Positions 1 through 64,000 of a stretch of DNA of 64,000 nt are shown piece after piece (position 1 is the stretch's first letter; every line of letters starts with the position of its first letter). Position numbers and translations under genes: made by a program. Under the pieces are notes generated by a model that was given only the letters and a program-made list of their open reading frames with translations, was not told the DNA's origin and made no database searches. The DNA is from Paraburkholderia caffeinilytica (lineage in GTDB: Bacteria; Pseudomonadota; Gammaproteobacteria; Burkholderiales; Burkholderiaceae). Location of the stretch: positions 2,728,001-2,792,000 of the forward strand of contig NZ_CP031466.1 of NCBI RefSeq assembly GCF_003368325.1, read 5' to 3'.

Positions 1-103
1 CGCGTTGCCGACCTGGTGACTCGCTCATCCGGAGCGCCATCGAACGGGTTTGTTGCGTCTGCGGTCCGACGCGGCGATAAGAAATGGATTGCTGGGTCGC
101 CAT
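1..103 (-). CDS. possible 5' end of a gene running off the window
   Basis: A minus-strand frame with an ATG at 103 stays open to the window edge (34 codons, starting MATQQSISYRR) and has mostly G or C in third positions. A second ATG at 128, in another frame, sits just after a GGGGGGAGA purine stretch and is also open to the edge. I cannot decide between the two and recognise no family. It may be the start of a gene, or not coding at all. Confidence 0.25.
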   Translation of the reverse strand, partial: MATQQSISYRRVGPQTQQTRSMALRMSESPGRQR

Positions 104-128
104 GACGGCGACCGGCGTGTATGGACAT

Positions 129-752
129 GGTCTCCCCCCGATTCGCGTAGTGCCTTTTTGCTGCTTGTGTCGCTGTATTGAATTTGCTCGACACAGCGTC
201 TTTATGGTCTGTAGCGTGCCGATGCAAATAGCGGGCCACCCCTGACTTCCCAAGGCCAGCACCTGAAGCAGGGGCGGGGAGGCTTCTCCAAAGCTAACCG
301 CTGGCACAAACTGTCTCAGTCATGGAACACGCTGGAGCGGAAGTGTCGGCATCGAACCGGTCACCGGGACGCGCTAACCATGCGCTTTTCGTTGCCGTGG
401 GCGCGTTACGACGGTGTTTATCCGCATCGCGGACGCGAGCGCCGAAAACGTCGCAAAAATGAGAATGAGAGGTGCTGCGAGGTGTCTGGGATAGTGTGAC
501 GCACGCAGCAGATGCCGCTTAAGCGCGAAATGTTGGCGGATTGGCCCGAAGCACGGGAGAGATTTCCGTGCGCGTTTCGGACTGGGAAAGTCGCGCATGC
601 GACGCTCGCGTTCGCGTGTCGGTTGGTGGGTGTTCTCTGCGCGGTTGTTTAGCCGGGCTGCAGCTTTGACGAACACGTGCCTTACGCTTGCCAGCTCTGG
701 AATCTCAGCCTTGACGTTCACGCGTCCAACTTTTTGACACGTAGTTTTCGAA
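129..752. other. no convincing gene
   Basis: No recognisable gene. One minus-strand frame (374-721, 115 codons) is open but arginine-rich and low in complexity, with no family resemblance and no clear ribosome site, so I do not call it. Around 335-400 there are short pieces resembling tRNA D and T arms, but they are too close together to form a tRNA. Confidence 0.5.
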
Positions 753-1319
753 CTAACCGCTCTGGCTCTCCAGCGCCCGAATAATATCTTTGGATAAACC
801 GACTTCTGCCAGGATCGGAAAGATACGCTCTATCGAATTCTTCATTGCATCGACGTTGAAATCAGTCGTCGCGTCCGATGCAATGGTGACATTGAATCCC
901 AATTCATAGGCCTGACGCACTGTCGACTCGACACCAATGCTTGCAGCTGTTCCGCAAATGACGACTTGGGTTATACCCAGATCGACAATTCGCTGTTGGA
1001 GGTCGGTGCCGGTAAAGGCGCCCCATGAAGATCTGGTGATAACGATATCGGAGGCCTGCTGCCCCAGTTCAGGCACGAATGCCTGGGCTTCGGGCGAAAA
1101 CGAGTAAGCGCTGCCTTCAGGCGCAACATCGCTGCGACCGCCGCGTCCACCTTGCATTCGCACTAGCACGACCGGTCGAGCAAGGTTGCGGAACGCCACC
1201 GCGAGGCGCGCTGCAGCGCCATACGCTTCCGGGCCCAAGCTACCCGTATAGCGTCGCGTGCCCTCCTGGAAGTCGATCACAAGGAGAGCCGAGCTAAGAT
1301 CAAGCGTGCGAATCGGCAT
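753..1319 (-). CDS. isochorismatase-fold hydrolase lacking the catalytic cysteine
   Basis: 188 residues, starting MPIRTLDL. The ATG at 1319 is preceded by AGGAG with seven bases between; the ATG at 1325 would abut that site, and the frame further upstream to 1601 lacks family similarity. The isochorismatase/nicotinamidase fold is seen in VIDFQEG with the first catalytic Asp, in the central block VICGTAAS, and in SDATTDF. In nicotinamidase-like members the nucleophilic Cys follows the cis-peptide motif (GVATDVCVEST); here the aligned stretch is GTAASIGVEST, with Gly in its place, as in true isochorismatases such as EntB and PhzD. The reaction may therefore be vinyl-ether hydrolysis, not amide hydrolysis. 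It lies downstream of etfBA on the same strand, so it may be co-transcribed. Substrate unknown. Confidence 0.8.
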   Translation of the reverse strand: MPIRTLDLSSALLVIDFQEGTRRYTGSLGPEAYGAAARLAVAFRNLARPVVLVRMQGGRGGRSDVAPEGSAYSFSPEAQAFVPELGQQASDIVITRSSWGAFTGTDLQQRIVDLGITQVVICGTAASIGVESTVRQAYELGFNVTIASDATTDFNVDAMKNSIERIFPILAEVGLSKDIIRALESQSG

Positions 1320-1646
1320 AACCATTCTCCTGAATTGCCCCGTCAACAAGCACGGTTGGCCGCAAACGATGCCCTCGTTGACGGAAACAAATACCAAAAG
1401 CCGTCTTCGTGACGAAAGAACAGAATCGACAGGGGCCTCGACGTACAAACGAATTCGACGCGCACACACCGACACGGTTGCGATCGGGACCGGCCGACGC
1501 GCGTCAGCCGGATGCCTCCCGCCTCGTACGGCCCTGACCACTTTTCCACCAGATGTCGCAGTGACCGGCGCTCTGAATTCACTTGCACCTCCTCGCTTCA
1601 CGCATAGAGTGATACACGCCCCAAGCGCCAGAAATTGCCGAAGCCT
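1320..1646. other. intergenic, no gene
   Basis: Gap between etfA and the isochorismatase-fold gene. The minus frame stays open through part of it, but the translated residues are low-complexity and match no family, so I read it as leader. No clear terminator was seen, so read-through from etfA remains possible. Confidence 0.5.
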
Positions 1647-2615
1647 TCAGACCTGATGCACGACCTTGTTGTTCAGCGCCTCGACGAGTTCCGGTACCAC
1701 TGAGAACAGGTCACCAACCAGGCCATAGTCGGCGACACTGAAGATCGGCGCCTCAGGGTCCTTGTTGATTGCAACAACGACTCGCGAATCCTTCATGCCC
1801 GCGAGGTGCTGGATAGCGCCTGAAATCCCGACAGCCACGTAAAGTTCTGGCGCGACGATCTTGCCGGTTTGACCAACCTGATAGTCGTTCGGCGCAAAGC
1901 CCGCATCCACGGCAGCCCGCGATGCGCCCATCGCGGCGCCCAGCGTATCTGCCAGCGGTTCGAGCACCTTCGCGTAATTCTCCGGACTGCCCACCCCGCG
2001 ACCGCCCGAGACAACGCGTCGCGCACTGGAAAGTTCCGGCCGATCCAGTTTCGTCACTTCTCGGCGCACAATCCGCGATGACAGGCCAGCGTCGATCGAC
2101 GCAACGTTCTCCTGCACCGCACCGCCACCTTCTTCGGAAGCGGCGTTGAAAGCCGTCGTACGCACCGTGATGACCTTGACAGGGTCATGCGATTTCACCG
2201 TTGCGATCGCGTTGCCGGCGTATATCGGACGTTCGAAAGTATCTGCCGAAACAATGGACGTCACATCGCTGATCTGGGCCACATCGAGCCTTGCTGCGAT
2301 GCGTGGAGCGATGTTTTTCCCATACACGGTCGCGGGCGTCAGAATGTACCCGTAGGCTCCCTGCAACGCCGTCACGGTCGCGGCGATGTTCTCTGCCAGA
2401 TCTCCCTCAGGGAAGGCTGCATCAGCGAGCAGCACTTTCGAGACACCCGCAATTCTTGCTGCCGCTTCTGATACGGCTTTTACGTTATGACCGGCGACCA
2501 GTACGTGAATGTCACCTTCAGCCAATGTGGCGATCAGCGCAGCAGCGCCTATCGTGTTGAGCGTCGAACTTTTAAGGCGGGCGTTGTCGTGCTCCGCGAT
2601 TACTAGAATTGTCAT
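1647..2615 (-). CDS. etfA: electron transfer flavoprotein alpha subunit
   Basis: 322 residues starting [11 protein letters not shown]; the ATG at 2615 has GGAGAGAAGG upstream. The N-terminal domain (about 1-190) is the nucleotide-binding-like fold. The C-terminal FAD domain has the hallmark [12 protein letters not shown] (about 205-216), the segment [11 protein letters not shown], and [21 protein letters not shown], which hold FAD. With EtfB it carries electrons from acyl-CoA dehydrogenases to ETF-ubiquinone oxidoreductase. It is 25 bases downstream of etfB. This is probably a pathway-specific second copy, paired with the acyl-CoA dehydrogenase of the divergent operon; that pairing is inference. 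Confidence 0.95.
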
Positions 2616-2640
2616 CGACCTTCTCTCCTGGTTCTTTTGT

Positions 2641-3390
2641 CTAGACGATCTTCGCTTCCGTCCTGAGCTTCTGTACAAGCGCATCGACGTCCGGCAGCGT
2701 CACGCCAGCGGATCGCCTGGGCGGCTCGCTGATTTTGAGGGTTTGAAGACGCGGCGCGACATCGACACCCAGATCTGCCGGCGTCACGGTTTCCAGTGGC
2801 TTTCTTTTGGCCTTCATGATGTTCGGCAACGTGACATATCGCGGCTCATTCAGGCGCAGATCGGTCGTGATCACTGCAGGCAGCTTCAGCGACAACGTCT
2901 CGGCACCGCCATCGACTTCACGCGACACCGTCGCGCGGCCATCCGCCACTACGACCTTCGATGCAAACGTTGCCTGCGGCAGGCCAGCCAGTGCAGCCAG
3001 CATCTGGCCCGTCTGGTTCGAGTCATCGTCGATGGCCTGTTTTCCGAGGACCACGAGTTGAGGCTGCTCCCTGTCGACCAGCGCCTTCAGCAATTTGGCA
3101 ACGGCCAGTGGCTGAAGCTCCTCATTCGACTCAACGTGAATCGCGCGGTCCGCGCCGATCGCCAACGCGGTACGCAGTGTTTCCTGGCATTGCGCGACAC
3201 CCGCCGATACCGCCACCACTTCCGTGGCAATACCCGCTTCCTTTAAACGCACGGCCTCTTCCACCGCAATCTCGTCAAACGGATTCATCGACATTTTTAC
3301 GTTCGCGATATCGACAGCGGTGCCGTCGGACTTCACGCTGATCTTCACATTGGCATCCACTACCCGCTTCACTGCAACGAGGATCTTCAA
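2641..3390 (-). CDS. etfB: electron transfer flavoprotein beta subunit
   Basis: 249 residues, the usual length. [19 protein letters not shown] at the N terminus, [17 protein letters not shown] and [19 protein letters not shown] are the AMP-binding and family signature stretches of EtfB; the C terminus carries the loop (KAKRKPLET) that in the family docks partner dehydrogenases. Forms a heterodimer with EtfA and passes electrons from acyl-CoA dehydrogenase flavin to the quinone pool. First of the pair in the SDR-etfB-etfA series; the upstream SDR ends 27 bases before it. Confidence 0.95.
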
Positions 3391-3417
3391 TCTTCTTCTC
3401 CAGATTTAACGAATGAA

Positions 3418-4230
3418 TTACTGATCAGCCGCTGGCGCGCGCGCAGGAGAAGGCGCACGACGTAATCCCCCGTAGCTCGACCATGACCCCGCGATGAGGT
3501 AGCCCGCATCGACGGGCAGGTTTATCCCTGTAACAGCCGCAGCCCACCCGGACGCCAGAAAAAGAACGGCTCGGGCGATATCCTCTGCTTGCACCAGCGT
3601 GCCCAAAGCAGTGCTGTTGGCCAGTTCCTGCTCCTCGAGCGTATGAGAGTCGAGTCCGCGTGCGAGCGCAGGCGTCATCGTGAAACCGGGCGACACGCAG
3701 TTCACACGCACACCTTTCGGTCCCCACTCGCCAGCAAGACATTCAGTCAGGTTGATGACGCCAGCCTTTGCCGGCGCATATGAATGAAGCGGCCCCGAAC
3801 GCATCCCCGCGACAGAAGCAATATTGACGATGCTTCCCTGCCCGCGCGTTGCCATCGCCGAACCAAACCTACGGCAACATAGATAGGTTCCCCGCAAATT
3901 GACGCGAGCAACGCGGTCCCATTCATTGAGGCTCAACTCATGCGGGGGCAATGTACGTTGCAGCACGCCTGCAGAGTTCACGAGAATATCAACGCTGCCA
4001 AGCTGCGTATCGATTTGCGCAGCGGCCGCCTCGACAGAGACCTCATCGCCGACATCGATTTCTACCGCACTGCCGCCGATTTCGCTGACCGTGCGACGGG
4101 CGCTCGCGATGTCCCGGTCCGCGATGACGACGCATGCACCCGCCGAGATCAGCAACCTGGCCGTAGCCAGTCCGATGCCGCTGGCCCCGCCCGTCACCAC
4201 CGCGCATTTCCCGCCCAGATCGATTTCCAT
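3418..4230 (-). CDS. short-chain dehydrogenase/reductase
   Basis: 270 residues from MEIDLGGKCAVVTGG. The ATG at 4230 has AGGAG about ten bases upstream; the longer frame to 4302 would run over the putative operator. Classical SDR: TGGASGIG cofactor loop (about 13-20), NSAG, catalytic Ser in NIASVAG, YAPAKAG carrying the Tyr-x3-Lys pair, then PGFTMTPAL. An Asp in VVIADRD after beta-2 predicts NAD(H) preference. It likely oxidises or reduces a hydroxyl/keto group of the pathway substrate. First gene of the minus unit SDR-etfB-etfA, divergent from the E1alpha operon, with two copies of a shared palindrome in the divergent gap. Confidence 0.88.
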   Translation of the reverse strand: MEIDLGGKCAVVTGGASGIGLATARLLISAGACVVIADRDIASARRTVSEIGGSAVEIDVGDEVSVEAAAAQIDTQLGSVDILVNSAGVLQRTLPPHELSLNEWDRVARVNLRGTYLCCRRFGSAMATRGQGSIVNIASVAGMRSGPLHSYAPAKAGVINLTECLAGEWGPKGVRVNCVSPGFTMTPALARGLDSHTLEEQELANSTALGTLVQAEDIARAVLFLASGWAAAVTGINLPVDAGYLIAGSWSSYGGLRRAPSPARAPAADQ

Positions 4231-4286
4231 TTCGACAACGCTCCTGATGGGACAAACTGGCCCGCGCCAGTCTTCTTTCGACATTG

Positions 4287-4302
4287 ATGAATCACCATTC
4301 AC
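4287..4302. promoter_or_regulatory. putative TetR operator, copy 1
   Basis: ATGAATCACCATTCAC: inverted arms ATGAA/TTCAC around six bases. The same GAATCAC core and spacing recur at 4459 and in front of the TetR gene at 13514. It lies 57 bases upstream of the SDR start, where it could block the minus-strand promoter. Assignment to the TetR encoded at 12829 is inference. Confidence 0.55.
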
Positions 4303-4458
4303 ATATCGTAGTAACGTGCTCCGATGTTAGTCAAGGTGTGAGAGGCTCTGATCAGGGTAAACCGGGTGGACGGTTTCTAATTGAATCGATATCGTTGCTG
4401 CGCAAGGGTTTCCACTGAGGCAGATCGGCGTTGACAGGCGCGTACCTCACCTCATAAC

Positions 4459-4474
4459 ATGAATCACGGTTCAT
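4459..4474. promoter_or_regulatory. putative TetR operator, copy 2
   Basis: ATGAATCACGGTTCAT: perfect five-base arms ATGAA/TTCAT with a six-base centre. It sits 48 bases before the GTG of the E1alpha gene, a place suited to repression of the plus-strand operon. It shares the ATGAATCAC block with copy 1. Confidence 0.6.
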
Positions 4475-4521
4475 AAATCACCAAACATCTCGCCATCGCG
4501 AAACCCATCCAGAGAGAGCCC

Positions 4522-5490
4522 GTGGCCAATCAACGAAACGCTCCAGCACTGCTAACCCTGTACCGCACGATCAAAACGATCCGCACTGTTGAAAACAGCC
4601 TCACCCGGCTGTTCGCGGACGGCGAAGTACCGGGCTTCATTCACCTGAGCATTGGTCAGGAGGCCATCGCAGCCGGCGTGTGCGCCGCCCTGTCGCCACA
4701 GGACACGCTAGCCACAACCCATCGCGGTCATGGACACGTGCTGGCTCGTGGCCTCTCGCTGGATCATTTTTTCAAGGAGATATTGGGCAAGGCAGGCGGC
4801 GTGTGCGCAGGCCGCGGCGGTTCGATGCATGTCGCCGACATGGACCTCGGCATTCTCGGCGCGAACGGAATTGTCGGCGCGGGTATCCCGATCGCCTTGG
4901 GTAGCGCGATCGCCCATCAGGTGCGCGAAACGCAAGGCGTCGCAGTTGCCTTCTTCGGTGACGGCGCGATGGCAGAAGGCGTCTTGCACGAAACATTGAA
5001 CATGGCCGCATTGTGGCGGCTGCCGTTGCTACTGGTCTGCGAGAACAACGGCTGGTCCGAATTTTCACCGACGAGCCGCCAGTTCGCAGCGCAGCTCGAA
5101 GGGCTGGCGGCTGCATTCGGCATCGCATACACGCCGGTCGACGGCAGCGACGTGCTGGCCGTATCCGATGCCGCGAAGACAGCCGTTGATCGCGCAAGGC
5201 AAGGCGAAGGCCCGGTAATCCTCGAGTGCGTTACCCAGCGTGTGCGAGGCCACTACGAAGGCGACCCGCAAAAGTACCGTGCGCCCGAAGAACTGGCCGC
5301 GCTAGCGGACTTCGATCCTGTCGCGCGCACTGCGGCGGCGTTGCTGGCGCAAGGAGTAACGACGGAGGAAATCGACGGCATCAACGAAACGGTCGAAGCT
5401 GAAGTGGCTGCCGCTGTCGATGCCGCACGCGCCGATGCGGAGCCCTCCTACGACACGGCGCGTCAAGACGTCTACACGCTGGCTGCATAG
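4522..5490 (+). CDS. 2-oxo-acid dehydrogenase E1 alpha (acetoin/pyruvate type)
   Basis: 322 residues with a GTG start at 4522. It belongs to the thiamine-diphosphate E1-alpha family: GGSMHVAD, the ThDP/Mg motif beginning FFGDGAMAEG (about 152) and ending with CENN (about 184), and THRGHGH with the conserved His near the cofactor. The C terminus has RVRGHYEGDPQKYR, typical of AcoA-like acetoin:DCPIP oxidoreductase alpha subunits. With E1beta it decarboxylates a 2-oxo acid (or cleaves acetoin) and passes the acyl group to lipoyl-E2. First gene of a plus-strand operon of seven genes. The physiological substrate cannot be told from sequence; the acyl-CoA genes around it favour an intermediate of this catabolic pathway over acetoin. 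Confidence 0.9.
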   Translation: MANQRNAPALLTLYRTIKTIRTVENSLTRLFADGEVPGFIHLSIGQEAIAAGVCAALSPQDTLATTHRGHGHVLARGLSLDHFFKEILGKAGGVCAGRGGSMHVADMDLGILGANGIVGAGIPIALGSAIAHQVRETQGVAVAFFGDGAMAEGVLHETLNMAALWRLPLLLVCENNGWSEFSPTSRQFAAQLEGLAAAFGIAYTPVDGSDVLAVSDAAKTAVDRARQGEGPVILECVTQRVRGHYEGDPQKYRAPEELAALADFDPVARTAAALLAQGVTTEEIDGINETVEAEVAAAVDAARADAEPSYDTARQDVYTLAA

Positions 5491-5500
5491 GAGACGTGCC

Positions 5501-6472
5501 ATGACCGAACTGAAATATGCCCAGGCCGTCAACCGTGCACTGCATGACGCGATGAGTGCCGACCCGACCGTCATGTTGCTGGGCGAAGACATCGCGGCCG
5601 CTGGCGGCTCCTTCAAGGCGACCCGGGGCCTTCTGGAAACATACGGACCCGCACGTGTGCGCGACACGCCCATTTCCGAGGCCAGCCTTGCCTCGCTCGC
5701 CGTAGGAGCGGCCATGACGGGCGTGAAACCGGTCGTCGAAATCATGTTTATGGATTTCGTGACGCTGGCCATGGATGCCCTCGTCAATCAGGCCGCAAAA
5801 GCGCGCTTTATGTTTGGCGGCCGCTCCAGCGTACCGATGGTCTTGCGAACGCCGCACGGCGGCGGTCTGAACGCCGGTCCTCAGCACTCGCAGTGCCTCG
5901 AGGCATGGCTCGCTCACGTACCGGGCCTGAAAGTCGTTTGCCCAAGCACGCCCGCAGACGCATACGGTTTACTGCGCGCCGCCATTGACGACCCGGATCC
6001 CGTCATCGTCGTCGAGCACAAGGCAATGTACGGCAACAAGGGCGAAGTCGATCTCACCGCCAGTATTCCAATCGGGGCGGCACGAACGGCGCGAGCGGGA
6101 CGCGACGTCACCCTTGTCACCTATGGCGCAACGGTCGCTACATCGTGTCAGGCGGCGGAAAAGCTGGCCGCCGAAGGCATCGAAGTCGAAGTCATCGATC
6201 TGCGCAGCTTGCAGCCCTGGGACAAACAGGCCGTGTATGCATCGCTTGCACGCACGCACCGGTTGGTCATCGTGCACGAAGCCGTCGAGGCGTTCGGTGT
6301 CGGGGCGGAAATCGCGGCGCGTGTCGCCGAGGATGCGTTCGACGAACTCGATGCCCCGATCCTTCGCGTCGCGGCCCCCTTTATGCCGGTGCCGTTTGCA
6401 CGCTCTCTCGAAGCGCGTTACGTCGTCACGCCCGAGCGAATCTGCGCTGCCGTGCGCCAGTCGATATCTTGA
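5501..6472 (+). CDS. 2-oxo-acid dehydrogenase E1 beta
   Basis: 323 residues; the ATG at 5501 has GGAG upstream and starts 10 bases after the E1alpha stop. Features of transketolase-like E1 beta: LLGEDIAAAGGSFKATRGL, RDTPISEASL, GVKPVVEIMFMDF, the phosphate/ThDP region near MVLRTPHGGGLNAGPQHSQ, and in the C-terminal domain LRSLQPWDKQ and VIVHEAVE. It forms the alpha2-beta2 E1 with the product of the gene before it. The frame is open for 27 further codons upstream, but those overlap E1alpha and are not family-like. Confidence 0.92.
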   Translation: MTELKYAQAVNRALHDAMSADPTVMLLGEDIAAAGGSFKATRGLLETYGPARVRDTPISEASLASLAVGAAMTGVKPVVEIMFMDFVTLAMDALVNQAAKARFMFGGRSSVPMVLRTPHGGGLNAGPQHSQCLEAWLAHVPGLKVVCPSTPADAYGLLRAAIDDPDPVIVVEHKAMYGNKGEVDLTASIPIGAARTARAGRDVTLVTYGATVATSCQAAEKLAAEGIEVEVIDLRSLQPWDKQAVYASLARTHRLVIVHEAVEAFGVGAEIAARVAEDAFDELDAPILRVAAPFMPVPFARSLEARYVVTPERICAAVRQSIS

Positions 6473-6484
6473 GAAGGAACTGCC

Positions 6485-7273
6485 ATGAACCAGGAACAAG
6501 CTGTACTCGTTGAACGCCGCGGCCCGGTCGGCGTGCTCACCATCAACCGTCCCAAGTACCTCAACGCACTCGATATCCCGACCTTGCTCTGCCTCGAAGA
6601 AGCACTCGGTCAACTGGAGCGCGATGCTGCCGTCAAAGCCATCGTGGTGACAGGTGCCGGAGACCGCGCCTTCGTGGCAGGCGGCGATATCGCGGATCTG
6701 AACAGCCGACAGGGCCTCGCGCACTACCAGGAGTTCGCGGAAATCATTCATCGCGTGTTCCGCCGGTTCGAGGACACCGACAAACCCACCGTCGCCGCGG
6801 TCAATGGCTGGGCTTTGGGTGGTGGCACCGAGTTGCTGCTGACGCTCGACATCCGGCTGGTCTCGGACCGCGCGCGACTCGGCCTGCCTGAAATCAACCT
6901 TGGCCTGTTCCCCGGCGCCGGCGGCTCGCAACGTCTGATTCGGCAGATTCCGCTTTGCCGTGCCAAGGAGCTGATGTTCACCGGCGACCAGATCAGCGCG
7001 GAAGAGGCTGTCGCACTGGGTCTGTGCAACCGTGTCGTGCAGGCTGACGCGTTGCTGAACGAGGCGCTGGCCCTCGCGGAACGGATCGCTCAAAAATCGC
7101 CGCTCGTGCTCAAGCTGCTCAAACGCAATGTGCGCCAGGGCCAGGAAATGCCGCTCGGCGCTGCGCTCTCCCATGAGCAGGCCATCATCGGCCTGGTGCT
7201 CGATACACGCGACGCCCACGAAGGCTGTCAGGCATTCCTCGACAAGCGCCCGGCCGACTTCAGGGGGCAATGA
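6485..7273 (+). CDS. enoyl-CoA hydratase/isomerase family protein
   Basis: 262 residues, full crotonase length. INRPKYLNALD, the oxyanion-hole segment AGGDIADL, NGWALGGGTELLLTLDIR with the first catalytic Glu, and LPEINLGLFPGAGGSQRL with the second catalytic Glu are all present, so hydratase activity is plausible. It hydrates a 2-enoyl-CoA to 3-hydroxyacyl-CoA. It lies between E1beta and E2, an unusual place in such operons, and its stop overlaps the E2 start by four bases (ATGA), so expression is coupled to the complex. Confidence 0.92.
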   Translation: MNQEQAVLVERRGPVGVLTINRPKYLNALDIPTLLCLEEALGQLERDAAVKAIVVTGAGDRAFVAGGDIADLNSRQGLAHYQEFAEIIHRVFRRFEDTDKPTVAAVNGWALGGGTELLLTLDIRLVSDRARLGLPEINLGLFPGAGGSQRLIRQIPLCRAKELMFTGDQISAEEAVALGLCNRVVQADALLNEALALAERIAQKSPLVLKLLKRNVRQGQEMPLGAALSHEQAIIGLVLDTRDAHEGCQAFLDKRPADFRGQ

Positions 7274-8505
7274 TCGTGCTGCGAGAATTTTTGATGCCCA
7301 AGCTGGGCTTGACGATGACGGAAGGTGTCGTCGCCGACTGGATCGTCCAGCCTGGCGGCGCTTTCAGCGCCGACGACGCCGTTTTCGTCGTCGAGACGGA
7401 CAAGGTGGCGAACGAGATTCCCGCAGAAGCCGCCGGCACGCTGCATGAAATCGTGGTGGCAGCGGGCGAAACCGTGCCCGTGGGGACTGTCCTCGGCTAC
7501 TGGGAAGATGGGAAGCAAGGCGAGCAGACAACCGCCCGGACAATCAACGTTGCAGAGCCAGCAGCGCCTCGTTCCGATATCGCATCGGTCCCGCGAGCAG
7601 CATCGAATGCAGCACGCCAATGCGCGGACACGGCGACTCGCGTAAAGGCCTCGCCGCTGGCCCGCCGTCTCGCGCAGCAGCGCGGCATTTCGCTCGCCGG
7701 CGTGCAAGGCAGCGGCCCCAAAGGACGCATCGTGGCGCGCGATATCGAGGCTGCGGCGAACAACGTATCGCAGGCAGCGCGCGTACAGCCGGAAGCTATC
7801 GAACTGAATCACGAGCCGAATCACGAACTGGTGCGGCCGAGCACCGTGCAAACCACGATCGCCCGCCGGTTGACGCAAGGCAAACAGGAAACGCCTCACT
7901 TTTACCTGACCCTCGACATCGAAGTCTCGCGACTGATCGCGCTGCGTAGCGAGATCAACGAGGGAGGCGACGGTCCGCGTCTTACGCTGAATCATTTCGT
8001 CGTACTGGCAGTTGCACGCGCGCTGCGAAGCCTGCCGCAGGCGAACCGCGTGTGGACGAACGACGGCATTCTCGCGTTCCGTCGAATCGACATAGGCGTC
8101 GCGGTCAGCACTGAACGGGGTCTTCTCGCGCCTGCCGTGTGCGATGTCGGCGACGTATCGATTGCAGAACTGGCGCGCCGCCTCGACGCTGTCGCTTCAC
8201 GCGCCCGCGGCGGCACGCTGCTGCCGCAGGACAACGGCAGCCCCGCCATCACGGTATCGAACGCAGGCATGCACAACGTAACGTACATGACGTCGATCAT
8301 CAATCCGGGCCAGGCCATGATCCTGGGCGTCGGCAGCATCAAGGAAGTGTTCCGCCCCGACGCCGCTGGTCAACCGGCACTGCGTCGCGAAATGGGTCTG
8401 GTGCTGTCGGCAGACCATCGCATCACGGACGGTGTGGCCGCCCTCAACTTTCTCAATGCTGTCGCGCGGTTGCTGGAGCGGCCCGCGCGGCTGCTGGCGA
8501 GCTAG
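7270..8505 (+). CDS. dihydrolipoamide acyltransferase (E2)
   Basis: 411 residues. Domains in order: one lipoyl domain (about 5-80; MPKLGLTMTEG and the lipoylated Lys in VETDKVANE), an Ala-rich linker, a peripheral-subunit-binding domain (about 120-157; ASPLARRLAQQRG, GSGPKGRIVARDIE), and the catalytic domain (about 190-411) ending with ADHRITDGVAALNF, which carries the His-x3-Asp-Gly active site. It moves the acyl group from E1 to CoA. Overlaps the crotonase gene by four bases; E3 follows after 15 bases. Confidence 0.93.
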   Translation: MIVLREFLMPKLGLTMTEGVVADWIVQPGGAFSADDAVFVVETDKVANEIPAEAAGTLHEIVVAAGETVPVGTVLGYWEDGKQGEQTTARTINVAEPAAPRSDIASVPRAASNAARQCADTATRVKASPLARRLAQQRGISLAGVQGSGPKGRIVARDIEAAANNVSQAARVQPEAIELNHEPNHELVRPSTVQTTIARRLTQGKQETPHFYLTLDIEVSRLIALRSEINEGGDGPRLTLNHFVVLAVARALRSLPQANRVWTNDGILAFRRIDIGVAVSTERGLLAPAVCDVGDVSIAELARRLDAVASRARGGTLLPQDNGSPAITVSNAGMHNVTYMTSIINPGQAMILGVGSIKEVFRPDAAGQPALRREMGLVLSADHRITDGVAALNFLNAVARLLERPARLLAS

Positions 8506-8520
8506 GCGACGGAGATCACG

Positions 8521-9930
8521 ATGACCACAACCACTACGCGCCCGGCCACGCTTATCGTCATTGGCGGCGGCCCCGCCGGCTATGTCGCGGCCATCCGCGC
8601 CAGCCAGCTGGGTATCCGCACCACGCTTGTCGAACGCGACGCACTGGGTGGAATCTGCCTGAACTGGGGCTGCATTCCGACCAAGGCGCTGTTGCATGCC
8701 GCGGACACGCTGTCCGCCGTGCGCAGTGCGTCGGACCTGGGTATCGACATCGCTGGTGACGTCACCATCGATATCGCTCGCATGGTGGGCCGCTCGCGTG
8801 CGGTTTCCGACCGCTTGCGTCAAGGCGTGCAGTACCTGCTCAAGAAGCATCGCGTCGAAGTCGTGCGCGGCCAAGCACGCCTTAACGGTGCGGGCGCCGT
8901 GCAAGTCACCGGCGAGGATGCCAAGGGCAATCGCCAACTGGATGCAGATGCGATCCTCATCGCGACGGGCGCCGGTCCACGTTCCCTCGAAACACTTCCC
9001 GTCGATGGCGAGCGGATCTGGAATTACCGTCACGCATTGGTGCCGCAAGCCGTGCCTTCGAGTCTGCTGGTCGTTGGAGCGGGTGCGATCGGCATGGAGT
9101 TCGCCAGTTTCTATGCGGCGCTCGGCACTCAGGTGACCGTTGTCGAAACGCGTGACGCCGTGCTGCCGAACGAAGACATCGACGTGTCGAATCATGTGGC
9201 GCATGCCTTTACGCAACGCGGAATCCTCGTTCGGACGGGGACGTCGGCCGCGCTGAACCGCCTTGCTGAAGACGCCGCGTGGATGACCCTGCGCACAGGC
9301 GACGCCAGCGATACCCTGCCCTTCGACAAAGTGCTCGTCTGTGCCGGCGTGGTCGGCAACACGGCCGATCTCGGCCTGGAGAACACGGCCGCCGTCATCG
9401 AACAGGGCTGCATCCGCGCCGATGAGTTCGGACGAACCGATGATCCGCGCATCTTTGCAGCGGGCGACGTTTGCGGTGCACCGATGCTCGCGCACAAAGC
9501 GAGCCGCGAAGCCGTACGTTGCGTTGAATATCTGGCCGGCTTGCAGGTCGATCCGCAGCCGCCGCTCATTCCTGCATGCACCTACTGCGATCCGCAAGTC
9601 GCAAGCGTCGGCTTGACCGAATCGGCCGCGCGCGCCGACGGCCGTGAGGTCTCAGTCGGCCGCATGCCGTTTCATAGCAATGGAAAAGCGCTTGCGCTAG
9701 GTCAGCCCGAAGGCTTCGTGAAAACCGTTTTCGATGCGCAAACAGGCGAACTGCTCGGTGCGCATCTGGTAGGAACGGAAGTGACGGAACTGATTCAGGG
9801 GCTCTCGCTTGCGCGTCAACTCGAAGCAACCGATGAAGACCTGGTGCAGCACGTCTACGCCCACCCGACTCTTTCGGAAGCCATTGGTGAATCCGCCCTT
9901 GCCGCCCTCGGCCGGGCGATTCACGGCTAA
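8521..9930 (+). CDS. dihydrolipoamide dehydrogenase (E3)
   Basis: 469 residues, usual length. FAD site IVIGGGPAGYVAAIRA, redox disulfide in GGICLNWGCIPTK, NAD-binding VVGAGAIGMEFASFYAALG, second FAD motif IFAAGDVCG, and the C-terminal dimer-interface YAHPTLSEAIGE with the His-Pro-Glu of the family. Reoxidises the dihydrolipoyl arm of E2 with NAD+. Completes a full E1-E2-E3 set and starts 15 bases after E2. Confidence 0.95.
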   Translation: MTTTTTRPATLIVIGGGPAGYVAAIRASQLGIRTTLVERDALGGICLNWGCIPTKALLHAADTLSAVRSASDLGIDIAGDVTIDIARMVGRSRAVSDRLRQGVQYLLKKHRVEVVRGQARLNGAGAVQVTGEDAKGNRQLDADAILIATGAGPRSLETLPVDGERIWNYRHALVPQAVPSSLLVVGAGAIGMEFASFYAALGTQVTVVETRDAVLPNEDIDVSNHVAHAFTQRGILVRTGTSAALNRLAEDAAWMTLRTGDASDTLPFDKVLVCAGVVGNTADLGLENTAAVIEQGCIRADEFGRTDDPRIFAAGDVCGAPMLAHKASREAVRCVEYLAGLQVDPQPPLIPACTYCDPQVASVGLTESAARADGREVSVGRMPFHSNGKALALGQPEGFVKTVFDAQTGELLGAHLVGTEVTELIQGLSLARQLEATDEDLVQHVYAHPTLSEAIGESALAALGRAIHG

Positions 9931-9985
9931 CCGTGCGCACCGCGCCGGCAGACATACCAACACAAATCAAGGAGGCAGATAAGCC

Positions 9986-11158
9986 ATGGACTTTCAACTT
10001 ACGCAAGAGCAACGCATGATCGTAGACGCTGCCCGCAAGGTGGGCGAGCGCTTCGGTCTCGACTATTGGCGCGACATCGACGCCAAAAAACAATTTCCCG
10101 CCGAATGCTGGAAGGCAATTTGCGACGCGGGGCTTTGCGGCGTGGCATTGCCATCCGAATACGGCGGCGCCGAACAGGGTGTGTTCGAAATGGCGCTCAT
10201 CATCGAGAACCTGTCTGCCGCCGGCGCCGGCAGCACGGTCGGGCAACTGTTCATGATCAACCCGATCTTCGGCGGTGTATCGATCAGCAAGTTCGGCACG
10301 CCCGAGATGAAGCGCGAACTGCTGCCCAAGCTCATTGCAGGGGACATCAACTTCTGCATGGCGCTGACCGAACCGGATGCCGGCACCAACACGCTTGAGA
10401 TTCGCAGCTTCGCACGCGCCGACGGCGACGGTTGGCGCCTCAACGGCCGCAAGATCTGGATTACCGCCGTCGACAACGCGCAGAAAATGCTGGTCGTCGC
10501 ACGCACCCGGCGCGTGGAAGAGTCGGAGTCGCGCAGCAGCGGCCTGTCGATGTTCATGATCGATGTGGAGCGCAAGGGTCTGTCGCACAGCCCGATCGAC
10601 AAGGTCGGCACCAACACCCTTCCGTCAAGCTCCGTATTCTTCGACGAAGTGCGTATCGAGCCGCACGAGCTGGTGGGCACGTTGCATGGCGGGTGGCGCG
10701 AACTGCTTGACGTCCTGAACACCGAACGCATTGTGACCACGGCGGGTCTGGTCGGCGCAGGCGAACTGTCGCTGAAGCTGGCGGTGAGCTACGCGAACGA
10801 CCGCAAGGTATTCGGCGGCCGTGCAATCAGCAGCTATCAGGGACTGCAGTTTCCTCTTGCGCAATGCCATGCCGAAATCGAAGCTGCGCGCCTTCTTAAC
10901 TACCAGGCAGCGACGAACTTCGATCGAGGACTGCCGTACGGCAGCGTCGCGAACGCCGCCAAACTGCTCGCCGCACAGGTGGCCGCGCGCGCAACCGAGC
11001 GCGCAATGCAGACGATGGGCGGCATGGGCTACGCAAAGGAATACCATGTGGAACGACTCTGGCGCGACAGCCGGCTCTTCCGTTTCGCACCCATTTCCGA
11101 AGAGATGATTCTGAACTACATTGCCAATCACGACCTCGGCATGCCTCGCTCCTATTGA
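9986..11158 (+). CDS. acyl-CoA dehydrogenase
   Basis: 390 residues; AAGGAGG a few bases before the ATG. N-terminal helical domain MDFQLTQEQRMIVDAARK; middle beta domain with FCMALTEPDAGTNTLEIRS and RLNGRKIWITAVDNA that hold flavin and substrate; C-terminal domain with FGGRAISSYQGLQFPLAQCHAE and MQTMGGMGYAKEYHVERLWRD. The usual EGT catalytic-base segment reads ISEEM near residue 375, so a Glu is present but the motif is changed, suggesting an unusual acyl group. Electrons would go to the EtfAB encoded divergently. It starts 55 bases after E3. Confidence 0.92.
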   Translation: MDFQLTQEQRMIVDAARKVGERFGLDYWRDIDAKKQFPAECWKAICDAGLCGVALPSEYGGAEQGVFEMALIIENLSAAGAGSTVGQLFMINPIFGGVSISKFGTPEMKRELLPKLIAGDINFCMALTEPDAGTNTLEIRSFARADGDGWRLNGRKIWITAVDNAQKMLVVARTRRVEESESRSSGLSMFMIDVERKGLSHSPIDKVGTNTLPSSSVFFDEVRIEPHELVGTLHGGWRELLDVLNTERIVTTAGLVGAGELSLKLAVSYANDRKVFGGRAISSYQGLQFPLAQCHAEIEAARLLNYQAATNFDRGLPYGSVANAAKLLAAQVAARATERAMQTMGGMGYAKEYHVERLWRDSRLFRFAPISEEMILNYIANHDLGMPRSY

Positions 11159-11212
11159 CATACATCGGACCTCGATCGCGCCATTACAAAGTACATCAGC
11201 GAGACACCCAAG

Positions 11213-12730
11213 ATGATTGCCCTGAGTTCCTCGATTCTCCACTGGGCCCGCTCCAATCCGGAGCGTATCGCGCTCACCTACGGCGAAGACCGCATTACCT
11301 ATGCGCAACTGGCCGAACGCACCTGTGCCGCAGCTGGCGCCTTGCGTGCCCAAGGCATCGGCGCCGGCGATATGGTCGCGCTGCTGATGAAGAACAGCGC
11401 CGCGTTTGTCGAGCTGACTCTCGCCATCAGCCATCTCGGCGCGGTACTGCTTCCCATCAACTATCGGCTTGGCAAGGATGAAGTCGACTACATCCTCACG
11501 CACGCCGGGGCAAAACTGGTCTGTGTCGACGAAGAACTCACGGACAACCTGCCGGATAATGCTGCGCGAATCGTGCTTTCTCGCGAGCAGCAAGGCGACA
11601 CGCGCCAGCTTGACCGGCACGCTGAGCCGGTAGAGACGGCGCATCCGGCAACGTCGTCGGACATGTTCCGCCTGATGTACACCTCCGGCACGACCGATCG
11701 CCCCAAGGGCGTGATTCACAGCTACGACAACTTCTACTGGAAGACGCTGGACCATATCTGCGAACTCGGACTGACGGCACAGGATCGGCTGCTGGTCGTG
11801 GGCCCGCTCTACCACGTCGGCGCCTTCGACTTGCCAGGCTTTGCCGTCTTCCTGACGGGCGGCTCCATGCATGTCATGCGCGATTTCGATGCGGAGCAGG
11901 TGCTGGTTGCCATCGAACAGCAGCGGGTGACAGGCGCATGGCTGCCGCCCGTGATGCTCAACCGGTTGCTCGCCCTGAAGAACCGCGGCGACTACGACAT
12001 GAGCACGGTGCGCTGGGTGATCGGCGGCGGTGAGCGCACGCCCGTCGAACGTATCGTCAGTTTCAGCACGCTATTCAGGCATGGCCGCTACATCGACGCC
12101 TATGGCCTGACGGAAACCTGCTCGGGCGACACGATGATGCAGGCCGGCCAGGAGCATCGCAAGATCGGCTCGGCGGGACGTCCGTTGGCCCATGTGCAAG
12201 TCGAAATCCGCGATGCCCATGGCGACAGGCTGCCTGCGGGTGAAACCGGCGAGATCTGCCTGAGCGGCCCCAAAGTCACGCCTGGCTACTGGAACGACCC
12301 AGGACGCACACGTGCGAGTTTCTTCGATCAGTGGTTCCGGACAGGTGACATGGGCTATCTCGACGACGATGGCTTTCTCTTCCTGGTGGACCGGAAGAAG
12401 GACATGGTCATCAGCGGTGGCGAAAACGTAGCTTCGTCAGAAGTGGAACGCGTGATCTACTCGCTCGACAAGGTCGAAGATGCCGCAGTAGTTGGACTAC
12501 CTGACGAGCAATGGGGCGAGCGCGTAGTTGCGGTGGTGGTGCTGCGCGAGGGCGAAACGCTAACGCTCGCGGAATTGCAGGCACATTGCCGCAACAAGAT
12601 CGGCGGCTTCAAGATCCCCAAGCAATTGTTCGTGGTCGATATGCTGCCTCGTACAGCCTCGGGGAAAGTGCTCAAGCGCGATCTGCGCGAACAGCTCGTT
12701 CATCAGGCGCCGGATGTCGGCAAGCACTGA
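11213..12730 (+). CDS. AMP-dependent acyl-CoA synthetase
   Basis: 505 residues of the ANL superfamily. The P-loop reads YTSGTTDRPKGVIHS (the usual Gly after TT is Asp), followed by GGGERTP, YGLTETCSGDTM, the hinge region TGDMGYLDDDGFLFLVDRKKDMVISGG and the C-terminal catalytic Lys in PRTASGKVLKRDL. It activates a carboxylic acid to acyl-CoA through an acyl-adenylate. Last gene of the plus operon; it probably primes the acid freed by the esterase of the convergent P450/BVMO block. The acid cannot be named from the sequence. Confidence 0.93.
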   Translation: MIALSSSILHWARSNPERIALTYGEDRITYAQLAERTCAAAGALRAQGIGAGDMVALLMKNSAAFVELTLAISHLGAVLLPINYRLGKDEVDYILTHAGAKLVCVDEELTDNLPDNAARIVLSREQQGDTRQLDRHAEPVETAHPATSSDMFRLMYTSGTTDRPKGVIHSYDNFYWKTLDHICELGLTAQDRLLVVGPLYHVGAFDLPGFAVFLTGGSMHVMRDFDAEQVLVAIEQQRVTGAWLPPVMLNRLLALKNRGDYDMSTVRWVIGGGERTPVERIVSFSTLFRHGRYIDAYGLTETCSGDTMMQAGQEHRKIGSAGRPLAHVQVEIRDAHGDRLPAGETGEICLSGPKVTPGYWNDPGRTRASFFDQWFRTGDMGYLDDDGFLFLVDRKKDMVISGGENVASSEVERVIYSLDKVEDAAVVGLPDEQWGERVVAVVVLREGETLTLAELQAHCRNKIGGFKIPKQLFVVDMLPRTASGKVLKRDLREQLVHQAPDVGKH

Positions 12731-12763
12731 CTCGCGGCCTCCGATATCGCCCGGACGTAAGAC

Positions 12764-12781
12764 CCCGCCCTCCAAGGCGGG
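12764..12781. terminator. small hairpin after the acyl-CoA operon
   Basis: CCCGCC-ctccaa-GGCGGG, a six-pair GC stem 34 bases after the synthetase stop and before the convergent TetR gene. No T-run follows on either strand, so it is only a weak terminator candidate. Confidence 0.35.
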
Positions 12782-12828
12782 AACATCAGGATGGCAGCGG
12801 CACACGGCGCACGATTACGTACCGCTCT

Positions 12829-13533
12829 TCAACCGCCCGACAGACCGTGTCGGATCAGTTTGCAGTAGGCTTTGACCACCCAGTCGGGAATTTCATTGTT
12901 GCTGCCGTCCTGGCTCGCGTAGCGCCCCAGATACAGACGCGCCGACATGAGCACGTAGGTCACGACTTCCAGTTCTCGCTCCGAAAACCCTCGAATCTCG
13001 CCGCCGCCCCGCGCCTTGCGCAAGAAGTGCATATAGCCTTCGCGAACGAGTTCCAGATGTGCCTCATACGCCTTGGGTGCAAAGCTCGGTGCCTCGTTCA
13101 GGATGCGGAAAAAATGCGGATGGATTCTGAGGAAAGAGAAAAAGCCCCGAAAACCGAGCTCTTCCCGTTCGAACAGCGTTTTCCCTTTGCTCGCGCAGGC
13201 GCCCACATGTTCGAGCATGTCTTTACCGAGTGCCGGCAACAACTGGTCGAGAATATCCTGCCTTGATTCGAAATGATTGTAGAAGGTCCCCTGCGCGACG
13301 CCGGCTCGCTGCGTGATGAACGTGATGGACGTATCCTGATAGCCCTTTTCGCCCACGACCTCAGCCGCGGCGCGAAAAAGCCCTTCGCGAATCAGCCGGG
13401 TGCGTTCGTCACGTGACCCGGCATCCCGCCAGTTCTGCGGTGCTGTTTCGACTTCGGCTAGTTCTGTGGCGTTTTGTCTGGAAGTGGACTTTCGAGTAAC
13501 CATACGGTGTTTGATGAATTGTGATTCGTCCAT
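12829..13533 (-). CDS. TetR-family transcriptional regulator
   Basis: 234 residues from the ATG at 13533 (another Met lies at 13503; the N-terminal 40 residues are a poorly conserved tail). The HTH is at about 60-85: AAAEVVGEKGYQDTSITFIT, then AGVAQGTFYNHFESRQDILDQLL. The C-terminal part is the ligand-binding helical domain. A palindrome matching two sites in the etf/E1alpha divergent gap overlaps its own start region, which suggests autoregulation and control of that gap. Such regulators beside acyl-CoA genes often bind acyl-CoA; the ligand here is unknown. Confidence 0.88.
   Translation of the reverse strand: MDESQFIKHRMVTRKSTSRQNATELAEVETAPQNWRDAGSRDERTRLIREGLFRAAAEVVGEKGYQDTSITFITQRAGVAQGTFYNHFESRQDILDQLLPALGKDMLEHVGACASKGKTLFEREELGFRGFFSFLRIHPHFFRILNEAPSFAPKAYEAHLELVREGYMHFLRKARGGGEIRGFSERELEVVTYVLMSARLYLGRYASQDGSNNEIPDWVVKAYCKLIRHGLSGG
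13514..13529. promoter_or_regulatory. putative TetR operator, copy 3 (autoregulatory)
   Basis: On the minus strand this reads ACGAATCACAATTCAT, sharing GAATCAC and the TTCAT arm with the sites at 4287 and 4459. It lies across the start region of the TetR gene, between its two possible start codons. Confidence 0.55.
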
Positions 13534-13627
13534 CAATCGTAACCTGAAAACGCCGAAGTTGACATCCCGTCCCGCCCTGAAAAACGGCAATTTGCCCCCT
13601 GGAAGGGAAAAGATGTGACCCGGCAGG

Positions 13628-13954
13628 CTACATCTGTGCTTTGATGTGCGCGAGGAAAAGCTGGATCACCCGCTCGTCGCGCTTGAAGAACGCCCACTGA
13701 CCAATCCGGTTCGAAGTCACGAGCCCAGCCCGCTCCAAAGCGGCGAGATGGGCCGATACCGTCGATTGCGCCAGATCGCAGCGTGCCTCGATCTGCCCGG
13801 CGCTGACGCCGTGAACAAGTGCCAGCTCCTGCTCGGCGAAATGTGCGTGCGGCTCGCGTAACCATGCAAGAATTTCGCGGCGCATGCGGTTCGCAAGCGC
13901 CTTGTGGATCGCGTCGAGGTCGATGTCGATGTCGAGGTCGATGTCAGAGGCCAA
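13628..13954 (-). CDS. ArsR-family HTH regulator
   Basis: 108 residues, typical size. Winged HTH: LANRMRREILAWLREP, then GQIEARCDLAQSTVSAHLAALERAGLV as helix-turn-helix and wing. There are no Cys clusters of a metal sensor, only one Cys in CDLAQS, so this is not an obvious metal responder. The N terminus carries an Asp/Ile/Leu repeat (DIDLDIDIDLD) from a six-base tandem repeat at 13913-13942. It lies between the P450 block and the TetR gene on the same strand; role in the locus not known. Confidence 0.85.
   Translation of the reverse strand: MASDIDLDIDIDLDAIHKALANRMRREILAWLREPHAHFAEQELALVHGVSAGQIEARCDLAQSTVSAHLAALERAGLVTSNRIGQWAFFKRDERVIQLFLAHIKAQM
13913..13942 (-). repeat. five 6-base tandem units within arsR-like gene
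   Basis: Five contiguous copies of GTCGAG or GTCGAT on the plus strand. They encode the alternating acidic tract near the N terminus of the ArsR protein. Unit length is a multiple of three, so copy changes would keep the frame. Confidence 0.8.
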
Positions 13955-14037
13955 TCTGTCTTCCTGTCTGGCGGGCGAGGCACAAAACTGAACTGAACCC
14001 GGTCCCGCCTTATCACGCTCGACATCCCCCGCGTCAG

Positions 14038-14778
14038 TCAGAAGAGATATCGCCCGCCGTTCACACTGAGCGTTTGCCCCGTCACATAGCCTGCTTCCTC
14101 GGAGACAAGATAGGCCACGGCGTGAGCAATATCGTTCGGCTGACCCGCGCGCTTCATCGGCATCGTTCGCGCCACGGCATCCACGTCGACCGGACCCTCC
14201 CGTACCAGCGGCGTATCGACAAAGCCCGGCGGAACGTGATTGACGGTGATCCCCTTGTCGGCGAACTCGATCGCAAGGGCCTTGGTGAAACCGATCACGC
14301 CGCCCTTCGACGCAGCGTAGTGCGCCATCGCCGGTGCACCCGTCTGCGCGGACGACGAAGAGATATTGACGATTCGCCCCCAGCCAGCATCGAGCATGTC
14401 AGGAATGAATTCCTTCGTCACCAGAAACGGCCCCTTGAGGTTCACGCCGATGATGCGGTCCCACACTTCCTCAGTGAGGCCCGTAAACGGCACGTAACTG
14501 CTGATCCCCGCATTGTTGACGAGTACCGTGACGGGTCCAAGTTCTTCGCGTGTGCGCGCCGCCGAGTCGGCGATGGCATCGGCGACGGCTGCATCGCCCG
14601 CAACGGCGATCGCCTTGCCGCCCGCTTCGTGGATGATGTCGGCCGTTTGCGCGGCGCCTTCGGCGTTCAGATCCCATACGGCAACCGCCGCGCCGTACGC
14701 GGCGAGTACCGTTGCGATGGCACGGCCGATTCCACGGCCACCGCCCGTGACAACAACATTCTTTCCCTTGAGTGACAT
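14038..14778 (-). CDS. short-chain dehydrogenase/reductase (FabG-like)
   Basis: 246 residues. TGGGRGIG cofactor loop (about 11-18), AVWDLN with Asp favouring NAD, NNAGISS, NISSSSAQTG with catalytic Ser, YAASKGG with Tyr-x3-Lys, and FVDTPLV. The usual VNAIAPG reads VNHVPPG. C-terminal VTGQTLSVNGGRYLF is the normal ending. It likely interconverts an alcohol and ketone of the pathway. Last enzyme gene of the minus-strand P450/BVMO series, 48 bases after the CMD gene. Confidence 0.88.
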   Translation of the reverse strand: MSLKGKNVVVTGGGRGIGRAIATVLAAYGAAVAVWDLNAEGAAQTADIIHEAGGKAIAVAGDAAVADAIADSAARTREELGPVTVLVNNAGISSYVPFTGLTEEVWDRIIGVNLKGPFLVTKEFIPDMLDAGWGRIVNISSSSAQTGAPAMAHYAASKGGVIGFTKALAIEFADKGITVNHVPPGFVDTPLVREGPVDVDAVARTMPMKRAGQPNDIAHAVAYLVSEEAGYVTGQTLSVNGGRYLF

Positions 14779-14826
14779 ACTGTGCCTATCCTTTTTCGTG
14801 TGGCGACGCGCGGGCTCGCGCTTCGC

Positions 14827-15234
14827 TCATGCGCCCAGTGCCTCGCGAGCCGCGGTACGCGCCGCGACTGCCGCGGGAAAGCCGGTATAGCCCGACGCGT
14901 GGTAGATCACTTCGGCAAGCTCGTCTTCCGTGAGACCGTTCGTCAGCGCGATCCTGAAGTGAGTGCGCAACTCGGTCTCCGCGTGCAGTGCGATGAGAAT
15001 GCCCAACGTGACGAGACTGCGGTCACGTGGGCTCAATCCATCACGCGCCCACAACGCACCCCACACGCTCACGAGACCCAGCTCGACGAGCTCTTCTCCG
15101 AACCGGCCATCGCGCAAGTCGACGTCGCCGTCGGGTAGAACACCCGGCAACGCCGCGCGCATCGCTGCAAGTCCCGCCGTACGCAGGTCGGCCTTCGCGC
15201 TCGTGTCGGACGGCGCTCCTTTCTTAACGGTCAT
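14827..15234 (-). CDS. carboxymuconolactone decarboxylase-family protein
   Basis: 135 residues; GAGGAGAGG lies just before the ATG. CMD-fold signatures: LVELGLVSVWGALWARDGLSPRDRSLVTLGILIAL, HAETELRTHFRIALTNGLTEDELAEVIYHASGYTGFPAA. There are no cysteines at all, so it is of the PcaC-like type and not an AhpD-like redox protein. PcaC decarboxylates a lactone; a lactone-handling role next to a BVMO would fit but is inference. It starts 22 bases after the end of the P450 gene. Confidence 0.85.
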   Translation of the reverse strand: MTVKKGAPSDTSAKADLRTAGLAAMRAALPGVLPDGDVDLRDGRFGEELVELGLVSVWGALWARDGLSPRDRSLVTLGILIALHAETELRTHFRIALTNGLTEDELAEVIYHASGYTGFPAAVAARTAAREALGA

Positions 15235-15256
15235 GTATCCTCTCCTCGATTCGGCT

Positions 15257-16489
15257 TCACCACATCACAGGTAGTTCTTCGATGCCGTACGCCAGCGAAT
15301 CGTGCTTGAAACGCAGCTCGGCAAACGGCACGGCAAGCTGTAGCGTGGGCACGCGCCGCAGAAGCGTCGGATAGACCACCTGAAGCTCGACGCGCGCAAG
15401 TTGCTGCCCGATACACTGATGCGGGCCCCAGCCGAATGCGTGATGGTGACGGGCGTCGCGCGTGATATCGACCTTCGCGGGATCGGGAAAGGCAACCGGA
15501 TCGAAATTCGCCGAAGGCAGCGGCGAACAGATGCCCTCGCCTGCGCGGATTATTGTTCCGTTGAACTCGATGTCCTCGATCGCAATACGCCGTTGCAGCA
15601 GATGCGGAATAGTCAGATAGCGCAGCAGTTCCTCAACGGCGCCGGCGACGATCTTCGGATCATCGGTTTCGCGCAGCAGTTTCATCTGGTCGGGGTTTTG
15701 CAGCAGCAGCGCGGTGCCCAGCGTGATCATGTTGGCGCTCGTTTCATGCCCTGCGATCAGCAGGATCACGCCCAGTTGAACTGCGCCCGCCATGTCGAGA
15801 TCGCCCGTCTTCACGCGCTGCCCAAGGTCGGACACCACGTCTTCTTCGGGATGATCCATCTTCTGCTGGATCAGCTTGCCGATGTATTCTCCAAGAGCCT
15901 GCGTCGACGAGCGGTTTTCATCCGGGGACTTGTCACGTGCATTCGCGATCTTCGAATGCTTCTCGAAGAAATCGTGATCGTCGTACGGCACACCGAGCAG
16001 ATCGCAGATCATCAGCGAAGGCAGTGGCAGCGACAACGCTTCGACGAGATCCGTCGGCTTTGGTCCCGCGAGCATCCTGTCGATCAGATCGTCGGTCGCC
16101 TGCTGGATCTGCGGACGGATTTTCTCCATCCGGTGGCGCGTGAACGAATTGGTCAGCATCCGGCGAAGGCGCGCGTGGTCCTCCCCGTCCGTATCGAAGA
16201 TGGTCTTCGGCCGGTCATGGATGGTTTCAGCGATCGCCCGGTTCATGAACGGAAAATTGGGCAGGTGATCGTTCGCACTGACACGCGGATCGCCCATGAT
16301 CTTGCGCTGCGCCGCATGCGAGAGAAGTATCCACGGCGTGCTGCCGTCCCAGATGCGCACCCGCGTGATTTCCACGCCGGCATCGCGCAGCGCCCGCAGT
16401 TCCGGCGATGGAAGAAAGGGGGCAGCCGGGTCTCTCGGCGTCGGATAGTCGAGGATGCCCTCGGTCGCACCGTCCACGATGGTGTTCAT
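15257..16489 (-). CDS. cytochrome P450
   Basis: 410 residues from MNTIVDGATEG; the ATG at 16489 has AAGGAGAG upstream, while the frame beyond it overlaps the ferredoxin gene. Soluble bacterial class I P450: I-helix LIAGHETSANM with the oxygen-activating pair, K-helix EELLRYL (Glu-x2-Arg), heme-binding loop FGWGPHQCIG with the thiolate Cys, and HARLRRM in the C-helix. It hydroxylates an unknown hydrophobic substrate with electrons from the neighbouring ferredoxin and reductase. Ferredoxin ends 44 bases upstream. Confidence 0.95.
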   Translation of the reverse strand: MNTIVDGATEGILDYPTPRDPAAPFLPSPELRALRDAGVEITRVRIWDGSTPWILLSHAAQRKIMGDPRVSANDHLPNFPFMNRAIAETIHDRPKTIFDTDGEDHARLRRMLTNSFTRHRMEKIRPQIQQATDDLIDRMLAGPKPTDLVEALSLPLPSLMICDLLGVPYDDHDFFEKHSKIANARDKSPDENRSSTQALGEYIGKLIQQKMDHPEEDVVSDLGQRVKTGDLDMAGAVQLGVILLIAGHETSANMITLGTALLLQNPDQMKLLRETDDPKIVAGAVEELLRYLTIPHLLQRRIAIEDIEFNGTIIRAGEGICSPLPSANFDPVAFPDPAKVDITRDARHHHAFGWGPHQCIGQQLARVELQVVYPTLLRRVPTLQLAVPFAELRFKHDSLAYGIEELPVMW

Positions 16490-16533
16490 ATTCTCTCCTT
16501 GTCTATGCGACGAAAGCATTCCGCCTTCGTCGG

Positions 16534-16728
16534 TCATTCTTCGATACGGATTGCGAGCGCAGGGCACACGGCAGCGGCCTGGCGAACGTTCTCGGCTTCT
16601 TCGGGCGGGGGATTCTCATTCACGAAGATCACGATGCCGTCCTCTTCGCGCTGGTCGAACACATTGGGCGCGTAGGCCACGCATTGGCCTGCCGCGACGC
16701 ATTTTTCCTGGTCGATGAAAATCTTCAC
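16534..16728 (-). CDS. small P450-type ferredoxin
   Basis: 64 residues; GTG start with AAGGAG upstream. Single-cluster ferredoxin of the kind that serves P450s: CVAAGQC (Cys10 and Cys16) and VCPAL (Cys55 followed by Pro), so only three Cys ligands line up and the cluster is probably [3Fe-4S], or [4Fe-4S] with one other ligand. It shuttles electrons from the FAD reductase encoded next upstream to the P450 encoded next downstream. Confidence 0.92.
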   Translation of the reverse strand: MKIFIDQEKCVAAGQCVAYAPNVFDQREEDGIVIFVNENPPPEEAENVRQAAAVCPALAIRIEE

Positions 16729-16852
16729 TTCAGACTCCTTTCTGGCATGACTTCAAGTTGATCGAATACATGGGTGCTTCTACTGGTCGACGACGATCCG
16801 CGGTTCGATCACCTCCTTTCACATCCTTTGCTGCCCAATGATCGATCACTGG

Positions 16853-19027
16853 TCATGCCGATGTCCGGCTCAGATGCGTCGCGTCGACGACGTCCTGCCG
16901 GTGCTGACGAACCTGCTTGGGCATGTTCCAACCGAGCACGCCCGTCACGACACCATCGCTCGTGTAACGCGCGACGAACCGGCGTGCCGAAAAATCGCCC
17001 TCGACAATCTCCGCCTGCGCGTCGGCCGCGATCGCACCGAACACCTGAATCTTCACGTCGAACTGATCGGTCCAGAAATACGGCACAGGCGCATAGGGCG
17101 TGTCTTTGCCGAGAATGCACGCCGCAACGGCTTCCGCCTGTTCGGTGGCATTGGTCCGGTTCTCGAAGCGCGTCAGACGGCCCAGTTTCTCGTGATGCCA
17201 TCGTGCGACGTCGCCGACCGCGTAGATTCCATCGGCGGCGCGGCAGCGCGAATCGCACACGATGCCGTTGTCGATACGCAGTCCGCTGCCTTCGAGCCAA
17301 CCTGTCGCGGGCGACGCCCCGATGGCGACGACCACGACATCGGCAGGCAGTACTTCGTCGTTTGCGAGTCGCACGCCGGTGACGCATCCACCTTCGCTCG
17401 TCAGTCCGTCGACGCCTGTACCCAGCCGCAGCGATACGCCGCGTTCCTTGTGGACGGTCGCGAGCAGGCCCGACGCAAGCGGCCCGATCTGCGCTGCCAT
17501 CGGCGCGGCGAGCGGTCCAACGAGCGTCACGTCGAGCCCCAGCGTGCACGCCGTCGCAGCGATCTCGGAACCGAGCACACCTTCACCCACCACGACAAGC
17601 CGCGAGGACGTGCGCAATGCTTCGCGCAGCGCCAGCGTGTCGTCAAGCGAACGCAGCACATGCACGCCGGCAAGCTTCGCTTGTCCCGGCAACCTTCGCG
17701 CATGCGCGCCTGTCGCAATCACGATTGCGTCCGCTTCGAAACGACGCCCCGACGCCGTGCGCACGCTGCGCGCCTTGACGTCGAGTTCCACCGCCGACTC
17801 GCCGAGCACGAATTCGGCATCGAGCGCAGCCAAAGCCTGCGACGGACGCAGCGCTGCCCGCTCGGGCTCCCACGCACCATGCAGCACCTGCTTCGACAAG
17901 GGCGGACGGTCGTACGGCACATGCGGCTCATCGCCGATCAGCGTGATACGACCTTTGTAGCCGCCACGCCGCAGCGCCTCCGCCGTACAAAGACCGCCCG
18001 CCGATGCACCCACGACGAGCACACTGCCTGGCGCTGTCGTCGAATCGCGTCGCGCTTCGCTGCCACCGTGCGCACGCACCCGGGGATCGCCCGGTTGCAG
18101 CGTGGTCGTGAAACCCCACGGCACACCGAGACTGTCCTCCGGCTGCGCGACGATGGTGGTTGCCGATCGATCGCGAATGCCGACGCCCAATGTGGCGAGA
18201 TGGCGCTCCACGCCTTCCAGATCCGCGACCTTCCACGTGATCGCATAGTACGAATCGTTCGGCGCACGCGCCGCGAGGTCGGCACGAGCGGGCGTGCCGG
18301 GATCGGGCACCGCGTACTCGATCAACGTATCGGCGATCGCTACAAAGACGCTTGTCGCGCCCAGCACTTCGTTGCGGCCACGATGCACCACCGTGCCGCC
18401 GAGCGCGTCCACCGCGAAGCGCAGCGCACGCTCGGGCTGACTCGTCAGGATGGTGTGATGCGAACAGTGCTCGATACCGAGCGGATCATCCGCGTCGACC
18501 GGGCCGAGCGCCCAGCCCGGTGTCGCGCGCGGGTCGAGTGGAAAAGGCCCTTCGCGAAAGAACTGGTATTGCATCCCCGCGTCTTCGGGCACCACGAAAA
18601 AAGTCACCACGCCGCCGCCTGGCGAGAGCGGCGGCTCGTCGCCTTGCGCGATGTTGTCGGACAGATCCATGCAGCGGAAGCCGTTGCGGCGCAGCGCGTG
18701 ATAGAGATCCGTCATGCCGTCGACGTACCAGCCGATTCCCCGGAGGCCCGGCGTCTGCACGGCGGGATAGCGCTGCCGGCCGTTGATGAAGTGCAGCTTC
18801 GGGTCGATGGTGTCGAAGAACACATCGCGAATGACCGTGAAGGTCGAGTACTCGGTGGGGTACTCGGGTGTCGACGGCAGCATCGCCGACAGCGACGTGC
18901 TCTTGCGCCCGAATGCGCGCTCGAACCATTGCTCCGCTCGCGCGAGGTCGGGCACTTGCGCAGTCGGGTGGAAGACCCTCATGACGCGAAAACCGTGCGG
19001 CGTCTCACTGATGGCGTGGCTCGTCAC
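16853..19027 (-). CDS. fusion: double VOC domain + FAD ferredoxin reductase
   Basis: 724 residues in one uninterrupted frame; GTG start overlapping the BVMO stop by four bases. Residues about 15-310 look like two vicinal-oxygen-chelate (glyoxalase/extradiol dioxygenase fold) modules: VFHPTAQVPDLARAEQWFERAFG begins the first and HCSHHTILTSQPERALRFAV the second, with LIEYAVPDPG as a later strand. Residues about 330-724 form a putidaredoxin/rubredoxin reductase: VLVVGASAGGLCTAEALRRGG for FAD, YDRPPLSKQVL, IVIATGAHARRLPG, NAD motif VVVGEGVLGSEIAATA, and IYAVGDVARWH. Reductases of this family are usually about 400 residues and stand alone. The reductase half should feed the adjacent ferredoxin and P450; the role of the VOC half is unknown. 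Confidence 0.9.
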   Translation of the reverse strand: MTSHAISETPHGFRVMRVFHPTAQVPDLARAEQWFERAFGRKSTSLSAMLPSTPEYPTEYSTFTVIRDVFFDTIDPKLHFINGRQRYPAVQTPGLRGIGWYVDGMTDLYHALRRNGFRCMDLSDNIAQGDEPPLSPGGGVVTFFVVPEDAGMQYQFFREGPFPLDPRATPGWALGPVDADDPLGIEHCSHHTILTSQPERALRFAVDALGGTVVHRGRNEVLGATSVFVAIADTLIEYAVPDPGTPARADLAARAPNDSYYAITWKVADLEGVERHLATLGVGIRDRSATTIVAQPEDSLGVPWGFTTTLQPGDPRVRAHGGSEARRDSTTAPGSVLVVGASAGGLCTAEALRRGGYKGRITLIGDEPHVPYDRPPLSKQVLHGAWEPERAALRPSQALAALDAEFVLGESAVELDVKARSVRTASGRRFEADAIVIATGAHARRLPGQAKLAGVHVLRSLDDTLALREALRTSSRLVVVGEGVLGSEIAATACTLGLDVTLVGPLAAPMAAQIGPLASGLLATVHKERGVSLRLGTGVDGLTSEGGCVTGVRLANDEVLPADVVVVAIGASPATGWLEGSGLRIDNGIVCDSRCRAADGIYAVGDVARWHHEKLGRLTRFENRTNATEQAEAVAACILGKDTPYAPVPYFWTDQFDVKIQVFGAIAADAQAEIVEGDFSARRFVARYTSDGVVTGVLGWNMPKQVRQHRQDVVDATHLSRTSA

Positions 19028-20706
19028 GACTGCTCTCCCGTTTGCTGTGTTGCGCTCGCGGTCTCGCTGTCATCAATGCAAGCGCGACCTTGCGACATCA
19101 CGAAGGTATTGAATTGCGCTTCGCGGCTCTTCGCCATCACGTCGAAAAGCATGCCGCGCCCCGCTGGGTTCAGCAGAAACTTGCGCGGCTTGCCCGGAAT
19201 GTTCGAGCCGAAGTAGTAGCTGTGCTCCGGACTGAACGGCGAGTAGGAAGCCATCGCATTGACCGTGTTGCTCCACTGGTCTTCGGCCGCCTGGCTCGGC
19301 TCGACAACGTCGTAGCCACGCTCGCGCATATAGGCGAGCAGTTCCATCGTGAAGTCGACCTGGTCGCCGTTGTAGCGCGGGTTGTTGGCTGCCGCGCCAT
19401 GCGGGCCGCCTGGAAAGAACAGGTTCGGAAAGCCCGTCGCCTGAATGCCGAGGAACGTGCTCGGACCATCGCGCCATGCGTCTTCCAGCGCGACGCCGTT
19501 GCGTCCACGAATACCCATGCGTTGCAATGCGCGCGCAAAATCGAAGCCCGTCGCCCAGACGATGATGTCGAATTCTTCCACGCCATGGGCTGTCTCGACG
19601 CCCTTTTCCGTCACCTTCTGGATCGGCGTTTCCTTCAGCGAGACCAGCTTGACGTTGGGCTTGTTGAACGCCTCATAAAAGCCGGTCGCATAAGGCGGAC
19701 GCTTCTGCGCGTAGATGTGGTCCTTCGGAATGAGCAGCTCGGCCGTCGCCGGGTCATTGACGAGACCACGAATCTTGCCCGCGATGAACTCGGAGAACTC
19801 CTTCCTGAGATCCGCATTCGTGAAGAAGTCGCTATAGTTCGACGTCATCTTCGAGAAGCCGGGACTGTTCCACAGTTTTTCGTAGAAGGCCTGACGCTCT
19901 TCCAACGTATCGTCGGTCGAGGCGCGCTTGTACGGCTCATGCAGAAAGCCGCTGATACTCGTATCCAGCGTCTGCTTGATCGTGGTGTAATCGGCGCGCA
20001 GCCCCAGCTGTTCGTCTTCCGTGATGGGGCGGTTGTTGAGCGGCGTACACCAGTTCGGCGAACGCTGATACACCGTCAGCGAAGCCACTTCGTCGGCAAT
20101 GGCGGGAACAATCTGCACGCCGCTCGAGCCTGTGCCGATCACGGCGACGCGTTTTCCCTTGAAGTCCACCGGCGTCGAAGGCCAGAGCCCTGTGTGATAC
20201 GACTCGCCCGCGAAATCTTCGCGCCCGGCCACGGACGGGTAGAACGGCACCGACAGCACGCCCGTCGCGGCGACGAGGTAGCGGGCGATGTGAGTCGACC
20301 CATCGCTGGATTCGATCGTATATGTGCCGCTGTTTTCATTGAACATCGCCGACGTGACGCGCGCATCCAGACGGACGTGACGCCGCAAATCGAAACGGTC
20401 GGCGACGTGATTCAGATAGCGCTCGATTTCCGGCTGCGCAGCGAAGTGTTCGGACCAGCGCCAGTCATCGAAGAGTTCCTTCGAGAACAGGTACGCATAG
20501 GTGTAGCTCTCCGAATCGAAGCGCGCCTCCGGGTAGCGATTCCAGAACCACGTCCCGCCGATGCCCTTCCCTGCTTCGAGCAATACGGCGCTGAGACCCG
20601 ACTCGAGCGCACGGTACAGCTGATAGAGGCCCGTGATGCCCGCCCCTACGATCAGCATGTCGACTTGAGCCGGGGCCGAGGCGTTCTGAACGGCGGATGC
20701 TTGCAT
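19024..20706 (-). CDS. Baeyer-Villiger flavin monooxygenase
   Basis: 560 residues from MQASAVQN; the ATG at 20706 has AAAGGAC upstream and the longer frame is not family-like. FAD motif LIVGAGITGLYQLYRA, GGTWFWNRYPEARFDSES, the BVMO fingerprint FAGESYHTGLWP (pattern FxGxxxHxxxWP) near residue 170, NADPH motif VAVIGTGSSGVQIVPAIA, and WATGFDFARAL. It inserts oxygen beside a ketone to give a lactone or ester. Its stop overlaps the VOC-reductase start, and the esterase gene lies 20 bases upstream, a pairing seen in ketone-degrading pathways. Confidence 0.93.
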   Translation of the reverse strand: MQASAVQNASAPAQVDMLIVGAGITGLYQLYRALESGLSAVLLEAGKGIGGTWFWNRYPEARFDSESYTYAYLFSKELFDDWRWSEHFAAQPEIERYLNHVADRFDLRRHVRLDARVTSAMFNENSGTYTIESSDGSTHIARYLVAATGVLSVPFYPSVAGREDFAGESYHTGLWPSTPVDFKGKRVAVIGTGSSGVQIVPAIADEVASLTVYQRSPNWCTPLNNRPITEDEQLGLRADYTTIKQTLDTSISGFLHEPYKRASTDDTLEERQAFYEKLWNSPGFSKMTSNYSDFFTNADLRKEFSEFIAGKIRGLVNDPATAELLIPKDHIYAQKRPPYATGFYEAFNKPNVKLVSLKETPIQKVTEKGVETAHGVEEFDIIVWATGFDFARALQRMGIRGRNGVALEDAWRDGPSTFLGIQATGFPNLFFPGGPHGAAANNPRYNGDQVDFTMELLAYMRERGYDVVEPSQAAEDQWSNTVNAMASYSPFSPEHSYYFGSNIPGKPRKFLLNPAGRGMLFDVMAKSREAQFNTFVMSQGRACIDDSETASATQQTGEQS

Positions 20707-20726
20707 GAAATTGTCCTTTTGATCTG

Positions 20727-21797
20727 TCACAGTGAGTGTGCGAAAGCCGCGATATCGTCGAGCGTCGCGTGGTACACGTCGGGAATCGCCTTCATGAAAT
20801 TGATTTCGGCCGCGTGGCACGTACCGTTGACCGTGCGTGCCCTCGCCTGCACGCCGGCAGCGAGAAGCTTGCGGTAATAAGCCAGGCCCTCGTCGCGGAA
20901 CGGATCGAGCTCGTTGACCGAAATCGCGTGCGGCGGCAGTCCTTCGAGATCGGCTTGACTCGCGTGATACGGCCACGCCAGCGGATTCGCCGCGTTCTCG
21001 CCGTCGGGGTCGTATGCAATAGCCGTTGCTGCAACCACGGCCAATGGCGTGTAGAGGCCATCGTTTTCGTAGAGCGATTGCAGTTCGGGCCGCTTGCTGG
21101 CATACGCGTTAGAGATGTACGGACACAGCGCATAGACACCATCGACTTCGCGCAACCGGTCTTCGCGCTTCGCCTTGAGCGTGGCCGCCAGCCCGAGGTT
21201 GGCGCCGCCGGAGTCGCCCGAAATGATGAGCCTGGCGATGCCGAGCTTCGCCTTGTTCGCGTGCACCCAACGGAGTGCGGATGAAACATCGTTGAGTCCG
21301 GCGGGAAAGGGATTCACGCCAAGACGTCCCGTCGCGTTTCGGAATTCGACGCCGATCACGACCAGCTTCCTGGCAGCGAGATCGCTGCGCCAACGCGTAT
21401 AAAGCGGCCCTTCGGCATCGAGGATGCACATACCGCCTCCATGCAGGTGCAGCACGCCGGGCACTGCACCGTCGATACCGTCTGGCCGATGAATGAAGAG
21501 GCTGATCTCATTGCCGTCCACGCCCGGGATCTTTTCGATGGTGGTGCTCACGCCCTCCACCAACGGCATGCCGGCGACGGAAGCGGCAAAAAACTCGACA
21601 GAACCAGCCTCGGCTGCCGCAAGATACTGACGAATGCCTTCAAGCGGCGTATTGCTGTCGACATAGACAGGCGGGTCGCCGCCCATTTGCGCAGCCTCCA
21701 GCGCCGCAACGAGACGCGGGTCGGCGCGTGGATCGTCCCGGATGACGAGATCCGGATTGCCCAGCTTGCCGGGACGGTGGAGTTGAATGTCTGCCAT
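20727..21797 (-). CDS. alpha/beta hydrolase, HSL-type esterase
   Basis: 356 residues; AGGAG before the ATG. Hormone-sensitive-lipase group: HGGGMCIL oxyanion-hole motif, nucleophile elbow GDSGGANLG, catalytic Asp in ELDPFRDEG and His in GTCHAAEIN. Longer than the usual 310 residues because of an N-terminal cap of about 95 residues. No signal peptide, so cytoplasmic. It most likely cleaves the ester or lactone made by the BVMO next to it; the product acid would suit the acyl-CoA synthetase. Confidence 0.9.
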   Translation of the reverse strand: MADIQLHRPGKLGNPDLVIRDDPRADPRLVAALEAAQMGGDPPVYVDSNTPLEGIRQYLAAAEAGSVEFFAASVAGMPLVEGVSTTIEKIPGVDGNEISLFIHRPDGIDGAVPGVLHLHGGGMCILDAEGPLYTRWRSDLAARKLVVIGVEFRNATGRLGVNPFPAGLNDVSSALRWVHANKAKLGIARLIISGDSGGANLGLAATLKAKREDRLREVDGVYALCPYISNAYASKRPELQSLYENDGLYTPLAVVAATAIAYDPDGENAANPLAWPYHASQADLEGLPPHAISVNELDPFRDEGLAYYRKLLAAGVQARARTVNGTCHAAEINFMKAIPDVYHATLDDIAAFAHSL

Positions 21798-21871
21798 CTG
21801 TTGTTCTCCTATGGGTTCTCATTGGTGTGCGGGAGTGCGCGAATTCATCCCGGCACACACTGAAAGCGATA

Positions 21872-22648
21872 TCAGGCGGTAGCACCGCCATCGACGGGAA
21901 TCGCCACGCCTGTCATAAAGCTCGACGCGTCAGAGGCGAGGAAGAGCGCCATGTGCGCCATCTCCTCCGGTGTGCCCATTCGCCGCAACGGCACTGATGC
22001 CGAGATCTGCTCGATCGTCGCCTTGACGATTCCATCCGCAATGTCGCGCCTGAGGGCAGGCGTATCGGTCGCACCCGGGCAGATCGCGTTCACGCGGATG
22101 CCCTCGGGCGCCAGCAGTTGCGCAATCGACTTCACGTACTGGATAAGCGCGGCCTTGCTCGCCGAATAGGTCGGAAAAAACGACACCGCCTTCAGGCCGG
22201 CAATCGACGACGTGCAGATCACCGATGCCGAAGAGGAAGTGCGCAGCAACGGCAAGAGCCGCTTGGTCAGGATCATCGGCACCCAGACGTTGATCGTCAT
22301 GCAGGTGTTGAAGCTTTCCGCGTCGTACTCGAAACCCGGTGGTGCGGGCAGGCCGGCGTGATTGAACAGAATGTCGAGCACGGCGTGATCGCGCAGGAAT
22401 GTTTCGACGAATGCATCGAGGGCAGCCTGATCGAGCAGATCGACCTGATGCGCTTCTGCCGAGCCGCCGGCATGCCGAATTTCAGCCGCCGTTTCTTCGG
22501 CGGCAGAACCATTGCGATCGACAATAACCACATGCGCACCTTGAGCGCCGAAAAGCAGCGATGAAGCGCGCCCCATGCCGGAAGCTCCGCCCGTAATGAG
22601 CGCTTTCCTCCCCACGAGCGACATCGCTTTGTCGAGACTGCCCGTCAT
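21872..22648 (-). CDS. short-chain dehydrogenase/reductase
   Basis: 258 residues; AAGGAG before the ATG. TGGASGMG loop, VIVDRN (Asp: NAD preference), NHAGLPAPPG in place of the more common NNAG, TSSIAG catalytic Ser, YSASKAALIQYVK with Tyr-x3-Lys, CPGATDTP. Likely oxidises the alcohol made by the P450 to a ketone for the BVMO, by position. It is 33 bases from the porin and 74 from the esterase gene. Confidence 0.88.
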   Translation of the reverse strand: MTGSLDKAMSLVGRKALITGGASGMGRASSLLFGAQGAHVVIVDRNGSAAEETAAEIRHAGGSAEAHQVDLLDQAALDAFVETFLRDHAVLDILFNHAGLPAPPGFEYDAESFNTCMTINVWVPMILTKRLLPLLRTSSSASVICTSSIAGLKAVSFFPTYSASKAALIQYVKSIAQLLAPEGIRVNAICPGATDTPALRRDIADGIVKATIEQISASVPLRRMGTPEEMAHMALFLASDASSFMTGVAIPVDGGATA

Positions 22649-22681
22649 AGAACCACTCCTTTTTTTCTGGTTATGTGACGC

Positions 22682-24301
22682 TCAGATAATCCAGTACAGA
22701 CTGAGCAGTACATTGAGTGCATTACCCTCTCCCCTGAATTCCGACAAACTGGGCTTATCCGTATAGCCCAATCCGGCAGTGGCATAGAGGCCCGGCATGA
22801 CGTGATACGTGTACGACGCGGTAATGCTGTTCGCACCGCTGATAGCAAAGAAGTTCGTATAGGCGGTGTAGTTGTTGATGACGCTCTGAACGTTCCTGCT
22901 CGTCTTGTTGTGGCTATAGACGAACGACAGAAGATCGGTCGGCCGGCTCGCAAACGGGCCAACCCAATAGGCGCGAGCCTCGTAGTACTGAGTAAAAGGC
23001 GTCGATTTCGGGTCGCCATACATGAAGCTGCCACCGACATACATGCCCCGGTAGGCTGTGTAGGGTGAGCCCGGCGCCGACTGCGTCACCTGATAGTCGC
23101 CGAGTAGGTAGAGCCCATACGAACCATTCTTCGTCGCGTGCGGGTCCTGCAGCATGCGGCTGTAGTCCGGGAACGTCGAGTTGTTGTACATGAAGCCGGC
23201 ACGAAGCCAGGTAAAAGGCGCATCTGGCGACGACGGGCGCTTGTAGCCGAATTCGTTGATCGACAGCACGCGCGTTCCCGGCACAGACGATGTGAATCTG
23301 AAGCCTGTCGGATTCGTATTCACTTCGTCATAAATGGAATTGCCCGTCGGCCCGTTCACCGGCAGGCTGCGCTGAATCGCCGTCTGCGCGTACAGCGTAT
23401 TCGTGACATTCCATTTGATGCGGAAATTCGGCGTGCTGATACTATTGGGCGACATGCCGAGAACGATTGGAACCGACGACGAAGGGCCGAATGGATTGAC
23501 AACCAGTCCGCCAACGAACGTGCCGGCAAACTCAGGCAGGTTCGCAAAATAGCCGGCCTTGATTTCCAGCTTTTTGTCGAGGAGCGTCTGGTACCACGAA
23601 ATACTGTTTAAACGCGCGGTATTCGGGTTGTACTGCTGGTCATTGCTGACGCCAAAGTTGGTACCCACGGCAATCTGACCATCCGGTATGCCATGTTGGC
23701 TCATGTCATACGTGAGAAACGCAGAGTTCGCGAACATAACGCTGGGTCGTTGACCAAAGTACGACCGTCCGCCGGCGCAGTTGTAGTTCAGACTGTTGGG
23801 TCCGCAGGGCGCAAAACCCGATGAAGGAATCCTGCTGGGCGTATTGAGCAGGTTGTCCTGGAAGATCGTCGAGCCTTGTATCGAGAATCCAAAGCCGTAC
23901 TCCGCCAGCTTCGTCCGCCAGTTTCCATAGTCGAGTGCAAGGGTGTCGCCATAGGATGGAAACGGCACGATCCACCCCTTGTAGCCGTACTTCGCGTCGA
24001 GCGCATAGGCACGTGCGGCTGAACTCGCTGACGCGTCGGGCGTAGCTGCTGACTCAGGCACTGCCGCTACGGGCGGGTTGATCTGCGATACGTCTGTCGA
24101 GACGGCAGGCTCCGCCGCCTTGACCGGGAAGGCGCTCATGACAAACGCGCTCAACGCAGCCCCGGATGACACAAGGACACGATGCCGGAAGCGTTCTACT
24201 TTCCCGCAGAGGGAAAAGGCATGGAGGGAATGCCGGTACCGTATTCCTGATACGTCTGGCACAACTGGTTCACATCTCGTGCCGATGTTTCTGTCAATCA
24301 C
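22682..24301 (-). CDS. OprB-family outer-membrane porin
   Basis: 539 residues. GTG start at 24301 has GGAGA at good spacing, although this places about 35 residues before the hydrophobic signal segment (about 40-62, ending KAAEP), so the signal is unusually long or the true start lies inside. The mature part begins with an Ala/Pro linker then WRTKLAEYGFGFSIQGSTIFQDN, QRPSVMFANSAFLTYD and aromatic alternating beta strands typical of carbohydrate-selective porins. The C terminus ends LSLYWII, not in the usual aromatic residue. It probably admits the pathway substrate; it precedes the SDR-esterase-BVMO-P450 series. Confidence 0.82.
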   Translation of the reverse strand: MIDRNIGTRCEPVVPDVSGIRYRHSLHAFSLCGKVERFRHRVLVSSGAALSAFVMSAFPVKAAEPAVSTDVSQINPPVAAVPESAATPDASASSAARAYALDAKYGYKGWIVPFPSYGDTLALDYGNWRTKLAEYGFGFSIQGSTIFQDNLLNTPSRIPSSGFAPCGPNSLNYNCAGGRSYFGQRPSVMFANSAFLTYDMSQHGIPDGQIAVGTNFGVSNDQQYNPNTARLNSISWYQTLLDKKLEIKAGYFANLPEFAGTFVGGLVVNPFGPSSSVPIVLGMSPNSISTPNFRIKWNVTNTLYAQTAIQRSLPVNGPTGNSIYDEVNTNPTGFRFTSSVPGTRVLSINEFGYKRPSSPDAPFTWLRAGFMYNNSTFPDYSRMLQDPHATKNGSYGLYLLGDYQVTQSAPGSPYTAYRGMYVGGSFMYGDPKSTPFTQYYEARAYWVGPFASRPTDLLSFVYSHNKTSRNVQSVINNYTAYTNFFAISGANSITASYTYHVMPGLYATAGLGYTDKPSLSEFRGEGNALNVLLSLYWII

Positions 24302-24341
24302 GTTTGTCTCCGATATGATTCGTTATACGTAATTTCTCTTT

Positions 24342-24626
24342 CTACACCATTGTGCTTCGCACCTTTTTCGTCACTCTGTCTGGAATGAGTTGATCATCGA
24401 GCACAGGGGCGAGATCAGTTCTCCGGACACGAGTTTCCTCGCGAGCATGCCGGTCTGGCGGCACGCGCTCTGCGTCGCTCGTGTTGCCTTCGCGCTGCAC
24501 GCACGAAGAATCCATGCCCGTTGCTGTCATTCCTGAGCTGGTCGGATCGTGGCTCGCGGCTTCAGCAATGTGCAGAACACTCGTCAATGTAAGCAGGGCA
24601 AACGCTCTCCCAAGTAGTCGAACCAT
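24342..24626 (-). CDS. small exported protein, unknown
   Basis: 94 residues; GGAG seven bases before the ATG. A signal peptide is clear (MVRLLGRAFALLTLTSVLHIAEA), leaving about 71 mostly hydrophilic residues with many Arg and Asp and a single Cys. No family recognised. It starts the minus-strand series, 40 bases before the porin, so it may be a periplasmic partner of the uptake system, or a short non-conserved frame. Confidence 0.5.
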   Translation of the reverse strand: MVRLLGRAFALLTLTSVLHIAEAASHDPTSSGMTATGMDSSCVQREGNTSDAERVPPDRHAREETRVRRTDLAPVLDDQLIPDRVTKKVRSTMV

Positions 24627-24723
24627 GACGCGTCTCCGTTGTGTGCAGCGCCGTCGGGCACCTGATTTCAGGTAGATGTCAAACGATCAGCCGGGGGCGA
24701 TCGATGCCGCTCATTTGTGATTG

Positions 24724-24739
24724 GTGAACCAGTGTTCAT
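24724..24739. promoter_or_regulatory. possible fourth TetR operator, before porin operon
   Basis: On the minus strand ATGAACACTGGTTCAC: the same ATGAA/TTCAC arms and six-base centre as the sites at 4287 and 4459, but the centre differs (CACTGG, not TCACSR). It is 98 bases upstream of the exported-protein gene that begins the P450/BVMO series. Confidence 0.4.
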
Positions 24740-24878
24740 GTAATGTAGTTACTCGAACCATGAGACGTCAAGCCCTGACTCAACATCCTTGGGAAAACCC
24801 CGAGTCTTTTCGACCTTACTGCCTGTTGTTCTCCCCTCCGACGACACTCATCATCGTCGGAAATCACGCTAGCACAAA

Positions 24879-24902
24879 ACAAGCCGTACAGTCGGTTTAC
24901 AT
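24879..24902. promoter_or_regulatory. CCG/CGG palindrome, operator-like copy A
   Basis: ACAAGCCGTACAGTCGGTTT followed by ACAT. Matches the more perfect copies at 27029 and 28483 (ACAAACCG, five-base centre, CGGTTT, then AT-rich). It is upstream of the membrane-protein gene at 25054 and is the most diverged of the three. Confidence 0.5.
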
Positions 24903-25053
24903 AGAAAATATTCGGTGTTAGGCTGAATTGCGCTGGAAGATGACGGGCTTCGTCGTTTCCAGATCCACTTAAAAATGGACGTTGCAGTGCACGTCCAGAA
25001 CTGAACGGCGCTTCACACATCTTGTGGTGCGCACTAACAAGGAGGAGACGAGA

Positions 25054-25611
25054 ATGTCATTTCAACAAGACGCGATACCGGCCGCCGTCGAAGCGAACAG
25101 CGATGCCCGCAGGCGCTCGCCTGTCGCTGGCCTGCTGAGTCTGCTCGGCGCTGTTGTCGTGGTGGGATCGTTTGTCGCACTAGCCAGTACGCTGGCGATC
25201 GCCGACGTCTGGGTAGGATTTCTTTTCGCGCTCTATTGGGGCGGCATTGAGCATGGCAACTTCAGGAAGTTGCCGCATTGCGCAGTCGGCGCTGCCATCG
25301 GGCTCACGGTCGCCTATATGTTGCATGCTTTACCGCAAGTGATGGGAACGGCAGCATGGGCGCCTTGCATTGCAGCAATCGTCCTGTTGGTCTACTTCCA
25401 GATTATGGGTTGGTTCACCGTGGCCATTAACATGGTCACGATGCTGTTTCTGACTGTCGCCACGATTCCGATGATTCAGACGGGTACCCAGTATCCGAGA
25501 CTGATGATTTCGCTTGCGTTCGGCGCTCTGTATTTTTCTTGCGTCATCTGGATCGCCAGACAGATATCGGGCCGCGGCAACCGGAATCGAACTAGCCAGC
25601 GCGAAGCATGA
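25054..25611 (+). CDS. inner-membrane protein, unknown
   Basis: 185 residues from MSFQQDAIPA; the ATG at 25054 follows AAGGAGGAGACGAGA. After a 25-residue polar head come about five hydrophobic helices (about 28-55, 58-70, 82-100, 110-130, 135-150 and 160-175), with HGNFRKLPHCAVG between the second and third. The layout recalls small bacterial integral-membrane proteins of uncharacterised families; I recognise no function. A CCG/CGG palindrome that also occurs beside the TetR-like genes lies about 150 bases upstream, so a TetR paralogue may control it. Confidence 0.7.
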   Translation: MSFQQDAIPAAVEANSDARRRSPVAGLLSLLGAVVVVGSFVALASTLAIADVWVGFLFALYWGGIEHGNFRKLPHCAVGAAIGLTVAYMLHALPQVMGTAAWAPCIAAIVLLVYFQIMGWFTVAINMVTMLFLTVATIPMIQTGTQYPRLMISLAFGALYFSCVIWIARQISGRGNRNRTSQREA

Positions 25612-25631
25612 TTTGCGGTAAGCTCCGAAAA

Positions 25632-25997
25632 ACGGATAGCGCGGCCCATTCGGAATGATCCCGCAACGCTGCAATCGAGGCGGCTCTCGTCATCCCGACG
25701 GGAGATGGCCCTGGTAGATTGACCTTCGGCGCGCCGTCCCGCGAAAGCGGGATCGGCAAAAGGCGTGGCGATGCATCAGTTCCATACCAAGCCGACATTC
25801 TCAATACCCCGCTCGCACATCAGCAAGAATATTTGGGATCGTTTGCCGCCAGGCTCCTTTTCACGAAGGCTGACGCTCTTCACGAACCCACGCGTCGCAG
25901 CCGGATCACGGTAAGGCGCGAATCGATCAATAGTCCGAACTCACCCGCAAACGGCACCTTCAGTTCTGCGCATACAGTTCACAACTCAGCCGAATGA
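25632..25997 (+). pseudogene. decayed TetR-family regulator
   Basis: A degraded copy of the gene at 26252. Position by position it matches: the start codon is ACG, codon 9 (Arg in the intact copy) is TGA at 25656-25658, then AAIEAALVI and RLTFGAPSRESGIGK align with the intact HTH region. A short region after this is shifted in frame and then restored, with LNTPLAHQQEYLGSFAARLL matching the intact LKALLAHQQEHYDSFANSFL. Similarity fades near 25980, so the ligand-binding half is lost. It cannot make a working regulator. Confidence 0.85.
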
Positions 25998-26251
25998 TCA
26001 TGCCGGTGATGAAGGTTGCATTTCCGTCGCCGGAACACGGCCTGCACAGCAAAACCAGTCCGCGCGAGCCGGTTTCCGTGCTGAAAAATGCCCGGCAGCA
26101 ACCCGGGAATCGGTAGGATTCAACCTGGGCGGATCGCCGGTGAACTCTTGATAGAATGACAAATCAAGCTCGAGGCCGCTATTCTCGCGGTTTTCGTACA
26201 GATGCCGCCCGGATCAACGTTCGTGCGGCACCTCACATATCATAGGAAAAC

Positions 26252-26833
26252 ATGGACAACGCTAGCCGTTCTGAGCGATCCCGAAAAGCCGCCATCGCGG
26301 CGGCGCTGGTAATCCTGACAAGGGACGGTCCCGGTGGACTGACCTTTGACGCACTGTCTCGTGAGAGCGGGATCAGTAAAGGCGGGTTATTGCACCAGTT
26401 CCGCACCAAGGCCGACGTCCTCAAGGCCCTGCTCGCCCATCAGCAGGAACACTACGATTCGTTTGCAAATAGCTTCCTGTCCACCAAGGGCGGCTCTCTT
26501 CGCGAACCCACACTTTCATCCGTGATCGCTGTCACCCGGGAATCAACGAATCAACCTCACTCCGTGGCGAGGGCCATTCTTGCTGCGCTCGTGGAAGACC
26601 CGACGCTACTTGGCGAGATCCGGGATAGAGACAGCGCAAGCGTGCGAAAGATCAAGAGCGAAGCGGAAGATGATGACATCGCGCTCGTGCGTCTGTTTGC
26701 GGCACGGGGCCTGGCCTACACCTCGCTACTTGGCTTGAGTCCTCTTTCCGACAGGCAGCAAGAACGTCTGTTCAAGGTGCTGCTGGATGAAACCAGATGG
26801 ACATCCGACGACGCCTGCGAGCCTAAAAAATAA
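26252..26833 (+). CDS. TetR-family regulator (paralogue 1)
   Basis: 193 residues; AGGA before the ATG. HTH: LTFDALSRESGISKGGLLHQFRTKADVLKALL at about 30-62. C-terminal ligand domain of the TetR_C type with ESTNQPHSVARAILAALVEDP and GLSPLSDRQQERLFKVLLDET. Its N terminus MDNASRSERSRKAAI is near-identical in plan to the opposite-strand paralogue at 27768. No enzyme or pump neighbour indicates the target; the CCG/CGG palindromes nearby are candidate sites. Confidence 0.9.
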   Translation: MDNASRSERSRKAAIAAALVILTRDGPGGLTFDALSRESGISKGGLLHQFRTKADVLKALLAHQQEHYDSFANSFLSTKGGSLREPTLSSVIAVTRESTNQPHSVARAILAALVEDPTLLGEIRDRDSASVRKIKSEAEDDDIALVRLFAARGLAYTSLLGLSPLSDRQQERLFKVLLDETRWTSDDACEPKK

Positions 26834-26910
26834 TCGACGGGGTAGAAAAGCAGCACAATACGTCTCGCGATCTGGATCGCCCCCCACCCTCCGCAAATTT
26901 ATTGGCCTCA

Positions 26911-26940
26911 AGCCCGAGCCGGCAGCACCCGGCTCGGGCT
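26911..26940 (+). terminator. strong GC hairpin after TetR paralogue 1
   Basis: AGCCCGAGCCGG-cagcac-CCGGCTCGGGCT: a perfect 12-pair stem with a six-base loop, 77 bases after the stop of the TetR gene. No T-run follows on the plus strand; on the minus strand the flank is AT-rich (AATAAATTT), so it may act better in that direction. Confidence 0.5.
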
Positions 26941-27028
26941 CATGCGGGGTCGCTCGGTCGGGTTCACGAGCGATGATGAATCCCCACCGCGCGAGATAAG
27001 ATTTCGAAAGATAATTTTCCTTCACGCA

Positions 27029-27052
27029 ACAAACCGTCTACCCGGTTTGTAT
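27029..27052. promoter_or_regulatory. CCG/CGG palindrome, operator-like copy B
   Basis: ACAAACCGTCTACCCGGTTT followed by GTAT. Outer arms ACAAACCG/CGGTTTGT pair as an inverted repeat. It is about 115 bases upstream of the HTH-less TetR-like gene. It shares ACAAACCG and CCGGTTT with the copy at 28483. Confidence 0.6.
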
Positions 27053-27166
27053 GCGAATATTCGTCAATCAAGAATGGCTGCCACTCCCAAACCTTACTCA
27101 CTCCCTACAGCACGGGGTTGATTACGACAGGGAGCACATGCCAAATTTGTCTGAACGGATACGCAC

Positions 27167-27583
27167 ATGAAATCAATCATGCAAAGGCAGATCATCCATT
27201 TTGAGCGATTCTCGCGCCTGTATCGTGCCATCGCGGCTCCCGAAGAAATACAGCACACGTTATTGGCACAAATAGCAACCGCACGTGCGGTAATCGACCA
27301 GTCGAGAGAGACGATCTCCTCGATCGCCGGCGAGCGACTGATGGATTCCCGCCTCTCCAGGCTCGTTCGCGACCTTTCCGCCGAAGAGGTCAGCCGCATG
27401 AAGATTCAGTCTACCGATCCCGAACTGTCGTTACTGCATTGGGAGGCTGCACAGGGAATGTCCTTGTCGTGGGTGCTAGGCATCTGCCCACTGTCGGCCG
27501 AGACACGTGATCGCCTGTTCGACCGTCTGCACGAGGAAACGCAACGCCCATCGGGAAAACGCGATGGCCCCGAGCGGCCGTAG
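27167..27583 (+). CDS. TetR-like protein without DNA-binding domain
   Basis: 138 residues. From about residue 8 it follows the C-terminal half of the paralogues: HFERFSRLYRAIAAPEE against HYDSFANSFLSTKGGS, then VIDQSRETISSIAGERL, DPELSLLHWEAAQGMSLSWVLGICPLSAETRDRLFDRLHEET against the corresponding GLSPLSDRQQERLFKVLLDET. The helix-turn-helix half is missing, and no remnant is visible in the 120 bases upstream. No strong ribosome site. It could be a relic, or a ligand-binding/dimerising partner of the full-length paralogues. An operator-like palindrome lies upstream. Confidence 0.6.
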   Translation: MKSIMQRQIIHFERFSRLYRAIAAPEEIQHTLLAQIATARAVIDQSRETISSIAGERLMDSRLSRLVRDLSAEEVSRMKIQSTDPELSLLHWEAAQGMSLSWVLGICPLSAETRDRLFDRLHEETQRPSGKRDGPERP

Positions 27584-27791
27584 AACAATCGCTAGCCTCG
27601 CATTTGCTGCAACTGGCCCAGGCGCAGCTGCGTTCGCGGCGGCAGTCATGCTGACGGCGGCGGCCGCCATGCAGTTTGATCCGCGACTGATATGGGACGA
27701 CCTAGCGAACCGGGAATGGAATTTACCCGCCGGGTATCGCGGTGAGCGTCCCGACCGGAATAGCACGCTACCAGTATGTCCCATCGAGTAA
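27564..27791 (+). CDS. small Ala-rich protein, doubtful
   Basis: 75 residues from MAPSGRRTIASLAFAATG, overlapping the end of the HTH-less TetR-like gene by 20 bases and the 3' end of the convergent TetR paralogue. One hydrophobic Ala-rich segment (about 10-36) resembles a signal or anchor, then a polar tail with WNLPAGYRGERPDR. No family recognised and no good ribosome site. Confidence 0.25.
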   Translation: MAPSGRRTIASLAFAATGPGAAAFAAAVMLTAAAAMQFDPRLIWDDLANREWNLPAGYRGERPDRNSTLPVCPIE

Positions 27792-28319
27792 CCGCTCGAA
27801 CAGTCTCTCCCGCTCTTCCATTGTGATCGAAGAGAGCCCCAAAAGTTCTGTGAATGCAAGCCCCGTAGCGGCGGCCCAGCGCAGCACTGCGATGTCACTG
27901 TTCGCCGCTTCGGCTTTTATGTTGGCGAGGCTGATCGCATGATCATCTCGAACGGCCTTCAGAAGCTGCGGATCTTCGACGAGAACCGCTAGTATCGAAC
28001 GGGCAACTGAATTCGGTTGATTGACAGACTCCCTCAACACAGCAATCTGCGCGATAAGATTCCGTTCCTCAATGCTACCCTCTCCAGAACTTAGATGCAT
28101 GCGTAGCGATTCCTTGAAGTGCTGCCGCTGATAGTTCAGCAGCGCTTGAAGAATGCCCCTCTTTGTCCGGAACTGATGCAACAGTCCTCCTTTGCTGATG
28201 CCGCTTTCTCGAGCAAGTTCATCAAAGGTGAGGCCATTGGGACCTTTCCGTGAGAGTATGGCCAACGACGCCTGGATGGCAACATTGCGAGATCGCTCTG
28301 AGCGGCTTGGATTGTCCAT
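27768..28319 (-). CDS. TetR-family regulator (paralogue 2)
   Basis: 183 residues. HTH LTFDELARESGISKGGLLHQFRTKRGILQALL is almost the same as in the copy at 26252, as are MDNPSRSERSR and ESVNQPNSVARSILAVLVEDPQLL. The ligand domain is more diverged (GLAFTELLGLSSITMEERERLFERLLDG). The recognition helices being so alike, both proteins probably read the same or very similar operators. It is transcribed toward the other copies. Confidence 0.9.
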   Translation of the reverse strand: MDNPSRSERSRNVAIQASLAILSRKGPNGLTFDELARESGISKGGLLHQFRTKRGILQALLNYQRQHFKESLRMHLSSGEGSIEERNLIAQIAVLRESVNQPNSVARSILAVLVEDPQLLKAVRDDHAISLANIKAEAANSDIAVLRWAAATGLAFTELLGLSSITMEERERLFERLLDGTYW

Positions 28320-28482
28320 TCTTATTGAGTAAATGCGTGCTATCTGTTTCAGGCACAGGCATCACGAAGACTTGTCTTGAAGCATAAGGAGTGACGCGTT
28401 AACGGTGTCGGCTGACCCTATGCGCTCTTTGGAATCCTGGTAATGACGGGCGTTTTATTCGATTCGCCGACGTTTTTATTTT

Positions 28483-28506
28483 ACAAACCGGCTAGCCGGT
28501 TTATAT
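28483..28506. promoter_or_regulatory. CCG/CGG palindrome, operator-like copy C
   Basis: ACAAACCGGCTAGCCGGTTT followed by ATAT; the core AAACCGGCTAGCCGGTTT is a perfect 18-base palindrome, the best of the three copies. It lies 164 bases upstream of TetR paralogue 2 (minus) and 55 bases before the small frame at 28561 (plus), in an AT-rich promoter-like stretch. Confidence 0.65.
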
Positions 28507-28560
28507 CGGTGTTTACCAGTGTTACGTTGCAATCTGTGAATTTCGTCCGTCGAGAACAGG

Positions 28561-28923
28561 ATGGCGGAAGGCAGACGACTCCAACAGTCGCTCGCAAAGC
28601 GCCGCCAGGTTTGCCCCCACATCACTGTGGCTACGGTCTACCCATCATCCTGCCCATGCTGCAAGATCACATCGGACCCGGTGATGGGAGGTCCGAACGG
28701 AGTCTACAACCGGCAGACAAAGCAACTTGCGAACCGCATGACGTATCCCAAGGCTCAACAGGAAGCACACGCCGGCGAGGTCGATCCACATCCGGAATAT
28801 CAGACGCAGGTGGAAACGCAGGTGCTCATCACGGCCGCGATCAATGCGCTCGTCACTGATAGCAGCCTCGCGGCCACGTCGACGGCATTTGTGAACGCCC
28901 TTTTTGCGGTTGGCGTCCAGTAG
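28561..28923 (+). CDS. hypothetical protein
   Basis: 120 residues, no family recognised. A short Cys cluster (CPCCK, with another Cys 14 residues earlier) and an Ala/Thr-rich C terminus (SSLAATSTAFVNALFAVG) are the only notable parts. The start has AGG close by. It is the first frame after the perfect palindrome at 28483, which is the main reason to keep it. It may be non-coding. Confidence 0.3.
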   Translation: MAEGRRLQQSLAKRRQVCPHITVATVYPSSCPCCKITSDPVMGGPNGVYNRQTKQLANRMTYPKAQQEAHAGEVDPHPEYQTQVETQVLITAAINALVTDSSLAATSTAFVNALFAVGVQ

Positions 28924-29480
28924 TGCCGCGAGATGTTCAATATCTGCACTGGTAAAGAAAGAAAGCCAGCACCACGGCACGCGCAGTGCGCGTTGATACG
29001 CGCGCGGAACCTCAGTTCGCGGTAGGCCGCAGCTCGATGAGCTTCACCACGGGATCGGACTTCGGAATATCGGAGCCGTACTCTGGCCGTTCGCCGACTG
29101 TCCTTGCGCGTTGAGAGAATATCGCCGACGCTCTGACGCAGATGATCGAGCCCAGTAATCGGTACGCACGTAAGTCGGTTCATTCCAATCAGTACCGTGC
29201 CGGCACCCATACTCAGGTTCAAACTTCGTTGCTTTCAGAACCGGCACGTCTTTCGGGCCTACTCGCGTAAGCATTTCCTGACATATTTATCAGGAACCTC
29301 TTGAGAGATGTCGTGCTAACTTCGCAAAAAATGAGCGATTCTAAATTATAAAAAGCACCCCAAATCGTAATCTCACGTTTATTGAATTGACGACGGGACG
29401 CCATTTAAGAATCTCCTTTATTCATACATAACCGGATCCACAGATCATCTGGAACGGTTGGTCTGAGCAGTTATATCGAT
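28924..29480. other. AT-richer stretch, one doubtful small frame
   Basis: No recognised gene. A minus-strand frame at 29219-29404 (61 codons, MASRRQFNKREITIWGAFYN) has a good AAGGAG site eight bases before its ATG and a lower GC content than its surroundings, so a small horizontally acquired gene is possible; nothing else supports it. Confidence 0.35.
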
Positions 29481-29783
29481 TTGTTGGCGCAGGCTGACAG
29501 CCTGGACGGAGGACATGTGGACTGGGCCAAATTCTTCTACTCCTATCGCGACCATGTCATCTGCTGCAGGGCCGTTCGAAGAGATTCAGGCGCTTTTCGG
29601 GCGATAGCGGAAATCGCGCGCTTTTACTGCGACATCCCGATCATCGTTGAACACTCACCCCACAACGTCCTCTTTCTGACGAGCGATCAGTCGATTTTTT
29701 ACATGCTCAGGCGGGCGGAATATCTGATCGACGATGCGCTGAAAGGTATAAGCGACCCCGAAAAGGTCGCTTTTTCAAAGTGA
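29481..29783 (+). CDS. small orphan protein, paralogue of the one at 30345
   Basis: 100 residues from a TTG codon; the true start is uncertain because the frame is open further upstream. Its middle and end follow the protein encoded at 30345: YRDHVICCRAVRRDSGAF against YRGYVAHCVTILAESGGY, and LFLTSDQSIFYMLRRAEYLIDDAL against LLFSNGNDATCFALRWAERRIDSL. Looks like a compact alpha/beta protein with no signal or membrane segment. Function unknown. Confidence 0.55.
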   Translation: MLAQADSLDGGHVDWAKFFYSYRDHVICCRAVRRDSGAFRAIAEIARFYCDIPIIVEHSPHNVLFLTSDQSIFYMLRRAEYLIDDALKGISDPEKVAFSK

Positions 29784-30344
29784 TTGAAAAGGGGAATCCC
29801 TTGAAACGCTATTTTTCCCCAGGCGCCGCGGCATCTTCAGCAATCCTGCGTCAACTGCCGCAACGCACACGCGGTCCCGAACACCCTCGCTGGCCTACAC
29901 TGGTTCATCGCTGGCGCGGCAACCGGTCTCCGTTCCCGTTTACGGAATTGCTCCCATACTCCATCAGGAATAGCCGGTTGCGATCGGTGATGCTCCGTTC
30001 AAATGAATCGTTCCAGGCTGCACCCTGCTTTCCCGCAGACTTACCTCCCGACTTCGATACGCTCGAAGTCGGCGTGCTTGTCCAGATATGCGATGTGTCC
30101 GGCCTCCGAAATAGTGACGGCACGCTTCTCGACGGTGGCAGTAGTAGCGTCGGGAAAGACGACGATGCGGGATTTGAACTACCTGTCGCGGAACGTAGTC
30201 GGCTGCTCTGAAGTTCGCATCAGTGCCGGCTCAGCGCTCTCTTTGTTCACAAAGTAATCACACGAAAGTTAGAAAATCCAGTCGCCACGTGCATAAATTT
30301 ATTTGCCGCGCTACGTTGAAACATCGACTCACCGGAGCCTCGTC
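29784..30344. other. no convincing gene
   Basis: Two overlapping frames on opposite strands (29780-30211 plus, 29905-30123 minus) are open here but show no family resemblance. The sequence from about 30240 to 30310 is AT-rich and probably carries the promoter of the gene at 30345. Confidence 0.45.
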
Positions 30345-30617
30345 ATGGACCAGACCTGCACAAGGTGTTACTACCGCGGCTATGTGGCTCACTGCGTGAC
30401 CATCCTGGCGGAATCCGGCGGTTACCAGGCGACCGTGGTAATCGACCGGGGCGACGTCAGAAACCCATCTCGGATCAGTTACCCGCTCCGCCATCTGCTG
30501 TTTTCGAACGGGAACGATGCGACGTGTTTCGCGCTTCGATGGGCCGAACGCCGTATTGACAGTCTGAGCACACGCGAACGCCAGCTTCTACGTGAACCGG
30601 TAACGCCATGTGAGTGA
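30345..30617 (+). CDS. small orphan protein, paralogue of the one at 29481
   Basis: 90 residues from MDQTCTRCYYRGYV; GGAG seven bases before the ATG. Begins with a Cys-x2-Cys pair, then a segment matching the 29481 protein, ending WAERRIDSLSTRERQLL. No signal peptide or membrane helix. I do not know the family; such short proteins are common as orphans in Burkholderia genomes. The clear ribosome site and paralogue make it a likely real gene. Confidence 0.65.
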   Translation: MDQTCTRCYYRGYVAHCVTILAESGGYQATVVIDRGDVRNPSRISYPLRHLLFSNGNDATCFALRWAERRIDSLSTRERQLLREPVTPCE

Positions 30618-30677
30618 AACAGTTGTGTTGCGTTAGGGACGATGCGACGATCGGCTGCCTGAGATGAAGAGGATTAC

Positions 30678-30989
30678 TTAAATCGCGAGATGATCCTACT
30701 CGACGGCGTTGCTCAGGTATTTGTTTTGCCGGACTTTGATCGGCGTTAAACGCTCGGTATTGAGCGCTTCAAGTTCAGCCAGATTCGCGCCGCTCTTGTC
30801 CACGGCAATTGTCTCGGGCTCGCCGTTCTGTTCAATCGCTTTCTCGAAGTAGCGGCGAGCAGCGGCCTTATCACGATGGGCGCACAGCAGGATCACGTCC
30901 AGCGGGTAGTGCACCTGCTTCAGAACCTTGCCATGCCAGCAGGCAGCGTCTTGCGCGGGCGACTTCGTCTTTGCCTTCATGCTTGTCAT
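30678..30989 (-). pseudogene. IS6-family transposase remnant
   Basis: The frame reads WHGKVLKQVHYPLDVILLC (N-terminal part of an IS6-type transposase) and then jumps straight to AHRDKAAARRYFEKAIEQNG and PETIAVDKSGANLAELEAL (catalytic-core part), so the middle third including the first catalytic Asp is deleted. KYLSNAVE is followed by TAG where the family has Gln (VEQDHR), then DHLAI and a further stop. The element is dead. No terminal inverted repeats were identified. Confidence 0.85.
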
Positions 30990-31262
30990 GCGTTGCGGCC
31001 GACGAATTTTACTTGACCGCGTTAATGCGACAAAACCCCGTCGCGAACTGATAGTCCGCCGCGCCACACGCCGCTCGTGGCGACCATCGATTGATCTGTT
31101 TTCTTGATACTCAGATCAAAAATATATCGGTAGTCGAGCATTTTTGTCATATCTAGACTCGGCTCCATAGCGTGAAGTAACGGTTGCATCTCACGGCAAC
31201 GGCACACCACGCAGGCTGCATGCACACGCAGATCGATAACCCCACTGAGAGTCATTCATACC

Positions 31263-31694
31263 ATGGACGCCACCACCAGCATTCCCCCTTTCCATCTCGC
31301 CTTTCCGGTTCACAGCATCGCGTCGGCCCGGGAGTTCTACGGCGAATTGCTCGGCTGCCCTGAAGGGCGCAGCGCCGAAGACTGGGTGGATTTCAACTTC
31401 TACGGTCATCAAATTGTCGCCCACCTCGCGCCGGAAGAAGTCGGTCACGTCAAGACCAGCGCCGTTGACGGCGACGCCGTACCGGTGCGCCACTTCGGTG
31501 TCGTGCTGTCGATGAGCCAATGGTCCGAAATGGCCGGGAAGCTCACGGCGGCAGGCACGAAGTTCATCATCGAGCCACACGTCCGCTTCAAGGGAGAGGT
31601 CGGCGAGCAGGCGACGATGTTCTTCCTCGACCCGTCGGGCAATGCACTCGAATTGAAGGCGTTTGCGAACATGGCTTCGCTGTTTGCCAAGTAA
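31263..31694 (+). CDS. VOC-family (glyoxalase-fold) protein
   Basis: 143 residues, one VOC unit pair: FHLAFPVHSIASAREFYGELLGC and, in the second half, RHFGVVLSMSQWSEMAGKL, with FFLDPSGNALELKAF carrying the conserved Glu. His residues at the strand starts (FHLAF, RHFGV) and this Glu can chelate a metal. Family members act as isomerases, epimerases or dioxygenases; the reaction is unknown. It precedes the biotin carboxylase gene by 62 bases on the same strand, so it may belong to the 5-oxoproline cluster. Confidence 0.85.
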   Translation: MDATTSIPPFHLAFPVHSIASAREFYGELLGCPEGRSAEDWVDFNFYGHQIVAHLAPEEVGHVKTSAVDGDAVPVRHFGVVLSMSQWSEMAGKLTAAGTKFIIEPHVRFKGEVGEQATMFFLDPSGNALELKAFANMASLFAK

Positions 31695-31756
31695 GCCGTC
31701 TGCCTCGTTGCGCGGCGTGTGCCGCGCCCTCTTCGACACCATCGCCCTCTATCGTC

Positions 31757-33151
31757 ATGAAACGGATTCTGGTCGCTAATCGCGGCGAAATTGCCTGTCG
31801 TATCATTCGCGCCGCGCGCGAGTTAGATATCGAAACGATCGCGATCTATTCCGCCGCGGATGCTGACGCCCTCCATTGCACGATGGCCGACATTGCCGTC
31901 CCGGTGGGTCCTGCGCCTGCTTCACAGAGCTATCTGAACGTCGGGGCGGTACTGGCGGCCGGCACATTGCACGGTGCCGATGGCGTCCATCCCGGTTATG
32001 GTTTCCTGTCCGAGAACACGGCCTTTGCGAGCGCCGCCGAAGCACGCGGCATGGTCTGGATCGGCCCGTCGGTCGCCTCGATCGAGAACATGGGCGACAA
32101 GAATCGCGCGCGCCAGATCGCCCTCGATTGTGGCGTTCCGGTCTTGCCAGGCAGTATCCGTTTTTCGCCCGATGACCTGTCACGCCTCGACGACGAAGCG
32201 CAACGCGTCGGCTTTCCGTTGCTCGTGAAGGCGTCGGGCGGCGGCGGCGGTATCGGCATGAAGCGGGTGGACAGCCCCGCCACCCTGCGCGAGACCGTCA
32301 CCACTACGCAAGCGCTCGCAGCAAAGGCATTCAACGATCCGGGCGTCTATCTCGAGCGCTACGTGCCGCGTGCCCGGCACATCGAAATTCAGGTGTTCGG
32401 CTACGGCGACGGCTCCGCGGTCCATCTCTTCGAACGCGAATGCTCGGTGCAGCGCCGCTTTCAGAAAATCGTCGAAGAGAGTCCCGCGCCCAACCTGCCG
32501 GCCGGCGTGCTGGACCGTATGACGCAGGCCGCCGTCGCCCTCGCCGAACAGCAGCGCTACAGCGGCGCGGGCACTGTGGAGTTCATCGTCGATGCGCAGA
32601 CGCACGCGTTCTTCTTCCTCGAAATGAACACGCGCATTCAGGTCGAGCACGGTGTGACCGAAGCGATCTCCGGCTGGGACCTCGTGCAAGCGCAGATACT
32701 GCTGGCGTCCGGCGATCTCCGCCGTATCGCGCAGGACGATATCCGCCGGCACGGCGCGGCGATTGAGTGTCGCGTCTACGCGGAGAATCCGGCGAAGAAC
32801 TTCATGCCGTCTCCAGGCAAGCTGACACGTTACGATCTGCCACACATGCTCCACGGCTTGCGCATCGATACGGGCCTGCGCGAAGGCGACACGATCTCGC
32901 CGTTCTACGATCCGATGATCGCCAAGCTCATCGCGTTCGGTGCGACCCGCGACGCGGCGCGCGCCTTGATGTCCGAAGCGCTCGCGGCGAGCCGCATCGA
33001 GGGAATCCAGCACAACACGGCGTTTCTTGCACGCCTGATGGAGCATCCGTCGTTCGTCGCCGGAGACGTCGATACCAGCTTCGTTCAGCGCGAGGCAGCC
33101 ACGCTGATCCCGAAGGTCACGGTTCCCACGTCCGTGGCGGTGGCACTGTGA
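31757..33151 (+). CDS. accC: biotin carboxylase, AccC-like, of the pxp cluster
   Basis: 464 residues from MKRILVANRGEIACRI; the ATG at 31757 fits family alignments, the longer frame does not. ATP-grasp features: KASGGGGGIGMKRV glycine loop, HIEIQVFGYG, ERECSVQRRFQK, EMNTRIQVEHGVTE with catalytic Arg and Glu. It carboxylates the biotin of the small carrier encoded at 35644 with ATP and bicarbonate. A second, specialised paralogue is likely here, since household accBC lies elsewhere in such genomes. Its stop overlaps the pxpB start. Confidence 0.9.
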   Translation: MKRILVANRGEIACRIIRAARELDIETIAIYSAADADALHCTMADIAVPVGPAPASQSYLNVGAVLAAGTLHGADGVHPGYGFLSENTAFASAAEARGMVWIGPSVASIENMGDKNRARQIALDCGVPVLPGSIRFSPDDLSRLDDEAQRVGFPLLVKASGGGGGIGMKRVDSPATLRETVTTTQALAAKAFNDPGVYLERYVPRARHIEIQVFGYGDGSAVHLFERECSVQRRFQKIVEESPAPNLPAGVLDRMTQAAVALAEQQRYSGAGTVEFIVDAQTHAFFFLEMNTRIQVEHGVTEAISGWDLVQAQILLASGDLRRIAQDDIRRHGAAIECRVYAENPAKNFMPSPGKLTRYDLPHMLHGLRIDTGLREGDTISPFYDPMIAKLIAFGATRDAARALMSEALAASRIEGIQHNTAFLARLMEHPSFVAGDVDTSFVQREAATLIPKVTVPTSVAVAL

Positions 33152-33918
33152 GCGCGTCACTCCTCGCTCATGAACACGGCGCGGCAGCACCGCTCGCGCC
33201 GTCGTGGACAATCCATCCATCAGGGGAACGGCTGCTCATCGTCGAACTGGTGGGCGGCGACACCGTGCAGGCCAACCGGATGGCGCGCGCCTTCGCTGCA
33301 CGAATCGTGTCGGCACGGCCCGATTACGTCACGGACGTCGTTCCGGCCTTGACGACTGTCGGTGTCCACTACGATCCAGCACGCGTGCCGCGCGACGCGG
33401 CCTGGCGGATGCCGTTCGACACGGTCCGCGAAGCGCTCGGCGCGATGCTGCAAACCGTCGATATCGTGCAGCGCGCGGCGACCCGTATTGTCGAGATTCC
33501 CGTGTGCTACGGCGGTGAGCACGGCCCCGATCTCGACGAAGCCGCTGGCGCATGCAATCTGTCGTCGGCTGAACTCATCGAGCTTCACAGCGGCGCACCC
33601 GTGGACGTGATGATGCTCGGCTTTGCACCGGGACATCCGTATATCGGTCTGTTCGATGAAACGCTTTCGCTGCCGAGGCGTGCAACACCTCGCACGGCCG
33701 TCCAGCCAGGCTCGATCGGGCTCGCGAACCGGCAAACGGTGATCTATCCGCTGACGCTGCCGGGCGGCTGGAATCTGATCGGCCGCACGCCGCTGTCGCT
33801 GTTCACGCCATCGCGCGCCGAACCGTGCCTCGTGCAGGCCGGCGATCAGGTTCGCTTCGTGCCGATCAGCGCGGCTCAATTCGACGCGCTCAATGAACAC
33901 CCGGGAGCTTCGCGATGA
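33148..33918 (+). CDS. pxpB: 5-oxoprolinase subunit B (KipI-like)
   Basis: 256 residues from a GTG that overlaps the accC-like stop by four bases. Family marks: VCYGGEHGPDLDEAA, PVDVMMLGFAPGHPYIGLFDE, LPRRATPRTAVQPGSIGLANRQTVIYP and PGGWNLIGRTPLSLF. With PxpC and PxpA it hydrolyses 5-oxo-L-proline to glutamate using ATP. There is an N-terminal extension of about 20 residues relative to the usual start. Confidence 0.92.
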   Translation: MSASLLAHEHGAAAPLAPSWTIHPSGERLLIVELVGGDTVQANRMARAFAARIVSARPDYVTDVVPALTTVGVHYDPARVPRDAAWRMPFDTVREALGAMLQTVDIVQRAATRIVEIPVCYGGEHGPDLDEAAGACNLSSAELIELHSGAPVDVMMLGFAPGHPYIGLFDETLSLPRRATPRTAVQPGSIGLANRQTVIYPLTLPGGWNLIGRTPLSLFTPSRAEPCLVQAGDQVRFVPISAAQFDALNEHPGASR

Positions 33919-34862
33919 ACATCGAAGTGATCAAGCCCGGCGCGTTGAGCACCTTTCAGGACCTCGGCCGTGTTGGCTTCCAGCATCTCGGGATTCCGGC
34001 AAACGGCGCCATGGACGAACGTGCTCACCGGATTGCCAACGCGCTGGTCGGCAATGCGTCGACGAACGCAACGCTTGAAATCACGCTGATGGGACCGACA
34101 CTGAGATTTCTGCACGACACCGTGATCGCGCTGAGCGGCGCCGATCTCGACGCGAAGCTCGATGCCGTGCCGGTCCCGCTCGATCGCGCGACGATCGTGC
34201 CCGCCGGCAGCGAGCTCTCGTTCGGCAGGCGCCGCAGCGGCCTGCGCGCGTATCTCGCAGTGCGTGGCGGCTTCCGCTTCGATCCGGTGATGGGCAGCGC
34301 CAGCACCTATACGCGAGGCGGCTACGGCGGTCACGCGGGACGCCCGTTGAAGAAAGGCGACCTGCTCGCCGCTCATGCACCGACCCGACCTGTACCGCGC
34401 CCCCCGGACCCGACACTATTCGACGAAAACGTTCTGAGCGCGCCAGACGCACCGATCCGCGTGCTGCCAGGCCGCGAATGGCAATACTTCACGATGCAGG
34501 CGCAACAGACATTTCTGCACGAACCCTACCGGCTCGCGCCGCAATCGGATCGCATGGGCTATCGCCTCGAAGGCGGGCGGCTCGATTTGAGCGCACCACG
34601 CGACGTCGCCTCCGAAGCGGTCGGCTTCGGTGCTATCCAGGTACCGGCGGACGGCCAGCCCATCATCCTGATGGCGGATCGGCAGACCACCGGCGGCTAT
34701 CCGAAGATCGCCCACGTTTGCGCGGTCGATCTGCCCCGGCTCGCCCAGAAAATGCCGGGCGAATCCGTGCGCTTCACCTGCGTCGATCTGGAAACCGCGC
34801 AACGGCTTCTGCTATTGCAGGAAGACTGTTTCGCCGCACTGGAACAACACGGCCATGGTTGA
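33915..34862 (+). CDS. pxpC: 5-oxoprolinase subunit C (KipA-like)
   Basis: 315 residues; start overlaps the pxpB stop by four bases. MNIEVIKPGALSTFQDLGRVGFQHLGIPANGAMDERA is the family N terminus, followed by LEITLMGPTLRF, GADLDAKLD, RTYLAVRGGF-like RAYLAVRGGFRFDPVMGSASTYTRGG (about 110-135) and QPIILMADRQTTGGYPKIAHV. Partner of PxpB in the carboxyltransferase-like half of the enzyme. Confidence 0.93.
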   Translation: MNIEVIKPGALSTFQDLGRVGFQHLGIPANGAMDERAHRIANALVGNASTNATLEITLMGPTLRFLHDTVIALSGADLDAKLDAVPVPLDRATIVPAGSELSFGRRRSGLRAYLAVRGGFRFDPVMGSASTYTRGGYGGHAGRPLKKGDLLAAHAPTRPVPRPPDPTLFDENVLSAPDAPIRVLPGREWQYFTMQAQQTFLHEPYRLAPQSDRMGYRLEGGRLDLSAPRDVASEAVGFGAIQVPADGQPIILMADRQTTGGYPKIAHVCAVDLPRLAQKMPGESVRFTCVDLETAQRLLLLQEDCFAALEQHGHG

Positions 34863-35505
34863 AATCGACTTCAATAGCGATCTCGGCGAAAGCTTCGGCG
34901 TGTATCGCCTCGGCAGCGACGAAGCAATACTTCAGCACGTGACGTCGGCCAACATCGCCTGCGGTTTTCATGCGGGCGACGCGCAGACTATCGCGGCCAC
35001 GGTGCGCGCTGCACACCGTGCCGGCGTGGCGATCGGCGCGCATCCGGGCTTTCCCGACCTGCAAGGATTCGGTCGCCGGACGATGCAGCTCAGCGTAGAC
35101 GAGATCTACAACATCACGGTGTATCAGGTCGGTGCGCTCAAGACTTTCGCCGAAACCGTGGGCGGGCGCCTCGCGCACGTGAAGGCACATGGCGCGCTGT
35201 ACAACCTGGCCGCCCGCGACCGTGACGTGTCAGATGCATTGTGCTCTGCCGTCCGGGATATCGACCCGGGCCTGGTCTTTTACGGTCTTGCCGGCTCCCA
35301 GCTGGTGGACGCCGCACGGGATGCGGGCTTGTCCGTCGCGCAGGAGGTCTTCGCCGACCGTACCTATCAGGACGACGGCACGCTGACGCCGCGTGGCCAT
35401 CCGGCGGCGCTCATCACCGATGTCGACCAGTCGGTTCGACAGGTGCTCGGCATGCTCGAAGAAGGCCGCGTACGCGCGCTCAGCGGCGCCTGGGTGCGGG
35501 TGTAG
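34855..35505 (+). CDS. pxpA: 5-oxoprolinase subunit A, truncated by an amber codon
   Basis: 216 residues before TAG at 35503-35505; LamB/YcsF family. DFNSDLGESFGVYRLG, SANIACGFHAGDAQTI, GAHPGFPDLQGFGRR, HVKAHGALYN and VFADRTYQDDGTLTPRGHP are intact, so most active-site residues remain. After the stop the same frame reads on to TGA at 35632-35634 with the expected family ending [19 protein letters not shown], about 42 residues. Full family length is about 250, so this is a recent nonsense change or a sequencing error; the product would lose the conserved HGD motif. Confidence 0.85.
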   Translation: MVEIDFNSDLGESFGVYRLGSDEAILQHVTSANIACGFHAGDAQTIAATVRAAHRAGVAIGAHPGFPDLQGFGRRTMQLSVDEIYNITVYQVGALKTFAETVGGRLAHVKAHGALYNLAARDRDVSDALCSAVRDIDPGLVFYGLAGSQLVDAARDAGLSVAQEVFADRTYQDDGTLTPRGHPAALITDVDQSVRQVLGMLEEGRVRALSGAWVRV

Positions 35506-35643
35506 CCGGACACGCTTTGCATTCACGGCGATCAACCCGGCGCGGCCACCTTCGCCCGGCAGATCCGCGACGCGCTGACCCGCGCCGGTGTTCTCGTTAA
35601 AGCGCCGACAACTTCAACCCTTTGCCACGTCTGAACGAACATC

Positions 35644-35874
35644 ATGACTCAACCTGCCATCCCCATCATCGCCGAAACCACCGGCACGCTCTGGAAGATC
35701 GTCGCGCAGCCGGGCGTTCATCAGGCGGTCGGCGCCGAGCTGTTCGTACTCGAATCGATGAAGATGGAAATCCCGGTCGAAGCAGACGTATCAGGCCACA
35801 TCGCGTCGTATCTCGTCGCAGAAGGAGAAATGGTCGAGGAAGGCCAGACTGTGGCTCACTTCATTCCGGACTGA
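35644..35874 (+). CDS. accB: biotin carboxyl carrier domain protein
   Basis: 76 residues, a bare biotinyl domain: ESMKMEI with the biotinylated Lys at about 41, preceded by a Gly/Val-rich half-domain and followed by VEEGQTVAHF. It lacks the N-terminal region of housekeeping AccB. Partner of the AccC-like protein at the other end of the operon. A terminator follows at 35933. Confidence 0.92.
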   Translation: MTQPAIPIIAETTGTLWKIVAQPGVHQAVGAELFVLESMKMEIPVEADVSGHIASYLVAEGEMVEEGQTVAHFIPD

Positions 35875-35932
35875 GCCGGTCGATCCTGTCACACCCGGGT
35901 ATCCGCACTTATTTTCGGCATGCTTATCAATT

Positions 35933-35958
35933 ACGAGGTTGTTGCCTCGTTGTTTTTT
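35933..35958 (+). terminator. Rho-independent terminator after the pxp/biotin operon
   Basis: ACGAGG-ttgttg-CCTCGT followed by TGTTTTTT: six-pair stem with a U-rich tail, 59 bases after the carrier stop. It separates the carboxylase/pxp genes from the transporter gene. Confidence 0.8.
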
Positions 35959-36095
35959 GCCCCGGCCCGTGCTGAACGCATACGGCCAACCCTAGCTGGG
36001 TGAACCGAAGCCGCCGATCGTGCGTCGACCTCGCATCGAAGGAATCGGACGCTCTTTCCATCTCGTACTAGCGTTACCTTCACGTGGGAATCATC

Positions 36096-37418
36096 ATGTC
36101 GAATGCCTCAGCAGCAGAGTTCGATGTCGAAACGACGCCATCATCGTCCATACCCGGCACGACCGCCCGCAAAGCCGCCATCGCTGCAACCGCCGGCACC
36201 GCGATCGAGTACTACGAATTCGGTGTGTACGGTTATATGGCCGCGATCATCGGACCGTTATTCTTTCCCGCCGATAACGCCACCGCGTCGCTGCTATCCG
36301 TACTGGCCGTGTTCGGCAGCGCGTTCCTGATGCGCCCTATAGGCGGCATCGTGCTCGGCCGGATCGGAGACAGAATCGGACGCCGCTCGGTCCTGCTCGT
36401 CACGGTGATCGGCATGGGCATCGCAACGGCTGCCGTCGGCCTGTTGCCGGTGGCATCCACAGCCGGTGTCCTCGCGCCGGTTGCGCTGCTGGCCGTACGG
36501 CTCGTTCAGGGTTTCTTTTCCGGTGCCGAAGTGACCGGCGCCGCGGCGTACGTTGCGGAATCGGCGCCACGCGGCAAACGCGGTCTGTTTGGTGCCGCCA
36601 CGCCAGTCGGTGTCGCGATCGGCGGTTCGCTTGCAGCGGCAGTCTGCGGACTGACGACTGCATCGGTCAGTGGCGCCGCACTGCACGACTGGGGCTGGCG
36701 CATCCCGTTTCTCATGGCGGTGCCGCTCGTCGTGATTGCCGCGTATATGCGCCGGCGCATTGACGAGTCGCTCGCGTTCAGGAAGGTCCTCGAAGCAAGC
36801 GAGCCCGTCAAGGCGCCGTTGCGTGAGGTCCTCGCCCATCATCGTGGGGCGATGCTCAAGGTATTTCTGGTGTCGTTCGGACAGAATGCCGGGTACTGGG
36901 TCGGCTTCGTGTTCATGAGCATCTATATGATCACGTACCTGAAGTACGACAAGACCAGTGTCTTCTGGATGATGTCGTTCGTGAGCATCACGATGGCCGC
37001 ATTGATGCCGCTCTGGGGCGCGCTGTCCGATCGGATCGGACGCCGCAGGGTGCTCGCGATCGGCTTCACTTCGTACGCGGTCCTCGTGATCCCGATGATG
37101 ATGCTGATGAACCATCACAACATGCCGCTGGCGTTTCTCGCGATGTTCATCGTCGCGTTGCCGATGCCGATCGTGCAGTCGGTCGGTTATCCGACCTACA
37201 CCGAGCAATTCCCGACGCGCGTGCGCTACACCGGCATGGCATTCAGCTTCAACTTCGGCGCGATCCTCGGCGGCGGCGTCACGCCGTATATCGCCACCGC
37301 GCTGATCGGCCACACCGGCAATCTGCTGAGTCCCGCCTTCCTGCTCGTCGGCGCCGCGGTGGTCGCACTTGTGACCCTCGCCGGCATCCGGGAAACAGCC
37401 GACGCATCGCTGACCTGA
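36096..37418 (+). CDS. MFS transporter, metabolite:proton symporter type
   Basis: 440 residues from MSNASAAEFD (ATG at 36096; a GTG four codons earlier is possible). Twelve hydrophobic helices. MHS-family marks: EYYEFGVYGYMAA in helix 1, GRIGDRIGRRSVLL after helix 2 (the MFS loop motif), FFSGAEVTGAAAYVAESAP in helix 4, and GALSDRIGRRRVLA in the second half. Placed between the pxp genes and the DUF1445 gene, it may import 5-oxoproline or a related acid; that is inference. Confidence 0.88.
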   Translation: MSNASAAEFDVETTPSSSIPGTTARKAAIAATAGTAIEYYEFGVYGYMAAIIGPLFFPADNATASLLSVLAVFGSAFLMRPIGGIVLGRIGDRIGRRSVLLVTVIGMGIATAAVGLLPVASTAGVLAPVALLAVRLVQGFFSGAEVTGAAAYVAESAPRGKRGLFGAATPVGVAIGGSLAAAVCGLTTASVSGAALHDWGWRIPFLMAVPLVVIAAYMRRRIDESLAFRKVLEASEPVKAPLREVLAHHRGAMLKVFLVSFGQNAGYWVGFVFMSIYMITYLKYDKTSVFWMMSFVSITMAALMPLWGALSDRIGRRRVLAIGFTSYAVLVIPMMMLMNHHNMPLAFLAMFIVALPMPIVQSVGYPTYTEQFPTRVRYTGMAFSFNFGAILGGGVTPYIATALIGHTGNLLSPAFLLVGAAVVALVTLAGIRETADASLT

Positions 37419-37466
37419 CACCGGCACACGCGGCGCTTACTTCGCCCCTCGACACGGACACCCGGC

Positions 37467-38291
37467 ATGACGCAAACCATTAAAGTCAGCACCCACGTTG
37501 AGGCGCAAGCCGCCCTCGCGCCAACACCCAGAACCGAGCGCGCGAGAATACGGGCGGGCTTCAACGGCAACACCAGCGGCATGGCGCCTGGCTACGCGCA
37601 AGGCAACCTCGTCGTGTTGCCGAAGGCATGGGCGGACGATTTCGCCGCCTATTGCCGCGCCAATCCAACACCTTGCCCATTGATCGGCATGACCGAACCC
37701 GGCAGCAGCTTCGTACCGGTGCTCGGCGACGACATCGATCTGCGCACCGACCTGCCCCGTTATCGCGTGTGGCGCGACGGCAAACTGGTCGAAGAACTCG
37801 ACGATGTCTCGGCGTTGTGGCAAGCGGATTGGGTCGGCTTCGTGATCGGCTGCTCGCTGTCGTTCGAACACGCGTTGCAGGTTGCCGGTCTGAGCGTGCG
37901 TCACGTCGACGAACAGAAAGTGGTGCCGATGTACCGCACGTCGATTCAGACGCGGCAGGTGGGCGCTTTCCGCGGGCCGATGGTGGTGTCGATGCGGCCT
38001 TACACGCCGGAGGATGCAGCGATCGCGTATGCAGTCTGCGAACAGCTGCCCGGCGCGCATGGCGCGCCCGTTCATATCGGCGATCCGGCCGCGATCGGCA
38101 TCCGCGATGTCAATGTCCCCGACGAAGGCGAGCCGACCGCTATTCTCGACGGTGAAACACCGGTGTTCTGGGGGTGCGGGGTCACACCACAAGCCGCGGT
38201 GATCGAAGCGCGCCCGCCGATCTGCATTACGCATGCGCCCGGCCACATGCTGATCTGCGATGTCCGGACCGACGACCTGAAGCTGCTTTAA
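37467..38291 (+). CDS. DUF1445 putative hydro-lyase / D-glutamate cyclase family
   Basis: 274 residues; 48 bases after the transporter stop. Family marks: RAGFNGNTSGMAPGYAQGNLVVLP near the N terminus, CPLIGMTEPGS, DWVGFVIGCSLSFEHAL and GAFRGPMVVSMRP, and a C terminus with THAPGHMLICD. Relatives convert D-glutamate to 5-oxo-D-proline, which fits the 5-oxoproline cluster next to it. The reaction of this copy is not shown. Confidence 0.88.
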   Translation: MTQTIKVSTHVEAQAALAPTPRTERARIRAGFNGNTSGMAPGYAQGNLVVLPKAWADDFAAYCRANPTPCPLIGMTEPGSSFVPVLGDDIDLRTDLPRYRVWRDGKLVEELDDVSALWQADWVGFVIGCSLSFEHALQVAGLSVRHVDEQKVVPMYRTSIQTRQVGAFRGPMVVSMRPYTPEDAAIAYAVCEQLPGAHGAPVHIGDPAAIGIRDVNVPDEGEPTAILDGETPVFWGCGVTPQAAVIEARPPICITHAPGHMLICDVRTDDLKLL

Positions 38292-38422
38292 GCTCGCTCG
38301 CGGCCGGCTGAAAGCAATGCCCGCTGCAATCGGTACAGGCGGCCTGATTTCTTTGCGCCGCCGCTTTGTGATGAAATACACGCCATACCAACGCCAGCGG
38401 CCACCCCGCCGCCCCAGACGCC

Positions 38423-39301
38423 ATGATGCGCGAACTCAAGACGTTCCTCGCCGTAGTCCGTTTCGGCACCTTTGGCAATGCGGGTTCGCATATCGGTCTG
38501 ACGCAATCGGCGGTGAGCGCGCAAATCAAGCGGCTGGAAGAAGATCTGGGATTTTCGCTCTTTGAACGAACCGGGCGCTCCGCGACACTCAACGAAGCCG
38601 GCATCAGGACCGCGGCCGTCGCGGAAGATCTGCTTCGACAATATGCAACGCTCTCCGATCAGGCCGGCGAGTCGAGCGCAACCGGCTTTTTTCGCATCGG
38701 CGCCATTGCCTCGGCTCAGGCTTCATTGCTGGTATCCGCGATTCAGAAGTTCCGTGTGAGTTCGCCGGGATGGCACGTACGCGTCGTGCCCGGCGTGTCG
38801 TTGAATCTGCTGGCGCAGGTCGACTCCGGCGAAGTGGACGCCGCGCTCATCATCAAGCCGCCGTTCGCGTTGCCCGCCGAATTGAAGTGGCACCTCCTCT
38901 GCGCCGAGCCGTTCGTTCTACTCGTGCCTAAGAAGCTCGCAAAGACACCGTGGCGCGAATTGCTCGCATCGGAGCCGTTCATTCGCTACGACCGGAATTC
39001 GTTTGGTGGCCGCCTCGTCGAGCGCTTTCTGCGCAAGACACGTGTGCACGTACACGACGTCGTCGAACTCGATGAGTTGCAAGGTATCGTCGGCCTCGTC
39101 GAACAAGGCGTCGGCATAGCGTTGATACCGGACGCGGCCTCGCTGCATATTCCGCGAGGTCTCGATAGGCTGTCGCTCGGCGAGCATACGTTCACCCGTG
39201 AGATCGGGCTTGTCGAACGCGGTGGGCACACTCAACGGACGGCGGTCACCGAGTTCATTCGCTGCGTCGTCGAGGCGGCGCGGGACTATCGTCATGCTTA
39301 G
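38423..39301 (+). CDS. LysR-family transcriptional regulator
   Basis: 292 residues; ATG at 38423 (a second ATG directly follows). N-terminal winged HTH: LKTFLAVVRFGTFGNAGSHIGLTQSAVSAQIKRLEEDLG, then the effector-binding domain (about 90-290) with FFRIGAIASAQ and GIVGLVEQGVGIALIPD. Same strand as the DUF1445 gene and 131 bases after it. It probably regulates the transporter/pxp genes, but LysR regulators are more often divergent from their targets. Confidence 0.9.
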   Translation: MMRELKTFLAVVRFGTFGNAGSHIGLTQSAVSAQIKRLEEDLGFSLFERTGRSATLNEAGIRTAAVAEDLLRQYATLSDQAGESSATGFFRIGAIASAQASLLVSAIQKFRVSSPGWHVRVVPGVSLNLLAQVDSGEVDAALIIKPPFALPAELKWHLLCAEPFVLLVPKKLAKTPWRELLASEPFIRYDRNSFGGRLVERFLRKTRVHVHDVVELDELQGIVGLVEQGVGIALIPDAASLHIPRGLDRLSLGEHTFTREIGLVERGGHTQRTAVTEFIRCVVEAARDYRHA

Positions 39302-39475
39302 GATAAGCACCGGGTTACTCAACGCAAATCGAGAAAATAGCAGCAAGGCTGAACGAAAGTGCAGCCATTGAATGTCCGTAAAATGCGTTTTGCCGGTAGG
39401 TCCTGGTCTCCAATTGCGCAGGCATCTGGAATGCCCTCGCGCAGGCAATCGAAATGCCCAGGAACCCTTGCCGGG

Positions 39476-39568
39476 CGGAAGGCAGCCGGAGTCGAACCGA
39501 CCTGAGAACGTCTGACGCCCTCAACTGGGTTTGAAGCCCAGCCGCACCACCGGATACGAATGCCTTCC
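39476..39568 (-). tRNA. selC: tRNA-Sec (anticodon UCA)
   Basis: 93 bases on the minus strand. Eight-pair acceptor stem GGAAGGCA/TGCCTTCC, anticodon stem CTGGG/CCCAG around loop CTTCAAA (anticodon TCA reads UGA), a long variable arm, and T loop GGTTCGACTCC. The long acceptor and variable arms are tRNA-Sec traits. After the discriminator G the genome reads CCC, not CCA, so the tail must be completed by nucleotidyltransferase. It lies 65 bases beyond the end of selB. Confidence 0.95.
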
Positions 39569-39633
39569 TACGGTGATTGAACTACCTGACCCATTGAACT
39601 ACCTGAACCACGCGCCGAAACTCAAACACTGAA

Positions 39634-41550
39634 TCAAAGCAGATCGAGCCAGCGACTATCCGTGCGCATCAGATGCAGGCCACGGCGGAAGCGAGTATAC
39701 CCAACGCGGTCGAAGAACTCCAAAAGCTGGATCGCACGCTTTCGCCCGAGCCCTGTGATATCGCGAAACGGTGCGGCCGCTACCGTACCCGCATTTTTTT
39801 GCGCTTCGGAACTCGCGATCAAAGCCAGTTCACGAATCACCTCATGGTGATAAAACAGGTCGCGCACAACCTGAAAAAGCTCGCCCTGCCGTGCGAGTTT
39901 GCGCAACAACTGCCGCACGCGGTCTTCGGATACGCCATGTGCGTTTGCCAGATCACGCACCCAGGGCGGATCGAAACGTCCTTCCTTCAGCGCGGGCAGC
40001 AGCGCTGCCGCAAGCGCGCGATCCGCCTCGTCGAGCGTTACCGCGTGGCCCGGCAGATGCAGCCACGGTCCGCGTCTGACGATCTCTCCACGCGCCGCCG
40101 CGTCGTCAACTAGCACGCGCCACAATGCGTCGTCGACGAGAGGTGCTGCGATTCGCCGCAAGCGCGATATGTCAGGGCCGAGCTCATCCGGCGAGCGCTC
40201 GTGGTACTGCTTTAGCGCCGTAGTCAGCCGCGCATGCAAGGCGCGCCATGACGTATCGGCGATCAACAATGCGTCGTTACTGCCGGGAACCTCCACGACA
40301 CGCGTGTCATATGGCAACGCAAGCGTGGCTGCCTGCATACCCGTCAGTCGCTCCAGCAACGAACGAGACAATCCATGCGGCGCCCTTGCGAGCAGCGGAT
40401 CCAGCGCGCCAGTGTCGAGCATGACCTGAAGCGCATCGAGCCACGCCAGCCGCTCAGGCGCGCGACGCTTGCGCGAAGGCGCAAACGGATCGAGCACATG
40501 ACCGCCGCCAACCGTGCGATTCGCCTGCGCATTGCGCACGACAAAGCGATCGCCAGGCAGCGCGCACACCGGCCGTTCGAACACGAGCTGTACGCGCGCC
40601 GACTGCCCCGCGCCGAGCGTCTGGCCATCGAGCAACGCGACATGGGCCACCTGATGCTGCGTGCCCAGATGCACGTGCAGCGGCGCCCAATGCTCCAGCA
40701 TCAACGGTGCATCGGCGAGCAACGTCAGCATGACGTCGATACGTTCCGATGCTTGCGACAGCCGCGGATCGACGACCCAGTCGCCGCGATCGATCGCGCT
40801 CTTCTCGATGCCCGCCAGGTTCAACGCACAGCGCTCGCCTGCCCGTCCATTCTCGGCCGGACGATTCTGCGCATGAATGCTGCGCACGCGCACCGGCTGA
40901 TTTTTCGGCGCGAGCAGCATCGTGTCACCGACTGCCACGCGTCCCGACACCACGGTTCCTGTCACGATCGTGCCCTGGCCCGAGAGCGTGAAAACCCGGT
41001 CGATCGCGAGACGGAACAGACCGTCGTCGCGCTTCATGCGCCACGCTGCTGCCGCTGCGTGCAAATGCGCCTTGAGCGCGGCCACGCCAGGATCATCGTC
41101 GCTTAGGGCGTTGGTCTCGAACACCGGCGCATCCTGCAGCACGCCGCCGCTCAGAAACGCCGCGATCTCGCCATGCACTTCCTGCAGCCGCTCAACATCG
41201 ACACGGTCTATTTTGGTCAGCGCGATGGCGCCGCGCCTGATCCCGAGCAGCTCCACAATCGCCAGATGTTCGCGCGTTTGCGGCATCACGCCGTCGTCGG
41301 CGGCAATCACGAGCAGGGCGAAATCAATGCCGCTCGCGCCCGCGGTCATCGTATGAACGAGCTTTTCGTGGCCCGGCACGTCGATCAGGCCGAGCACGTC
41401 GCCGTTTTCGAGCGGCACGTACGCATAGCCCAGTTCGATCGAAATGCCACGCGCCTTTTCTTCCTTCAGACGATCCGTATCGACGCCCGACAGCGCTTTC
41501 ACCAGACTCGTTTTGCCGTGGTCGATATGCCCGGCCGTCCCTACGATCAT
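39634..41550 (-). CDS. selB: selenocysteine-specific elongation factor
   Basis: 638 residues. GTPase motifs at the N terminus: [13 protein letters not shown] (P-loop), [19 protein letters not shown] (switch 1), [10 protein letters not shown], and LTKIDRVD. The C-terminal half has the tandem winged-helix domains that bind the SECIS hairpin, ending [19 protein letters not shown]. Brings Sec-tRNA to the ribosome at UGA codons followed by a SECIS. Overlaps selA by four bases. Confidence 0.96.
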
Positions 41551-42977
41551 GCCTGCACGTCCTTCAATTGCGCGATCAACTGCGCTTCATCGGCAGCTTC
41601 GAGACAGCGCAGATCGAGACGCAACGCATCGTCCGCGATACGGCCGATCACCGGCCGCGCCATCTCGCGCAAGCGCTTCTCGAGCGCCAGCAATTGACGG
41701 CCGCTGCGCTTGCCGTCGGCGGTCCTGATCACGAGGCCGTAGCTCGGCAGCACATCGACAGGCAACGCGCCACTGCCGATCTGACTGAACATGGACTCGG
41801 CCGCCACGACGTAACGATCGCCGGCCGCACGCTGCAACGCAGGCTGTAGCCGCTCCGCGGCGAGCCGGATGTCCTCTCCCGGGCGCGTGAGCAAACGCAG
41901 CGTAGTCAGTCGCTCCGCGAGTTTTTCCGGCGCGCGATACATCTGCAGCACGGGTTCCAGTGCCGCGAGTGTCAGTTTGCCGACGCGCAGCGCGCGCTTG
42001 AGCGGATGCTTCTTGATCTTCGTAATCAGATCGCGCCGGCCGACGATCAACCCCGCCTGCGGCCCGCCAAGGAGCTTGTCGCCGCTGAACGTGACAAGAT
42101 CGGCGCCGGCTTCGATGGTTTCGCGCACGGTCGTCTCATGCGGCAAACCCCATTGCGTCAGATCGACCAGCGTGCCGCTGCCGAGGTCCACCGCAACGGC
42201 AAGACCACGCGCGTGGGCAAGCGCCGCGACGGCGTCGACCCCGACCTCTTTGGTGAATCCGCTGATCGCGTAATTGCTCGTGTGGACTTTCATTAGTAGC
42301 GCGGTCTGCGGACCGATGGCTTCGTCGTAGTCCTTCAGATGCGTGCGATTGGTGGTGCCGACTTCGCGCAGCCTGGCGCCCGCGCGGCTCATGATGTCGG
42401 GAATGCGAAACGCACCGCCGATTTCAACCAGTTCGCCACGCGACACGATCACTTCTTTCTTCGACGCCAGCGTGGACAACGTGAGCAACACCGCCGCGGC
42501 ATTGTTGTTGACCACGGTCGCCGCTTCGGCGCCAGTCAGTTCGCAAATGAGTTCGTCGATCAGACCGTCGCGGTCGCCGCGCTTGCCCGTGTCGAGATCG
42601 AACTCGAGGTTGGCCGGTTGCGTGAGCGCCTTCATGACGGCCTGCACCGCTTCGTCGGGCAGCAATGCGCGGCCGAGATTGGTATGCAGCACGGTGCCGG
42701 TCAGATTGAAGACGCTGCGCAAGCGGGCCGTGTTGCGCCGGCGCAGCGTGGCCTCGACGGAGACCTGCAGTTGCGCGATATCGAGCGCGCTCACCGACGC
42801 ATTGCCCGCCTGCGCGCTGGCACGCCAGCTGTCGAGCGTATGACGCAAGGCACTCAACACCTGCGTACGGCCGAACTCCGTCAGCAACGCCGCAAACCCG
42901 GCCGACGCCATCACCTTTTCCACCGATGGCACACGCGCCATCAGCGCCCGCAATTCAGAGCCGGTTACATCGCTCAC
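41547..42977 (-). CDS. selA: L-seryl-tRNA(Sec) selenium transferase
   Basis: 476 residues from a GTG at 42977 ([12 protein letters not shown]), with AGAGGA seven bases upstream; the frame extends to 43019 but that would overlap fdhE. PLP fold: [20 protein letters not shown] near the N terminus, [15 protein letters not shown], and the PLP Lys in [17 protein letters not shown]. Converts Ser-tRNA(Sec) to Sec-tRNA(Sec) with selenophosphate from SelD. Its end overlaps the selB start. Confidence 0.95.
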
Positions 42978-42993
42978 GAAGCATTCCTCTTTC

Positions 42994-44034
42994 TTAGTCT
43001 GACTCGCCGGAAGAATCATCAGCCACGGAGTCGGTCCGTTCCGGCCAGAGCCACGGATGCGGCGACGCGCGCCGGTAACCTTCCGCTCCCATCAGCAGGT
43101 CGAGCGTGAGACTGGCGAGATCGTCCGCGAACGGTTCGAAATCGTAGTCTTTCGATTGAATGCCGATTTTCCGGTAAGTATGGCATTCGTCGCACGACTC
43201 CGCCTTCAAGACCGCGTTCCTTGAATCGGCCTCCCGGGTGGCCTCGTCGGCATCCTGCGAGCCGATGGCGTGATAGGCAATGCCCTTGGTCGAGTCGCAG
43301 TTCGAACATTTCGCACGAACCATGTGCCACTCCGTCGCACACAGACCGCATTGCAGGTAGCGGTAATTGTCATACGCGCCGCCCACGCGCACCACACTCG
43401 CCACCGGATGCGATCCGCAAACCGGACACAGGCCGAGCGTCTCGATGTAGGGCACCTCGCGCTTGTCGACGTCGGCAGCGAGGTCGGTCCAGACGACTTG
43501 CAGCGCGGCCATGATGAACGGCGCGCTCGCCGGATCGACTTCCTCGAAGCGCTGCGCGAAGATCGCGTCGGCCTGGGCGTCGAGCGTGGCCTCGTCCAGC
43601 GTTCGCAGCTTTTCAACGAGCGCTTCGAGCGGCGGTGTGAGCGGACCTGCGGCTTGCACCTTGTCGAGCAATTGAAGCAGAACATCGTGCCACGCCGGAT
43701 CGCGCACGCCCGAAAGCGCCGGAATCAACGGCATGGAATGCTGCTGCGCGCTCGCGATCAACTCGGCGCTGGGCGGCTTCGCCTTGAAGCCGTTGATCAC
43801 GGCTTGCTGCGCGTCCGCCAGCACGGCCATCAGACGTAAATAGCCGGCAATCGGATTGCTGAGCGCCGCCAGTTGACGCAGCCGCGCGGCGCGCGCCGAA
43901 AAGACCGCCAGCCGCTCCGGCGTACGGATGCGGGGAATCGCCGTGTGATCGAGCGACTCGATGTCGCCGGCCTCAAGAATGCGTTGAACCAAAGTATCGA
44001 CCTCTGAAAACTGCGCTGAAAACTGCGAAGCCAC
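42994..44034 (-). CDS. fdhE: formate dehydrogenase accessory protein
   Basis: 346 residues, GTG start at 44034. FdhE family: N-terminal helical region, and four Cys pairs in the C-terminal half (CPVCG, CGLC, CSNC, CDEC) that bind iron/rubredoxin-like centres, then a Trp/Pro-rich tail. Needed for assembly and export of the Tat-exported formate dehydrogenase encoded just upstream. Sits 16 bases before selA. Confidence 0.94.
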
Positions 44035-44122
44035 CGCGATTCATCGAGCAGGAGCGGTGGCTCGGGGTGCGGTGCGCGGCGAGCTGCGCCACGCCTTTTT
44101 ACCCATCCTTTACCGTTCCTCT

Positions 44123-44788
44123 CTACTTGTCGATGATTTCCTTGAACCAGTTCGGATGATGCTTTCTCGCCCAGCCGTAGGTCACGGTCCCGCGCGTCAT
44201 CGCGCCGATCGAGCCTTTGATCCACAACGCCGCATAGATATGCACGACGATGCCAACGATCAGCACGAACGCAGCCGCGGCATGAACCAGCGCCGCCAGA
44301 CGAATGATCTCGACCGGGAAATAGAACGAAAAATAGCGCCGCCAGATCACCATGCCGCTCGCCAGCAACAGCAGCAGGCACATCACCATGGTGAAAAATA
44401 GCAACTTCTGACCGGCATTGTACTTTCCGATCGCGGGGAGCTTTTCCTCGCGATTGTTGAGCACGTCACCGATCTGCTTCATCCACTGGATGTCGGCTTT
44501 GTCCAGATAGTTGTGATGCCAGAAACGCAACGCGAGAATCAGGAACGACAGGAACATCACGCAGCCGACAAACGGATGCAGAATCCGCGTCCACTGCCCG
44601 CCGCCGAAGATCGCGTAGAGCCACGACATCGCCGGATGAAACATGGCGAGGCCGGACAACGCCAGCAAAACGAACGTGATCGCGGTGATCCAATGATTCG
44701 TCCGTTCATTCGGCGTGTAGCGTTCGATCAGACTGTTGCCCCTCACGTCTTTGAGCACACCGTGCTCATCATGCTCAGCGTGCTTCAT
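44123..44788 (-). CDS. fdnI: formate dehydrogenase gamma subunit (cytochrome b)
   Basis: 221 residues from [16 protein letters not shown] six bases before the ATG, overlapping the fdnH end by 14 bases. Four membrane helices. Heme-ligand His residues lie in [23 protein letters not shown] and LVHAAAAF. It anchors the complex in the inner membrane and passes electrons to quinone. Confidence 0.93.
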
Positions 44789-45707
44789 CGGATGCCTCCC
44801 GGGAACGGCGTGCTTCGTCAGCCTGATGCTGTGCTTCGGCTTCATCCGCCTCCGTCACCTCGTTCGGACCGACACGCGTGTAGTGGAAGAAACCGGCCAG
44901 GGCCGCGAACGCGATGCCCGCGAGCGCCAGCGGCTTCGCCAGACCTTTCCACAGGTAAACCATCGCGCTAATCTTCGGATCCTGCGGCAAGCCGTGATAC
45001 AGATTGGCTTTGTCGGCGTGATGCAGCACGTACATCACATGCGTGCCGCCCACGCCGGCAGGATCGTACAAGCCGGCGTTCTGATACCCGCGCTCCTTCA
45101 GATCGACGATCCGGTCCGCCGCCTGCTGCTTCATGTCCTCCTTGGTGCCGAACATGATCGCGCCGGTCGGGCAGGTCTTCACGCACGCCGGTTCCTGGCC
45201 GACCGCCACGCGGTCCGAACACAGCGTGCACTTGTACGCACGGTTGTCCTTCTTCGAAATACGCGGCACGTTGAACGGGCAACCGGTGATGCAATAACCG
45301 CAGCCGATGCAGTTTTCCTCGTGAAAATCCACGATGCCGTTCGTGTATTGCACGATCGCGCCCGGTGAAGGGCAAGCCTTCAGGCAGCCCGGATCCTCGC
45401 AGTGCATGCAGCCGTCCTTGCGAATCAGCCACTCGAGATCGCCTTCGGCGTTCTCGTATTCCGAGAACCGCATGACGGTCCACGAATGCTCTGACAGATC
45501 GCGCGGATTGTCGTAGACGCCGGTCGTCGTGCCGATCTCGTCGCGCAGATCGTTCCACTCCATACAGGCCGTCTGACACGCCTTGCAGCCAATGCACTTC
45601 GACACGTCGATGAGCTTGGCGACCGTGCCCGTCACCGGCTCGCGCACTTGCGGTTCGGGCAAGGTCGTGGCCGAGAGGCGTTTGATATCCAGTGATTGAA
45701 GTGCCAT
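44775..45707 (-). CDS. fdnH: formate dehydrogenase beta subunit (4Fe-4S)
   Basis: 310 residues. Four Cys clusters: [35 protein letters not shown] and [20 protein letters not shown], i.e. four [4Fe-4S] centres. A C-terminal membrane helix ([20 protein letters not shown]) holds it to the membrane, then a charged tail. Wires the alpha subunit to the cytochrome b. Nine bases after fdnG. Confidence 0.96.
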
Positions 45708-45716
45708 CTCTTTTCC

Positions 45717-48700
45717 CTATACCTTTTCGACCTTGACGAGGAACGACTTGAATTCCGGTGTTTGCGAATTCCCGTCGCCCACGGAGGGCGTCAGCGTATT
45801 GACGAGATAGCCCGGCTTCGCGAGCCCCTTGAAGCCCCAATGCAACGGCAGCCCGACTGTCTGGACCTTTTTCCCTTCGATCATCAGCGGTTTGATCCGC
45901 TTGGTGACGAGCGCCACGGCGATGATGTGCCCACGATTGGACGACACCTTCACACGATCGCCTGCCACCACGCCCACTTCCTTCGCCAGATCCTCGCCGA
46001 TCTCCACGAACTGTTGCGGCTGCACGATCGCGTTCAGGCGCGCATGCTTGGTCCAGTAGTGGAAATGTTCAGTCAGACGATACGTGGTAGCCGTATGCGG
46101 GAAGTTCTCATGCGTGCCGAAGGCGGCCCGGTCGTCCGGGAACACGCGCGCCGCCGGACTGCTGACGACCGCCTTGTTATCCGGATGCAGCGGGTTATAG
46201 CCGAGCGGCGTTTCAAACGGTTCGTAGTGCTCGGGGAATGGACCTTCCACCAGACCGTCGCGCGAGAAGAAACGCGCCACGCCCTCCGCATTCATGATGA
46301 ACGGATTCATGCCGTTTTCGGGTGGCTCGTCCACCTTGAAGTCGGGGACGTCCGCACCGCTCCACGTCTTGCCGTTCCACGCGATCAGCTTGCGCTTGGG
46401 GTCGAACGGCTTGCCGCTGACGTCGCATGATGCGCGGTTGTACAGAATCCGCCGGTTCGCCGGCCACGCCCACGCCCAGTTCAAGGTATTGCCAATGCCG
46501 GTCGGGTCCGAGTTGTCGCGGCGGCCCATCTGGTTGCCCGCCTGCGTCCACGACCCGCAGAAAATCCAGCAGCCGCTTGCCGTGCTGCCGTCGTCGCGCA
46601 ACTGTGCGAAGCCCGCCAGCTGCTCGCCCTTTTTGGCGAGCACCCTGGTTTTGTCGGTGGCGTCGGTCACGTCGGCGAGCGCCTTGCCGTTGAACTCCAT
46701 GGCGATTTCTTCAGGCGTCGGGCTTTCCGGGTTCGAATACGGCCAGCTCATGTTGAGAATCGGATCGGGATACTTGCCGCCGCTCTCCTTGTACGCCTTC
46801 CGAATGCGCAGCCACAGCCCCGACATGATTTCGAGGTCGCTCTTCGCTTCGCCCGGGCCGTCCGCGCCCTGCCAGTGCCATTGCAGCACGCGGCTGGAGC
46901 TGACCAGCGAGCCGCGCTCTTCGGCGAAACAGGTGGTCGGCAGGCGGAAAACTTCCGTTTGAATCTTCGACGGATCGACGTCGTTGAATTCCCCGAAATT
47001 CTTCCAGAACTCGGAGGTCTCGGTGGCGAGCGGGTCCATGATGACGAGCCACTTCAGCCTGGCCAGACTCGCACCGATCTTCGCCTTGTTCGGCGCCGCG
47101 GCGAGCGGGTTGAAGCCCTGCGCGATGTAGCCGGTCATCTTGCCTTGATTCATCAGCTCGAAGACCTGCAGCATGTCGTATGACTTATCGAGCTTCGGCA
47201 GATAGTCATAGCCGAAGTTGTTCTCGGCGGTCGCGTTATCGCCCCACCACGACTTCATGAAGCTGACGTGGAACGCGCGGTAGTTGCGCCAGTAGCTCAA
47301 CTGGTTCGGCCGCAGCGGCTGGCTCGCGCGCTTCGTGATGAAGGCGTCGAAGTCCTGCTCGGCCTCCATCGGCAGCGTCATGTAGCCCGGCAACAGGTTC
47401 GACATCAAACCGAGGTCGGTCAAACCCTGGATGTTCGAGTGACCGCGTAGCGCGTTCATGCCGCCGCCCGCAATGCCGATGTTGCCCAGCAGCAATTGCA
47501 CCATGGCGCCCGTGCGGATGATCTGCGCGCCGATCGAATGATGCGTCCAGCCGAGCGCGTAGAGGATCGTGCCGGCACGCCCCGGGACCGCCGTCGACGC
47601 CAGCATCTCGCACACCTTGAGGAATTTGTCCTTCGGCGTGCCGCAGGTTTTCTCGACCTGCTCGGGCGTATAGCGCGAATAGTGCTGCTTCATCAGCTGA
47701 TAAACGCAGCGCGGGTGTTCCAGCGTCGGATCGACTTTGGCGTAGCCGTCGTCGCCGCGCTCGTAGTCCCACGTGCTCTTGTCGTAGCTGCGTTTATCCG
47801 CGTCGTAGCCGGAATACAGGCCGTCCGTGAACGAGAAATCCTCGCGCACGATGAACGGCATGTCCGTGTAGTTCCTGACGTACTCGTGCTGGATCTTGTC
47901 GTTGGTGAGCAAATAGTTGATCACCCCGCCCAGGAACACGATGTCCGAGCCGGTGCGAATCTGCGCGTAGTAATCCGCGACCGAGGCCGTGCGCGTAAAG
48001 CGCGGGTCGACCACGATCAATCTTGCCTTGCGGTGCGCCTTCGCTTCCGTGACCCACTTGAATCCGCATGGGTGCGCCTCGGCCGCATTGCCGCCCATCA
48101 CGAGAATCACATCCGCGTTCTTGATGTCGACCCAATGGTTCGTCATCGCTCCACGGCCAAACGTCGGGGCAAGACCTGCCACCGTCGGGCCATGTCAGAC
48201 ACGCGCCTGATTGTCGAATGCAAGCATGCCAAGACTGCGGACAGTCTTGTGCGTCAGATAGCCCACTTCGTTACTGCCGGCCGATGCCGCGAGCATGCCG
48301 GTGGTCAGCCAGCGGTTGACCTTCTTGCCGTCCTCCGTCGTCTCGACGAAATTGGCATCGCGGTCTTCCTTCATGAGTCTGGCGATGCGATCGAGCGCGT
48401 CTTCCCAGGAAATCCGCTTCCATTCATTCGATCCGGCCGCGCGGTACTCCGGATACTTCAGACGGCTCGGACTGTGAATGAAGTCGATCAGGCTCGCACC
48501 CTTCGGGCACAACGTGCCGCGGTTCACCGGATGATCGGGATCGCCTTCGATGTGGATGATGCTGGACTTTGCATTCTTGGCGTTGTCGCCAAGTCCGTAC
48601 ATCAGGATGCCGCAGCCCACCGAACAGTACGGGCAGGTGTTGCGGGTTTCGGTTGTGCGCGACAGTTTGTACTGACGAACCTCGGCTAGCGCGGGTGCCG

Positions 48701-48785
48701 GAGAGAAGCCCATGAGGGCCAAACTTGATCCGGCGAGCGTGGTGGCGGAGACCTTCAGAAACTGTCGCCGGGACATGTGGGTCAT
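45717..48785 (-). CDS. fdnG: formate dehydrogenase alpha subunit, selenoprotein
   Basis: 1022 residues when the UGA at 48195-48197 is read as selenocysteine (residue 197). The ATG at 48785 has GAGG seven bases upstream. Tat signal SRRQFLKVSATTLAG; Fe4S4 motif CPYCSVGC with the fourth Cys in TLCPKG; then FDNQARV-Sec-HGPTVAGLAPTFGRGAMTNHW, the canonical active-site context. The remainder is the molybdopterin-guanine dinucleotide-binding region. Oxidises formate in the periplasm. A naive reading gives two frames (48195-48785 and 45717-48182) split at the UGA; they are one gene. Confidence 0.96.
48168..48197 (-). promoter_or_regulatory. Sec UGA codon and SECIS hairpin
   Basis: On the minus strand TGA (48197-48195) is followed, 14 bases on, by GGCA-GGTCT-TGCC (48180-48168), a hairpin with loop GGUCU. 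That loop is the SelB-binding loop of bacterial formate dehydrogenase SECIS elements. It lies within the coding sequence, as is normal in bacteria. Confidence 0.9.
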
Positions 48786-49039
48786 GTAACGGCCTCGGCT
48801 CTTTTTGGGATACTGATAACGATTATAGAAGCCCATATGAAGTCCTGCAGCGAGACTGCCCACCCCATTCATGCCGTTAAATATGAAGTACCACAGCCGG
48901 TTTCGACGGAAACGGGCATGATTCCTCATGCATCCGTTGATTGCGTCTGCAACGGCCAACGCCGCGGGCGCCGCTGTCCTGCGCCGCGCGTGAACAACCG
49001 CCATAATGGGTGATTCGAAGCCTGAAATCCGCGCCGCCC

Positions 49040-50104
49040 ATGACCGACACTCTCCCCACCGCCCATCGGCCGCCCCGCCTGACCAGCCTGTCGCACGGCG
49101 GAGGCTGCGGCTGCAAGATCGCCCCCGGCCTGCTTGCCGATCTGCTCAAGCGCAGCGCGCCGCTGCCGTTCTTTCCCGACCTGCTGGTCGGCAACGATAC
49201 CGCCGACGACGCCGCCGTCTACCGGCTCAACGACGAGCAGGCGATCGTCGCCACCACCGACTTCTTCATGCCGATCGTCGACGACCCGTTCGACTTCGGC
49301 CGCATCGCCGCGACCAATGCGCTGTCCGACGTCTATGCCATGGGCGGCAAGCCGCTCATGGCGCTGGCGATCGTCGGCATGCCGATCAATGTGCTGCCGC
49401 ACGACGTGATCGCGGCGGTGCTGAAGGGTGGCGAGTCTGTCTGCGCCGAAGCCGGCATTCCCCTCGCGGGCGGTCATTCGATCGATTCGGTGGAACCCAT
49501 CTATGGCCTCGTTGCAATTGGCGTGGTCGATCCGAAGCGGGTCAAACGCAATGACGGCGCGCGGGCGGGCGACGTGCTGATCCTCGGCAAGCCGCTGGGC
49601 GTGGGCGTGCTGTCGGCGGCGTTGAAAAAGGACCGGCTCGATTCAAACGGCTATGCCGCGATGATCGCGGCCACGACCAGGCTCAACCGGCCGGGCGCGG
49701 CGCTGTCCACGCTCGACGGCGTGCATGCCCTCACCGACATCACCGGTTTTGGCCTGCTGGGCCACACGCTGGAATTGGCCCGCGGGTCGAATCTGACCGC
49801 CCGCGTGCGCTATGCGGATCTGCCCTGGCTGCCGGACGTAGTCGGCTTCGCCGAAGCCGGCCTTTTTACCGGCGCTTCGGGGCGCAACTGGGACGCTTAC
49901 GGCAAGGACATTGTTTTGCCTTCCTCATTGCCGGCGACGGCGCGCACTCTGCTCACCGATCCGCAGACTTCGGGCGGCCTGCTGGTGTCGTGCGCGCCGG
50001 AGGCGGTCGACGAAGTTCTCGCGCTGTTCCGCGCAGACGGATTCGACGAAGCGTGCGTGATCGGCGAAATGGTCAGCGGAGACAGGCGAGTCGAAGTTAT
50101 CTGA
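49040..50104 (+). CDS. selD: selenophosphate synthase
   Basis: 354 residues from MTDTLPTAHR (ATG at 49040; an in-frame GTG at 49010 is less likely). SLSHGGGCGCKIAP has the catalytic Cys and Lys; GNDTADDAAVYRL, TTDFFMPIVDDPFDFGRIAA and GGHSID are the ATP-binding and dimer marks. Makes selenophosphate for both selenocysteine and 2-selenouridine. Divergent from fdnG and one base before mnmH, so coupled to it. Confidence 0.95.
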   Translation: MTDTLPTAHRPPRLTSLSHGGGCGCKIAPGLLADLLKRSAPLPFFPDLLVGNDTADDAAVYRLNDEQAIVATTDFFMPIVDDPFDFGRIAATNALSDVYAMGGKPLMALAIVGMPINVLPHDVIAAVLKGGESVCAEAGIPLAGGHSIDSVEPIYGLVAIGVVDPKRVKRNDGARAGDVLILGKPLGVGVLSAALKKDRLDSNGYAAMIAATTRLNRPGAALSTLDGVHALTDITGFGLLGHTLELARGSNLTARVRYADLPWLPDVVGFAEAGLFTGASGRNWDAYGKDIVLPSSLPATARTLLTDPQTSGGLLVSCAPEAVDEVLALFRADGFDEACVIGEMVSGDRRVEVI

Positions 50105-50105
50105 G

Positions 50106-51203
50106 TTGCAAGCCATTCATTTCGCCCATAACCCCTTGAAAAACCTACTCGTCAGCCTCGATCAAGCCGGTGATTTCGACGAAATCATCGACGTGCGCAC
50201 GCCGCTCGAATTCGCCGAAGATCACATTCCCGGCGCGCTCAACGCGCCTGTGCTGAGCAACGAAGAGCGTGTTCTGGTCGGCACGACTTACAAGCAGGTC
50301 TCGCCGTTCGAAGCCACGCGGATCGGCGCGGCGCTGGTTGCGCGCAACATCGCGCATCATCTGGAAACCACCTTCGCCGACCGGCCGCGCAACTGGCGGC
50401 CGCTGATCTACTGCTGGCGCGGCGGGAAACGCTCGGGTTCGGTCACGACGCTCTTCAATATGATCGGCTGGCCGGCACGTCAACTGGAGGGCGGCTATAA
50501 AAGCTACCGGCGCGCGACACTGGACGCCCTCGACACGTTGCCGAAGCGGTTCCACTACATTGCGCTGGTGGGCCCGACCGGCAGCGGCAAGACGCGCCTG
50601 CTCGAGGCACTGCGCCAGGCCGGCGCGCAAACGCTGGATCTCGAGGCGCTGGCCGCTCATCGCGGCTCGCTGCTCGGCGCATGGGCGGGGGTTGCGCAGC
50701 CATCGCAAAAGCGCTTCGACACGCTGCTGGTGACCGCCCTGCGCACGTTCGATCCCAAACGGCCGGTGTTCGTCGAAGCGGAGAGCCAGCGGATCGGTTC
50801 GATTACGCTGCCGCTCGCGCTCCTCGACACGTTCCACCAGGGCGCTTGCGTCGAAGTGTTATCGAGCCATCAAGACCGCGCGGCGTTCCTGCTGCACGAC
50901 TATGCGCATCTGTTCGACGATCCTGAAGCGCTCAAAGCGCAACTGCAGAAGATGATCGGTTTGCATAGCCGCGAACGTGTCACGGGCTGGCAACGACTCG
51001 TTGACGAGAATAGCCGCGCCGAACTCGCGCGCGAACTGATCGAACGGCACTATGATCCGGCGTATGCGCGCAGCAGCCGTCAGCATTTCGTGCAGTTGCC
51101 GCATGCGTTGCCAATTAATTTCCGGCCCAACGACGCCGATGTCGTTGAGCAGGCAAAAGCACTACTGATTCGACTCGATAACGGCGCGCTCGCCGTCATC
51201 TGA
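50106..51203 (+). CDS. mnmH: tRNA 2-selenouridine synthase
   Basis: 365 residues from a TTG that starts one base after the selD stop. N-terminal rhodanese domain with the active Cys in IYCWRGGKRSGS (DVRTPLEFAEDHIPGALN is the start), then a P-loop domain GPTGSGKTRLLEALR. It replaces 2-thiouridine sulfur with selenium at the tRNA wobble base, using selenophosphate from SelD. Confidence 0.93.
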   Translation: MQAIHFAHNPLKNLLVSLDQAGDFDEIIDVRTPLEFAEDHIPGALNAPVLSNEERVLVGTTYKQVSPFEATRIGAALVARNIAHHLETTFADRPRNWRPLIYCWRGGKRSGSVTTLFNMIGWPARQLEGGYKSYRRATLDALDTLPKRFHYIALVGPTGSGKTRLLEALRQAGAQTLDLEALAAHRGSLLGAWAGVAQPSQKRFDTLLVTALRTFDPKRPVFVEAESQRIGSITLPLALLDTFHQGACVEVLSSHQDRAAFLLHDYAHLFDDPEALKAQLQKMIGLHSRERVTGWQRLVDENSRAELARELIERHYDPAYARSSRQHFVQLPHALPINFRPNDADVVEQAKALLIRLDNGALAVI

Positions 51204-51232
51204 CTAAAAACTCACGGTTAAGAGCATTCACC

Positions 51233-52288
51233 ATGCAATCGACCCTCCGGCAGCCCCGTGTCGCCCTTGGCTGGATCGTGTTTCTGCTGATCGCCGTCGT
51301 CGGGCTCTTCTATGTGAAGTGGTTCCCGTACTACAACCGTGCCTTCGTCGCGGCGAGCCAGCATTCCATCGGCAAGTCGATCCTGATGGGCACGGCGTCG
51401 AGCGCGCCGCCGGCCTCGTGGCAGGCGGCCATCGACTACGCGCTGGCCTACGGCAAGGCGATCTGGCAAGCCATGGTGCTGGGCCTTCTGCTCGGCTCGG
51501 CGGTGCAGGCGCTGATTCCGCCGCAATGGATCGCACGCGTGCTGGGCCGGACCGATTTCAGCAGCGTGGTGACCGGCGGCCTCATGTCATTGCCGGGCAT
51601 GATGTGCACGTGCTGCGCAGCGCCGGTCGTGGCCGGCTTGCGCGCGCGTCAGGCCGCACCGGGCGCGGCACTCGCATTCTGGCTGGGCAATACTGCCCTT
51701 AATCCGGCTACGCTGATTTTCATGGGCTTCGTGCTCGGCTGGCAATGGATGGGCTTGCGGCTCGCCCTCGGGCTCGTGATGGTGTTCGGCCTCGGCTATC
51801 TGGTGAACCGGATGGTCACGCCGAAGGAAGCCGAAGCGTCGCGCGAAGCCATGGCGCAACGGGTGTCCAGCGACGAACCCGGCACCGCGTTCACGCGCTG
51901 GGTGAAAATCCTCGGAACCATGACGCTGCGGCTGATTCCCGAATACATCGTGCTGGTGCTGATTCTCGGCGCAGCGCGGACCTGGCTGTTTCCGCACATC
52001 GGACCCAGCATCGATAACAGCCTGCTGTGGATCGTCGCTTTGGCGATCGCCGGAACGTTGTTCGTGATTCCAACCGCGGGCGAAGTGCCGATCATTCAGG
52101 CCATGCTCTCCTTCGGCATGGCGGCCGGCCCGGCCGGCGCGTTGCTGTTGACGCTGCCGCTGATCAGCGTGCCGTCGATGGCCATGCTCGGCCGCTCGTT
52201 TCCGACGCGTGTGCTAACCGTGGTGGCGCTGGCCGTGGTGGTTTGCGGAGTGGTCAGCGGGTTATTGGCTATTACTTTGGGATTCTAA
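51233..52288 (+). CDS. permease of the DUF318/ArsP-like family
   Basis: 351 residues, about eight membrane helices, with the motif MSLPGMMCTCCAAPVVAGLR after helix 3 and LGNTALNPATLIF and GEVPIIQAMLSFG in the second half. The paired Cys-Thr-Cys-Cys recalls metal or organo-metalloid permeases. It stands 29 bases after mnmH and may handle a selenium compound, or an unrelated anion; family members include arsenic and two-component permeases. Confidence 0.85.
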   Translation: MQSTLRQPRVALGWIVFLLIAVVGLFYVKWFPYYNRAFVAASQHSIGKSILMGTASSAPPASWQAAIDYALAYGKAIWQAMVLGLLLGSAVQALIPPQWIARVLGRTDFSSVVTGGLMSLPGMMCTCCAAPVVAGLRARQAAPGAALAFWLGNTALNPATLIFMGFVLGWQWMGLRLALGLVMVFGLGYLVNRMVTPKEAEASREAMAQRVSSDEPGTAFTRWVKILGTMTLRLIPEYIVLVLILGAARTWLFPHIGPSIDNSLLWIVALAIAGTLFVIPTAGEVPIIQAMLSFGMAAGPAGALLLTLPLISVPSMAMLGRSFPTRVLTVVALAVVVCGVVSGLLAITLGF

Positions 52289-52291
52289 ACA

Positions 52292-52426
52292 ATGAAACGT
52301 ATCGCAGCATTCTGTCTGACGAACTGGTCAGCCGCCGGCCTGCTCTACTTCGGACAGCATTCGGTGGCCCTGATCGTCGTCAGCGGGGTCATCGTGCTGG
52401 CCGGCTTCGATCTGCTTCGTCCTTGA
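52292..52426 (+). CDS. tiny membrane protein
   Basis: 44 residues, ATG three bases after the permease stop and no other gene between. The protein reads MKRIAAFCLTNWSAAGLLYFG, then QHSVALIVVSGVIVLAGFDLL. One or two hydrophobic stretches. The close spacing suggests co-translation with the permease; it could be a small accessory subunit. Function unknown. Confidence 0.55.
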   Translation: MKRIAAFCLTNWSAAGLLYFGQHSVALIVVSGVIVLAGFDLLRP

Positions 52427-52432
52427 CGCGAT

Positions 52433-53743
52433 CTAGGTCGGACCAATCGCCGACGACTCGAGTGTCATCCGGCGACGCGCGCCGATCAGCGCGGCGAGCG
52501 CCGTGCCAATCCCCAGCGCGAACAGGCACGCCGTCGGCACCAGCATCGGCGCGACATGGCTGTGCGCCACCTTGCCGACATAAGGCATCAGGTTCTGTCC
52601 GGCAAAGCCGCCCAGATTGCCGATCGAGTTGATCGCCGCCACGCTCGCCGCGGCCCTTGCGCCGGAGAAGAAGCGCGGAGGCAGCGACCAGAAGCACGGA
52701 TAGAGCAAGGGGATGCACGCCCCGCCCAGGCACAGCGCGGCAAAGCGCAACGATGCGGTCGGCAAGACGAGGCTCGACGCAAAGCAAACGACCCCGATGC
52801 CGGCCACCACGCTCATCGCTTTCAATACGACACGCTCGCGCTTGAGCTTGCCGGGCAGCCACAGCAGAAGCAGGGTCGCGAGCGCCCACGGAATCATGTT
52901 CAGCACGCCGTTCAACGACGAAGACACGCCATCGCTTTTCAGCAGCGTCGGCATCCAGTAGGTCACCCCGTACAACGACGTCGACATCAGCATGTACGTC
53001 AACGCGAACATGAGAACCCTGGGGTCGAGCAACGCGCCCCAAGGCCGCGTCGCCTTGGCGTCATCCGACGCTTCCCGCTTGAGCGCGGCGATCACGACGT
53101 CCTTTTCCTGCCGCGAAAGGAACGGCGCCTCCTGCACCGAATTCGGCAAGAATTTGAGCGCAACGAACGCAATCAGAATGGCGGGAATGCCGGTGGCGAT
53201 AAACACCCACTGCCAGCCCGCGAAGCCCCACGTGCCGCCCAGCGTCAGCAGGAGACCGCCGACCAGCGAGCCCAGCATATTGGCGAGCGAACTGCCCAGC
53301 GTGAAGAACCCCAGTACTTTGGTGCGATAGCTCTGCGGGAACCATTGCGTGAGGTAGTAGATGACGCCGGGATAGAAACCGGCTTCGGCAACACCCAATG
53401 CGAAGCGAAAGGAATAGAAGACCGGCAGCGAACGCGCGAACGCCATCAGCACCGTGACCACACCCCAGGTCATCATGATGCGGGCGAGCCAGGTCCGCGC
53501 GCCGAAACGATGCAGCGCCAGCGTGCTGGGCACCTCGAAAATGAGGTAGCCGATAAAGAACAGCGAAGCCCCCAACCCGTATGACGCTTCCGTCATGCCA
53601 AGGGCGTGCACCATCTCCAGCTTGGCAAAACCCACGTTCTGACGGTCGATAAACGAAATCAGAAACATGACGATCAGAAGCGGCATGAGCCGCCACGCCA
53701 TCTTCCTCATTACTTGCTGCTCAAATCCTGCCTGCGTAGACAT
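52433..53743 (-). CDS. MFS transporter, anion:cation symporter type
   Basis: 436 residues from MSTQAGFEQQV (ATG at 53743 with GGAG five bases upstream; the frame runs further upstream without family likeness). Twelve helices. ACS-family marks: SFIDRQNVGFAKLEM in helix 1, FFIGYLIFEVPSTLALHRFGARTWLARIM, and GVAEAGFYPGVIYYLTQWFP in helix 4. Such proteins carry organic acids or sugar acids. A palindrome matching the one before the MFS at 54970 lies about 90 bases upstream. Confidence 0.9.
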   Translation of the reverse strand: MSTQAGFEQQVMRKMAWRLMPLLIVMFLISFIDRQNVGFAKLEMVHALGMTEASYGLGASLFFIGYLIFEVPSTLALHRFGARTWLARIMMTWGVVTVLMAFARSLPVFYSFRFALGVAEAGFYPGVIYYLTQWFPQSYRTKVLGFFTLGSSLANMLGSLVGGLLLTLGGTWGFAGWQWVFIATGIPAILIAFVALKFLPNSVQEAPFLSRQEKDVVIAALKREASDDAKATRPWGALLDPRVLMFALTYMLMSTSLYGVTYWMPTLLKSDGVSSSLNGVLNMIPWALATLLLLWLPGKLKRERVVLKAMSVVAGIGVVCFASSLVLPTASLRFAALCLGGACIPLLYPCFWSLPPRFFSGARAAASVAAINSIGNLGGFAGQNLMPYVGKVAHSHVAPMLVPTACLFALGIGTALAALIGARRRMTLESSAIGPT

Positions 53744-53830
53744 GTTCACTCCGGTTTTCTCACCGGCCGCCATCGACGTTCGCGAGGCGGCACGCCGGCC
53801 GCGACGTCGAGAAAGAAACGACCGGGTTGA

Positions 53831-53855
53831 TATAGTCATATATATGTTTATATGA
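53831..53855. promoter_or_regulatory. GntR operator candidate, copy 1
   Basis: A 25-base stretch beginning TATAGTCATATATATG matches the copy at 54925 in 21 of 25 positions. It lies about 90 bases upstream of the minus-strand ACS transporter start. The GntR-family protein encoded between the two copies is the likely binder. Confidence 0.5.
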
Positions 53856-54070
53856 ATTGACGTTTGACGCCATGAGGTGATACCCGGATAGGCGTGTACG
53901 CCCCAGCGATCCTGGCGGCGTTTGTGTTCAAAAGACGGAGTGAGGCTGAGACGCACCAGCAATCGCGGGGCCGATCGCGATGGTCCCGTGGCAGCAGAGG
54001 GAGTGAGGCCAGATACAACGTGGTCGATTACACGCCGGATCAGCCCGCGGTATTCCAGCGGGTCGCTAAC
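53856..54070. other. intergenic, no gene
   Basis: Space between the ACS transporter promoter and the 3' end of the GntR gene. Frames are short and unsupported. Nothing further seen. Confidence 0.5.
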
Positions 54071-54823
54071 TCAGCGGATTTCCACCTGGTATTGAAACGT
54101 TGTGGCGGCGCCACGCGTGCTGCGCCATTCGAACGGCGTGCCCGCGAAGTCCGACGCGACACGATGGACCTGAATGACGGGACTACCGACCGCTACATCG
54201 AGAAGCGAGGCGTCGTCGGACGTGGCTTGTTCTACTCTTAAGATTTCGGTAGCGGATGCCACGATCTGCCGGCACAAACGCTCGTACAACGGATACAGCA
54301 AGTCCTCGAAATCGCCGAGCGGCAACGTGGCCAAGGGTTCGAAACGCGCACGCGGCAACCAGATTTCTTCAGACAGAACCGCCTGGCCTTCGATCAGACG
54401 CACACGCGACAGGTGGATTGCTTTCTCGGAAGCTTTCATCCGCAAAGTCGAGCGAATTTCTTCGCCAGGCTTCGCGATTTCGCGCTTGAGCACGCGCGCG
54501 GTCGGCCGCACCGGTTCGCCGTCGCGCGACTTGAAGCGAAAGAAGCGGAACAGCGAGGAATCGAAACGGGGCCGGCGAATGAATGTGCCCTTGCCCTGGC
54601 TGCGCGTGAGCACGCCGTCGGCAACGAGCAGATCAATCGCCTTGCGAACCGTTCCTGTGGAGACGTTATAGAACTCCCCCAACTCCGCCTCGGTGGCGAT
54701 GGCCTCCTCCAGCGCCCATTCGCCTGCGGCAATGCGGCTGACCAGATCGTCGCGCAATTGCTGATAACGGGGCAACCGGCCATCGGGCCTGGTCATGAAA
54801 GAGGCTGCTTCCATAACATTCAT
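54071..54823 (-). CDS. GntR-family regulator, HutC/UTRA type
   Basis: 250 residues; start uncertain, as three Met codons lie in the first ten residues and none has a clear ribosome site. Winged HTH PRYQQLRDDLVSRIAAGEWALEEAIATEAELGEFYNVSTGTVRKAIDLL (about 18-65), then a UTRA effector domain (about 95-245) with LSRVRLIEGQAVLSEEIWLP. Likely controls the two flanking MFS genes; the shared palindromes at 53831 and 54925 support this. Confidence 0.88.
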   Translation of the reverse strand: MNVMEAASFMTRPDGRLPRYQQLRDDLVSRIAAGEWALEEAIATEAELGEFYNVSTGTVRKAIDLLVADGVLTRSQGKGTFIRRPRFDSSLFRFFRFKSRDGEPVRPTARVLKREIAKPGEEIRSTLRMKASEKAIHLSRVRLIEGQAVLSEEIWLPRARFEPLATLPLGDFEDLLYPLYERLCRQIVASATEILRVEQATSDDASLLDVAVGSPVIQVHRVASDFAGTPFEWRSTRGAATTFQYQVEIR

Positions 54824-54924
54824 ATAGTTGTTCAGAGGAGTAACTACTGTACAACATCCTGCCGCCGCGACGTGAGCAAGGGTTAATACTCAATGACTTT
54901 CCGCGGCTTTGCGACCACTATTCA

Positions 54925-54949
54925 TACAGTCATATATATGACTACATGA
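54925..54949. promoter_or_regulatory. GntR operator candidate, copy 2
   Basis: Contains AGTCATATATATGACT, a perfect 16-base palindrome (54928-54943), within a 25-base block shared with 53831. It ends 20 bases before the MFS start at 54970, so binding would block initiation. Confidence 0.65.
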
Positions 54950-54969
54950 CAAGCATAACGGAGACGGCT

Positions 54970-56268
54970 ATGTTCACGTGGTACAAGCAGGGCACGCCCC
55001 TCGAACGCAACACCTTCTGGGGGTGCTTTGCCGGTTGGGGGCTCGACGCGCTCGATGTGCAGATGTTCACCCTGGCCATTCCCGCGATCATCGCCGCGTA
55101 CGGCATCGACCATACGCAGGCGGGCGCGATCAGCAGCGTGACGTTGATCTCTTCGGCACTCGGCGGCTGGATCGCCGGGGCGTTGTCGGACCGCATCGGA
55201 CGCGTCCGGACGTTGCAAATGACGATCCTCTGGTTCGCCAGCTTCACCTTTCTCTGCGCGTTCGCCCAGAACTTCCCACAGCTTCTCGTTCTCAAGGCAC
55301 TTCAAGGATTCGGATTCGGCGGCGAATGGGCAGCAGGTGCGGTACTGATGGCGGAAACCATTCGTACCGAACACCGCGGCAAGGCAATGGGCGCCGTGCA
55401 AAGCGCCTGGGCGGTCGGCTGGGGCGCGGCCGTGCTGGTGTATGCCGCAGCATTCTCGTGGCTGCCGTCGGACACCGCATGGCGCGCGATGTTCGCCGTC
55501 GGCCTGGTGCCGGCCGGCCTGGTTCTATTCGTCCGGCGCAATCTGAAGGAACCGGTGCGCGTCGCGCCGGCAAGCGCGGCACCCAAGGTCTCGGTACTCG
55601 GGCAGATAACCCAGGTGTTCCAGCCGCGCGTGCTCCGGACCACCGTGATCGGCGCCGTGCTGGGCACCGGCGCTCACGGGGGGTACTACGCGATCATGAC
55701 CTGGTTGCCCACCTTTCTTGCCAAAGAGCGGCACCTGTCGGTTCTGAACACCGGCGGCTACCTGGCGGTTGTCATCGTGGCGTTCTGGTGCGGCTGCATG
55801 GCAAGCGCCTATCTGCTCGACCGCATTGGCCGCCGGCGCAATGTCGCCCTCTTCGCCTTCTGCTGCATCGTTACGGTTCTCGCCTACGTGATGCTGCCGC
55901 TGACCAACACGCAAATGCTCGTGCTGGGCTTCCCCCTCGGGCTGTTCGCCGCGGGCATCCCGGCAAGCCTCGGTCCGCTTTTCAACGAACTGTATCCCGC
56001 CGACATGCGCGGCACAGGCGTCGGCTTCTGCTACAACTTCGGACGGATCGCCTCGGCGGGTTTCCCTGTCCTCGTCGGCTATATGAGTCATTCGATGACG
56101 CTCGGTACGGCAATCGGAATCGACGCGGCCATTGCTTACGGCCTCGCGATGATCGCTGTGTTGCTGCTTCCCGAGACGCGCGGCAAACGTCTGCGTGGGG
56201 TGGTGCCTGAATCTGCGCCGGATGCCGTCGACAACGCGCGATTGACCCTGGACCCGCCGCGGAGCTGA
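54970..56268 (+). CDS. MFS transporter, sialate/aromatic-acid type
   Basis: 432 residues from MFTWYKQGTPLERNTF; GGAG seven bases before the ATG. Twelve helices, with GWGLDALDVQMFTLAIPAI in helix 1, GALSDRIGRVRTLQM as the MFS loop motif, and FGFGGEWAAGAVLMAET in helix 4, which is the pattern of NanT/benzoate-type symporters. It may import the lactone or aromatic acid handled by the amidohydrolase encoded three bases downstream. Confidence 0.88.
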   Translation: MFTWYKQGTPLERNTFWGCFAGWGLDALDVQMFTLAIPAIIAAYGIDHTQAGAISSVTLISSALGGWIAGALSDRIGRVRTLQMTILWFASFTFLCAFAQNFPQLLVLKALQGFGFGGEWAAGAVLMAETIRTEHRGKAMGAVQSAWAVGWGAAVLVYAAAFSWLPSDTAWRAMFAVGLVPAGLVLFVRRNLKEPVRVAPASAAPKVSVLGQITQVFQPRVLRTTVIGAVLGTGAHGGYYAIMTWLPTFLAKERHLSVLNTGGYLAVVIVAFWCGCMASAYLLDRIGRRRNVALFAFCCIVTVLAYVMLPLTNTQMLVLGFPLGLFAAGIPASLGPLFNELYPADMRGTGVGFCYNFGRIASAGFPVLVGYMSHSMTLGTAIGIDAAIAYGLAMIAVLLLPETRGKRLRGVVPESAPDAVDNARLTLDPPRS

Positions 56269-56270
56269 CC

Positions 56271-57146
56271 ATGAGCGCACCTGCATCCCTCGCTCATTCC
56301 CGCTCCTGCCGCATGGACACTCACGCGCACGTCTTCCAGAAAGACTTGCCGCTCACGGATGGCCGGCGCTACGCGCCGGGCTACGACGCCACGCTCGACA
56401 CCTATTTGCAACTGCTGAACACGCACGGCATCGGGCGCGCGGTTCTGGTGCAGCCGAGTTTTCTCGGAACGGACAATCGCTACCTGCTGCAAGCCCTGTC
56501 GCGAGAACCGCACCGCTTGCGGGGCGTAGCGGTGGTCGCGCCCGATGTGTCCGAAGCAGAACTGGCCGGGTTGCATGCTCAAGGCGTCACCGGCATACGG
56601 CTCAATCTGATCGGGCAGGCGTTGCCCGATCTGCGGGCGAAACCATGGGCATCGTTGCTCGAACGATTGTCGAGACTGGGCTGGCACATCGAACTACACA
56701 GGAATGCTCAGGATCTTGCGCCGATGCTCGACCGGCTGCTCGAAACCGGCGTACCCGTGGTCGTCGATCATTTCGGACGCCCCGATCCTGAGAAAGGCGT
56801 TCACGATCCCGGCTTCAAGACTTTGCTCGGTTATGGCGGAACCGGACGCGTGTGGGTCAAGGTCTCGGGCGCCTACCGATGCGCGGTTCCCGGTTCTGCA
56901 TTTGTGCGTGAGGCGACGGGCCAGCTTGTCGAACACTTCGGTGCCGAGCGGTTGATGTGGGGAAGCGACTGGCCCCACACTCAGCACGAGCGAGTGATGA
57001 ATTACGGCCAGTCGTTATCGACGCTTTTGGAACTCGGCCTGGAAGCAGCGGTGGTCGACGCGATTTTATGCACAACCCCTGCGTCGTTCTACGGATTCGA
57101 ACAGGAATCCACGGACCGCTCGACGCCGGCAGCGGCGGCGCTATAA
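56271..57146 (+). CDS. amidohydrolase, 2-pyrone dicarboxylate lactonase-like
   Basis: 291 residues, start two bases after the MFS stop. Amidohydrolase-2 TIM barrel: MDTHAHVFQ (His-x-His metal ligands), GIRLNLIGQ, HIELHRNAQ, VVVDHFGRPD and MWGSDWPHT with the catalytic Asp. Closest in plan to LigI-like lactonases, which open a pyrone or other lactone. The substrate is unknown; the neighbours suggest a carboxylic acid pathway. Confidence 0.87.
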   Translation: MSAPASLAHSRSCRMDTHAHVFQKDLPLTDGRRYAPGYDATLDTYLQLLNTHGIGRAVLVQPSFLGTDNRYLLQALSREPHRLRGVAVVAPDVSEAELAGLHAQGVTGIRLNLIGQALPDLRAKPWASLLERLSRLGWHIELHRNAQDLAPMLDRLLETGVPVVVDHFGRPDPEKGVHDPGFKTLLGYGGTGRVWVKVSGAYRCAVPGSAFVREATGQLVEHFGAERLMWGSDWPHTQHERVMNYGQSLSTLLELGLEAAVVDAILCTTPASFYGFEQESTDRSTPAAAAL

Positions 57147-57252
57147 CGTATGTCCTGAGCGAAGCGCGCCAGACCGAAGCCCGCCGTGCTTCATCGGCGA
57201 CGGTGGACTGCGTCTTCAGGCTAGTGCCGGCGCTCTTTCGGTTATATAGCGA

Positions 57253-58965
57253 TCAGCGCTGCGTCAGCGCCTCGCGAATCGCCGCGAGCCATAACGCCAC
57301 TGCTTGCGCACCAGGATCCGCGTGACCGAGCGCGCGGTCTCCCACATAACTCGAGCGCCCGCGTCGCGGATGCATCGACGCGGTTTGCGCCGCGCCTTCT
57401 ACTGCCGCATCAACCGAGGCTTTCAATGCCGCGTCGAGCCCGCCGTCTTCCGACTTTGCAAGCGCGGCTTGCAATGCATCGGCGGCAGGTTTGAGCGCGT
57501 CGACCATCGTGCGATCACCAGGATGCGCCCCGCCTAACGCCATCAATCCCGCGACGCCTTCACTGAACGCCGCCGACCACGCCCTCGCCGACGATCCACC
57601 GGATTGTTCGAGCGCGACCGCAGCGCGCAATAGCATCACCGCGTAGAGCGGCCCCGAGGTGCCGCCGACCACGCGCCGCACCGTTGCGGACAGGCCGCGC
57701 AACACGGCGCCCGGCGTTGACTCCGCGGGATACGTATCGAGTTCATGGAGAATGCCACGCGCGCCGCGCGACAGGCTGATGCCGAGGTCGCCATCGCCGA
57801 CGCGTTGATCCATGTCGGTCAAGATCGGCTCGGCTTCGAGCAGACAAGCGCAAACGGCTTCGATCACGCGGCGCAGCGTCGCTTCTCGCGTGAGCGTCGC
57901 GCCGTTTGTACGATCCGGCGCGGCGGGTGCGGGCCGCACGGAAACCGGTGCGACGCGGCCGCTCAACGCGGGCCATGCGGTGGTGTGCGCGGCGGCATCG
58001 AGCCAGCCGAGTCGCTCATCGTCCACGCGCAGCAGTGTCAGCGAGACGCCCGACATTTCGAGCGCGCTCAGGAACGTGCCGGCCCACGCGCGCTCCACGT
58101 GAATGCCGCATGCCGCCAGATAGCGAAGCGCAGACCCGGCTACGATGCTCAACTCGCTTGAAGGCGTGCCGCCGAGATTGTTCACCAGCAACGCCACCCG
58201 CGCGCCAGGCTGCAGCGACAAGTCGCTGACGATTTTCGCCAGCAGCCTTTCGACGATCGCGTCCGCCGGTTCCATCGTGCCGCGCTCCACGCCGGGTTCG
58301 CCGTGAATGCCGAGACCCCATTCGATTTCGCCATCGGCCAGCTCGAAACCCGGCTTGCCGGCGGCCGGCACCGTGCACGGCGTGAGCGCGACGCCCATCG
58401 TGCCGAGCGAGGCGGCCGCGTCGCGCGCAATCCGCGCAACCTCCGCCAACGGGCGTCCCGCTGCCGCAGCCGCGCCGGTGATCTTGTGAACCAGCACGGT
58501 CCCCGCGAGCCCGCGACGGCCCGCATGGTCGCCGCTCGCCGCCAGCGCGACATCGTCGGCGACGATCACCATTTCCGTGGGGATTCCCTCGGCACGCGCG
58601 ATCTCGGCGGCGAGGCCGAAGTTGAAGCGATCGCCCGTGTAGTTCTTCACGATCAGCAGGACACCCGCGGCACCGGCTACAGCGCGGATCGCATCGAGCA
58701 CGGCATCGGTGGAGGGCGACGTGAACACCTCGCCCGCTACCGCGGCGCTCAGCATGCCGTGGCCCACATAGCCGCCATGAGCCGGTTCGTGGCCAGAGCC
58801 GCCACCGGAGATCAGCGCGACTTCTCCGCGCGCGGCAACGACCTCGGCATCGGCACGCACGACGATCGTGCTGCCTTGCAATAACGAGAGATTGGGATTG
58901 AGCGCCGCGAGTCCGTCGAGCATATCCGGGACGACCGCGGAGACGTCGTTGATGAGCTTCTTCAT
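57253..58965 (-). CDS. dihydroxyacetone kinase, DhaK-DhaL fusion
   Basis: 570 residues. DhaK domain (about 1-330): ISGGGSGHEPAHGGYVGHGML, VKNYTGDRFNF and the substrate-binding His in GLGIHGEPGVERG. DhaL domain (about 360-570): MDQRVGDGDLGISLSRGA with the Asp triad for Mg-ATP, and GGTSGPLYAVMLLR and HPGDRTMVDALKP. A single-chain ATP-dependent form, as in eukaryotes and Citrobacter, or a kinase for a related sugar such as L-erythrulose. Convergent with the amidohydrolase. Confidence 0.93.
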   Translation of the reverse strand: MKKLINDVSAVVPDMLDGLAALNPNLSLLQGSTIVVRADAEVVAARGEVALISGGGSGHEPAHGGYVGHGMLSAAVAGEVFTSPSTDAVLDAIRAVAGAAGVLLIVKNYTGDRFNFGLAAEIARAEGIPTEMVIVADDVALAASGDHAGRRGLAGTVLVHKITGAAAAAGRPLAEVARIARDAAASLGTMGVALTPCTVPAAGKPGFELADGEIEWGLGIHGEPGVERGTMEPADAIVERLLAKIVSDLSLQPGARVALLVNNLGGTPSSELSIVAGSALRYLAACGIHVERAWAGTFLSALEMSGVSLTLLRVDDERLGWLDAAAHTTAWPALSGRVAPVSVRPAPAAPDRTNGATLTREATLRRVIEAVCACLLEAEPILTDMDQRVGDGDLGISLSRGARGILHELDTYPAESTPGAVLRGLSATVRRVVGGTSGPLYAVMLLRAAVALEQSGGSSARAWSAAFSEGVAGLMALGGAHPGDRTMVDALKPAADALQAALAKSEDGGLDAALKASVDAAVEGAAQTASMHPRRGRSSYVGDRALGHADPGAQAVALWLAAIREALTQR

Positions 58966-59280
58966 TGCGTCAGCGTCCTTTAAAGCCGCCGGCCCTGTGT
59001 CGCGAGCTCACGGCGGTTTATGCAATTGCGAGACCTGGAGGCTCAACTTTACCCGCATCGGGATGCATGCGACGTGGAGCGGTGAAGGTAGTCAGGCGGA
59101 TGCCGCCGCACAGTGGCAACCGCGCGTCGATGAAAACGCAGCGACGTGCAGCGACCGCGAACGCGTAAAGGCATCAGCGAACGAGCGAGGCTGGGGCGAA
59201 CAACAGGCAATACGGAAGGGAGAAACTGACAGGACAGCCGCACGATAACGATGTGCGCCGATGTGGTACGAAAACATGAC
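58966..59280. other. no gene
   Basis: Region between the kinase start and the tRNA terminator. Frames here are short and unsupported. It probably holds the kinase promoter (minus strand). Confidence 0.5.
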
Positions 59281-59312
59281 CGTAGACGAAAGCGGAACCG
59301 CTTTCGTCTACG
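59281..59312 (-). terminator. terminator of tRNA-Val
   Basis: CGTAGACGAAAGCGG-aa-CCGCTTTCGTCTACG: a perfect 15-pair inverted repeat with a two-base loop, 12 bases past the tRNA 3' end. The minus-strand continuation GGTCATGTTTTCG is only mildly T-rich. Confidence 0.75.
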
Positions 59313-59324
59313 TCACTGATGCGT

Positions 59325-59400
59325 TGGTAGGCTCGATTGGATTCGAACCAACGACCCCCACCATGTCAAGGTGGTGCTCTAACCAACTGAGCTACGAGCC
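59325..59400 (-). tRNA. tRNA-Val (anticodon GAC)
   Basis: 76 bases including an encoded CCA. Acceptor GGCTCGT, D arm AGCTCAGTTGGTTAGAGC, anticodon stem CCACC/GGTGG with loop TTGACAT (anticodon GAC), T arm GTTGGTTCGAATCCAAT. Confidence 0.96.
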
Positions 59401-60014
59401 TTTAGAGGCGCGAATTATAGAGACTCCGTGCGAGGTGCACAAGCCCTGCATGGCAAGTATGTTCACGCATGGGGGGCCGTCGGTTCGTTGCTTCTTTCGT
59501 TGCGCGGTTCGTTGCTCAACTCGCTTCAGTTCGCCGATACCCACTCGGTCTGCGCGTCCAACGGAAAAACCGGACGCTTCAAATGCTCGAACTTGAACAG
59601 CCCATAATCCGAACTCGTCACGCCGCGGCTATCGCACTCCACCAGGGCTGCGGCGCTTGCAGCGGAAGGTGCGCTGCTTGCCTGAGTCGAAAGTGTACTA
59701 ACCGTGCTTCCACCGTTAGCCAAACAGCCAGGCACAACGGCCATGCCGGTCCGGCATATCCTAAATGACCATGACGCGGGATCGGACAATTCGAGATGCT
59801 GCCCGATTCGACGTTGCGACAAAACGGGGGGATTCGGAAAAAGCGCGCAATCAAGTTGAAAGCTCGTGTGCACCAGTCGGCCGATGCCGATTGGCTTGGG
59901 ACGGCAATCTCGCCGCTTATGACGAGCAAATTGGGTTGCGATCGTCGCGAGAGGACTCAACCTTTTACCGCTCGCGCCGTTATTGTATCTGCACAGGCAT
60001 AACACTGGACCGTC
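59401..60014. other. no convincing gene
   Basis: Frames on both strands are open (minus 59526-60182 the longest) but show no family resemblance, poor codon pattern and no ribosome site. Promoters for tRNA-Val (minus) and for the gene at 60015 (plus) probably lie here. Confidence 0.45.
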
Positions 60015-60479
60015 ATGGCACAACCTATTCCGTTTTCCCGCAAGACTGGCGCTGCACGTGCTCGTCATGACAAGGCCATGCTGTTGCCAATCGCTCGACA
60101 GGTCGCCGACGACCTTGCCCTGCGCGTGCATCTGGCGCTCGACGCCTTGCGCCGCGGCTCCGGCAGCACGAGCGATGCGCAAACACTCACACAGGTCATG
60201 CTGTTAACGGGTTTTCTGGCTGAATCAGGTTTTGGCTCGACAACGGGCGAGCAGATCGGTGCGGCGGAGAGAGCGGTATCGGCAGTTTTCGATATCGGTC
60301 GCGAGACTGGAGAGTGGAGGTTGGACAGCGCGGGGTTCGCGCTTTTCGCCGAAATCGCAACGAATTACGATCGACAACTGCACAGCGCGCCCCTTTGGGC
60401 GATCACCGACGCGAGCGAACGACTTGACCGCTTTACCGCAGGCTTGTCGTATCAGATACCGGTGCGGAAAAGGGCTTAA
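60015..60479 (+). CDS. hypothetical protein
   Basis: 154 residues from MAQPIPFSRKTGAARARHDK. Mostly helical and hydrophilic, without signal peptide or membrane segments; segments such as VADDLALRVHLALDALRRGSGS and LTQVMLLTGFLAESGFG suggest a compact helical bundle. I do not recognise a family. Codon use is that of the host. It stands alone between tRNA-Val and the rRNA operon, convergent with the latter. Confidence 0.65.
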   Translation: MAQPIPFSRKTGAARARHDKAMLLPIARQVADDLALRVHLALDALRRGSGSTSDAQTLTQVMLLTGFLAESGFGSTTGEQIGAAERAVSAVFDIGRETGEWRLDSAGFALFAEIATNYDRQLHSAPLWAITDASERLDRFTAGLSYQIPVRKRA

Positions 60480-60613
60480 CTGAATGGGATGACATCCGGA
60501 CGCAGTGCCGGTGTGAGCGTGCGATCGCAGTCGTGATGGCATGGCCGGGGGCATGCGCCCCGTGCTGCGTGCGCTTCCTGCGGGCTGTTTTTGTCGCGCT
60601 GTTTGCCGCGCCG

Positions 60614-60697
60614 TGTTTCTGCCGGGCTGTTTCTGCCGGGCTGTTTCTGCCGCACTGTTTCTGCCGGGCTGTTTCTGCCGCACTGTTTCTGCCGCGT
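60614..60697. repeat. six 14-base tandem units
   Basis: Six back-to-back units of TGTTTCTGCCGGGC or its variants ending GCAC or GCGT. The GTTTCTGC part is also the outer arm of the adjacent rRNA terminator hairpin, so the array may have grown from it. There are no spacers between units, so this is not a CRISPR array. It lies beyond the rRNA operon on the minus strand. Confidence 0.85.
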
Positions 60698-60701
60698 AAA
60701 C

Positions 60702-60736
60702 GCAGAAACCCCACCGTTTCGGGGTGGGGTTTCTGC
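60702..60736 (-). terminator. rRNA operon terminator
   Basis: GCAGAAACCCCACC and GGTGGGGTTTCTGC form a perfect 14-pair stem with a seven-base loop, 13 bases beyond the 5S 3' end on the minus strand. Confidence 0.8.
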
Positions 60737-60748
60737 TGCTGCTGGGGA

Positions 60749-60863
60749 GCCTGACGATTACCTACTTTCACACGGGAATCCGCACTATCATCGGCGTGGA
60801 GTCGTTTCACGGTCCTGTTCGGGATGGGAAGGGGTGGGACCGACTCGCTATGGTCATCAGGCA
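60749..60863 (-). rRNA. rrf: 5S ribosomal RNA
   Basis: About 115 bases on the minus strand, starting TGCCTGATGACCATAGCGAG and ending GTAGGTAATCGTCAGGC; the 5' GCCTGA and 3' TCAGGC pair as helix I. Conserved CCCATCCCGAACAG is present. Ends are estimated from this helix. Confidence 0.95.
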
Positions 60864-61068
60864 TGACTTGTTGCCGTACTGCCTTTGGGCAATACAGCCA
60901 ATCTGGAAGAAGTAGTTTCTGGTGATGCTCACCAGAGGGAGTTGTGTTGTTCGAGGCACAACATCGATCTCTCAACCGTGTGTGGTCTGCATAAGACCCT
61001 GCGCGTGGCGCAGGGTGGGGCATCCATAAGTGCTGAAGCACTAACGGCTGCCGACACACACCTGTTAT

Positions 61069-63947
<2,879 letters not shown>

Positions 63948-64000
63948 CTATAACGGGTGTGTCTCTGCATCATTCTCTGGGAATGATGCGTTCGCCACCA
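63948..64000 (-). other. 16S-23S spacer, 3' end
   Basis: Part of the internal transcribed spacer. It contains GCATCATTC-tctgg-GAATGATGC (63967-63989), a perfect nine-pair inverted repeat, and the 5' strand of the 23S processing stem. The 16S gene and any spacer tRNAs lie outside the window. Confidence 0.8.

Follow-up and report, generated by a model that had tools for sequence, protein, structure and literature searches.

The window, a 64,000-nucleotide stretch of the Paraburkholderia caffeinilytica genome, holds a catabolic operon on the minus strand. From its upstream end it encodes an OprB-family porin (22682..24301), an SDR dehydrogenase (21872..22648), an alpha/beta hydrolase of the Abhydrolase_3 type (20727..21797), a Baeyer-Villiger monooxygenase (BVMO; 19024..20706) resembling OTEMO, its closest solved chain (1.8e-138), and phenylacetone monooxygenase, a 724-residue fusion protein (16853..19027), a ferredoxin (16534..16728; Fer4_13), a cytochrome P450 (15257..16489, its start read as the ATG at 16489) whose closest solved chain is CYP105Q4 (4.3e-133), and, downstream of the P450, a second SDR dehydrogenase (14038..14778); a TetR-type regulator lies beyond, on the same strand (12829..13590). 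The 64-residue ferredoxin, encoded between the fusion and the P450, carries a [3Fe-4S]-type CxxAxxC...CP motif with cysteines at positions 10, 16 and 55. On the plus strand, positions 4522..12730 encode 2-oxoacid dehydrogenase E1 alpha and E1 beta, an enoyl-CoA hydratase, E2, E3, an acyl-CoA dehydrogenase and an AMP-binding ligase, all likely to act in the lower pathway. The related cluster in Rhizobium lusitanum likewise has E1, hydratase, E2, acyl-CoA dehydrogenase and AMP-binding genes beside it. OTEMO is a BVMO of the camphor pathway, and the P450, the BVMO and the CoA-type gene set would fit the breakdown of an alicyclic, terpenoid-like compound.

Upstream of the porin, the region from about 24300 to 31500 has few long genes and may hold either duplicated regulators or decayed DNA. 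Two frames in it look TetR-like by eye, with similar N-termini in opposite orientation (26252-26833, plus strand; 27768-28319, minus strand), and a shorter, related-looking frame lies between them (27167-27583, plus strand). A separate small protein of 143 residues that looks VOC-like by eye (31263-31694, plus strand) is encoded just upstream of a biotin carboxylase/carboxyltransferase set.

The fusion is encoded by an unbroken frame of 724 codons whose GTG start overlaps the BVMO stop as GTGA. The sequence-only reading had proposed that this frame joins a VOC module to an FAD/NAD reductase beside a P450, and the open reading frame, Pfam and AlphaFold2 all confirm that it does, with a ferredoxin gene adjoining as well. 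A double VOC module of an uncharacterised family occupies about residues 13-308 (18104..18991), followed by a linker at residues 309-333 (18029..18103), in which residues 321-329 have pLDDT below 50, and by the ferredoxin reductase at residues 334-712 (16892..18028). Pfam assigns Glyoxalase_4 to residues 25-121 (6.5e-7), Glyoxalase to 190-283 (2.1e-4, a whole-protein E-value, as no single stretch passes alone), Pyr_redox_2 to 335-631 (3.8e-54) and Reductase_C to 650-712 (9.9e-11). The reductase half thus has the Pyr_redox_2 plus Reductase_C composition of the PdR/BphA4 type. Its GASAGG at 340, PYDRPPLSK at 371 and GEGVLGSE at 481 are what we take to be the glycine-rich FAD/NAD motifs and the PYxRPPLSK of that type. 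The P450 and ferredoxin are separate genes, so the protein is not a self-sufficient P450 or P450-redox fusion.

Modelled alone, residues 1-323 form two VOC domains (AlphaFold2; pLDDT 93, pTM 0.91), and the model together with Pfam shows the paired beta-alpha-beta-beta-beta modules that define the VOC superfamily. The whole fusion was predicted with a pTM of only 0.60 and a disordered linker, as for a beads-on-a-string arrangement. Because only 4 of the 49 alignment rows in that job cover both halves, the low value may reflect missing information and is no proof that the halves do not pack.

We then asked how common this architecture is. Single proteins had been expected to be the norm for such reductases, and this was borne out by a search with the reductase half: 115 of the best 120 of 3031 matches are single reductases of 398-427 residues. 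The same 120 include three full-length fusions, namely P0001, the window's own, and P0002 and P0003, each 77% identical to it, as well as P0004, a fragment that runs across the VOC-reductase junction. Also among the 120 is P0119 (476 residues), a reductase with a single-cluster ferredoxin attached to its C-terminal end; seen beside the window's fusion, it shows the reductase joined to neighbours on either side. When proteins of fusion size were searched with the VOC region, five matched, namely P0001-P0004 and P0241 (445 residues; 45% over 73% of the VOC region). We rejected the last as an artefact, since Pfam recognises no domain in it and the stretches outside the match appear to be translated in the wrong frame. 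Likewise, a 580-codon open frame in genome G036 is not a second fusion: its VOC match is the end of a 547-residue ORF, the earlier portion of which reads an upstream 582-residue flavoprotein gene in a different frame. The number of fusions is a lower bound, the reductase and VOC-region searches having scored only the 7994 and 7990 candidates, respectively, that share most words. P0002-P0004 lie on contigs of 1.7-4 kb, labelled jgi and lgn by source and probably metagenomic. Between fixed motifs at the VOC end and the reductase start, P0001-P0004 have 25, 34, 30 and 34 residues, respectively, with little sequence in common. The fusion of a VOC module to a ferredoxin reductase is real and rare.

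Genome samples, which partly overlap, gave the same picture. The full fusion was found in one of 146 relatives at E <= 1e-100 and in one of 369 genomes of the class at 1e-85, in both cases the window's own genome. At E <= 1e-30 the VOC half was found in 1 of 398 genomes of a phylum sample (the window's own), in 3 of 144 in the window's genus (its own and two at 36% identity), in 2 of 343 in the family of Collimonas (both of them the two Collimonas genomes discussed below) and in 2 of 297 in the order of Rhizobium rhizogenes (the R. rhizogenes genome and one at 34%). So patchy a spread suggests horizontal transfer of the catabolic cluster.

Unfused loci occur in Collimonas OK607 and OK307, which share the window's gene order (porin, SDR, hydrolase, BVMO, VOC, reductase, ferredoxin, P450, SDR) at 74-92% identity and encode the VOC protein and the reductase as two genes overlapping by ATGA. 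Relative to both strains, each half of the fusion has a dN of 0.11-0.12 against a dS of 0.99-1.15, the latter near saturation, indicating that the VOC and reductase halves are both maintained, as under purifying selection. Five of the loci we read contain a close VOC relative (the window, L001, L002, L003 of R. rhizogenes and L013, on a plasmid of R. lusitanum); in each of them the VOC gene comes directly after the BVMO gene, and in three of the five the reductase adjoins it. In both Rhizobium clusters the reductase-ferredoxin-P450 set lies 12 kb from the VOC gene and on the opposite strand: in R. lusitanum the set is at 160382-163070 (minus) and the VOC gene at 175199-176179 (plus), and in R. 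rhizogenes, on one contig, the reductase is at 3510-4667 (minus) and the VOC gene at 16756-17682 (plus). A plasmid of Streptomyces NBC_00080 carries relatives of the reductase (75%), ferredoxin (70%), P450 (62%), SDR (78%) and BVMO (60%), and a search confined to this plasmid found no VOC match at E 1e-5; 2 of 72,556 plasmid records match the VOC half, and this plasmid is neither of them. The reductase set thus occurs without the VOC gene, and in the loci read the VOC gene goes with the BVMO branch and the reductase with the ferredoxin and P450. Of the other P450-BVMO loci, which the sequence-only reading had proposed to check for the fusion, the two Collimonas loci and the two Rhizobium clusters have the VOC protein and the reductase as separate genes, and the Streptomyces plasmid gives no VOC match.

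More distant VOC relatives (34-36% identity) in three genomes lie beside a luciferase-like monooxygenase and an aldolase, or beside an FAD_binding_2 flavoprotein, SDRs and MFS transporters. No Reductase_C protein was found among the 10, 6 and 4 neighbouring ORFs scanned, which are part of the ORFs there, the 10 counting the VOC protein itself. In two same-genus genomes the FAD_binding_2 gene directly precedes the VOC gene (L034, 5252-7000; L033, 5904-7652), and its product looks ketosteroid-dehydrogenase-like.

What might the VOC half do? A search limited by protein length, and so with fusions outside its range, found 382 relatives at E <= 1e-3. We aligned the window's sequence with 56 of the 120 listed relatives (alignment A2, 57 rows) and found 29 invariant columns, which suggests that the family has a specific activity. 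Residue 155 (18563-18565) is Glu in 37 rows and Gln in 20, including the window, and residue 261 (18245-18247) is His in 45 and Tyr in 12, again including the window; these variants may mark different activities within the family.

The description of this half as extradiol-dioxygenase-like holds for superfamily and fold and fails for the metal site. Judged from spacing and a weak profile alignment, both VOC domains keep the first-strand histidine (H20 and H190, each in 56 of 57 rows) and the fourth-strand acid (D72 in 57, E237 in 52). At the position expected for the second-module histidine, 50 rows have Gly in the first domain (G97) and 50 have Ala or Ser in the second (A262). In the 4-hydroxyphenylpyruvate dioxygenase (HPPD) / hydroxymandelate synthase group, the final module contributes the second His ligand from its first strand, and the C-terminal domain contributes the metal-binding Glu from its last. 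Structures of this group (2r5v, 7yvv, 1cjx) are alike in fold at 10-17% identity to the VOC half, but the latter has neither Glu nor Asp on its last modelled strand, residues 305-307 (G-F-T), where W304 and F306 are invariant and G305 is kept in 55 of 57 rows. Searching the PDB with the single sequence gave no credible relative, and the best profile match was methylmalonyl-CoA epimerase (E 0.016), whose metal set is His12, Gln65, His91 and Glu141. In its alignment with the epimerase structure 1jc4, A262, whose neighbour is the His or Tyr at 261, falls on His91 in a weak match (i-Evalue 0.085) and H20 on His12 at 0.4 bits only, with Gln65 and Glu141 outside the alignment. The apparent lack of the second His and the missing Glu at the end of the second domain argue that this is not a standard HPPD-type site. 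With metal sites seemingly incomplete by homology, the VOC half could be a binding domain instead of an enzyme.

Taking these observations together, we favour, at a probability of roughly 80%, a bifunctional protein in which two adjacent, translationally coupled genes have become one and each half works separately; their operon would serve the breakdown of an alicyclic, probably terpenoid-like compound. The C-terminal half would accept electrons from NAD(P)H, and its FAD would pass them to the [3Fe-4S]-type ferredoxin encoded downstream, which in turn would supply the CYP105-like P450. The N-terminal half would be a separate VOC-superfamily enzyme of the pathway, tied by gene order to the ring-opening steps of the BVMO and hydrolase; that it might be an enzyme of its own had been one of two suggestions made from the sequence alone, and it fits the gene order better than a coupling of the halves does. 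A flexible linker would tether them and fix a 1:1 ratio, with chemical coupling needless. Sequences 77% identical retain the fusion, so tethering may bring a benefit.

The strongest alternative, tentative but deserving real weight, is that a junction indel brought the two reading frames together, giving a product that still works and gains nothing from the joining. The ATGA-overlap arrangement of Collimonas would need just an indel to fuse, and the fused form is rare and patchy; against this, sequences about 77% identical keep it with both halves intact. This reading departs from the bifunctional protein we favour only in denying a benefit, and our confidences in the two are thus not exclusive. 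The junction stretch measures 81 nt in the window, where it is in frame, and 110 nt in Collimonas OK607, where it is not; the fused and two-gene states therefore differ by an indel, and from the rarity of the fused form we infer the direction from two genes to one. As to the number of origins, reductase trees grouped P0001 with the other fusions in 0%, 0% and 10% of bootstrap trees, and in the reductase tree without Collimonas rows P0001 pairs with P0005, an unfused Xylophilus reductase (100/88), the starred branches forcing two changes. The VOC and joined trees grouped the fusions in 78%, 76% and 63%. The pairs P0130/P0006, P0127/P0118, P0203/P0109 and P0206/P0062 were assumed to share a contig purely because their longest contigs are equally long, P0123/P0005 being matched also by organism name. 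An AU test did not reject a single origin (p 0.158).

We consider it improbable, by a wide margin, that the VOC half serves for sensing or docking, binding the alicyclic substrate or product of the P450 or BVMO and, through the tether, gating, directing or localising electron delivery by the reductase. The physical fusion, the conservation of both halves and their place in one operon speak for such a role, and the partly missing canonical metal ligands would suit binding. However, the VOC protein has its own gene after the BVMO gene in the unfused loci read, stands 12 kb from the reductase in both Rhizobium clusters and was not found on the Streptomyces plasmid that carries the reductase/ferredoxin/P450 set, while the linker is variable and predicted to be disordered, with no fixed arrangement of the domains predicted. 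The earlier suggestion of substrate-coupled electron delivery through the VOC half is thus left unsupported. A sequencing or assembly error that merged two genes is scarcely credible, for although nearly all listed reductase relatives are single proteins, P0002, P0003 and P0004 encode the same domain order with different linkers on other public contigs, which weighs strongly against an error in the window, and its frame has no stop, with only GTG or CTG as possible in-frame starts in residues 301-350.

Taken as a gene arrangement, the fusion is a modest step in evolution. In the literature searched we found no description of a VOC-ferredoxin reductase fusion, nor of VOC as a domain partner of P450 ferredoxin reductases, in line with the earlier impression that no example had been described. 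Its wider interest is that it draws attention to a two-domain VOC family, conserved but uncharacterised, whose gene comes after that of the BVMO in the five close loci read. Should a specific step around ring oxidation fall to this family, the fusion would be a ready test construct.

Among known systems, the reductase half aligns with putidaredoxin reductase (1q1r; fusion residues 333-716, 1.1e-56) and with 1d7y (residues 334-696, 6.2e-53) and 3ef6 (residues 336-668, 1.8e-57), this set comprising putidaredoxin reductase and the biphenyl and toluene dioxygenase ferredoxin reductases (PF07992 + PF14759). It shares their glycine-rich motifs, and ferredoxin and P450 genes adjoin it; unlike them, it is preceded in its chain by a VOC module of about 310 residues and is partnered by a three-cysteine [3Fe-4S]-type ferredoxin. 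According to PMC6237146, CxxA/GxxC(X)nCP is the [3Fe-4S] form, and related ferredoxins are paired with CYPs, CYP105Q4 among them. In the Mycobacterium marinum CYP105Q4 system there is likewise a small single-cluster ferredoxin with a non-cysteine residue in CxxXxxC; this residue is Ala, the classical [3Fe-4S] form, in the window's ferredoxin and Ser in the neighbour of CYP105Q4 (PMC6237146). The window's operon also differs in including a reductase. The paper further mentions a ferredoxin-ferredoxin reductase fusion in the Myxococcus xanthus CYP147A1 system (PMC6237146). The M. xanthus fusion and P0119 are the same type of event as the window's, a P450-type reductase gene joined to a neighbour, but they add the next electron carrier to the reductase, whereas the window's fusion adds an unrelated pathway protein.
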